Assembly: GCA_018398765.1 (NCBI GenBank)
Contig: JAHBMJ010000182.1
Location: 2,036 to 54,984, forward strand
DNA: 52,949 nt
Source of the DNA: Chromera velia
Lineage: Eukaryota > Sar > Chromeraceae
Reading direction: 5' to 3'
The translations under genes were made by a program, and so were the position numbers. The notes beneath the pieces were generated by a model. That model saw only the letters and a program-made list of their open reading frames with translations. It made no database searches and was not told the DNA's origin. Below, piece after piece: positions 1-52,949 of the stretch (position 1 is its first letter; each line of letters begins with the position of its first letter).

Positions 1-1842
1 TTTTTTTTTTTTTTTAGTCTAGTGGTCAAAGGTCCAAGCAAACTTAGCAAAGGTAGGTTTTGTAGTTAGATGTGTTTTTGTTATATGTTTGGCACTTCCA
101 ATAAAATAATAGAAAAAAAAATAAAAAAGATTAGGCTTCTCCAGATTTTTTTTTTCTTTTTTTTTATCACTGTGTGTCGCCTAGGCTTTGGCGTGTCTGG
201 CAGCTCCAGTCTGGACCAGTCAGGAAAGTACCTCCCAGGCCTCCAAAGCAACATTCCTTCTTTCTACCAGGAGGCCGCAGAATCGATCCCCAGTAATTTT
301 GCCCAATGCCCTGTGTCTGTTGTCATCCTCCCAGGCTAGCGGGATAGGTTCCTGGTGAATCTGCTGGTTGTGGGAAGGCGAGATTGTTTTATGTTCCTGT
401 TGTGGAGAATTGGCGTCTCAGGGGTATTAATCAACCTCCAGCTCCCCCGGTAAGTGGTTCTGTCCTGCTCTTTCCCTCCAGACAGGAGTATATGAGTATT
501 GGGCAGTACCTTTGTGCGATGGCTGCAGGTTTAAAGTGCTCAAGAAGGAAAAAGCCCTTCCGGCAATTTGACATAGGGCGCCATCTGGAGTGTATCTTTC
601 TGTTCATGAGCAGACTTGTCAGTTAAAGTCCACAGTGCATCAACCATTCCTTATCCCCTGTTACAACTAAGTTACCTGGACCAGATGGAGCGTATTGGTA
701 TACATTTTATCATCATTGATGTACCACAACCCTTTCTGAACTTCTGAGTCTAGGAAGGCTACTTTGGCCTCTTCAGGTGTCAGACCTCAGACGTCCATTC
801 TTTGGACTCCCTGTGAGTCTGGGAGTCGTTTTTTCTACACCAAACAGCTAGAAAGAGTCTAGAGAGGCGAACTAACGTTTCCTAGGGTCGTTGGTTTGAG
901 TCCAGGAGGGAAAAGGGAATAGAGGGCTGTTCCTTTTCCCCTCGAAATTTTTGAGCCGGTTAAGGTCTAGCGGTGGGTTCTAATTGGTCCATGCACATCT
1001 ATATGACCCGCCGCCGCGTTGCGCTAGATTAGAAGTTAACAACATTAACAACTAGATTAACAAATCGATCTGGTAACAACTTCTAGTAACAGTTTGAACT
1101 ATCTAGTGAACTATACACACTTAGGAGTATACATACAAAAATTTATCATAATAGATATTTAATAATATAATCATCATAATAACGGGAAGGCCCTTAAGCC
1201 CTAAGGCGGAACCTATAGGACGGAATTTATAGCAGTCAATCGATCATCAAGCAATATCATAAAGAACAACATAATCTAGAACATAAATTTATTCTCAAAC
1301 TTATGGTCTAGCTTATGGTGCACATTAGTGTAAATGGTGCCAGTGGTAAACAATAATTTAGACAATTATTGATCTTCTATCAAAGTAATCAAACTGAAGC
1401 AGTGAAGCTGTACGTATGAAGCTGCATAAAGATTTAAATTAAATCATTTAATACTTTCACTCTATAAGTGCGTTCATGAGACTGTGTGCATGCAATTAAG
1501 ACAAACGTTCCAGAAACCGAGCGAGAATTCAATCAATTGCATTTCAAATGCCCCGCAAGTTCGATCTCTGATCGAGAATCGCCCTGCAGGCCTTCACGGA
1601 AACTTTAACCTTCCTTCACAGCCTTGGCTTGGCTTCGTCAATCCCCTTTTATCATTCCCTTCCTCCCTCCCCCCTCGCCTGCAGGGTGTCCGATGCATTC
1701 TGGCATGCATGCATACACACATGCCTTCACTGCCTTCGCCCTTCCTTCTTCACTGATTGCGATCGACTCAGATATGAGACTCTCTCTTTTCACATGGAAA
1801 GAAGAGAAGAGTGCACCCCCCCCCGTCAGGCCAGTCAGCACC
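1..1842. other. Gene-free left flank
   Basis: I see no convincing gene here. It opens with a T-rich stretch (1-170). It becomes AT-rich between about 1000 and 1450, with many short direct echoes of TTAACAA and CTAG. The short open frames have no recognisable domain and no convincing splice partners. The 3' end of the minus-strand PHD gene lies immediately to the right, so roughly 1500-1842 may be its 3' untranslated region and downstream flank. Confidence 0.5.
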
Positions 1843-4800
1843 TCACTTCTGGTGCTGCGCTTTCGTCTCTGCTGAGGGCGCTGCTCTCCCTTGCAGCCCT
1901 ACGGCAATCTGCGAAGGACCAGCTGCAGCACTACCACTTGAAGGCATCGGTGCGACAGCTGCTGCTTGCAGATCTCTCATGAATGCCGCCTGCGAGGTCC
2001 CTGCCGTCCCCCCCAACTCAGGTTGAGAGGGGGGAACAGGAAGGCCCCCTAACGAGGAGGCCCCAGGGAGGCCAATACCCAGAGACCCCCCCGCAATACC
2101 TCCCAGACCTGCCAGCTGTTGGTGTGTGGGGAGTGTGACGGGGTGACCACCGGAGTGACCGGACAGCCAGGGAGACGGGGAACTACTGCCACTTCGTCCT
2201 GCTGTAGGCGGACGAATTTGTGCGGGGGGGCGAGCTTGGGCAACTGGTCGGGCCCCGGCATGAATCTTTAGCGGGGGCTGCTGCCCTTCCGTGCCCCCTC
2301 CGCCACTTTGACCTCCATGCGAGCCGGGGCCCTCTCTACGAGGAGAGGGAGGGGGGCCCTCCTTTCTTTTCTTGGACCCCGGCGGGCCCTCCCCGGAACG
2401 GCTAGAGAGTGCGGAGGGAGACTGAAGACCGGAGACAGGAGGATCAACATGGAGCTGCGTGACGGTCCCGGAAGGCGCAGTTGCAAAGAGCGCAGTAGTG
2501 GTGATCCCCATTCCCCCGGAGCGGCCACCTGCCGCTGAGGGAACAGGTGAGGCCGGACCCGGAGAGGATGGAACGGTGCCAGAGGCACTTCTGAGAGGGG
2601 GCTTTGTGACCAGGTGGGGGCCGTTCTGGTGCTGCTGTTGTCCTCCTGGCACTCCCGCCTGCCCTGCTGTCGGGGGCAACAGGGACACAGCGCCTGGTTG
2701 ACCTCTGCGCAGTTGTTCCCCTGAGTAGGGGTTGCGGCCTCCTGGGTAGGGGCTGTTGGAATTGGACCGTTTTCCGGGGGGGATTCTGCCTGCTGCGAGT
2801 GCATCTTGCCTTCCTGGAGGCTGCAGCCCCCCCCCCTGGGAGGAAAAGCTGCCGGTAGGGGATACACGTGCCGCAGCAAGGGAGGCGGGGGGAAGTGCCC
2901 CCATGAGAAGCTGGCGTGTGGTCGAGTGGGGTCGGACGATGTCGAATGGCAGTGGGGCGTGGAGGTTCAGGACGTCCCCGACTGCGTGCAACTGCAAGCA
3001 CTTCAGCCGCTCGCGCTTCGTGATAAAAGCCCCCAGCTCTTTCAGTTTCGGGAGAGTCTGCGGACACGAGCAAAACATCCACGCATACAGACACGAGAGC
3101 AGAATGGGGGGGAAGAATCGGGGGGGGGGAAACATACAGGACTTGCAGAGGAGGGAAGGCAGAGATCAGAAAACGGAAGCTGAGGTGCGAGCAGAGAGAA
3201 GGGACCCATCCCATCCATTCATCCATCTGGCTTCACCCCCACTGGTGGTTGGCATGCTGCTTACTCAACTGTGCATGCCGACGATGGCTTTCCTCTCACG
3301 GACTTTATTTTGTTGTCATGCCCATACGACACATCTACAGAATGCATTTATTTCCCCCTACCGTTCCCCCTTTCCCACTTCACTCGATCGTTGACTGACT
3401 GACCTCCTTAATCCCCTTGACGAATGCTCTTGCCTCGTCAAGATCTTCACCGAGCAAAGAATTCAACCCTCCCGAAGCATCCCCCCGACCCCTCTCTCTT
3501 CCACCCTCAGTGCCTTGACGCGCCGGGGCCCTCCCACCAGTCCCCCATCTCTTCTTGCTGCCCTTCGCCAGGCTCCACTCCTCACCTCCCTCCCCTTCTG
3601 TGCATGACGCCGGAACGCTGCTGTCAGCTCCTTGACTGTCAAGCGTTGAAGGACCCACCGTAGGCGCGCCGCCACCTGCCCCGGCCGCAGCAACAGCAGC
3701 CGCTGCCGCCGCAGGAGGACTGGCGGCGGTTGCAGTCTTCTGTTTGTTTTGAATTCTGGAAGACTTTTCTCGCGTCGCAGGAAGCGTCTGTGCTTGTGGC
3801 TGAGATGCGGTTGTAGCCGTCTGTGCCATGGCAGCTTTGGCTTTTGCCTTTGCTTTTGGGTTCGGTTGGGGTGGTTGTTGTGCCGCCAGTTTTGCTGCCC
3901 TCTCCTCCGGAGTGAGAGGTCGAGGACTTCTGTCGTAGACCTGCTGGAGGATGCACGCGCGCGCCTCCTTGTGATAGGCCAGGGACCTGCAGATTGTTTC
4001 AAAAGAGAGAGAAGAGAACATCGCAGTCAGTCAGTCAGTCAGTTCAAGTGGGACCTGAGAAGCTGGTGAGTTTCTCAATGAACAGACCAGAGCCGAAAGA
4101 AAGAAGAGATGCGAAAAAAACAACAGAACGAACAGCGTGGCCCCGGAGGGCGGAGCGAGGCTTGGAGCATGTTCGCACGGAGCTCTCCGCCCGGGGGGCA
4201 CTTAATCCCCCGCGACTCCTTCCTCCGGCACCCTGAGGCGACGCTCGCGGGCGCACACAGGCCCCGGCATGCCCTCAAAACTTGACGCGTAGAAAACATG
4301 CCGCGGCCCCTGCCTGGGCCCTGAGTTCCACACCGATGCATGCATGCATGGCCCCGCGGAGGGCGGAGCTGTAATTCGTTCATGCCCTCCGGGACCTTTG
4401 GAGTTGCGAGCGGAGCGAGCGGCTCTGTAGCTGTTGCATAAACTTGTGCATGGTAGAAGAGTAAGACAAAAACGGTTGAAAGAGACCAGAGCGTATCCAT
4501 CCTTCACACGATAGATTGAGGAGGAAGTTCTCACTCACTCCGCACAAACAAGAACAATCAAGCAAAACAACAAAACGGAAAACGGCTCTTCATTCCTCGT
4601 CCAACGTAGGGCCGACCTCTCGCGTCCCTCTGGTGTGTGCTTCTCACAAAAGACGTGCATCGCGACCCCTGTCATGGTGAAGAACCCACGCGTGCTGCAG
4701 TCAATTAAATATACCGACTCCTCCCCACCCCTCGTCACCGAAGGCCCACCCCCTGAGGTTTGAAAGCTTACAGAGGCCCCTGTACCGGTCTTCTCTGCAG

Positions 4801-7800
4801 CGGCTGCAGCGCTACCGGCTGGCGGCTCGTCTTTCGTCCCCCCTGCCCCCCTCTGCACTGGCTGTGAACAAGCACGCACAGGACGACCTACATCCTCACA
4901 GCCATGAAGGCTCAGCCCAGCAGCAAACGCACAGAAAGGATGGAACACGGCTGCACAACCGGGGGAAGCACACGCAACGACTGCCCCTCCCTCTTTGCCA
5001 CACCCACCACAGACTTCCTTCTCACTATACCCCTCTGCTGCCTTGTCCTTCTCTCCCTCTTCGTGTTTCTGCCTCTGCTGCTGCAAGGCCTTTTCTCGTC
5101 GCCTCTGCAGCCAGCAAGAGTCAGGAAGGGGAGACAGGTCCCACCGGTCCATCGTGTTCCAATTCAAACAGAATGCTCCGTGCTGCAGGAAAAAAGAAGC
5201 ACAAAACGGATGCACCCATGCCTCCCGACAAAGCGCACCGCTCACGCCAACGAAAGCGCTGCGAGCGGGGAGACTGAGCATACCCAAGGGGGAGTTCGCA
5301 AGCGCTCCCTGGTGGAAAGTCAGCTGTCTGCGTGTCTTCAGACAGGCACTGAGGAAGGGTGATCCTCCCATATCACCCCCCATCTCGGCTGATGAACCGC
5401 CAGAGGCAGTCAATGGAGAGGCAGTGCTGGTGTCCCCAGCTGCTGCCTTCTGTCGGAACGCGTACAGAAATTCACGGGTCGGTGCTACGTAGCCGTCCTC
5501 AACCGTGATCTCTGGCCCCTTTTCTGAGGGCCCTCTCTTGCTGTCTGCTGGAACGGATGCAGCAACTGCTGCGGCTGCAGCTGATGCCATGCCCCCAGAA
5601 ACAGACGGAAGGGGCGAGGCTGCTGGACCCCCCGCCCCCCCGGCTGTAACTGTGAACGCAGGAGATGGGAGAGGGGACGGGGACGCCGTTCCGTCTCCCC
5701 CAAACAAAATGCATGCAGAATCGGAAACGAGGGCGCGGACAAGCGCTGCGGGGAGCACGGGACCATCATGCTCCTCTATGTCGGCAGGCACGTAGGCGCG
5801 TTTCAAGGCACCTCCTGGCTGCAGACAGCAGCTGCACCGTGCCAGGACAGAAGGAGCTGCCGGTTCGGGCGGGTTGAAGACTTTCAAGTGATGGGCATCG
5901 TCTGGAAGGGGGGGGGCTTCCTCACAGGTGGTGGTGGAAGGGATCAGTTTGGATTCAAAGTCGGGACCCACCGGCAATTCTGGAGGACACTTTCTGTCCC
6001 CCTCACTTTCTTTCTTCACACACCCCAATAGCTCTTCGGCATCCACAGGGATATGTGTACCGAAAGGGTCCCCCACACCGTTTGTTCCGCCTGCAGCAGC
6101 AGAAGGTGCGGGGGAGGGTTCCTCTTTTTTGACCGTCAGCGAAGGGAGGGAGGGACTGGCAGCTGCCCGATTCACAGCCTCGAAAGGGATCTCTTGGGGT
6201 GCGGATTTGAATGGAACTAGAGACGGGAGCTTCCCCACCCCACCCGCACTTCCTGTGTCCGTCTGGGTGCGTGTTAAAAGATTGAGCCCCCCCCTTCCCC
6301 CCATGCCCCCAGTTCCCCCAGGGACAGTGATGGACAACCCTCCCCCCGACATGGTCCGGCTCTTCTGCCTTCCTAGACCCCCCATCCCTCCCGACGCCGC
6401 CCTCCCAAGAGAGGGCATTGTACCCCACCGTGTCCTTCTGTTCTGCCGGACGCTCTCCTCGTACGCCTGCATGCATGCAGTGCATTCATCCATTCATCCA
6501 CTCATTCCTTTCCTTCAGATAACAGCAGCAGAAGAGGGATTGAGCGCGCATCCACATGCAGAAGGAAAAGCACAAAAAGTGTACGAGAGGAAGTCTGGTT
6601 CTTTGGAAACCTTCGAGGAGCGGTCCAGAGGACGTGAGGACGACATGGAAAGAAAAAAAGATTTGCCAACGCTGTCAATCAATCCATCGACCAAAACTCG
6701 CACGAGGAAGTGAATGGAAGGTGAATGTTCAAAGTGTAGGCAGACTCACTCGCAGCGGAAGAACACATACATGCATGCATGAGAAACGACCGACCGACTT
6801 ACCATAATGGCCGCACAGGGTGCACAGTAGTAGATCGGTCTTTCTTTGTCAGGATCAAAAGCGAATGTCCACGCGTCCAGGCCGTAGCACTGCTTGTGCG
6901 TGAATATGCGACACCGGTAGCACGAGACCGTCAGACCTAGGTCTGCGGGTTGGAGGTCACTGCCTGATTTCCTGAGCCATTCCGAGACATGGCCCTGCTC
7001 GGACGTTGTGTGATCTGCACACAGTGGACCTCCAAAACAGACGGCGCAGCGTGGAGGCGGCACAGTCAGTTTTCTCTTCTCCTTCTCCTTTTCCTTTACT
7101 TTCTCCTTATCCTCTTTGTAGGGCTCTGTGGGAGACGCGTCGGGAGGTTTTGGTTCTTCTTCTTCGGCCTTCTTCTCGGGGAGTGGAAGGTCCTCGAATA
7201 CTACGCCCTCACTCTCGAAAAGAATGCGGTTGGGTGACTCCTTGTCCAATCGGAACAATCGGAGTTCGGTCGGGGGGATGTCCCGCAACCCCCTCACGAG
7301 GCCTAACCTCACATTCGACCAGCGCTGCGTGGCATACATCTGGCCTGCCAAAACTTTCAGGCCGGTTGCAATGCCCGAAGATCCCTGAAGGTTCATCAGG
7401 GGTGTGTGTGCGAGGTCAGAGGTACAGGGGACCGCTTCGGAGGCCTTCAACCTCCCACGCCGCTCAGGCTGCAATGTGCCGAACCAGGGGGCAAAGCCGA
7501 AACACTGCAGAGGCAAGACTCCAGGGGAATAACTCTCGTGCATCTCATACCGTCGCAGGGCTTCCGAAAAAACGGCTTGTCGGAGGGAGTGGCGTTGCTT
7601 TCGCAGCTTCGCTCTCGTCTCCCTCCACTTTGCCTCCACACACGCGAGCTCAAGCCCCAGCTCATCTCCCTCATCTACTTTCTCAACAGCGGCAACACCT
7701 TCTTTCTCCCCCCCCTGAGCAGCCTCAGGGTCGCGCTCTCTCTTGATTCCCTTTCCTGCTGCACCTAGCGGCTCTCCAACAATATCCCCCCCTTCCTGCG

Positions 7801-10800
7801 GCAATCCCGCAACGGGACTGTCGTCATCGTCAAGAACGACAACCATAGAGGACGATGTGCCTCCCGGGGCTGCTGCAGGCGCCGTGTAACCGCGCGGGGC
7901 CTGGACCCCCGCAATGGGCGGCAGGGGGGACGCAGGTCGGACTGCGGCGGCTGTCGTTGCCGCAAATGCAGGAACGGGGGGAGGTGGAAATGCTCCCCCC
8001 CCTACCGACGCTTCTGCAAGGGATCTGGGAAGGGGAGAGCGCGTGCTGCTGCCAAGTCGTTCGAACGGCTGGACTTTTGCTGGTGAAGGGGAGACACCGA
8101 GATTGCTTCGTCTGTCTGTGAATGTACAATCGTCCAAGTCCCCGGCGAGTAAATCTGCATCGAGATCTATGAGGGGCAGTTCTGGAGACTGATGGAAATG
8201 TGGAGGCTGCTGTTGGGTTCCGTTGGTCATGGAAGAGAGATCGAGGCCCCCTTCTTTGCTCCTTAGTGGGTGTGGTATTGCGGACTGGAAGGGATTGGTG
8301 GGATGGTGTGTGGCATTGGGAAGCACGAGTTGCGTTCTTCCCTTTTCAAGAAAGAGATGATGAACGGAGTTCTCTTGAATGAATGCGAACTCATATAGAC
8401 AGAGCGAGGCACTCATCCTTCTGATAAGATCGGCTCGCTCCTCATTTGTTTCCCTATCTTTGTCGTGACTCGATAACTGGACTTCCTTTCCCACCCTCCC
8501 CTCATTCTCCTCACCCCCACAGAGACAACCCTTGATCGCTGCTTTGACCATTACCTCAAGATCACTCGAACCTTTCAGGGCACTAGTCTTCTCTTTCAAG
8601 AACAAAAAATTGTCTCTGTCAAAAGCCGGAGGGTACAGGTACCACCGGGACCAGCACACAACCGGAGAATCATCGAGCCCTTCTGCCGTCTCCCCCCCTT
8701 CTCCACCACCCCCCCTACCTTCTCTACCCCCCCCACCTCCTTCAGCACCCACACCCATCGTTTCATCAACAGAATCCACGTCAATTGCCTCCGGCACAGG
8801 CTTCTCCTTCTGCTGCTGTGCGTCTGCTGCGATCGCTATGGAAGGAAATGAGCTGCCCAGTTTGGGTGAGAGGGACGGTTGGGTGTCTAGCTTCAATTGG
8901 GACAGGCGACGGGAGTGACGAGTGGGCGAGGGGGAAGCAGTATTCTCTTTCTTTTCCTTTTCCTTCCTAGATCGACTTCCCGGCTCTTCTCGGCGTCTCG
9001 CTTCTTCTCTTTCTGCCTTCTTCACCTTTTCCGCTGCAGCTCTTGCAGCTAAGTATTTCATCCTTCGCTCTTTTTGACCATCCACTCGGAGCAGAACGGT
9101 GAAAGAGAGAGGGGCACCATTCACAGTCTCAAACCCCGGCCCATCGACTGTTAGCCCCCCAGTCTCTGTGGCTTGGGTTTTAGTTGAAGCTGATGCGGAT
9201 GCAGAGGAGGCAGAAGCAGACGAATAGACAGGGGGCTTATCGAAGGAATTCCGCGTCTCCTCCTCTCCATCGCTCTCCTCATTTACGAGAACCTTCAAAA
9301 ACTCCGCTGTGAACTCATAAGGACCCCTTTCTGAGGCATTCATCCTGCCGCCCATAGCCTTCCCACCCTTTCCTCCACTCTTTCCTTTTCCACCCCATCC
9401 TTTTCCCTTCCCCTTTCCCTTTCCTCCCGTCTCTTTCTCATCCCCCGTATCTTCAGGCTCATGCTTCAGGGCTTCGCGCAACAACGCCTTCACTAAGTTC
9501 TCGCTCGGGTCCACAAAATGCCGAGCTACAGACGGATCCCCACCCCCCCGTGCATCGACCTTAGCAGGTCTCTCAAGGGCGAGAAGTTTCGGAACCGTCT
9601 CGTCTGTCTGGAGGTGCTGGGGGACGAGGAACTTACGGAAATAAGCGTCAAAACGTCCCCAATTCAACGTGCGCTGCTGTACTTTTGCCTTCGCTTGAGG
9701 CCGACCCCCACCCCACCCGCCTGGTCCCCCCCTCCCGCCGCCAGTCCCCCCCGACTGCCCGCCGCCACCTCCCCCTGTGCGCCCAGGATCCTCAGATCCA
9801 TCGGGACTCTCCCGAAAACCCCCACTGTGCCCACGTGTCAATGTCATGAAAGAACCCCCACGACCCCCTAGGGCTTGTGAGCCTCCCCCTCCGTCGTTCC
9901 CCTGTTTCCGTGGGCGCCCTGGCCCCCGCTTTGGCTTCAGGGGATCAGGAACGGGGGCAGGGCGGACTGCCAGAGACGCCGCTGCCGGGGCCTGTGCCCC
10001 TGACGCGAGATGATTCGTTGAGGTGCCGAATGCAGGCGCACTGCTGTGAATTGAGGGGGGGGAGGGGTCTCCATAGGGAGGGGGGGACGTCGAAGATGCA
10101 TAGGAGGAAGGAATGTCAATAAGGGGAGGGCGCATGATGCCGCCATCACCACCCTGGAGCCTGCTGCTGCTGCTGCTGCCGAGATTGGCTTGGGGGTGCT
10201 GCTGCGTACCTACGGCAGACCGCATCATCTCTGACTGCGCCGCGCCCCCAACCGTCAATCCAGCGGACTTCTCGAGAGGGGGAAACAGCCCTGCACCCCC
10301 ATCCCCCCCTGCGAGTCGTCTCTGTCGTGTATAGATCTCCTTAGGTGATCGGGTAGTGGCAGACACCCCCCCCCGCCCTCTCCCTCGCCCCCTTCCCCTT
10401 CCCCTGCCCCTTCCACCAGCTGACTTTGTTGTCACCATACCCCCCAACCCGAGGGAACCTCTCCCTGCCGATCCCGGAGCGCCACCCGGACCCGGGCCAA
10501 CTGCATTCGGGTTCGGGCTCCCTGCCAGAGGAACTCCTGAAGCGCTCTGGTGTGTACCCTGCTGCTGCTCGAACTGCAAACCCTGCTTGAAGGCCGACAA
10601 GAAAAGAGAGAGGGAGGGAGGGAGGGAGGAAGGGAGAAGACAATGAAAGAATGACTAACATGAATGAAAAGGGAAAAACGAGAGAGAGGGCCCAGTCACC
10701 GTCCGCCTGGCATGCAGGCACAGCGCTTATGCCTTTCGTCCTTCTTTCCTTTCTTCCTTCTTTTTTCATTCCGGATCCAAACGAAAGTCCCAGCAGAAAG

Positions 10801-12458
10801 GAATTGAGTGGGACAAAAACAGGGTGAGGGGCTTCCTTTCAGATTGCAAACTCAACGCGACGGTGGGGAAAACGATTAAAGCTATCGACTGACCAGCGAG
10901 TGACTGGTCAGTAATCCCCCGGGTAGAGGAAGAGACGGATTAGGTGCTTTCTCCCTCTCCTCTGGAGTCGCTGACAAAGACAGAGACGCCGAAACCGAAA
11001 CAGATGCAGCACTTGCTGATGTCGCCTGAGATACCGTGGCAGTGGGCACCCTGCCTCCCCCTCCTCCCTGAGGAAGAAGTTGAAAGTGGCGGTTCGAGTC
11101 CTCCCCACCGGCATCACCACTAATGTGAAGTCCCTTCACAGGCTCTACCCATGAAGAGGGAACCTCAGACTCCATCCCCTGACCTCTCCCCCCCTTTGAG
11201 TGCATTGCCGAGTCCCCTCCTGATGGTGCATGGTGACTGCTGCTGCTACTACTGCTTTCTGACGGTTGATCGAAAAAGGCACTCACCTCTCCATCTAGAC
11301 TGGAGGGGGGAGGCATGGGACGGGGAGGGGGGGGGCGTGGCCCATCTCCGTCCCCGCCCAGGTGATCCTGCAAAGGAAAAACAAAATGAAAAGAGACGAA
11401 TACAGAAAAGGCGGTCAGGAAACCAAGTAAGCCGGTTCGGGAGCGACTTGTATGCATATGGCTAACTACATCTTCCTGTGAGATTGAAAGCTTTTCTCTG
11501 TGTGTCTGTGTCTCTCTCTCTCTCTGTGTCTGTGTGTGCGTGTGTGTCTCTCTCTGTGTGTGTGTGTGTGCGTGCGGCAGAAAGAAATTGAGCGTCAGCC
11601 AGACGAAGAGCAGTGGGGTGAGTGACGTCTTTTTCCTTTCTTCCACATTCCCTTTCTTCGTCCTCCAGCCAGGCGTGACCCACCACCGCTCTTAACTTCT
11701 CTGCAGCAACTTACCAGAGACTCTTCTCCATCTGCTCGTTTCAACCCGTGCACAGGGCGAACGTCGATCTCTCTGGACGCCTCCACTGCCCCCCCACGGG
11801 GGCGGGGAACACTCGATCCTCCCGTTGCCCAACCCCCAGCTTTGGGGGGCCTCCCAATGCGCTTCTGTTGGGGCTGCATGCGGGGCGCCTGCCACTGCGA
11901 ATTCATGCCCTCACCCCCCCCGGGTCTCGGAGCAGAGAGCGAAAGGGAGGGGACACCTCGCCGCCCCCCAGAGACCTGTGTGATCGGATTCGACGATGCC
12001 TGAGACCTGGTACCCTTCAAACGCTGCTGGAACTTTCTTGACAGCGTCACGGGAGGGAAAGAAAGACCCCCCCCCTGCACCACGCTCACTTCCCCTGTGC
12101 CGTCTCCATGCCCCGCAGCTTCCACAGACCGCAATGGGATGTCATCCGGGGAACCCTCCCTTCCTTGAGCAACCTCTACCCCTCCACCTCCCGCACCGAG
12201 ACCTTCACCGAGCAGCTGTACTTCTCTTAGGCTTTCTTGGGCCGTAGCAGGATAGGAGACGGCAACCTCTCCTCCCTTTGTTCCCGCCTCTTGAGTGCCG
12301 TCACCGTCCCCCACTCCTTCAGAGGCCTTCGCTGGTCCTCTGAATGCAAAAAAAGAATTAAACATAAAATACCGTGCCTGAGGAACCCACTGGACTGCTT
12401 ATTCCGATGATTCACCTCCTCAGGTAATTTGTTCGTGGAGACGCTCGAGGCACTCACC
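1843..12458 (-). CDS. Very large PHD / zinc knuckle / extended-PHD chromatin protein with AT-hooks
   Basis: Probable nuclear histone-reading protein. Exons, 5' to 3' on the minus strand: an uncertain exon ending 12458, then 12339-11715, 11367-10894, about 10582-6803, 6466-4539, 3986-3404, 3057-1843. All joins keep phase (at least 2,867 residues) and end in TGA. AT-hook motifs occur at about 11850 (RIGRPPK) and 9905-9940 (RGPGRPRK), and a GR-rich tract at about 10370-10410. A PHD finger spans about 7050-6820 (CAVC, CYRC, HKQC, CAPC). An extended PHD in the next exon runs about 5845-4650 (CSCC with GGALK, W-H-P-F-C, CGGC, FHPFC, HVFC, H). This order is the PZP module of the BRPF/JADE/AF10 families. 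The remainder is Gly/Ser/Pro/Lys-rich and probably disordered. The true 5' end is unresolved: the exon ending at 12458 has no in-frame ATG, so further upstream exons are likely. PZP identity is firm; the partner complex is unknown. Confidence 0.8.
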
Positions 12459-13632
12459 TGCAGCCGAGGGTAGAGAAGGAAATGATACCAAGAAAGAGGT
12501 CACACACAGGACTTGGCGGCCGGCAGGGCTTATCAGGTGAGCAAAAGCACAGAAAAGGAAGCGAGAAGCAAGGTAGAAGGCTAAGAGGCCCATCCAAAGC
12601 CACCAGAACCTGTCTACCTCTCCTGCGGTGCGGTTTCAGGCGAAAAATGCACACGAGACTGGCACTTGAGGAGCCCTGATCCGAACAAATGAGCCGGAGA
12701 CGGTCGGAAAGCGGCTCCAGAGAGTCGTACAAAGATTTTGAGGAATGCAGAAGAGTCAAAGGGGTGACCTGAAACTGAAAAAAGCAAGATCGCCCGTGAA
12801 AAAAATCCGAGAAAAAATCATTCTAAACCGACCTCAAACCGTTGTTGTCATCTTCGTATCAGCGAGACTGCGAGAGATCACCGACTTGTCAAGTCCTTCC
12901 TGGCCAGTTATGGCCGACCAAAAAACCCTCCCATTCTGCATCTCGACTGTATGAGAAACGAAAAGCCTTCTCCCGCACCCCAGAGTGCCAATCGGCATCA
13001 CATAACGGTAGAGACTGCGAAGGGAAGGGACCCTCAAACCACCTCTCTTTTGAGACGTGCGCTTGACCTGCCGTCCACACTTTCCCGTGCAGCTGAATTA
13101 AGTCAGAGTGCGCGCGTCAGCAGCCATCTGACGCACGCAAGCGGTGCGTTCGAATTTTTGTGCCGACCGTTCCCCGCGCCATGCATCCGTGGAACTCACT
13201 CGCAAGTTGACGCGCGCTTCTGTGCGGCCCGCCCGGCCTGAAATGGCCGCGGGTCCGACCTCGCGAATTTCGTGGTCGGAGAATGTTGGAGACGCCGGCA
13301 ACAAAATCACTATTTTTGAAGGAGCAAAGGGAGTTTATTGTCGACTGCCATTCTTTCCCCTTTCCCATCGGCTTCACTTGGCAAAGAACTCTCCGGCTTT
13401 CCCCACGTACGACCAGGACTGGGACACCGTCTTGATGCCTGTTCTGCGTTCAGTGTAAACGGAAGGCGACCATCCAGCCAGTCCCTTTCCTTCCGTCCTT
13501 CAGTACTTTTCCTCCTTTCCTCCACGACACTACAGGCACGTGTCGCCCCTCCACTGGACGTACTTATCCCCATTCAGCACCGCGACCTGTCATTTTGCAT
13601 AGTCTTGTGAAAAAAGGAGGCAGAAAGCAAAG
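12459..13632. promoter_or_regulatory. Divergent intergenic region between PHD gene and eIF4A3 gene
   Basis: Two genes are transcribed away from each other across this 1.2-kb stretch, so both promoters, and probably the missing first exon(s) of the PHD gene, should lie here. No TATA-like or other core element stands out. The segment is GC-rich around 13050-13280. The helicase ATG at 13633 closely follows an A/G-rich leader. Open frames here lack recognisable domains. Confidence 0.4.
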
Positions 13633-16328
13633 ATGGCAAAGCTTCAAGAAGAGAACCTTATTTTCGAAACCTCGGAGGAGGTCGAGGTCGTCCAGGATTT
13701 CAGCAAAATGCGTCTCGACGACGACTTGCTCCGGGGAGTTTTCGGGTATGGTTTTGAGCGGCCTTCTGCCGTTCAAGCCCGAGGCATTATTCCGATTCTG
13801 AAGGGCAGAGATGTGATTATCCAGTCGCAGTCTGGTACTGGAAAGACCTGTGTGTTTTGCCTTGGCGCACTGGCAAGTGTGAACAGGAAAGAGAGAAACT
13901 GCCAAGTTCTCATTCTCAGTCCCACACGAGAGCTTGCAGAACAGAGTCAGAAGGTCTGCATGGCCCTGGGAGAGTATCTAAATGTGCAGGTATACTGCTG
14001 CATTGGCGGTCGGTCTGTTGGAGACGACATCCGGGCCCTGGAGGCAGGCGTGCACATTGTCTCGGGTACCCCGGGCCGTGTGTTCCATATGATCAACGAC
14101 CGCCATCTGTCGACCCGTCACATGAAGATGCTGATCTTTGACGAGGCCGATGAGATGCTCGCAAAGGGATTCAAGGAGCAGGTCTACGACATCTACAGAT
14201 ACCTTCCACCGAGCACTCAGGTGGTCCTTGTGTCTGCCACGCTGCCGCATGAGGTGTTGGAGATGACACAGAAGTTCATGAACAATCCTTTCCGAGTACT
14301 TGTGAAGAGAGATGAGCTGACCCTTGAGGGCATCAAGCAGTTCTTCGTGGCCGTCGAGAGGGAACAGTGGAAGTTCGACACCCTCACAGACCTGTACGAC
14401 ACCCTCACGATCACCCAGGCAGTGATCTTCTGCAACACGAAGGCCAAGGTCGACTGGTTGGCACAGAAAATGAGGGACAACAACTTCACTGTCAGTCAGT
14501 CGACGCATGAGATGCAGAAAGTGCGTGGATTTCTTTGCGTCTGTTTCGGCAAACGGAGTCATTCGAAAGTATTATTTTTAGTCTTGAACTTGTTACCTGA
14601 AGAAGACTTTCGCTCCACAAAATACTCTTTTGGCCATTCTTCAGATAAAAAAGGGTGAAGACACACACATGATCTGTTATTTTCTTTTGTGCCCCTGTGT
14701 AACAATTGTGGTTACCGAGAAAGAGTGAGAGACAGAGAGAGGGGGGGGGGGGTGTCGAGTTGATGGTGAACTGCCGTATATAGCTCTCGGCAAGTTTTTG
14801 TTTTTTCATGCTGGTCTGTTGAAACCACGTGGTCATCGCTTTGGTTTTGGTCCACTCTCTTCCATTTCTCTGCAGGTTGCATGCATGCACGGCGACATGC
14901 CCCAGAAGGAGCGAGACGAAATTATGGCCAGGTTCCGACAGGGAGAGTCCAGGTTTGTTTATGTGGTTTGTGGACTCAGTGGTGGTCGATCGGGTGGTTG
15001 TTCTGTAGGCTTTCAGTCTTCTTTACTTCCTTGCTGCTTGTTTGTTGGCCTCTCCCTCCTTCTTTGTTTTATCGATTGCAGGCGCGTGTGTAGAGAACGT
15101 ATGATCGATTTTTCTTTCCTCAACTTACACCGCACTCAGACGAATTCCCTTCCCTCAGCAGTAGGATCGCTCTCTGTCCTCTCAGGAGGCCGGCAGGTTC
15201 TCTGCTGAGAAGCAACGGATAAAAAGTGGAAGCAGTCGTCTGCAGGTCTTTCTTGAGCATTTTTCCGTACTTGTCCCTCTTTCTCGTTCCTGTTCAGTCC
15301 CTTGTCCCCGCTCTGTCCCTCCCGTCGTACGTTTCCTTGACTGAGCTCACCTTTCTGAATTCAAGCAATCGTCAGAGCTAATTAGGTCAATGTTTGCCGG
15401 GGGGTTCGAGAAAAGCGATTGGGTGCCTTTGGGTTGACTCATGGATGCACTTGTTCGTGTTTGCTTGCTTACTTGCTCTGTCGGTTGCAGGGTGATGATT
15501 GCCACCGACGTGTGGGGAAGAGGAATCGACGTGCAACAGGTTGGGCTCTGTCCGCTTCCGTGTGTGTGTGTGAGAGAGAGAGAGAGAGTGCGTGAGAGAG
15601 AGAGAGAAAGAGAAGTGCCGTCCCGGATGTTTGCCACCTTCCTGCAATTCGCTTCCTCCCATTTGATGATGGAATTTTTGATGGTCAAGAAGGCCCTCGT
15701 GCTTCTCGTTTTTTCCGTGCATGGCACACAATGCGGTCTGTCTGCGTTTTCAACCATTCCTCCCTCTGTCCGACCCCCTGTTCATTCTTGAGCTTTCCTC
15801 TATCTGCCTCTTCAGGTGTCTCTGGTGATCAACTATGATCTTCCCAACAACCGTGAGCTGTACCTCCACCGCATTGGTCGATCTGGCCGTTTCGGAAGGA
15901 AGGGTGTGGCCATCAACTTTGTCAAGGTGGGCCGGCCTGTCTGTCTGTCTGTCTGTCGGGTTTTCCCTCTGTGTGCTTCAATCGTTTTGTGCGTTTTCTT
16001 CTCGCTCTGATTTTTGCTCTGTTCCGTCTTTTTTGAGAAGCAAGTGGGAGAAGAAGTACCTTGCGTCTTTCTATCAAGTGCTTGTCCCGGTTTTCCCGTC
16101 CTGCCTGCCTGCCTGCCTGCCTAAATGCGTGTGTGTCCAGCTGTCTTCTTTACTTTTCTCTGGTTGGTTGGTTGGTTGGGTGGGTGGTTGGTTGGTTGGT
16201 TGGTTGGTTGGTAGCTCCCCTCTCGTCCCCTTTTGCAGAACGATGACATTCGACTGCTGCGCGATATCGAGCAGTACTACTCGACGCAGATCGATGAGAT
16301 GCCCATGAACGTGGCGGATCTCATCTGA
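13633..16328 (+). CDS. eIF4A3: ATP-dependent DEAD-box RNA helicase, eIF4A3 type (exon junction complex)
   Basis: RNA-dependent ATPase; eIF4A3 is the RNA clamp at the core of the exon junction complex. Five exons: 13633-14520, 14876-14952, 15491-15539, 15816-15926, 16239-16328. They join in phase to 404 residues, the usual family length. Motifs in order: Q-motif region around F41, SQSGTGKT (65-72), [16 protein letters not shown] (170-173), SAT (201-203), then [22 protein letters not shown] and [13 protein letters not shown] from later exons. The C-terminus MNVADLI is the one I know from eIF4A3/FAL1 rather than cytosolic eIF4A1. The Q-motif reads PSAVQ rather than PSAIQ. Introns carry GA/GT and GGTT repeats. 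The gene is divergent from the PHD gene and convergent with UCHL5. Identity is secure; the choice of A3 over A1/A2 rests on overall wording and the C-terminus. Confidence 0.95.
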
Positions 16329-18027
16329 GAGAAAGAGAGAGGAGAGGGGAAATTAAGGGGGGGTTGCAGACGAGTCGCTTCTCATTCAGGCACGGAGACG
16401 TTCTTTGTCTTCTTCTGCCCTCTGCGTGTGTTTGTGGTTTTGTCTGTGTGGGCTGGTGTGAGTTCTCTCTGATCCATGAGAGGGCAATCAGCCTGGTCTT
16501 GAGGCGAACGCTCATAGCGTGGGCAATGAGAGCCGACAGGCACGAAAGGGTGATGAGTGAGGTGTAGAGGATCTTTTTCTATGCCATCCAAGCAGACCTC
16601 TCTCTTTCCCTTCTTTAATCCCCTCTGTCTCACGATCTGTATGGTGCGAGTCGAAAGGAAAGAGACGTATTGGCGGGACGCGGCGGGGGTTGCAGAGTGG
16701 GCCGGGGGCGGGCTTCCCGGCAAGGGTGGGAATTATGTCTGTTTGGGGGGGAGGGGGGGGGCAGCTGTCCGCATGCACCAAAAGGGCCGTCGTGAGTCCT
16801 CTTGCTGGTAATAATGGGGGACTGGAGGGATCGCGTTTGTTGTACTGAGGCAACTTTTAGATTGGGGCAGCCGATCTCACTGTCACCTCAGGGGCCGGGG
16901 AAGCTAATCTTTAAAGTGGTATGAAACCAAGGAGGAGTAAATTAAAAGGTTGAAGCATGGCGTCAAAAAGGGGTCCGATGAACAACGATGATGTGACCAA
17001 GGATGTGATAGGATGTGATAGTGATGTTGACACCTAGGCAAGGACATTTTATCATCATCATTATTATTATTATTGATCGGCCTTAGCGACGGTCTATAGG
17101 CCATCATGCAATGCATGAGTCTAGGATAATGCTGTATTGCCCCTTTGCCAGACCTGCATCACTCATCAGGGTGGGGCTGCCATCTGCTAGCTGAAACCTG
17201 GCGCCTGCATGAATGACGTTTCATCGATCTAAGTGCCGTCCCTCACTGTAGAAGGCTGCGTCAGTCGCATCATATCATGATTTATATGCAATGATTGCGA
17301 TCCACTCATAATCAGAACGTTTAGAGACGTCTAACGTTTGGCTGCTTTGCATAGTAAGTTTTAGGGTAAGTCCAATCGAGTCCACTTGAAAGTCAATAGA
17401 ATCAAGACAAGCTCTGATAATTTCAGTAATAAAATATTATAAAAAATAGTTATTCGTTTTTTTGACTAAAAACTTAAACACAAAACTCTTATAAAATTTA
17501 TTAATTTTTGATTCATTTAAAAAAAAAGTAGAATAATAGGCGTAGATTAGCGTAGATATAAGCGCAAGAAATCGAGTGGATCGAAGCAATTTCAATCTAA
17601 GAATAGGATAAGATATGCGATATGTATTCTTGGAATGCTTCTACCGCTTAAACCAGACTTTAATTTTAATTTTAAGTTAAAGAATAAACAGTATCAAACA
17701 ATAAATTTGAATTTGTATGCATGAGTATATTTCTCTTAAAGACTTCAGACTGCCGCTTTCTTGGGCCCGGAATCTTGGCTAGTTTTTTTGCCGGCCGGCT
17801 TTTTCTTTCTTTTTCTCATTGACCATCAATACAAAAAATCTCTTCATCCGACTGTCCTTGACATCTCTTAGTATCTGTGTGTGAAGATTTAGGTGGCACA
17901 CAATGCTAATTCAGGATTGAAAGCAGAGAGCGATGCACGCAATCTGTGGAGACTGAACGGCAGAGAGCCTTCAAGATTGCGAAAAGGAAACTTCAAGCGT
18001 CGAAGATATTTCTGAGTTCGCGCCGTC
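16329..18027. other. Convergent intergenic region
   Basis: This lies between the 3' ends of the helicase gene (plus) and the UCHL5 gene (minus). It begins GC-rich, then becomes AT-rich from about 16900 to 17760, with ATT triplet repeats near 17058-17073 and A/T runs at 17450-17530. I see no coding region with a recognisable domain and no RNA gene. Confidence 0.5.
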
Positions 18028-19001
18028 TCATTTGGCAGCTCCTGCCGTTTTCTTCGCCTGTTCCCTTGCCTCCTTCCTCTCCTCTGCCGTCTTCTTTGCT
18101 TCCGAGAAGGCATCCATCAATTCTCCACGGCGCCCCAAGTGCCTGCTTGCTCACACACGGAACAGTGCATGCATGGACAGGGCAGAGTGCGCAACAAGGA
18201 AAGGGGGGTCGGGAAAGGAAATGTGCGAGGCTGTGAGAAACATCAGACTGTCAAGGCACTGACTGAACAAAAATCAATCCCAGAGGGAATCGATCAAAAA
18301 AGAAAAAAAGAGAAAGGGTATGTCCACCGTGGAGCAAGCCATGCATGCAGGGAAGCCACATCCTTTGCAAAGCTACCTGTGTGTACACTTGTGCGTGTAC
18401 ATGGCATCGTTGCCCCTTCTGGAAACATGAAGAAGCCTTTCACTCCATCACAACAGGAACCCGCCATGCAGGAGTTCTTTACTGCCTCCTCATTGCCTTC
18501 TGGCTGGTTCTTCTCTGAATGCAGCGCAGAAAAGAAAAGCAAGGCACAAAAGAACTGAGTGCGAGAATTCACCTTGTCTGCATTCTTTCTTATACGATTC
18601 TCCCCCCTCCACAGCTCTGCAGATGCCATCCAGCCCGCCAGCTAGACAAAGAAAGCACTTACAACAGAAAGAGCAAAGCCGCCGATGCATGAGGACTGAC
18701 TGACTGACTTCAGAGCGCACAGGACGAAGGGCACGAAGTCAAAGCGCCTCCTCGCGTTGTCCTTCTTCCAACTCTCTCTCTTGTGCTCTTCCTCCGCCAG
18801 GGCTGACGAAACCTCACCAAGTCTCTTGCGTGTTTGTTCCTCGAGCTGCACCCCGGATGAGAACAGAACAACAAGACAAAGATTCAGAGGGAGTGCGGGA
18901 TGTGGACGTCCAGACAAAGCCCCCCTCTTCACCCCCAACACAATTGCTGGCTGGCTGGCTCATTCACGCACCCACTCACTGACTCTCCCTCCCTCTCTTT
19001 G

Positions 19002-19032
<31 letters not shown>

Positions 19033-20546
19033 GGGAGAGAGAGAGAGGGGGGGCGGAAAGAAAGAGAAGCAAAGAGACAACAGAAAATGCGGTTGTGCTC
19101 TCCTTCGTTCCCCCACGACAGACAGCCGACAGCGGAAAAGATGCGCAATCACATCAACAATAAGACTTTCGAGAGGAACGGTTGTTCAACCAATACAGCT
19201 TTCCATCCTTCTCCAGCGAGGGCAGTTCACAGACACACCGGCAGACAGACAGACAGAGCAACTGACCGCAATCAGCTTCGGCACCTCGTCAGGCAGAGCT
19301 TCCCACGAGGGGACGCTGTCGGGGGCCTCGTCGTCATCCATCTGCATGTATTAATGTATTCATGTATGTGTGCATGTGTGCGTGCATGCATGCAGACAGG
19401 CAGACAGGGAGACGTGCCAGCACAGTTATCAAGCGATCCTCAACTCACACTTCCTCACGCACTCGCTTATGCCCTCACGAGCCCAGTCACTCAACAGATG
19501 GTGGTGGACTCGTGGGCAAAACCGAGCTGTACTGAAAGTCGAAGGCACCAGACGAGTGAGCGACAAGACAGACGGAAAGAAAGGCGGGCATGCAGACAGA
19601 CCAGCCGTAATGTTCCTCCTTCTCTCCCTTTTCTCTTACAGGCAGACAGACTCAAAGACAGGTGAAGAAAAAGATTGTCGGGTAGATAAGCAGAGGGGCT
19701 GGTGAGCAGGATCGCGGTTTCCCTCTCTCTGCTTGTCTCCTTCCTCCCGTTCCTTTCCCATCACCGCGAGACCACGTTCGTTCTTAGCCCAGAATTCTTG
19801 TCTCTTTTGCCCTCTCCCCCCCCCCGCCCTCTTCCTCACTCCCCACTCAATCTGATCAGAGAGAACTCTCTCAGTGAGGGTCCCTACCGTGCTTCAGTCA
19901 GTCACGCGACCGTGTGTGCAGCCACGCCTCTCTCTCGCAATCAATCAATCAATCAGTCAATCAATCAATGGGCATGAAGGACCGACCTTCATTCAGCCAC
20001 CTTCATTCTAGCTCCCGCCTAACCCCCCCTGTGCTGATAGGAGAGCACTGACCTCCTCTTCGTGCTCCAAGCTCCTGTCCTCTCCGAGGGAAATCAACTT
20101 GACCAGGGTGCGCTGGAGAAGGTACCTGCACCAGGCAGATAACAGGCGTGCGTCAAGAAAGGGTGCAGTGGAAACGATCTGGATCGTATTCTTTCAGTCA
20201 GTGAGTCTGTCAGTCAGCATTTTGGAACGTGAGCCTGCTGCGCTGGTCAATCGCAAAGAAAGCACTCACAGACAGAAACACTGTGGGGCTGCCTGTTTTC
20301 TGTCCATCTACCTGCCTGAGGCGCACACTTCTCACTTCGGGTTTCAGTCACCCCTCGTTCACTCACTTCTTCTCTAATTGTTCCGACTTGAGGGGCGCCC
20401 TCTTGTCTCTCGTGATGGCCAGGAGAGTGAACCTCAGCTCCCCCGAGCCGGCGCCTTCACCTGCAGCCTCTTCGGCGGCCCCGACGCTCTGGTATCTGCA
20501 TGCGAGCGTTCGAGGTGGGAGAGCCGCTTGAGTGGCTTAGGAAATC

Positions 20547-20585
<39 letters not shown>

Positions 20586-21184
20586 GCGCGCGCGCAAACA
20601 GACCGACTGCGGGACAACACGCACACGCACATCTACACACACAGTGAGGACAGATGGTGCACTCTGCTGCGCGATCTCTCTCTTTCTCTCACTTGAAAAG
20701 GATGGCTATGAAAGCCCTGTGGATGCATGGATGGATTGATCAAAGCTTCCCCATCTTCCGCAGGCTCCACTGCAACACATGCGAAGGAAGTTTTTTCTCA
20801 TCCCACAGTCAAGCCATCAGACTAAGACGGGACAAAGAGGGGCAGGAGAATGGAAGAAGAAACTTCGTTTGGTAGGCAGAATCACCTGCCTGCCTGCCTG
20901 CGTACCGGTCGATGCGCCTCCGAATTTCTGGTGCCAGGGCCTGTAACCAAAGAGCATCGCTCCCAGGAACACCGAGGGCCCATTCCTGTGGGACCTCTGC
21001 GACCTCAATGGGGCCCTGGCAATTAGTCGAAGCATAAGCAGGCAAAAATTAAGGGTACACAGGCAGGCAGGCAGGTGCTCAGGAAGCTTTCAGAGTGTTT
21101 GCGTCCTTTTTTCCTTCCTCACATTGCGAGGTGCAGAGGGTGAAAACACGCACGGAAGCACATGCGCGCACGCACATACACACA

Positions 21185-21239
<55 letters not shown>

Positions 21240-21321
21240 GGAGGGGGACAGAGAAACAGACAGAAACAAAACCACCAAAATTTCAGGTCGAATCGGAAGA
21301 ACAAAAACTTTCAGATTCCTC

Positions 21322-21419
<98 letters not shown>

Positions 21420-21656
21420 CGTGTGTGTGTGTGTGTGTGTGTGTGCGTGCGTGTGTGTCGCGCGCGTCCAAGCGCGTGCAATTTTTGCCCTCCCCGTCTC
21501 TCTGACTGCCTGCCTGACTTCTTTGAGACCGTCGAGTTCCCACACCTTTCCCCTGAAGGGAACGTATGAGATGAAGTGGAAGGCGTCCTCCTTTTCGTCG
21601 TCCTTGTCGTGTTCAATCTGGAACGACGACTGCTTCTGGAAACTGGACACACACAT

Positions 21657-21687
<31 letters not shown>

Positions 21688-22635
21688 ACACGCACACACA
21701 CACACACATATATATATATACATACACACATACACATACTCACACATACTACACACACATCTCTCTCACACACACACGCAGGGGTGGGGGAGATGGGCAA
21801 AAACGCAGGAAGGAGAGTGGGAACAGAAATGCTCGGGGAATGGGGTGGAGCTAGGGGGACACAATGACCAGTGAAGGACGCAGGGAACCAAATCTGAACG
21901 AAAGGAAATGAAATCGCAAATGGAAAGGGAAACAGAGAAGGACCACAAATCGAAAAGGAGAGAAGGTCTTTATTGACACCCATCTTTGTGAAAATGGGTA
22001 GAATTTAATGCGGAAAAGAGTCAGTGACATATTGAAGTTTTCTTACTTCAATTTCTTTGCACGCACACGCACGCACGCATGCATGCACTCAAGCTAACCT
22101 GTTATGAGCCATCCTGACAGTGTCCAAATTTCCGATGGCCAATCCCTTCATTTGAGGATCGAAGGCGCCGGCCACGGTCATCTCTCTGAATGTCGAAAGC
22201 TCAGGACCGATATCGATCTCATCTGTTCGGTTCATCAAAATGCTCAGGATGGCCTGGGTTGCACACGCGTTGGTGATCACCTGGCGAGCTACAGGAACCA
22301 ACAGACAGAAAAAAGAGCAATCAGACGATCACTTCTGAGGGAGCAAACTCCAAGCAAAACAAATCGAATCCAGATAATTAAATTTAAATCTGACCGAAGA
22401 AAAGGTCCTCTGGGGGGAAGACGGCCACCTCTCTGCTGTCGTTCTCTGGACGCCATTTGAACAGAAACACAAGACCAAAAACCTGGCTCTCTGCAGCCAG
22501 CATGGCCAGGCTCTCTTCGTCGATCCCCAGGAGTTCCTGAAACTCCACCTCCTTCACCCCCACGGCCTCACAGAGTTCTGTGAACACCGCAGGATCTGAC
22601 TCGATGGTGCACCAGCTTTGAGGGTCGTCCATCAT
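18028..22635 (-). CDS. UCHL5: Ubiquitin C-terminal hydrolase, UCH37/UCHL5 type (proteasome-associated)
   Basis: Cysteine protease that removes ubiquitin; the family acts at the proteasome cap (via RPN13) and in INO80 complexes. Nine exons: 22635-22395, 22288-22099, 21642-21519, 21015-20906, 20495-20367, 20125-20053, 19341-19267, 18845-18709, 18142-18028. All phases agree and give 397 residues (human protein 329). Catalytic residues are Q83, C89 (in NACATQ), H166 (in DAFHF) and D181 (in WELDG), spaced almost as in the human enzyme. The C-terminal tail holds [15 protein letters not shown] followed by a Lys/Glu-rich helix, matching the UCH37 ULD tail and separating it from UCHL1/UCHL3. Exons 5-7 (YQSV...EEE and the acidic MDDDEAPD segment) make the linker longer than usual. 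Introns hold long CA, CT, GT and TA runs. Start: two ATGs at 22635 and 22632. Confidence 0.93.
18990..19052. repeat. CT/CA/GA microsatellite in UCHL5 intron
   Basis: Runs of CTCTCT, then CACACA, then GAGAGA lie between the exons at 19341-19267 and 18845-18709. This is simple repeat DNA inside an intron; the open frames across it are artefacts of the repeat. Confidence 0.8.
20548..20596. repeat. CA repeat with alternating CG end, UCHL5 intron
   Basis: A CATA/CA run ends in CGCGCGCGC, between the UCHL5 exons at 21015-20906 and 20495-20367. Alternating purine-pyrimidine DNA of this kind can adopt Z-form; that is a general property, not something shown here. Confidence 0.8.
21175..21778. repeat. 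Compound dinucleotide arrays flanking a UCHL5 exon
   Basis: Long CA then GA runs (21175-21242), CT (about 21321-21364), GT (about 21366-21456), then CA with TA (about 21646-21778) crowd around the 124-bp UCHL5 exon at 21642-21519. The CA run begins within a few bases of that exon's acceptor (on the minus strand the array reads as GT repeats running into CAG). Pyrimidine arrays may help define the 3' splice site. Confidence 0.85.
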
Positions 22636-23411
22636 CTGTTTGCTACTAGCTCAGCGAATCAGGGACGGGCTGGTCAGAGGATCGCCCAGAAGAAAAGCGA
22701 ACACGTGCGAGGCGGGTGAGTAATGATTTTTCGTGGCAGTGCAGGTGCCCTAGTGGACGATGCTCAAAGCAGCTCCCAGTCTTCGCGCTAGAGGTTGACC
22801 AGAGAAATAAGGAGAGATGGCAGCAGGCAGGTCATTGAATGGACCTCGGAGATCTCATGTTCTTGGATCAACTGGACACAAATCCACTCTTTGGGATTGT
22901 GGCACTGAGATGCCGTCTCCGCGGGCCGCGGAGTCTTTTGACGCACGCAAGCGACGCCTACGAAAGATTTGCATGGCGCGGGAGACGGCTTATGACAGCT
23001 TGAGTTCTGTCTATCGGTGACCTAGCTGTAAACGTACTCCTTGTGATGTAGGTGACACGTGTTCACACGCCATACGAGGGATCATGCTCTCGTGCATACT
23101 GCCACAGAGGCACATGTGCTGAAGGAACATTGACGCAGGCAGTGTTTTTAGGGAGTTCTGAAAGAGTGCTCCCTTCTCTCTTTGAGTTATCGAGCCGTCT
23201 CGTCTTCTCGATTGTGTCTCGCAGTCCGGCTTGTAGGAACTCTCTCCACTTGATTTTCCAAGAGAGACACTCGGCCACCCGTTCATTTTTGGTCTTGTGA
23301 CTGACTGACGAGGCTACTGGACTGCCGCTCTGTCTCAGTGAGAACCACCGTGACACTCACCTTGATACGACACTGCGCGGAGCCACTCTTCAGAGTCCGG
23401 CTGAGAGGGAA
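22636..23411. promoter_or_regulatory. Divergent intergenic region, UCHL5 and aromatic amino acid fusion gene
   Basis: 776 bp separate the ATGs of two divergent genes, so both promoters should lie here. No core promoter motif is evident. An in-frame TGA at 23364-23366 precedes the fusion-gene ATG with no other in-frame ATG between them, which supports that start unless an upstream exon exists. Confidence 0.4.
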
Positions 23412-24695
23412 ATGTCGGCGTCTCGTTTGAAGGTGGCGTACCAGGGGGAAAGGGGCAGCTACTCCCACAAGGCGGTGCACGAATTTCTTGGGGCTGGTGT
23501 ATCGCCTGTGGCTCACGGAACGTTCAGTGCTGTTTTTGAGAGCGTCATCGGAAGTAAGGCCGACTATGCATTGGTCAGTGGGAGATTTGCAAGTAGGTCG
23601 CAGAAAAGACACTGCCGTTTGGGCGACAAATACCATTCCAACGAGCAGAGGAACGAAAAAGGTGCGATCGTAGCATTCGTGCACGCAGTCTGAGACATTA
23701 CAGAGGCATCAAGACCGCTTTTGCACAAGATTGAACAGAGTCTTTTCTTTGTTCTCCTTCTCCTCTTGCTATCTGTGCCAGCACATTGGCCTCGCTTGCC
23801 GTGTAAGGAAAAGCCCCCCACCTTCGTTGTGCCCTTTGACGGTTCACCAAAAGAAACTCTTCGGTGATGATGGACGACCGTCGAATAAGGCTTTGGGCTG
23901 ACCGTTTGTTTCCGTTCCCTTCCGTTCCCTCCAGGTCCCCATAGAGAACACACTGGGGGGAAGCATCCACGACAACTATGACCTGATGCTCCGGAACGAC
24001 CTGCATATTGTGGGGGAGTACAACCTGAGGGTGTCGCACTGCCTGCTGGCTCTCCCAGGAGTCTCAAAGGAGACAGTGAAGGTCGTGCTCTCACAGTCAG
24101 TCAGTCAGCCAGTCAAATTTTATTTTAGCCAGGCAGCCGCTCATCATCGAACATTTAAATTGTGGATTCGGCTCTTCTTCTCTCTCCCTCTCCCCCTTTG
24201 GTCGTTCGTGTGCTCTCTCAGTGCCCCCCTCTTTCTCACATTCTTTGGAGGTACTAAGACCAGGATATGCTGAATCGCATCTTTCATGCCCATTAAACAT
24301 ATATCTGCCGAACGTTTCAAATCCCAATACTGCTGAAAGAGACGTTACGTCAATTCACTTAATTACACGATCGAGCTGCAGTCCCCAGGCATTGGCCCAA
24401 TGCACAGACTACCTGAAGGCCCACGGGTATGAGCCCAGAGTCGCATACGACACGGCAGGATCCGCCAAGCTAATCTCTGAGGCCAGCAAAAGGGAAAGGG
24501 CAAAAGGGGGCGGGGCAGAAGGAGCAGGGCAGCAGGGCCCTGGCGGGCCGGGGGGACAGGAGCTGAAGTGGGATGAGACGGCAGCAATCGCGAGTGATCT
24601 CGCAGCGGCAGAATATGGTTTGCAGGTTCTGGAGAGGGGCATTCAGGTCGGTCTGTCGGATCATCAGGGCCTTCCTTTACAATTGTCTCTAGACC

Positions 24696-24726
<31 letters not shown>

Positions 24727-24734
24727 GCTCTCTG

Positions 24735-24768
<34 letters not shown>

Positions 24769-27128
24769 CGTGTGTCTGTGCGTGCGTTTTTCTCTTTGAG
24801 ACTGTGGCACCTCCCGCCTTTCCCGTTGCGCCTGTGATTCAGTGGTTCCGCAGTAAAACACAATCTGTTGTGAAGCTTTTCAGTCTTGCAGGTGTTCTGT
24901 AGTTCTTTCTTCCCTCTGCTCTGATAGCTTTCTGCGGTGTGGATTCCCCTCTCCTCCTCTCAGCAGGCAGAGTGTTGCTCGATCGATTGTCTTCTGCTGC
25001 TGCAGGATTTTTCTGACAATTTCACAAGGTTCATCCTTCTCTCAAGGGAACCATTGAGGCCTCCCGCCAAGATCTTCGCACCTCCATCGCTGTCTGTTTC
25101 CACCATGGACGCAGCCGGAGGGAGGAAGTGTGAGGTTTCCCTGAAGACCTCAATCGTTCTTCTGGTTTCCCACCAGGCGGGGGCCCTCTTCAAAACTCTG
25201 GCTGCACTCGCTCTTCGAGATCTCTCCCTGACCAAAATTGAGTCGAGACCCGTACCCGCACCCCTACTGCACAGCATAGGCCTCCACCGGAAATCCACTG
25301 AAGGCTCCGATGGGTCCAGTCCCGGCCCCGCACGGCAGATTTCCCTCGGGGGGGATAGCCAGTGCCCCCCTGGGTCGGGGTCAGGCACGCCCTTCACGTA
25401 TATGTTCCCCATGGACGTCCTTGCAGACGCGGGGGACCCAAACTTTCAGTGCGCGCTGTCGAACCTCCGTGAGATTTCGCCCCTTGTGCGGGTTCTCGGG
25501 ACCTTTGCCTTCCATGAAGACAGTAGCTCGGCACCTGGCTCAGCTGCGGTCAGTCGTTCTGTCACGAGCAAACGAAAGAAGAGGATCGGAGAAGTGTAGG
25601 CACTCGGGGGCCATGCAAATTAATTGATGATCTGCCCTTCGGCTCGCCTTCATCAGTTTTCGCAAGAAGAAAGGAACAAATGCGCCTCACACGTGCCACC
25701 GGGAGTCCTTCGTTGAGTGAGTAAGTGAGTGAGTGAGTGAGTGAGAGCCTGCGTGGAAGGATCGGCGTGTGCTTTCCGCCCTCCGGTTTTCATGGTAGTT
25801 TTTGTCTTTCCATTGTTCTCCTTCTGAATGAATTTTCAGGCGTCAGAGGCTGGAGGGCCGACCTCCGTTGGTGTGGAGGCGACGCGCGTGATGCTTCGGC
25901 TGCGTCACCCGGGGGTGTACACGGGGGGGGACGGGGGGACTAGTGGAGCTGCGACCCCTCTTCCAGGATCACCGACAGGGAAGGGAGGGGGGGGAAAGGG
26001 TACCGTCAGTTCGGAGGCAGCATCTCAGGTGGTGGTGGTGGGGAAGAAGGGGAATCCTCTGCGAGTTGGAATTGTTGGGTTTGGAAATTTCGGAAAATTT
26101 TTGGCTGAGAAATTCGTTTCCCTGGGTGCTCGGGTGTGGTCAACAAGCAGAAGCGCGAAGGGGAACAGGGAGGCTGCGATTCGGCTTGGGTGCGTTGATT
26201 TTTTTCCTGAAATGAACATCCGGAGGCTGATCGAGGAAGCAAAGGTGAACGTGCTTGTGCTCTGTATGAGCATCATGAGCTTTGAGCAGAGCGTAAAGCA
26301 AATGATGGAGGACAAGGGCATCCTGCAGGCGCTGGAAACAGGAAAGATTCTTGTCACAGAAGTACTCTCGGTCAAAGAGTGGCCCAAAAAGGTTTTGATG
26401 AAGTCAGTCAGAGAAGCCCAAGAAAAGTGGCACGAAAGATGGGAGTGTTAGATATACAACAGCCTTCGATAGTGTATTTGTCTGTCTTTAGATGTCTCAG
26501 TCTACCCTTTCGTCTGATTGTTTGCCTTTCCAAATGCCATAGAAGATCAGAGAGAGTAGGGGTCCAAGGTTTTATCACGGTCCTGAAATTCCCCCACTTC
26601 CCATCTGTTCAATGTTCAATTTCTCATTTGACTTTTGTTCGTGTGCCCATTTGTTTGTGTGGGAAACCCATCAGTGTGTCTGTCTGTCTAACTTCCATGG
26701 GACTGTCGACCCACTCCAAAAGAAGCAGAGACAGGTGTACTTCAATCCGGTGGAAGATGGTCATCTCCACTCGCCTCTGCTTGGGTGTTGTCGTCTTCCG
26801 AATTGTTCGCAGGCTTCTGCCCTCCTCTACTCCGATTGTGTGCACACATCCGATGTTCGGGCCCGAATCGGGGAGGCATGGGTGGGGGGGACTTCCGTTC
26901 GTGTTCGAGGTTGTCAGGAGGCCCGTGGGGGAAACGGCAGGGGACAGAAACGGGGCGTTCGGGGGGAGCGGGGACCTCTGTCGCCATTTCCTCGAGTTGT
27001 TTTCCTCCGCCGGATGCAGGTCGGCTGATGGCAATACTTCTCTTTACAAATAGACTTTGTCTGCATCTGCTCTGTGACTCGCTTTTGTCTCGATATTTTA
27101 ATTGTCGTGGTTGCCCCCAACGCCCCCC

Positions 27129-27197
<69 letters not shown>

Positions 27198-30100
27198 TGT
27201 GTGTGGTGTCTCCTGTTGGATCTCGCTCATGTACATTCTGTGTGTCTCGTCTGTATAATCAGCTGAAGTGCAACAAACAGCAGCCTACCTACGCATGCAA
27301 CCTTTCTGCCTGTCGTCTCCCTGCAGGATGATCGAAATGTCGGCAGAGCTCCACGACGCCTACGCGGGAAGGTCACAGTTTGTGACACACCTGACTGGCA
27401 GGGTATTGGACAGACAGGTAAGAAGGACACAAATCTGTCTTTGGTCCCGTTCCACTCATTGGCGTCTTCTTTTTTCTCACCTGCCTTCCTTCCTTCCTTA
27501 TTTCTCTTTGATTCGATCTGTGTCCTTCCTGTTGTCTGCGTGAGTGAGTGCAGCGGCTGACCCCCACTCCGATCGACACGAAAGGGTTCCAGAGCCTTCT
27601 TCACCTGGTGGACAACACAGTCAGCGACAGGTGGGTGTGGGGCAGCATTCTTTCGTCGTTTGTACTTCAGAATCGGGACGAATCTTGTTGAGATTCTTCC
27701 TCTTTTGCGTCTTGCTTGTATCTGCATGCAGCTTCGATCTCTTTTTCGGTCTCTTCCATTTCAACGAGTGCGCTCCCGCTCAGCTAGCCCTGTTCAAGGA
27801 GGCCTTCGCAGAAATTGCCACGGACATCCGGAAAAGCGCGAAGAGGCTTCGGATGGCAGAGAGAAAGAGAGACGCACGCCCCATTGAGGACGGGACTCCA
27901 GGAGACGGTGTGAAGACTTTGAAGGAGGCGATGGAGCACGACTTTTCTGAAACAACAAAGGCTGTGGTCGAGTCGGGCACTGTGAAGGTCCACGCGTTGA
28001 CGAAAAAACTGGCGGCAGAGGGAAGACAAGTCATCTCGATGGCTGTGGGAGAACCCGACTTTCTCCCGCCCCCACAGGTCATTCTCTCTTCTTCTCTGTG
28101 TCTCTTTCTGGTTGTCTCAGTCAATCAATCGATTCTTCAGCAAAGCAAGCAAGCAAGCAATCAGACACCCAAATCATCGGCGGTATGTGCTACCTGCACA
28201 TGCACTTGTCGCACTCGTCTCTTTCTCCTCTCGAGATCTCTCTGGCTGCGCCGCCCTCTCTCTGTTCGCTAAGGTCCGTGTGGACCTCCTGCCTGCACTT
28301 TTTCTCTGATCTGGTCTTCGTTCCTCATCGCAGAGTTGCTTTCAATATGGTCGTTTGTGCTTTGGTTTCGCAGGTCATGGAGGCAACGAAACGCGCAGTG
28401 GATGGCGGAGACGTCCGGTGAGTGAGTGAGTGAGTGAATGAGTGAGGGAATGAGTGAGTGAGGGAATGAGTGAGTGAGTGAGTGAGTGAGTGAGCGAGTC
28501 AGCCAGTCAGCCAGTCAGCCAGTCAGTGAGTGAATGAATGAGTTTGCGGGTAAGTGAGTGAGCGACTGGTCGCTCCGCAGAGTGGGTGAAGCAAGCAGGG
28601 AAGAAGGGAAGGAGGAAGGGAAGGTCAGTCCATGGAGGCTTCACGCAAGCATAATAAGTCAAAGTCAGGACCGACATTCGGCTTTTGGGCTGCAAATTGT
28701 ATCTGTGCCTTTGTCTTTGTGTTTGCCGCCCTGCTAAGAAGTGGCAAAGGAATATGAAAACACAAGGAAACGGCAAATTTGATGACCGCCCATTTTTTGT
28801 CGCCTTTCTCTTGTTTCTTTTGCAAGGGAGTTTTGTTATTTTTAGGGTTTCATCTGGACCTCAAAAAGTCTCTTTTGTTTGATTTCATCTTCGTCATTTC
28901 GGGTCCTCCACACGCAGGCGGACAGGCAGTCATCTGCTCTCGCACACTTACACATGCACATACACGTACTTGAACGCGAATGAGGACTGACGGTTGCTTC
29001 TGGGGCAGTGGTACGTAAGGACACCCGCTTAGCAGTTCTGCAAGCACGCATTCGTCTTTCCTCTATCCCTGTACCCTTCAACAAACCGGGATTTTCACGC
29101 AGGTATGTTGCAAGCAGCGGGACACTGGAGCTTCGAAAGGAGGTCGCCAAGTACCTGAAGTAAGTACGTTGACAAGTGATTGAGCGGATGAGTTTGTGAC
29201 TGAGTGAACGAGTGGTCGGGTGAGTTGGATCGCTCAGCTTTTTGGTTTTACCTCCATGTGCATTTGTGCTTTTTTGTAGCGGATGAGTTTGTGACTGAGT
29301 GAACGAGTGGTCGGGTGAGTTGGATCGCTCAGCTTTTTGGTTTTACCTCCATGTGCATTTGTGCTACTCCTCTGTCTTCCCCTTTCTCTTCATCTTCGAG
29401 AGCACAGATGACATGCGGAAGAAATCAAGAGAACTTTAGAGTTGGGGAGGGGTTTCGTGGCTCTTGGTAGTCTATTCATCTCTCTCTCTTGAGGGCCGGT
29501 TGGTCACGAGATCTCTGTCTTTCAAGCAACAGATCAATTTTGTTTTCCTCTCTCGGTGGCCCAAGATCTTTTTTCAGTTTCCTTCATCCACTCTGTGTTC
29601 ATTCTTCTGCGTTTTTACCTCCGTTCTGCCCTCCTCTTTATGTGTTCTCCCTCTCCTTCCTTACCTCTATTGCAGAGAAAAGAAAGGGGTCGAGTACGTT
29701 CCCGATGAGGCCAGTGCACTGCTTGTCTCTCTTTGTTTCTTTCTTTCTTTCTTTGGTTCGAAATGCACGTCCCGTTCTGTCTGCCTGGTGAAGTGGTGTC
29801 TCCTATCCTCTTGTTTTCAGTCCTCTGTCTCTTGAATGGCGATGTCAACGATCTGTTTCTTCAGTCATGCTCGATGGTTGTGCGTGTAATCTCCTCTCAA
29901 CAAACACATGAAGCCCTCCCTATCTTTGCAGATTGTCGTGAGCAATGGTGCAAAGCAGTGTGTGTATCAGGCGGTCCTTGCACTTTGTGGAGAAGGCGAA
30001 GAGTAAGCAAAAGGGTGGGCGAGGGATGGAATCGATCAGAGAATGAATGAATGAGTGAGTGGTTGCACGGAGGTCTGCGTGAAAGGGGAAAGGGCGAGTT

Positions 30101-30569
30101 CTTTCAACGCTGGCTTCTCATTGGAGTCTTTCTGGCATCGTTTCAAATTGTTTCTTCCCCCCTCTTTGCGAAGAGATCACGAAAGCATTTCTCGCGACTT
30201 GTCAGTGGTTTTTCTTTTTGGTCTGCTGCTGCTTTTTCATGGTCATTCTGTCCCGACCCCTGTCGCTTGAAAGGAAAGGGTGATTTTTCAAGGCTTGACT
30301 CCCTGCTGCCTTGGGGCCAAGAATCGGAATGTATGGATTGCATGAACTCTTTGAAAACATCTGCCTCCATGCACATCTCACGCGTGAGCGTTTTGCAGAG
30401 TTGTGATCCCCACCCCCTGCTGGACTTCGTATCCTGATATCGTGAAGATGGTGTGTCTGTGAGTTGGTGGGTGGGTGGGTGGGACGGTTGACTTGGCGCA
30501 TGGCTGCTCATTTTTGAAGTGTCGGCTGTGAAGCGGTCGAAGTGCAATTGTCAGTTGAGTCTCTGGTGC

Positions 30570-30600
<31 letters not shown>

Positions 30601-33286
30601 TTGGTTCTTTCTTTCTTTTTTTCTTTTTTTCTTTCTTTCTTTCTTTCTTTCTTTCTTTTGGTTCTTTCTTTTGGTTCTTTCTTTTGGTTCTTTCTTTCTT
30701 TCTTTCTTTCTTTTGGTTCTTTCTTTCTTTCTTTCTTTCTTTCTTTCGTTCCTTCCAACCTTCTCATCGTGCTCGCTGCAGTCTGGGGCTACTCCTGTGT
30801 TTCTGGAGACTCCTTTGTCCGACGGTTTCACTCTTCGGGCGGCTGCTTTGAGGGAGTGCCTCCTTTCTCACCCGAAGGCAAAGTGCCTGATTCTCTGCAA
30901 CCCTTCTAATCCCACGGTCAGTCAGTCAGTCAGTCGGTCTCTTTCGGCCCGTCGGGTGGTCGGCTTCCAATCTTTCGCAGTACAGAGGGGCAAAAAATTG
31001 CTCGGATTCTTCCTTTTTTTCTTCTTTCTTTTTTTTCACTGCATCGTTGTTCCCTCCTCCATTCTCGCTGCATGCGCTTCTTTGAAGCATCTTAGCAGTT
31101 TCCCACGCCCTTCATTCAGGAGCCCCCCTGTGACTTTTCCGCGTCTTGCGTGTTGGCATTCTTGCTTCGTCTCTGAGTGGCTGCTCCCTCCTTGGAAGGG
31201 CGTTTGCATGCACTCATGCAGGGTGCCGTGATTCCTCCTGAGGAGCTGCGTGCCATCGCGGCTGTGCTCTCAGAGGAGGCCTTCGAAGATCTGTACGTGA
31301 TCGCAGACGAGATCTATGAGGCTCTCTGCTACGACATCCCTCACCTGTCTTTTGCCTCAATCCCTGGAATGGTGAGCTCAAACAAAGTGGGCTTATTAGA
31401 ACAGTCACCACGTTCGCATTAAGCATAGAGCGCTCGTGTATCAAATTTGGGATTCTGCCTTGATGTTTACCTTCAATTAAGCGAGAGAGTTGAATCTACA
31501 GCTGTTGGTTGTTCTCGGAGGGACCGCGTTCCCGTCATTCTCACACACGATCGATCATTCTGGCGTAATCGTCCCTTCATTTTTTAAAAATAGATTGATT
31601 CTTTAATGCATCGAATTTTTCCCCCGCTGGGACGTGGCGGCAGCTGAGTTTAGTTAGCTCTGTGAGGTCTCCAAAGAGACAGTTCTGAGGGAGGGAGGGA
31701 GGGAGGGAGGGAGGGAGGATGGTTTGGGGACTGTGGAGAAAGAGGAGAGGGAGACCGAGGGATCCCTTCACATCATCTCGATTTCCTTTCTCTATCGTCC
31801 CTCTAATCCCTCCTTTTTCCCTTGTTTTCGTTCTCTCTTCCTTCCTTCCTTCCTTCCTTCCTTCTTTCCTTCCTTCCTTCCTTCCTTCCTTCCTTCCTTT
31901 CCCACTGACCAACTCACTGACTCGATCGCTGCAGAGGGAAAGGACTGTGACAATCAACGGATTCTCCAAGGGCTTTGCCATGACGGGATTCAGACTTGGA
32001 TACGCTGCTGCAGATCTGCCAGGTCCGTCCGTCCGTCTCTTGGTTGCATGAGCGGTGCATGGATTGGGACGTCATTCGCGAAGTGTTTACAGACGTTGTT
32101 TGGCAGTGCTCTGACAGGAGGATGTCGTTTGAGTCAGCAAGCTCTTGAGTAAGTGAGTCCGTCATCAGGAAAGTATCGATCTGCTGTTGGTTTCTTTGTT
32201 GCCATGCACACTGACCTTTCTTTCTTCCTCTCTTTCCCCCTTTCCCTCTCGCAGTGGCGAAGCAAATGGGGAAACTCCAGGGACAGATCACCAGTTGTGC
32301 ATCTTCCATCGCACAGGTCGGTCTGTCTGTCTGTCTGTCTGATCGTGTCAGGCAGGTTTCTTTTCTTCAATGGAATTGAAATTTCACATCCAAAGTCCAA
32401 AGAGCGGTCCGGTCCATCCGGTCTCTGAAGTTCTTTCTCTTTGGATTTTTGAAGGGAGGAAGAGGGCGCCACGCTGACATGAGCATGCACTCAGAAAAAT
32501 CAATCGACGCACGCAAGGACGCATCGAAATTGGATTTTTGAAGGGAGGAAGAGGGCGCCACGCTGACATGAGCATGCACGCAGAAAAATCAATCGACGCA
32601 CGCAAGGACGCATCGAAATTGGATTTTTGAAGGGAGGAAGAGGGCGCCACGCTGACATGAGCATGCACGCAGAACAATTGAACGAAGGACACCGATGGCG
32701 GAAAAGGACAGAGAGTTTCAGAGGGTGATACACACACACGCCCGCGCGTACAATCTTGTTTGTGCCCCTCCGCCACCCCGCCACCCCCTTCACTTCATCT
32801 ATGAGGGCACCTCCCGAGACCGAAGAAATGGAACAAATGTTTCTGACGGGAAGACGAAGAGGACAGGAAAGAGGAAAAGAGGGAATTCAGTCCAGCCACT
32901 AAGGCCCATGCCGCCACGGCCAATCGTTTGCGTTTCCGTTGGTCCCCTTGTGTGCAGGCAGCTGGAGTGTCTGCTCTCCGTGACGTTCCAGAGAAATGGT
33001 TGGAGGATCGGAGGCTGGAGATGCAGGCAAAGAGGGAGAGGCTCCTTCAAGGCCTCAAGGGGGCAAAAGGGATCGAGACTTACAAACCAGCGGGGGCCTT
33101 TTACCTGCTTCCGGATGTGGGGGCTTTGCTAGGCAAATACACTGGCGGAGAGAAGAAAAGGCTGATTTCGACAAGGTCGGCCAGTAGGGGTGTGTGTCCA
33201 TGGAGAGAAGAAGAAAGGAAAAAAAAAAAAAAGAAAGGAGCAGACAGGCAGACAAAGAGACACGACGAAGCGCGCACGCGCGCGCG

Positions 33287-33353
<67 letters not shown>

Positions 33354-34529
33354 GGACAGACGGACAGACAGACAGACAGAGGACGAAAGAGAGCAGACTT
33401 TGGGGGAGCAAGACAAATTGAAGATGAGGGAGAAAGAGCAGAGAAGGGAGGATGGATGAACTTGTCTGCACCAAATGACCTGCAGGCTCACCAGTGGGCT
33501 GACCGGGTGAATGAATGAATTAATGAATGGAGGAATGAATGAGTCTCGTGTAGACGGCTGCAGCATTCCCTTCGGTCTCACGTGACTTTATTCTGGCAGG
33601 CCTGCATTCTTTGGCAGTTTTTTTTGCTTTCGCTCTATTGCTCCTTTCTCCAGTGCATTGGAAGTGGAGTGGAGCGCGGCTTTCGTGGTTTTGATCGGTG
33701 TTTCTGACAAACACACACACACATACACACACACACAGAGAGAGAGGATGGTGTCTCGCTCGGTAGCGAGACAAAGTCTTGATGTTCGCTCCTTTTGTTT
33801 TCTCTTCTTTTCTTCTTTTGTGCAGTGCGGAGTTCTGCGAAGCCCTCCTCGAAGAAGAGGGCGTCGCTCTGGTTCCAGGTCTGCAAACCTGTCTGTCCCT
33901 TTCTTTCTTTCTTTCTTTCTTTCTTTGTCCACCTGTCTTCTTGCCTGTCTGCCTCAATTTTGTTGTTCTTCTGTCTGCATATGTGGCTGTGGAACAAAAT
34001 GGAAAGAAAGAAGTCATACGTGTTGGAGTAACTTTGTGTCTCTGCCTCCGTGTGTCTGTCTGTTTGACTGTCTATCAGTCTGTTTGACTGACTTTTCCTT
34101 TCTCCAACCGGCTTTTCCTCGGCAAATTGCCTCCACGGGTCGTCGGAGGGATTCCCTCGACCCCCCACACGAGGCCCAACACACCATGCATGCATGGATG
34201 CATGCAATGTCCAATCAAGATGAAGCACCAGCAACTACAGCGAATATTGTTCTTGTTGGGTCACCGACAAAGTGACTCACTCACTCGCTCACTTACTGGG
34301 CAGATATTAACTGATCAGTAGAGTGCTGACCAAATGTCTACAAGGCCAATCAACCAAACTAATTAAAGGAGTATACGATTGACTGAATGTGTGAACTAAT
34401 GAATTACCGCTTGCAGGAGAAGCCTTTCAGGCTCCTGGAACAATCCGGATCTCGTATGCAACCTCGACAGAAATCATCGACGCGTGTGCCCAGAAACTGA
34501 CGGCTTTTGCGTTTCGTTTCTGCTCTTAG
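23412..34529 (+). CDS. Trifunctional fusion: arogenate/prephenate dehydratase (ACT) - arogenate dehydrogenase - prephenate aminotransferase
   Basis: Covers prephenate to arogenate, then to Phe and Tyr. 21 exons: 23412-23573, 23935-24095, 24382-24646, 25006-25548, 25840-26402, 26813-27019, 27327-27417, 27554-27630, 27732-28077, 28374-28417, 29103-29159, 29676-29709, 29932-30002, 30399-30450, 30782-30916, 31222-31371, 31935-32022, 32255-32316, 32958-33175, 33826-33878, 34417-34529; sum 3,492 nt, 1,163 residues. Dehydratase 6-215 ([17 protein letters not shown] at 203-205); ACT about 243-365 (GALF 255-258, ESRP 275-278). Dehydrogenase about 450-700 (GFGNFG 457-462; [10 protein letters not shown] 576-585, plant arogenate style; SRS after the second strand hints at NADP). 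Aminotransferase about 760-1163 (GEPDF 797-801, NPSNPTG 931-937, D965, Y968, PLP lysine K998 in [11 protein letters not shown]1137); its GTLELR resembles plant prephenate aminotransferase. The ACT domain suggests feedback by Phe or Tyr. No chorismate mutase and no obvious targeting peptide. Confidence 0.92.
24700..24770. repeat. CT/GT/GA microsatellite, fusion-gene intron 3
   Basis: Pyrimidine CT repeats, then a TG run, then GA repeats, starting about 55 bases after the donor of the exon ending at 24646. Confidence 0.8.
27129..27206. repeat. CT then GT microsatellite, fusion-gene intron 6
   Basis: A CT array is followed by a GT array, inside the intron between exons 26813-27019 and 27327-27417. 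Confidence 0.8.
28418..28563 (+). repeat. GAGT/CAGT tetranucleotide array starting at a splice donor
   Basis: The donor after the exon ending at 28417 reads GTGAGT and is directly repeated as GAGT units, drifting to GAAT and then to CAGTCAGC units, for about 145 bases. The array begins exactly at the exon border, so the splice donor sequence itself is the repeated word. Confidence 0.75.
29183..29365 (+). repeat. 95-bp tandem duplication, fusion-gene intron 11
   Basis: The unit starting AGCGGATGAGTTTGTGACTG at 29183 recurs at 29278 with almost no change; the second copy runs until about 29365. It follows the donor of the exon ending at 29159. This is a recent local duplication with no coding content. 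Confidence 0.85.
30568..30757 (+). repeat. TTTC tetranucleotide array next to a 3' splice site
   Basis: About 190 bases of TTTC units with TTGG interruptions end roughly 25 bases before the acceptor of the exon at 30782. It acts, or at least reads, as an extremely long polypyrimidine tract. Confidence 0.85.
31687..31900 (+). repeat. GGGA array and TTCC array, fusion-gene intron 16
   Basis: A GGGA run (31687-31718) and a TTCC run (about 31836-31899) are near reverse complements of each other, so a hairpin in the intron transcript is possible. The pyrimidine run ends about 35 bases before the acceptor of the exon at 31935. Confidence 0.75.
32443..32675 (+). repeat. 89-bp tandem minisatellite, fusion-gene intron 18
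   Basis: Units begin at 32443, 32532 and 32621, each opening with GGATTTTTGAAGGGAGGAAG. The third copy is cut short near 32675. Two full copies and one partial copy are nearly identical, so the expansion is recent. It lies in the intron between exons 32255-32316 and 32958-33175. Confidence 0.9.
33220..33382 (+). repeat. Compound CA/GA/CAGA array, fusion-gene intron 19
   Basis: An A-rich stretch, a GCGCGC stretch, CA repeats, GA repeats and then CAGA/GACA tetranucleotide units follow the donor of the exon ending at 33175. Confidence 0.8.
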
Positions 34530-34979
34530 TCTGTGGGTAGCTGAAAGAAGCGAGCGGTGCTTGTGCCCACATTGCCAACAAAGATACCCGGAGGTAACAG
34601 GATTTCACTGTTTTTCTTTTTTTTTAGATGATAATGGGATTCACACTAGATTGCACACCAGCATCAAACCAATATTGTCATCCCGCCAGCTGTGTTGCAT
34701 CTAACCTTGATAATCTTAACAATCTATCATCTGTATAAGCACGGGATCGCTTTGCACGCAATAATTTATTCATGCACTTGAATTCAATTAAATCATTTTA
34801 TGGATCATAATGATGCATGTAATTTATGATATAAAGGTTTGAGAAAGAGCTAGAGAAAGAAAAACGTCTAGTATGGAAAACACATTGTCTTAATCAGATA
34901 TAGATATATACATTCGTCTATTATGGAAAACATATAGTCTGTAGCATTGTTTTAATCAGATATAGATACATACATTCTG

Positions 34980-35023
34980 GTGTGTGTGTGTATATATATA
35001 TATATACACATATACATATATGA

Positions 35024-35095
<72 letters not shown>
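34980..35095. repeat. TG / TA / CA microsatellite
   Basis: TG, TA, CA and again TA runs occur in the AT-rich spacer downstream of the fusion gene. The alternating TA runs can fold on themselves. Confidence 0.85.
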
Positions 35096-35098
<3 letters not shown>

Positions 35099-35471
35099 AC
35101 AAAGGACACCGACAACTAGACCCATAGTGACAAAACTTTCATTCTATAGTAGATTCTAGACCAGAATTTAGACCTAAATTGACCAAAATAAGGAGAAGAC
35201 AGCAATAAACTAGACAACAAATTTAAGGTTTTTAAATTATGTATCATACATTAAAATTTAAAGATGACAGAAAGAGTTTAAAAAAAAATATTTGTCTTGG
35301 TTATCAAATGCTAGACATTTAGTTATAAGTCAATGACGATACCAACTAATAATAATAATAATATCACAAATAATGATGATAAAAGATTATATTAAAAAAA
35401 AATAAAAATAGGCTAGATGATAGCAATACTATAGGGTGTAAATCCAGTTTTTTACTAGGTTTTCTAGACTA

Positions 35472-35765
35472 TTGCATGCATCTAGTAATGTATTGCATGA
35501 TGGTCTACAACGGAGGTGATGCTAGGGATGATGATGATGATGATGATGATTAGAACTCATCATGATAAAAGGTCATCTAGTGACTAGGTTTGATTTGATT
35601 TGATTTGATTTGAGGTTGTTGCATGCATCTAGTAATGTATTGCATGATGGTCTACAACGGAGATGATGCTAGGGATGATGATGATGATGATGATGATTAG
35701 AACTCATCATGATAAAAGGTCATCTAGTGACTAGGTTTGATTTGATTTGATTTGATTTGAGGTTG
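35472..35765. repeat. 147-bp unit, two tandem copies
   Basis: The unit begins TTGCATGCATCTAGTAATG at 35472 and again at 35619. Inside are a GATGAT triplet run and a TGATT pentanucleotide run (TTTGATTTGATTTGA). The copies are almost identical. The end of the second copy coincides with the left arm of the inverted-repeat element next to it. Confidence 0.9.
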
Positions 35766-36225
35766 TGCTTAACCTCAAATCAAATCTGCACGTCTGATGG
35801 GGCTTGCTCTGACACCCCTATCAAATCTACATCAAATCCATCTCAAATCTGACTTTTAACCTCAAACCTCTGCCCTGGGGGGCTCCACCCCCTAGACCCC
35901 CCGTTTTAGTTATTACATAGACGATTTTAATATAACAAATAAAAACATATCTTAATAAAATAAAGTGTTCCATTATTATTATAAAAAAATGCTTCAAAGT
36001 TGTTTCAAATCGAATCATTTCTTCAAAGACAGTCAAAAACAAAAAAGTGTGAGTTGTTATTGGTAAAAACTAGGAGAGCTCGCATGTTAGGGAACTCATG
36101 AAGTTTAACCTCAAATCTAACCTCAAATCCGCCTAGATTTGCAAATCTAGAGCCTTAACCTCAAATCAAATCAAATCAAATTCAAATCTATCAAATCAAA
36201 CCTGGTCACTAAGGTCATCATGTAA
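35700..36225. mobile_element. Possible foldback/TIR element with AAATC-rich arms
   Basis: The left arm near 35715-35772 (GGTCATCTAGTGACTAGG, then TGATT repeats, then GAGGTT) recurs in reverse complement near 36150-36220 (AACCTC, AAATC repeats, CCTGGTCACTAAGGTCATC). The roughly 370 bp between the arms are AT-rich and non-coding, apart from a GC-rich self-complementary patch near 35870-35902. This looks like a non-autonomous terminal-inverted-repeat element. I could not settle a target-site duplication, so an inverted duplication by another route is also possible. Confidence 0.45.
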
Positions 36226-37158
36226 CTTGAAGTTTCATTACTGCCATTGCAATACTGCACAAGCTACTGCAAATGCAGTTCGTTAACTAGAGGCTAGGTC
36301 AGAGGTTAGGCGGCAGTCAAGGCGCTTCGCCACCATCATGGGTCCACACCGTCGTAAATAGAAGCGAAGGCCTCGATCTCAGTACGTCAGAAAGCAGCCA
36401 TGATGCAGCAACCACGATTCATGCAGCGAAGGGCACTCGCATGGCCGGAACGCTGGAGTCTGCTTGGCAGACTGCCGGATTGACGAGGATGGGATGAAGC
36501 ATCGATTCTTTCATGCGCATGCATCATGTATTTTTGCATCTTTGTGCAACGTGGGAGCAGCAGCGGTTCACGCCTGACTGGCTTAGCGTTAAACGTCTAT
36601 ACTCTAAGACTCCCGCGCCTGACGGTTACTTCCTTGCACACTCCCTCTGGGGGTAGATCGAGTCTCTTTTTTCCTGCTGGTTGCGTCTTTTGTGGAAAAC
36701 GCGTCTTGCATGAACGGACACACCCACACGCGCGAATGCGTGGAGACGTCGAAAGCACACGACTAGACAGCTCAAGTTCACGCATCGTGCTCTCTGCCTG
36801 CCAGCCGCTCCCACGCACACGCGCACTATCATGTACCTATCATGCACCTACACACGTAGACACGCACCGAAGAATGAAGTCAGCGCACACACAAATGCAA
36901 TTAGAGACCCTGCCCCACCCCCCACGCGCCGCAGCCAACAGACAAAGGAATGAACTAAGCCAGAAAGAGCCCCGCCAAGTTTAGTCAGATGTGCTGGCAG
37001 GGACCCTCATAACATGCACGAATGCACCTGTACTGTACCTTCACTACACTGTCACAAAGAACAGCGACCGCACTTCCGTCTGTTCGCACTCCACGGCTTC
37101 CTTCAGGCCTTCAGGCCCTCCATTTATCAACGCAAAGAAACAAAGAGAAAGGAACTAA
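36226..37158. other. Spacer downstream of the secreted-protein gene
   Basis: No gene recognised. The stretch around 36290-36480 is moderately GC-rich with short inverted motifs. 36700-36900 contains scattered ACAC and CGCG words. The 3' untranslated region of the minus-strand gene ending at 37159 should lie in its right part. Confidence 0.4.
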
Positions 37159-38500
37159 TTACTGGGGGAAGAAGCCCTTAAGGTCCAGGGCGGGGGCGCC
37201 TGGAAGCTTGTCGAGATCCCCGGAGGCACCGGAAAGGTCAACGTCAGCGACGGGGAGACTGCCGAAGTCTGTCGGCAGACCGAAGTCAGAGCCAACGCCG
37301 AGGTCAAGGCTGTCAACACCGGGGATGGCAGCGCCAGACTCGGCACCCGAGAGTCCGGGCATTCCCATGTCAGGCATTCCCATGTCTCCCAGCTTGAATC
37401 CGTCCAGACCGGGGAACTTGAAACCGTCAAGCTTCAGGAAGTCACCGCCGAACATGCCGCCTCCGAGGAGTCCGCCGCTAGAAGACTTGACTGCACACAC
37501 ACGTTACAAGTCAAGTCGCGCAATGAAACGACGAGACACAGGGTTAATAAAAAAAAACCGAGGGAAGAGACCAGAATGCTGTCTAGATTGACTCTTGCTT
37601 CCCTCGAGAGAAAAGCCGTAGAATGTAGGTATTGTCTGAGTACCGTCTTTCTTCTGGTTGAGGCCATCTGAGGGGGGTATCCGACAGTCAGACAGGAAGG
37701 TGCTTCGAGTGACCACACAGACATGCAGGACTAGAGTTAGAGAGGTAGAGACAGCTGGATACTGACCCTTGCAGTCCCCGACGACCTCAACGAACACGGT
37801 GATGGTGGCAGGGGGAGACTCAGAGCTCTTGTCCCTTGCTGCGTACTCCCAGGAGACCTGGAAGGACTCCTTTGTATCAGCTGGAGGGGTGTAGACGAAG
37901 AAGCCAGTCTGCTCATTCCACTCCAGCACGCCTGTGTCGGGTCTGGAGAGGAGAGGGTAGGTAAGGTGGTCCTTGGTTGTGTCGGGGTCGTGGGCCTCTG
38001 CTCTGCCCTGGAGGGCGGGCACGTTCCTGCAGAGAGAGAGAGAGAAGGGATGAGGGAAGTGATCGTACAGAAATTGGTTGTTCACGCCAAACATTGAAGA
38101 GAGACACCGCTTGCGGGTCTGTCTGCCTGCGTGCATGCCTGTGCGATTACAAAGCAGAGGAGGTCTGCTGATTCCGTAAAAGAAAGACTGACTTGGCCGC
38201 ACAGTCGACGTTGAGGGTGAAGGTCAGATCCTTAGCGATCGGTCCGTCGTCTGCAGATGGAGGACACAGGACAGAGGAGGGGAGAGACAGAACAAGTCAG
38301 AAAGGTGGTTCAGCAGCGGAAAAGGAAAAAGAATGGGTTTGCAGAGAGGCTTGCTGCCACGGTATGAAAAGAATACTTGCAGACTGACCTTTGCCGATCA
38401 CCTTGATGGTCACTCTGGCGGTGGCCTTGCAGATCACTCCGTGAACCTCCTTCTGCAAATGCACACATACACACACACACACACACGCACACACACACAC

Positions 38501-38531
<31 letters not shown>

Positions 38532-41500
38532 AGAGCAACAGCACATAGAGCATATGGGTGCAAGAACAGATGTGAAGGCTCAGAGAGAGTTCAGGCTGAA
38601 TACATCAACACATGGATGGATCAACAGTCTGAAGGAGGAGGAAGAAGACATTCGCTTTTCCACTCAGATACCCCGACAGCATTCCCCCCCCCCCTAACAC
38701 CCACGTACCCACCTTTGCAGTGTAGAAGAAGAAGTCAATGCCGACGAAATTCTCTTTCGGGGTGTACTCGAAGTGTCCGTCAGGAGACTTGATGATCACA
38801 GTGCCTGCACACACGCACACTCACATGCAGCCGTTGGAGCGAGGACCAATCAATGCCTGCCGGCTTGCTTATCTGGACCTTCATGCAGTCGTTCATCCTT
38901 TCTTACGTCAGCTTATCCTTCTGCCTATCTGCGGATGGCTTCGAGTGAGGCAGGTCTGCCTTCTGCCTCTGCCCATTCTAGGTTGAGTTGACTGACCGCC
39001 CTCAGCAGTGGTGGGGCTGGTGGCAGAGGGGATGACCTTCCATCCGGGGGGATCGTTGATGAGGACGTTGCCGTTCAGAGGGGTGTCCTCGTGGGTGGCG
39101 AAGAAGTCGTCAACCAGGTCGTGGGCAACCTCTGCATGGATGGATGCGTATGGTAGAACTCGATGAATCAACAGTGGAAAAAGAAGGAAAAAAATAATAA
39201 AAAAACAAAATTCAACTTGGGAGGGTCCTCACATGCAGATGACACAGCAACCTGAACATTCCCTGAGATAAACTGAAAAGTGGACAGACAGGAACGACCA
39301 CCAATGGGAGTATCATGGTCATCTCTTGTCTGTCTCGTGCAATCCTTTCAGACTGACTTGCACAGATTTCGTGGTCGCTCTTCTTGCGCTCCGTGAAGTT
39401 ATTGTTGCTCTTGATGTTGATGATGATCGTCGGGTCGTAGTTCTGAATGTTTCCTCCGGAGTTGCTGATAGCTGCAGAGTCACTATCTCCTCCTGTAGCG
39501 TTAGAGATGGAGTCTCCAGTCTGCACGATTTCATTCAATGAGTGAGTGAGCACACTGCGGCAGTTGATTAGTTCAATGCATGTATGTAGGGAGAGGAAAA
39601 TCCTTCCTGTTACCTTATGTATGGTTCTCTTGACTGAAAGCGAAAAGCCAACTAGGCAGAGAACAGGTCTAAGCAATCCAACAGAACAAGCAGCACTTCT
39701 CTCTCAGAGTCCGGAAAATGGAAAACGGAGTGTCCCTCTCTCCTCTCTCTCTCTGCGCGCGCAAGCGCGCCCCTTTCTCTCTCTCTCTCTCTGTGTACAG
39801 GGACGCTTAAGTGCGTATCGGAGAGGGATACGGAGTGCTTTGCAAGTCCAAAAAGCCTTTTCCTGAGACTACAAAAATATGGGTGTCCGGGGGAGAAGAA
39901 CGGGTTAGTCAGACTGACGTAGGACTTAGAGTTGGAGGTCACGTTGTTGTTTGACTCAGAATTGGACCCAGACTCGGAGACGGAACTGCATCCATCCATC
40001 ATGGACAGGAGGACAGGATTTAAATCTCACATGCTCTCAGAGAATTGGACGGACATGCATTTTGAAATTGAAACACACATTTTCACACTCACTGTCAGAC
40101 TCAAACGAAGGGTAAGACAGAAGTCCGAAAAATATTCGTATGGAACATATGGTTGAACGCATTCAGAGGCTCTGACACAAAAAGAAAGAAGGGCAGATCG
40201 AAAGCTCGCTCCCTTTTTCCACTAAGAGAGAACATCCGCATGTTCAGGCACTGACCCGCTCTCGTTCTCGGAGCTCTGGCCCTGCTCATTCGTTCCCGCA
40301 TTGGTGTTCACGTCTGTGGTATCAACGTTGGTAGTTTGGTTCTGCAATCATCCAACAAAACGAAGGGATACGAAGAGATGAGTATGAGAAGCAAACTTGT
40401 CAGATGGTTGCAAATGGGGGAGCTTTTACGATGGGGGGAAAAAACGGGTCGGCAGAGAGAAAAAGGGCGGAGTCACTTTGCGCGACGAAAAGAAGCAAAA
40501 ATCATGCAGAAAGAAAACCGAGGAGAAGGAATAGCCGCAAAAATTGACCCGACCCACCTGAGCTCCTTCAACAGATCCGGAGATGTCGGCGTCAGTCTCG
40601 ACGACGTTGATGCTGTTCACAGAACCAAAGTTGGACTGCTCGGACGACGTGTTCGTGTTGATCACGGTGGACTGCAGGCAGACAGGAGACGAGTCAGAGC
40701 GAGCACAGTGACGTGAATAATTTACAGCCGATTCTACGGATGAGTTTTCTTTGGGGAGGGTGAGAAGCGGCTTGACATCTTTTTTTTTCTTAAAGTTAAG
40801 ACTTGTTTCTCTCCTTTCCACTCACTCTGTCGGAGGAGTCAGTGAGGTCCAAGGCGTTGTCGTTGACACCAGTGACGTTGTTCTGACTTGAGGACCCGGT
40901 GGTCACGTCGGGGTTCAGTTCGATTTCGTTGGTGTCCTGCAGGCAAGGTGAGGCAAGAGACATTGAAAGGGAGTGGGTGAAAACAATGACAGTGATGACC
41001 TGGGGGAGAGCATTCTGCTGTGCAACTGGCAGGAGAAAGGCGCTAAGCAAAATGGTGGACCAGTAGAGACCAAGCGAAGAACATTTTTGTCGCTGTAGCT
41101 GGGCAGCTGACTGACTGACTGACTGACCTGCACGTCAACATCGGATCCGGACTGGGAGCCACTGGTGACGGTGGTGTCGAGGGTGGTCTTACTGGAGGCG
41201 TCGACCTCGTTGGTGTTAGTGCCGTTGACGGACCCGGAGACATCGTTGTCGTTGGAGCTGTCGTTGTCCAACTGCATGCAGAGAAATAAAACAGGAAGCA
41301 AAATACAGGGAGAGAAAAGAATGAACGCCAGGCACCTAACGAACAAAATCTCGAGCGTACGCACTCTTCCAAACAAGAAATGCGGGTCAACATGGGCATG
41401 CAAAAGGGAAGGGAAGTGTCTTTGAAACGAAACGAAACGACGTGCACCTCTGAGTCTACTGTCCTGAGGAAGGAAAAAAACTCCGGGAAGGCAATGAGAC

Positions 41501-42425
41501 CGGGTTCTCGAACAAACACTTTCTCGTCTGACCGACAGACCGTGGCGTTGAGAGAAGACCCAGAAGAGGTCGAGGCAGTGTTGCTGCCCTCGATAGACCC
41601 AGTGTTGCTCTGGACGGCTGTGTTGTTGTTGTTGGCATTCACATTCTGCAGCAGACGAAAGGGGAAATGAGGAGAAGGGTGGGGTTCAGGAGCATTCCAC
41701 ATAAGAGGGCCAGAGCAAGGAAAACGAACAAACCAAAGCTTGCAGCGGCAGCGCGATCCTTTGAAAAAGATAAACATTTTTTCTGAATATGTGAGACGGA
41801 GACCGTTCTCGTTTCGCTGTTTCTCTTTTCTTGCTTGCCTCAGAGGTGTGTGCGTGTGTGCCCAAGTGTGTTCGCTCGCAAGTGAATCAATCAACTGACT
41901 GTATCGGAGTTGTCCTCCAGAGTGACGTTATTGGCATTCGATCCGTCGACATCGTTGGAGCTGTCGATGGTCGAGTTCACGTTGCCAACAACCCCGTTGG
42001 TGTTCTCGTCCTGCAGGACAGCGTCAATGTATGATGATTTGACTTCTGAATACGATCACTTTATCAAACACAGAGAGTGTGTGGAGAGCTCGCGAGAGAT
42101 CTTTGTTGTCGCGAAGGATGCACAGGAGGAAGAGAAACGGGCCTTGTGACCGAGACCCATGGTTATCCACGGTGAAATGAGAAGGATTGTGGATCTACGT
42201 GTGTAGGTGTCTGTCTGTCTCGACTGACGTAAACATCAACGTCACTTCCGGCGTTGGAGGTGCTGTTGATGCCAGCCTTGAAGTCGTTGTCACTGGAGGT
42301 GTCGACCTCGTTCTGGTTCACACCCACGGAGGTTGCGTTGTTGCTGTTGATGTTGGTGCTGTTGTTGCCCACCTGAAAGACGTGAGGACGGAAAATCGGG
42401 GTGGTACACTCACAGACAAAGTCGC

Positions 42426-42463
<38 letters not shown>

Positions 42464-44515
42464 TGCACGCACACACGGAGATACTCATTGATTCGGTCAC
42501 TCACTTACTCACTCACACACACGCGCTTCGGAAAGGCACAGAAGCAGACTTTCAGGACCAGCTTTTGAGCATAGTGGGATGCACCAAAAAAGACAAGAAC
42601 CAGTCAAAACAGGTGACGAGACCGAAGAGACAACGCAGCACTGACATCAGCATCCACAGTGCCGTCAGCAGTGGAGCCTCCCGTCCTGACGTCATTGGGA
42701 CCGTTCTGGGCACTCACATCCGTAGTGACGGGACCGGTGTTGGAGTAGGCGTCGGAGTCACCTGCAGGCATGCATGCGTGTTCATGTACAGACACAGTGG
42801 GAGAACCGAGGGGGAAACCTGAATATGATACTCAGACAAACCGAAGCCAGAAAGTAAGCGGAAGAAATGGCAGGCAGGCACGAGACCAGGCTGGAGAGAA
42901 AGCTGACGTACCGGTGACAGAGGTCGAGTTGATGGGTCCAATGTTGTTCTCCAGGTCCTGCTCTCCCGTCCTTGTGGATACGGCACCGGTGGAGACGTCG
43001 TTCTCGTTGTTGCCCACCTGCACGTCTCCATCCATACATTCCCTCAGAGAGTTGCGTCGAACAGGTAGAAGGAAGGGAAAAGAAAAAAAGTGGAAACCCA
43101 AGAGGGGCACAGAGCGTCTCCTCGAGGAAAGACCGAGAAAGAAGAAGTTGCAGAAAGAGAATGTCCAGTATGAACAACTGAAGCACCGTGCAGGAAAAAC
43201 GAAAGGGTTTTTTACAAACGGGCTTCCGGCTGACCGAGGGGTTGGAGGTGGATGAGGAAGAGGAGCTGGATCCATCGTCGCCTGTGGAGGACTGCAGAAG
43301 GAAGAAGAAGGGAAGAGCGAGGGGGTTGGAATATTCAAGCAAAGACTTCAAGAGAGACTGACAGGGCAGGGGAACAAGAAAACAAGTTTTTCAGTGAGGT
43401 CAAAGAGCAGAAACAGGGAACATGCGGGAAGAGCATGAGCAAGAAACGAAACATTTGACCTACAGAGGCGGAGTCATCCCCTCCAGCGAAGGCAGAGACA
43501 GAGACGGCAGGAGGTCCGGGCACCTTGAACTTGGCTCCACACTCAGCAACGACCTTCAAGTACTGGGGGTCTGCATCGATGACACAAAGAGGGGGGTGGG
43601 GTAGGCGTACAGGAGTTACGTCAACAGTTGCAAAAAGAAGAGCAACCGGAAACAAAAAGAAAGAAGCAGGCATTCCGCAGCCGCATACAAGCCGGCCCAG
43701 ACACGAAGACAGCAGAAGGCTCCACGGAGTATGAAAGGGCAAACAGGCAACCTGACTGACCCTTGGGCTTGCCAACAAAGTCGACATCGAGGACGATGAG
43801 CCAGTTGTGGTCGAAGAGCTCGTAGTGGAAGACGGGGAGGAAGAAGGCAACGTGCTTGTCAAGTTTGTCGAGCTTGTAGAAGTAGTCGACAGGGTACGGC
43901 TGGTTGTCAGGCTTGTCGCGTTCGTTGTTCTGCTCGATCTGGAAGTAGACAGACTTCGCGAGCATCTCCAGGGGCTGCAGTACAGTGCAAACAGGGCAGA
44001 GAAGAATGCATACGGGGAGATATGTAAAAGGGGATCCAATATGCATGCAACCATTACGCTTCGTCTAGGAAGACCAAAGGGCTCAAGACAGATAGATGGA
44101 GGCAGAGACTACCACTTGTCGGACAGAAAGAGACCCAAAAGAGTGAACAGAAGGAGAGCGAAACGAAAAACGCACTGACAGTGGTCTTCTCGGGGATGTA
44201 CCACCAGTCCTTGTGCTCAGTCTTGTTCTCGGGCTGGTTCAAGGCGACGGCATAGGGAAGGATTTCGTGGACGGCGTTGAAGTCGGTGGGTCCGAACCTG
44301 AGGGGGGTGAGGTGGGTAGGGTGTGGAGAGAGAGAGAGTTTCATCTTCTGTCCTGCTTTCACAAAAACAGGTCACGGAAGAAGACAGAGCAAAAATGCGA
44401 GCAGGAGCATAAAAAAAGAGGGAGGCTGAAACGACTGCATTCTGAGAGAAAGTAAATTAGAGCACTTCACACAAGAGAGTTTGACACACACACACACACA
44501 CACACACATTTGACA

Positions 44516-44563
<48 letters not shown>

Positions 44564-45969
44564 CAGAGGGAGGAGAGAGAGACTCACCCAGACTCGAAGG
44601 TCACAGTGTGTCCGTAGAGGGAGGAGGACTTGTGTTGGAGGACTCTCTTCCAGGAGACGCTCTTCTTGAGGAAGTAGTAGGGGTTCTCCATGAACTGCAT
44701 CGTCTTGTTGGCGACCTGCATGCACTCGTTTGGGCAGGAAGAAGGAAGGAAAGCAAGAATTTGAACGAGAACGATCAAACGTCAAGTCAGTAGAGGGAGA
44801 AGGGGAAAGAAGAATGAAGAAAAGAGACTCCATGCAAAACGTCTTCAAAGACCCCCCATCGTCTTGCCTGGGCGACATAAGATCTGTTGCGACAGCATAA
44901 GCAAAGACGAGCACAAATTGACTGACTGACTAACTGACTGACTGACTGACTGACGTCAGGGAAGGCGGGGTCGTTGACCAGGGCAGAGGGGATCGCCTCG
45001 ACTCCCAGAAGAAGCTTCGGGTGGGGATCCGCTGCCTTGATCTGGTGAGACCCGTAGTAGTCTGTCCAGTCGCTCTTCTGCACACACACATGCACACACA
45101 GGGGGGAGGGGGAGGGGAGCAATAGGTACGGCGGTGTAGACAGGATGCTATAACAGGAGGGTCAACCAGGGGTAGGCGTACACAAGAAAACACAACAGGC
45201 AACGATAATCGTCTTCGCAAAGCAAACAAGGTCAGTCACTTCGCCACCAAAATCGGCTACAGCAATACAAAGAGTGGAAAGCCCCCCGACTCACGTAGCT
45301 GCCGCTCTTGTCATAGTAAGCAGAGGGGAAGAAGCCCGGCTGCTGAGCGAAGTCGCACCCCAAGTAGTCGTTAGGGAAGGGGATGTGATCCCACGACTTG
45401 TAGTGTGTTGCTCCGTACAGCTTCGGGATATACGGAAACTTTCCCTTTGAGGGGAGATCGACGCAGGTTCCGTTATCCCGATCCCAGCCGAAGGGACCAG
45501 TCTGGAGCGCACCGTTAGCGAGAAAGTCGTTGCCGAAGGCAGGAGAGGTGAAATCGTACTCGGGGGGGTCGCCGTTTTCATTGAGAACAGCGTTCCACTC
45601 TTGCTCCGCGCTGCTGTCACACACATCAGCAAAAACAGCGGCGTCAGATCCAGTTGCCTCCAGACAGTTGGAGCTGGCCTTGTTCACGATGTTTACAGTG
45701 CCATTCTCGGCGGGGACAAAGAGCCATTCGAAGGCCTCTTGAGGACCGTCGGCAATTTGCCCGAGGCCTGTGGGTTGGGGAGCATCAGCCGCGGGATCTG
45801 CGAAGAGCCCCAAAGTTGGGTCTGCCTCCGAAGCAAGTACGAAGGAGCAAGAAGTTCCATTTACAGTGGCAAGCTCAAAGAAGGCCTCTGCCTGCTCTTG
45901 GGTGGGGAAGTCGGAAGCCGACGCGAGGACCGCGCCGAGCCCGAACAACAGGTTCCGACTTCGCATCAT
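37159..45969 (-). CDS. Secreted 1,217-residue protein: ricin-B-like start, Asn/Ser/Thr-rich repeat array, cadherin/Ig-like domains
   Basis: 25 exons: 45969-45295, 45077-44955, 44715-44588, 44297-44180, 43974-43761, 43570-43464, 43291-43235, 43017-42912, 42761-42646, 42372-42229, 42010-41900, 41645-41541, 41271-41128, 40936-40826, 40671-40558, 40341-40256, 39985-39919, 39520-39358, 39131-38997, 38804-38713, 38452-38389, 38250-38193, 38026-37767, 37667-37644, 37490-37159. They sum to 3,654 nt in phase. A signal peptide covers about residues 1-19. Residues about 80-130 (CLEATG, then EQEW) resemble half a ricin-B trefoil. Residues 456-895 are Asn/Ser/Thr/Asp-rich with many N-x-S/T sites. Residues 897-1000 and 995-1099 resemble cadherin-like beta-sandwiches (GHFEYTPKENFVGIDFFFYT; FFVYTPPADT). 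The tail is rich in GMP/GLP. A cell-surface, wall or matrix glycoprotein is the likely role, by inference. Exact family unknown. Confidence 0.85.
38464..38531. repeat. CA repeat in secreted-protein intron
   Basis: CA units broken by CG, immediately upstream (minus strand) of the exon at 38452-38389. Confidence 0.8.
44484..44562. repeat. CA then GA microsatellite in secreted-protein intron
   Basis: Two CA arrays and one GA array lie downstream (minus strand) of the exon ending at 44588. Confidence 0.8.
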
Positions 45970-46213
45970 GTTGCACGATTCACGTGTTGTTCAAGATCAC
46001 CAAATGGTTGTTTCCCTTGCGACACAACTCCCGTGAGTCGAGAATTCTGTCGTTCCCGAAGAAAGTTTGTCTTGTCTGCTGTTAGTGACCTTCCTCGGAA
46101 GTCTGGAAAGCTGCATAAGAAGGAGAGGCTGAATGCAATCGATCAAAGATCGAGTTCGATCGATCTAGATATGCATGCATGCAGCTAGCCGATTATGATT
46201 AATTGATTATATA

Positions 46214-46310
46214 TATGCCGTGGTCCCCGGCCATGGTATATCTGTTAAGGCCCTTATAGCCCACGTGCCGTGGCCCCCGGCCATGGTATCTGTTAAGGCC
46301 CTTAGCCGCA
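46214..46310. repeat. Imperfect direct repeat of about 50 bp
   Basis: The block GCCGTGGTCCCCGGCCATGG followed by TAT, CTGTTAAGGCCCTTA occurs near 46217 and again near 46267. A related AAGGCCCTTAAGCCC word appears near 1188. Its role is unknown. It sits between the start of the secreted-protein gene and the retroelement remnant. Confidence 0.6.
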
Positions 46311-46497
46311 CCTATGGAAAAAAAAAGTCGAATTACCAATAAATCGGGTTACATTTGCCTTTCGGGACCCGCTTTCCAGGGCTGTACAGCGCGTGGCGAA
46401 CATGCATGCACCTTTTGTCTAACCTTGATATATCGGTACATATATTAATATGCGGTATGCATGAAAAAACCCTCAATCATCATATGCAAAAACACAC

Positions 46498-47720
46498 ATG
46501 CATAGAGAGGAATTGTACGTAGATTCGATCATCTGTATAGTTTTTAAGGAAGGCGATAAAACATACTGCGATGCCTTTCTGTTGTCACTTAGAAAGTTCG
46601 TCGCGAAGGTGAAGGCAGAATCTCGACACGAATATATTATTCTGCCGAAGTTCCGTCCTTTCTGTAAGAAGGAGGCTGGGGGGGCATGTGGAGAGGCATG
46701 GGTGTCACGCAAACAATATATGAAGCCTGCTGCCTTCTTGTCCTCTCACAACAGATTCGCAGATGCCATCTCATACCCTATTGATGTCCTACCGGAAATC
46801 GTTAACCTTGATTTTCGTACTAATCTGATTCATGTTCATGGACGACTGATTCGACAGAAGGAAGGCTTCCCTCAGGGGAGCCTATGCTCTCCTGGGGGGG
46901 CGAGATTCTTTGCAGCCTGGCAAGAGTTCTCGGTTGCTGATTCTTTCTCTGTTTTATCTTGGGAAGACAGGTCATGGTTTGGTGCATGATATATGGATGA
47001 CCGCTCTCTTTTTGTTCATTTTCCTGGCTGTGCTTCTTCTGATGTAATGAGTTTTCAGGACGGGAGCCCTCCTGCTTTACTTTTACAGAAAGATCTTTAC
47101 AGTCCTGAATGTATCTTAGAAAGGCAGGGAGGCTCCACGGTGCTGGGGCTTTGGATTTTCTTTCTCCAACAGACACTCTCTGTTTTGCTTTTTGCAGCTA
47201 CAAACCCTAATCGGGATACTCTCGTCGAATGGTATCATAACCTGTGTGTTTTTTCCTTTTTTTGCCTCCATGATTTCGATAATGCTCTCTCATTCCCTCT
47301 CTTCCCTACCCTAAAGAGAGTTAGATTCATCCATGGCTTTTCTTGCATTTCTCGGTTGCAGGGAATGATTAGACAGATGAGTTCGAATGTATTACGTTCC
47401 TTGCTTTCCTGTAATGCCCCTGCTCGTGTTCTTATTGATGAACTGACTTTTCTTTTTCTTGAATGCTTTCTCCTTCATTGGCCTTTTCAAGAAAGGTTTT
47501 TTCTGATGTCATTGCTCGTTCGAGGAGTCCTTCGTTGATCGCATTATGGAATGAAAGGACTTTCTTTCTTTTTACTATTCTTGGTTGATTTTGTTACATT
47601 CCCTCCTTTGATGATTAATCTTCTTATGTTCTTTCCTGCTTATACAATTGAGTGCACTATTCACCTGCTGGAAGCGATAGACAAAAGACAGCAGCAAAGG
47701 GGAAAGGGGGGTCGCGCGCG
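46498..47720 (+). pseudogene. 5'-truncated Penelope-like reverse transcriptase copy
   Basis: The reading frame from 46498 aligns with the reverse transcriptase of the longer element at 49.7-52.9 kb from just after its motif A. It contains GFPQGSLCSPGGA (motif B) and YMDD (46990-47001, motif C). A TGA at 46987-46989 interrupts the frame directly before YMDD, where the other copy has an Arg codon, consistent with a CGA to TGA change. The frame ends at 47538 after a frameshift: a second frame downstream still matches the other copy's C-terminus (SLIALWNERTF against DLIEGWLNEIAF). The endonuclease and the first half of the reverse transcriptase are missing, as expected from incomplete target-primed reverse transcription. 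The copy is not functional as read. Confidence 0.8.
47671..47720 (+). other. Conserved 3' tail block of the retroelement, copy 1
   Basis: GAAGCGATAGACAAAAGACA followed by a purine stretch and GGGGGGTCGCGCG matches, in the element's sense orientation, the block at 49648-49600 downstream of the second reverse transcriptase. It is non-coding in both copies, so it is probably part of the element's 3' untranslated region, possibly the site recognised by the reverse transcriptase. Confidence 0.7.
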
Positions 47721-48500
47721 TCGGTTCTCATGCCTTGTCCTGTACTTCTCGATTGATCAGATGTTACATTCTTGGAGTCAGTCCGTCTGATATTGCATGT
47801 ACAGTTCCGGTGTGTCAGCACCATTGTATATACAATCAGACCCGTGACTTCTCATGAATGATGCGCGTGTAGAAGGTGCATACATTAATTATTCACCTTT
47901 TTTTTTCGGCGTCCCTACCCGGATCGCAAAAAAGTGGAATTTTTTGCATGCACTCTTTTTGTTCGATTATTTGACTTACCCAGAAGTGAGAGCATGCCGT
48001 CATATTGACCAATCTTGGAGATGGTGATTTCGGTAGAGTCCACCGTCGGTCTCTTAGCAAACAGTACGTGCATAGCAGGACTGTCTCGGCTGTTGGAAAA
48101 GAACTAATTATACTAGAACATTCTTATACTGTCTAAGTGAAGCTGTTCTGAATTGTTCCATTGTTTGACTATGCTAGACTATGCTACCAAGCTCAGTGGT
48201 AAGTTAAGACATGCTGCCTTACAGAGTCAGGAGTAAGCCATACCACGACTGGGTACGTTTGACAAAGAGGAAAAACGGTTAATTTGATCTGCAGGAATCT
48301 CTTTTTGTCCGTCTTCTTTCTCTCTACTTAGCCCCTCTTATCGTTCTTTAGCACCTAGTTTCTCGACTTCCTTCTACCTCCACTTGAGGATTTGGAATAC
48401 AAAATACTGTCTATATATAGTGTGTGTCGTTGTAGATGCTGTAGTATTCGCTTTGAAATGTTGTGAAGAGGCTCACCGCGTATGGGTCCAGCGCTTGGTG
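47721..48500. other. Spacer, no gene seen
   Basis: AT-rich DNA between the truncated retroelement and the minisatellite. The first 100-200 bases may still be a decayed retroelement tail. No recognisable coding or RNA gene. Confidence 0.4.
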
Positions 48501-48504
48501 AGTT

Positions 48505-49228
48505 TAAGAGGGAGCGATATGAGCAGAAGCCGTTTGGGCCTGCAGATAAAGCTAGATAAGCAAGTGTGTGAACAGAAGCCGTTTGGGCATGTGGATGAAT
48601 GTTTAGGCATGTGGGTGTACAAGCATGGAAAGAAAGTGTGTGCAGTAACAGAATCCGCTTAGGCCTGCAGGTGGATGAATCAAGAGAGACAGAGAGAGCG
48701 AACGTGTTTATGAGTATGTATAAGTTTGTGAACAGAAACTGTTTGGGCGTGTGGGTAAGACAAGGAGAACGGGTATGTGAACAGAAGCGACTTGGGCCCA
48801 TAGATGAATGAAGAGAGATCAATTATGTATCATTGAAGAAAAGCTACTTGGGCCACTGGTTAGGCCTGTGGATGAGTGGGGAGAGATCAACTGTGTGAAC
48901 AGAAATATACAGAAGCCGCTTGGGCCTGTGGATGGGTGAAGAGAGACAGGGAGAACAAGTGTGTGAACAGAAGCCATTTGGGCATGTGGGTGAATGAAAA
49001 GAGAAAAGGAGATACAAGAAGAGCGAGTGTGTGAACAGAAGCCGTTTGGGCGTGTGGGTGAATGAAGGGAGAAAATTTTAAGGAGATACAAGGAGAGCGA
49101 GTGTATGAACAGAAGCTACTTGAGCATGCGGGCGAAGAAAGAAAGACAAGAAGAATAAGTATGTGAACAGAAGCTAAGAACAGGAGCCGTTTGGGCCCGT
49201 GAATGAATGAAAAGAGATTAATTATTGT
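48505..49228. repeat. Degenerate minisatellite, about 10-11 units of 50-75 bp
   Basis: Each unit has a core like GTGTGAACAGAAGCCGTTTG, then GGC, a TGTGG word, GATGAATGAAGAGAG and a purine-rich tail. Cores are visible near 48520, 48566, 48650, 48730, 48778, 48845, 48910, 48965, 49032, 49105 and 49180. Units differ by substitutions and small gaps, so this is an old array. Long open frames through it on the minus strand reflect the repeat and not a gene I can recognise. Confidence 0.8.
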
Positions 49229-49599
49229 GTGTTATTGAATTAGTGTTACCTTAGAAATGGAGTTACTTCAGACAGCTGTAACGTATGTCCTAACCGTCTC
49301 CGCACTGTGCTAGTAGGCGGCAGCACTGTGTTCAGTGGAAGAGCAGTCCTTCTACTCGAAATCTCACATGCCTGTATCTCAGTACGCATGTATAGATAGA
49401 CGGATGCATGCCAATTCGATGCCAAATACACGTACGGCACGAAAAATCAATACATCTCGGCATGGCTCAAACACCACCCCGTGAACGATCGGTCGCGCGC
49501 ACAATTTAAAATCGTCCTGGCACAGGCCGCAGTACCAATGCGCACACTCTCAATCCTGACATGCTAGACGAGCAATCGCAATTCCAACATACAACATCA
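49229..49599. other. Spacer between minisatellite and retroelement tail
   Basis: No gene seen. It may hold the last part of the element's 3' untranslated region; no target-site duplication could be identified by eye. Confidence 0.35.
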
Positions 49600-49648
49600 C
49601 GCGCGACCCCCCCCTTTGGTCTCGCCACTGTCTTTTTTCTATCGCTTC
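49600..49648 (-). other. Conserved 3' tail block of the retroelement, copy 2
   Basis: Reverse complement partner of the block at 47671-47720: GAAGCGATAG, AAAAGACAG, then a G-run and TCGCGC. It lies about 90 bases past the apparent end of the reverse transcriptase reading frame (TGA at 49741-49739). Confidence 0.7.
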
Positions 49649-49880
49649 TGGCTCTGTGTGCTACGTAAAAGAGACGTTCGATCAAAGATCAATAGGATAA
49701 AAAGAATCGAACTAAAGAAGATACACATGTAAACATATTCAATACATCGTTGGCCTAAAGCGCTCCAGAAACGCAATCTCATTCAACCATCCTTCAATCA
49801 GATCCGTGCTGGCCGTACGGACCAAAACACGCAAATATTGTTCCTTGAAAACATTAAAAGGCCATCACAAGGACAGCAAT

Positions 49881-50903
<1,023 letters not shown>

Positions 50904-50972
50904 ATCACAATGTGGTGCAAAAAATTTTAAGAGTCCGTCAAGAACCTTGCAGAAAAAAGAAAAGACCCCCTT

Positions 50973-51392
50973 CTAATAGTGCTTTACATATGAAACCAAC
51001 TGCCTGAATTTCAATGCATCCCACCCACCCACAACCAAACCATCGACCCCCCAAAACTTCCTCTTTGACCATAAAATCCCCGTCCCAAACTCGTGTCGTG
51101 TTCTGCTAGGAATCGCAAACTGAGCCATGAATGTCTTCATTGGGGCAGACCACAAAGATGGATCAAACAACAGAGACTCATGATCAGCGATTTGTGTTGG
51201 AGTAAGTCGAACATATACGGCATCCACAAGGAAGGCCCTACGCACACATGCAATATACATCCGACGGTATAGGAAGGCTAAGTCGCCCTTAGCTCTATCT
51301 ACGGGTGTAATGACAAGCGCAGCCTTCATCGCCTTCACAACCACAGACCCCTTCTCAGGCAACTTGGGGCCTAAACGATACACCTCTAACAT
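50973..51392 (-). pseudogene. Reverse transcriptase, N-terminal (fingers) part of the retroelement
   Basis: 139 residues between two in-frame stops, in the same frame as the endonuclease upstream and the catalytic part downstream. It contains ALVITPVDRAKGDLAFLYRR, which resembles the conserved 'V-I-x-P-V-D-K-A' block before motif A in Penelope-like reverse transcriptases. The ATG at 51392 is simply the first ATG after the TGA at 51422-51420 and may not be a real start. It is best regarded as the middle of one long polyprotein. Confidence 0.65.
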
Positions 51393-51530
51393 GGAAAGCC
51401 AACGACATTGTAAATCTGCTCATGCAGCAGCAGATACAGACACACGTCCCCTACATCCTTGACCCACAAGACCTCCCCTGAGTGCATTCACGTACGATAA
51501 AAAAGACAACAAACCCTTCCTCACCCCTTT

Positions 51531-52949
51531 CTACCCCCCAGACCCGGGCCACAGCTTAGAAGTAGCGGAGAAATTCGAGGGAAGAGAGAGAGCAGACCGG
51601 AGACGAGGAGAAAGAGAGAGCAGAGAGCAGACATGTCCATCAAGGCAGTCCAAACCATACATAATCCCGAGGGATCGACATGGGCACGCAGAACCATCGG
51701 TACACGTCGCATCTATAGATTCCTCAGTCACTCCCCCCCCATTTACGTCATCACCCTCCCCCCCACAAACAGAGTAGAAATTGTCAAGCGCCTGCTGTAG
51801 ATTACACAAACGGGCTGGCAAAACCACCACTCCCAAAGATCCTCCCATACTGGCCTCCCTCCACCACTCCCTCATTACTGACCGATAAAACCGAGAAAAA
51901 GGAGGGAAGTCCGCCAGAGGCAAACGGAACGTTTTACTTCTCGTGTCCTTAATCTTCTTGATAGACCACTCTTTCAATTCGCACAACCTGTTCACATTAG
52001 CATTAAAAACCGCCCTCCCCGCCCCTAATACCCCGCGAACAGGAAACAGGCTACAGATAGACAACAGATCATTCTCACAAACAGACAAAGCCCTCAGCTG
52101 ATTGTCACTCATTCTCTTCTTACTGAGAAGCGACAACAGAAGCGAGCGGAAAACAAAGATTGCTGTGTTCGTAGGGCCGGAGATTGTACCTCTCCCCCCC
52201 CCATTCCCGGTAGGTAGACTCCCCCCCCCACCCCCAAACCCCCCCACAGCAGACAAACAAGCAGCACGGGAGAACGCAGTCCCTCCTCGGCTCACCATCG
52301 CCACCGTAATCCTCCTCCTAACCGCAAGGAATTCCGACAGCTTGTCCGAGCAGATCGAAACACCTCTACGTCCGGAAGCCAACCTTTCCGACCTCCTCAA
52401 AGCCCCATCCCCCCCAACCCCCCCTGTCACCTCTCTGTCCATGCAGTCAGATTTGAACCTCCAGCCAAAGTCGCCTTTCACTCTCCTTCTCACTCCCACC
52501 GTATTCCACTTCGGCATGTACGATCGAATGCAGGCCATCTCCGCATCTCGCAATTCCATCTGGGACCCTGCAACAACGACCAGTGGCGTAACCACAAACA
52601 ATCCATGCCTCCCGTTATTTGCAGAGAGAGTTGAGTAGAATCGATGTGCATACCCCCTTCCTGACGCGTTCCTTTTTCCACTAACCCTACCCCCCACCCC
52701 CCTTCCTGCCGCATAAAGATGCTGAATGAACCTATCCATCACAAAGCCCACCGTACTCCCCAAATAAAACCCACGTACCCATGGAGACCAAACCATATAG
52801 ATGACTTTCCTTGCCGTGAAGTCTGCATGATCCCAGTGCTGCCTGCAGCCCCTCTTGACGCCCCTCAAAAAGACAGAAAACTTTGAATCCGACAGATCAA
52901 GAAAAAGATCCGCTGTCATGCAATGCAAAAGCAAGAGCCGACGCAACAC
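51531..52949 (-). pseudogene. GIY-YIG endonuclease region of the retroelement (5' part, cut by window edge)
   Basis: This would be the nuclease that nicks target DNA for retrotransposition. Counting residues from the window edge, the GIY-YIG signature is visible as IYM (50-52), YLG (62-64), Arg and His in DRFIQH (R73, H77), a Glu near E132/E137 and WN (148-149), which together form the family's catalytic set. Downstream are a Gly-rich stretch and a basic region. Near the end (51690-51625) is a Cys/His cluster, CPCRS, then DCLDGHVC, that could bind zinc. The frame stops at TAG 51533-51531 but stays open beyond it in the same phase. No start codon can be assigned because the frame enters from outside the window. 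Confidence 0.72.

What the first reader, a model, noticed from the sequence alone, without database searches (positions are those of the whole stretch)
23412..34529. One gene encodes the whole prephenate-to-Phe and prephenate-to-Tyr route
Seen: 21 exons join in consistent phase into 1,163 residues with dehydratase and ACT domains, a plant-like arogenate dehydrogenase and a plant-like prephenate aminotransferase, all with catalytic motifs intact. No stop or in-frame start break separates the parts once introns are removed. Known: in plants these are three separate proteins acting around arogenate. Inference: a single chain makes arogenate and immediately commits it to Phe or Tyr, so the branch point could be channelled and controlled by the one ACT domain. 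Two-part TyrA/PheA fusions exist in bacteria; I cannot check whether this three-part order has been described.
Basis: partly seen in the sequence, partly recalled or inferred. Interest (0 to 1): 0.9.

Follow-up and report, generated by a model that had tools for sequence, protein, structure and literature searches.

The report
Three-enzyme Phe/Tyr fusion gene
One gene of the alga Chromera velia encodes a single protein carrying the three enzymes expected to turn prephenate into phenylalanine and tyrosine, and the same fused protein is found in oomycetes, a thraustochytrid, a dinoflagellate, a haptophyte and other protists, apparently without having been described.

Summary
21 exons (23412-34529) give 1,163 residues, identical to a UniProt entry of Chromera velia CCMP2878. 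The TyrA-to-aminotransferase join lies inside one exon; the dehydratase-ACT-to-TyrA join needs one 291-base intron. The arrangement is not unique: 87 of 120 listed relatives have the same order PDT-ACT-TyrA-PAT, among them oomycetes, Hondaea, Prorocentrum, Emiliania, Amorphochlora and Arcella. It is deposited, and two entry names spell out all three activities, but ten full-text searches of an open-access library turned up no paper describing it. Residues fit an arogenate route: TyrA 222-equivalent Asp in 86 of 87, aminotransferase T84- and K169-equivalents in 86 and 84 of 87. The three domain trees agree far beyond chance, so the parts have travelled as one gene. So the intact enzyme is probably cytosolic, and break-up goes with plastid-type targeting. 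Channelling is untested; the model has flexible linkers and pTM 0.54.

The parts
23412..34529 (+). whole gene, 21 exons, 1,163 aa PDT-ACT-TyrA-PAT fusion
   Evidence: (identical to P0001)
23433..25050 (+). PDT (prephenate/arogenate dehydratase) domain, exons 1-4, residues about 8-211, TRF at 203-205
   Evidence: (8-204 in the 1,156-residue model)
25144..25512 (+). ACT domain inside exon 4, residues about 243-365, GAL and ESRP motifs, with a low-complexity insert
   Evidence: not called by Pfam
25549..25839 (+). intron 4, the one intron on which the PDT-ACT/TyrA join depends
26059..27828 (+). plant-type TyrA (arogenate dehydrogenase) domain, exons 5-9, residues about 451-722, D689 = position 222
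27732..28077 (+). exon 9, which carries the TyrA C-terminus and the aminotransferase N-terminus in one open frame
27955..34526 (+). class Ib prephenate aminotransferase domain, exons 9-21, residues about 765-1163, T773, K858, K998
29710..29931 (+). intron 12, GC-AG instead of GT-AG

Best explanation
The gene encodes a trifunctional enzyme. The C-terminal aminotransferase domain converts prephenate to arogenate. The middle TyrA domain oxidises arogenate to tyrosine. The N-terminal dehydratase converts arogenate (or in part prephenate) toward phenylalanine, and its ACT domain senses Phe. It is an old protist fusion inherited largely as one gene, works outside the plastid, and has been broken up in ochrophytes, where the pieces often carry plastid-type presequences. 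Shown: gene structure, shared architecture, catalytic and specificity residues, agreement of the domain trees, absence of a presequence. Inferred: the activities, substrate preference, cytosolic location, Phe feedback, single origin and direction of the break-up. The likely benefit is fixed stoichiometry and proximity at the branch point; true channelling is only a possibility.
For: Exact gene model. 87 of 120 listed relatives have the same four-domain order; P0027, P0033 and P0073 of these bear transcriptome-type names. Soybean TyrA chains align so that Chromera has D at 222 and T at 219, as in the chain 5t95, while 5t9e has N and M there (meaning of residue 222 from PMC5681985, passages); D in 86 of 87. 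Variant Arabidopsis PAT chains place T773 and K858 at the two changed positions, kept in 86 and 84 of 87. PDT T, R, F in 86, 87 and 87 of 87, ESRP Glu in 86 of 87. TyrA residues match only this locus in the held genome. Whole-fusion tree groups Chromera with P0040 (98*) and these with the Prorocentrum clade (95*). Domain trees share 18, 13 and 10 of 31 splits against shuffled maxima of 2, 3 and 4. Median of 4 residues before the PDT domain in 86 intact fusions against 55 in 21 PDT-ACT-TyrA forms; presequence with hydrophobic core in 0 of 86 against 16 of 21.
Against: No enzyme assay, no RNA reads seen, no localisation data. The only chorismate mutase found in the genome (C755) has a signal-like N-terminus, so prephenate may be made in another compartment than the fusion. 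8 of 87 intact fusions lack the first part of PDT and cannot be judged for a presequence. The break-up may count as only one to three independent events, and TyrA-only proteins show the hydrophobic presequence in just 19 of 108. The branch putting plant, red-algal and Gracilibacteria TyrA outside the fusions has support 92, not starred. In the PAT tree the plant and Rhizobium rows fall among fusions (97*), which does not fit a clean single clade of fusions.
Confidence: 0.75

Rival explanations
1. The dehydratase domain works on prephenate, so Phe is made through phenylpyruvate and a transaminase, while only Tyr goes through arogenate.
For: Databases name the domain prephenate dehydratase; sequence does not settle PDT against ADT, and some plant enzymes of this family use both substrates (PMC10845154, passages).
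Against: Fusion to a PAT with the specificity residues and to a TyrA with Asp at 222 makes arogenate the likely common intermediate.
Confidence: 0.25
2. Adjacent separate genes were joined by annotation.
For: The PDT-ACT/TyrA join depends on a predicted intron; exon 5 has an in-frame Met at its 18th codon.
Against: The TyrA-PAT join lies inside one exon; only 291 bases separate exon 4 from exon 5; the same order is found in 86 other listed proteins and, from the ACT domain on, in the MMETSP ORF P0040.
Confidence: 0.04
3. The fusion spread between protists by lateral or endosymbiotic transfer rather than by vertical descent from an old common ancestor. (Not exclusive with the functional reading.)
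For: Patchy list of holders; Arcella sits next to the Emiliania group (92, 95*); a reversed TyrA-PDT fusion in Gracilibacteria branches with plant and red-algal TyrA (91, 92).
Against: Chromera with Prorocentrum (95*), oomycetes with unnamed relatives (100*), and Hondaea with an MMETSP row (100*) each hold together in the fusion tree.
Confidence: 0.35

Closest known systems
Deposited PDT-TyrA-aminotransferase proteins of oomycetes and other protists (e.g. P0029, P0046)
   Same: Same domains in the same order; apart from P0001 itself, 33-44% identity in the best local segment, which covers 24-100% of the query
   Different: Chromera has long low-complexity inserts in PDT, ACT and the ACT-TyrA linker
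Plant arogenate pathway (ADT, TyrAa, PPA-AT)
   Same: Same three enzyme types; TyrA and PAT specificity residues match
   Different: Separate proteins in plants, mainly plastid-located (PMC11439500, passages)
Bacterial TyrA fusions, e.g. hisHb-tyrA and tyrA-aroF (PMC1173090, passages)
   Same: Fusion of neighbouring aromatic-pathway steps; hisHb-tyrA joins an aromatic aminotransferase to TyrA
   Different: Two parts, other aminotransferase family, no PDT
Gracilibacteria TyrA-PDT fusion (L004, and metagenome protein P0178)
   Same: Plant-type TyrA joined to PDT
   Different: Reverse order, no ACT found, no aminotransferase
PDT-ACT-TyrA proteins such as P0098 (Ochromonadaceae)
   Same: Same first three domains in the same order
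   Different: Aminotransferase missing; hydrophobic presequence in 16 of 21

Membership tests
Plant-type TyrAa (clade I arogenate dehydrogenase) | acidic residue at position 222 | tested here: met
   D689 aligned to position 222 of soybean PDH1 chains; D in 86 of 87 fusions
Plant-type TyrAa (clade I arogenate dehydrogenase) | arogenate dehydrogenase activity | not testable with these tools
   needs assay
Class Ib prephenate aminotransferase | Thr84 and Lys169 equivalents (numbers and meaning recalled; paper not held) | tested here: met
   T773 and K858
Class Ib prephenate aminotransferase | PLP lysine | tested here: met
   K998; K in 82 of 87, the other 5 gaps
PDT/ADT with ACT | TRF catalytic triad; GAL and ESRP in ACT | tested here: met
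   motif meaning from PMC10845154 passages
PDT/ADT with ACT | arogenate rather than prephenate as substrate | not tested
   no plant ADT was aligned; the sequence seen does not decide
Bifunctional P-protein or T-protein | chorismate mutase domain in the chain | tested here: not met
   no CM by Pfam
Protist PDT-ACT-TyrA-PAT fusion | four domains in this order in one chain | tested here: met

The most novel reading that the evidence does not exclude
An ancient cytosolic trifunctional arogenate-pathway enzyme is the shared protist form of late Phe/Tyr synthesis, including in non-photosynthetic lineages. The separate enzymes of diatoms and other ochrophytes arose from it by stepwise fission, the pieces gaining plastid presequences as the pathway moved. 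The arogenate route would then not be mainly a plastid trait, and the enzyme may channel arogenate at the branch point.
Probability: 0.4. Interest if true: 0.75.

Novelty: new variant of a known kind. Interest (0 to 1): 0.55.

Why it matters
If right, the last steps of Phe and Tyr synthesis in many protist lineages run on one polypeptide that the literature I could search does not mention. That makes channelling, shared regulation and the link between gene fission and plastid relocation directly testable. It also bears on the proposal, discussed in PMC5681985 (passages), that the arogenate route to Tyr is tied to photosynthetic organisms.

Tried and rejected
My first exon 2/3 junction was wrong by 7 residues and was corrected. 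A viral carrier, which the 363-kb 'seawater metagenome' contig of P0082 made me consider, was not supported: 6 pattern matches in viral contigs, none a relative by tblastn. A bacterial donor with the same order was not found: of 30 pattern stretches in GTDB contigs 8 encode a relative: one a reversed TyrA-PDT fusion (L004), one adjacent separate tyrA and pheA (L006), one matching only the aminotransferase part (L005), five matching only the TyrA part. The scan used two TyrA peptide patterns, so bacterial PDT or PAT without such a TyrA would be missed. The TyrA tree with distant bacterial outgroups has inner branches of 1.7 to 5 changes per column, so I did not use its root; the tree without them dropped 9 rows (6 outgroup rows and P0086, P0089, P0094). 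P0089 was also left out of the whole-fusion tree. Trees used representatives: 64 of 240 rows plus 7 loci, 62 of 215 plus 3, 36 of 88, 34 of those 36, without P0040 and P0074. In the presequence counts P0085 (intact) and P0110 (PDT-ACT-TyrA) were dropped because they do not begin with Met. The Pfam chorismate mutase family found nothing in the genome, while TIGR01802 did, exon by exon below its cut-off. Chorismate synthase and EPSP synthase in the genome could not be checked because the searches did not complete. I did not run a fold search on the model. The alanine linked to PDT activity in pine ADT (A314; PMC10845154, passages) was not placed, for want of a plant ADT in hand. Of the 18 papers listed I read passages of 3; of the 2, one.

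Full report
What is there. The window lies in contig C181 of a held genome of 177.8 Mb in 4,040 contigs; the published Chromera assembly is 193.66 Mb in 5,953 scaffolds (PMC4501334, passages), so the held copy is smaller. The gene at 23412-34529 splices from 21 exons into 1,163 residues, identical to the UniProt protein of Chromera velia CCMP2878 returned as P0001. In my first 1,156-residue model, whose numbers after about residue 104 are 7 lower than the final ones, Pfam finds PDT at 8-204, PDH_N at 477-578 and Aminotran_1_2 at 782-1142. The closest solved structures are a plant prephenate aminotransferase (5wmh, E 1e-89), prephenate dehydrogenase 1 (5t95, 2e-53) and the prephenate dehydratase 2qmx (5e-51); I recall these as Arabidopsis, soybean and Chlorobium proteins. 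The TyrA-aminotransferase join is inside exon 9. The PDT-ACT/TyrA join needs intron 4. The genome paper states that RNA-seq was used as intron evidence; I saw no reads for this gene.

How unusual it is. Of 174 proteins with E <= 0.001 among 7,993 scored candidates, 120 were listed. With profiles cut from an alignment of 18 of them (A1), 87 of 120 show PDT-ACT-TyrA-PAT, 21 PDT-ACT-TyrA, 7 ACT-TyrA-PAT and 5 TyrA-PAT; some of the shorter ones may be truncated models, and at least 7 of the 87 start inside PDT. Named holders of the full order include Phytophthora, Pythium, Albugo, Bremia, Lagenidium, Hondaea, Prorocentrum cordatum, Emiliania huxleyi, Amorphochlora amoebiformis and Arcella intermedia; Arcella could be contamination from food, which I did not check. 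Two source names already spell out all three activities (P0029, P0046). So the finding is not unique to Chromera. Ten full-text searches listed no paper whose title or printed abstract start describes the fusion, and the passages I read in PMC5592239, PMC11439500, PMC1173090, PMC5681985, PMC10845154, PMC6832408 and PMC4501334 do not mention it. Most papers listed were not opened, and most subscription papers are not in that library.

What it most likely does. The printed alignments to soybean TyrA chains put Chromera D689 at residue 222 and T686 at 219; an acidic 222 gives arogenate specificity (PMC5681985, passages). Alignments to two variant plant PAT chains put T773 and K858 at the two positions changed there, which I recall as the prephenate-specificity residues T84 and K169. 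Over the 87 full fusions the TyrA Asp is kept in 86, the PAT Thr in 86, the PAT Lys in 84 (2 gaps, 1 Gln), the PLP lysine in 82 (5 gaps), T, R and F of TRF in 86, 87 and 87, the ESRP Glu in 86. The straightforward reading is prephenate to arogenate by the last domain, then arogenate to Tyr by the middle domain and to Phe by the first, under Phe control through ACT. The dehydratase substrate is not decided by sequence.

One gene, long shared. In 34 representative fusions, trees of PDT-ACT, TyrA and PAT share 18 (PDT-ACT/TyrA), 13 (PDT-ACT/PAT) and 10 (TyrA/PAT) of 31 splits; 1,000 label shuffles each reached at most 2, 3 and 4. The whole-length tree of 36 representatives puts Chromera with the MMETSP ORF P0040 (98*) and these with the Prorocentrum clade (95*), oomycetes with unnamed metagenome proteins at 100*, Hondaea with an MMETSP row at 100* (quick method, SH-aLRT only). 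P0040 carries the end of ACT, then TyrA and PAT; at 47-52% identity it is the nearest relative; the listing does not name its organism.

Break-up and targeting. Among rows that begin with Met, intact fusions have a median of 4 residues before the PDT match (86 rows; 5 with 30 or more), PDT-ACT-TyrA proteins 55 (21 rows; 18 with 30 or more), PAT-only proteins 50 before PAT (109 rows), TyrA-only proteins 73 before TyrA (108 rows). A presequence of at least 30 residues with a hydrophobic core (mean Kyte-Doolittle over 10 residues at or above 1.8; one cut-off, not tuned; no targeting predictor was at hand) occurs in 0 of 86 intact fusions, 16 of 21 PDT-ACT-TyrA proteins, 57 of 109 PAT-only and 19 of 108 TyrA-only proteins. 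Among 24 N-termini printed, four diatom-type PATs (P0242, P0248, P0268, P0273) show an AFSP motif after the hydrophobic stretch, which I recall as part of the diatom plastid signal. 8 of 87 intact fusions lack the first 20 residues of the alignment and cannot be judged. The Ochromonadaceae PDT-ACT-TyrA row and eight TyrA-only rows, diatoms among them, group together (88, 85) inside the fusion side, which favours fission over a pre-fusion state. The number of independent break-ups is small, so this is a correlation to test, not a proof.

Genome context. Within the search the TyrA residues match only this locus; the aminotransferase part has other, weaker hits on contigs C1013, C2328, C32, C234, C2239 and C1418. 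The one chorismate mutase found is on C755, in three exons each below the family cut-off; joined, they score 304.5 bits against a cut-off of 170.9 for TIGR01802, and a PDT-like stretch (Pfam 33.8 bits, cut-off 25.2) follows in the same open exon. Further exons with an altered PDT end and an ACT-like stretch are my reading by eye. Its N-terminus has a hydrophobic core (2.80). If that gene is plastid-targeted and the fusion is not, prephenate would have to cross membranes; this is unexplained.

Structure. The AlphaFold model (50-row alignment A2) has mean pLDDT 84.4, 792 of 1,163 residues at 90 or more, stretches under 50 at 152-164, 217-238, 292-323, 369-385, 400-447 and 611-617, and pTM 0.54. 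It supports separately folded parts on flexible linkers and says nothing reliable about their mutual placing, so channelling remains a guess.

Verdict. Real, correctly read, part of a widespread and apparently undescribed protist enzyme architecture; not unique, and its catalytic claims are inferred.

Noticed in passing
G000 contig C755, about 29.5-33.1 kb, minus strand (L002, L020): The only chorismate mutase found in the genome (eukaryotic type, TIGR01802) is followed in the same open exon by a PDT-like stretch and, by eye, an ACT-like stretch with altered motifs; it has a signal-like N-terminus.
   Followed up: partly
L004 5423-6862 (Candidatus Gracilibacteria) and protein P0178: Plant-type TyrA fused to PDT in reverse order without aminotransferase; groups with plant and red-algal TyrA.
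   Followed up: partly
P0098-P0119, P0242, P0248, P0268, P0273, P0310, P0358: PDT-ACT-TyrA and PAT-only proteins often carry signal-plus-transit-like presequences that intact fusions lack.
   Followed up: partly
P0082 (363-kb contig labelled seawater metagenome), P0081, P0097: Intact fusions with odd amino-acid make-up forming a long separate clade (100*); source organism unknown; no relative found in viral contigs.
   Followed up: partly
L006 5977-7539: Adjacent separate tyrA and pheA genes in an unplaced bacterium.
   Followed up: no
window 13603-14655 +: DEAD-box helicase reading frame, Pfam DEAD 150.5 bits.
   Followed up: no
window 4538-6493 - and 45235-45990 -: PHD-like zinc-finger frame and a ricin-type beta-trefoil lectin-like frame, both weak Pfam matches just over cut-off.
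   Followed up: no
window 29183-29365 and 32441-32678: Introns 11 and 18 hold near-perfect tandem copies: 95-base unit x 1.9 (100% match) and 89-base unit x 2.7 (98%).
   Followed up: partly
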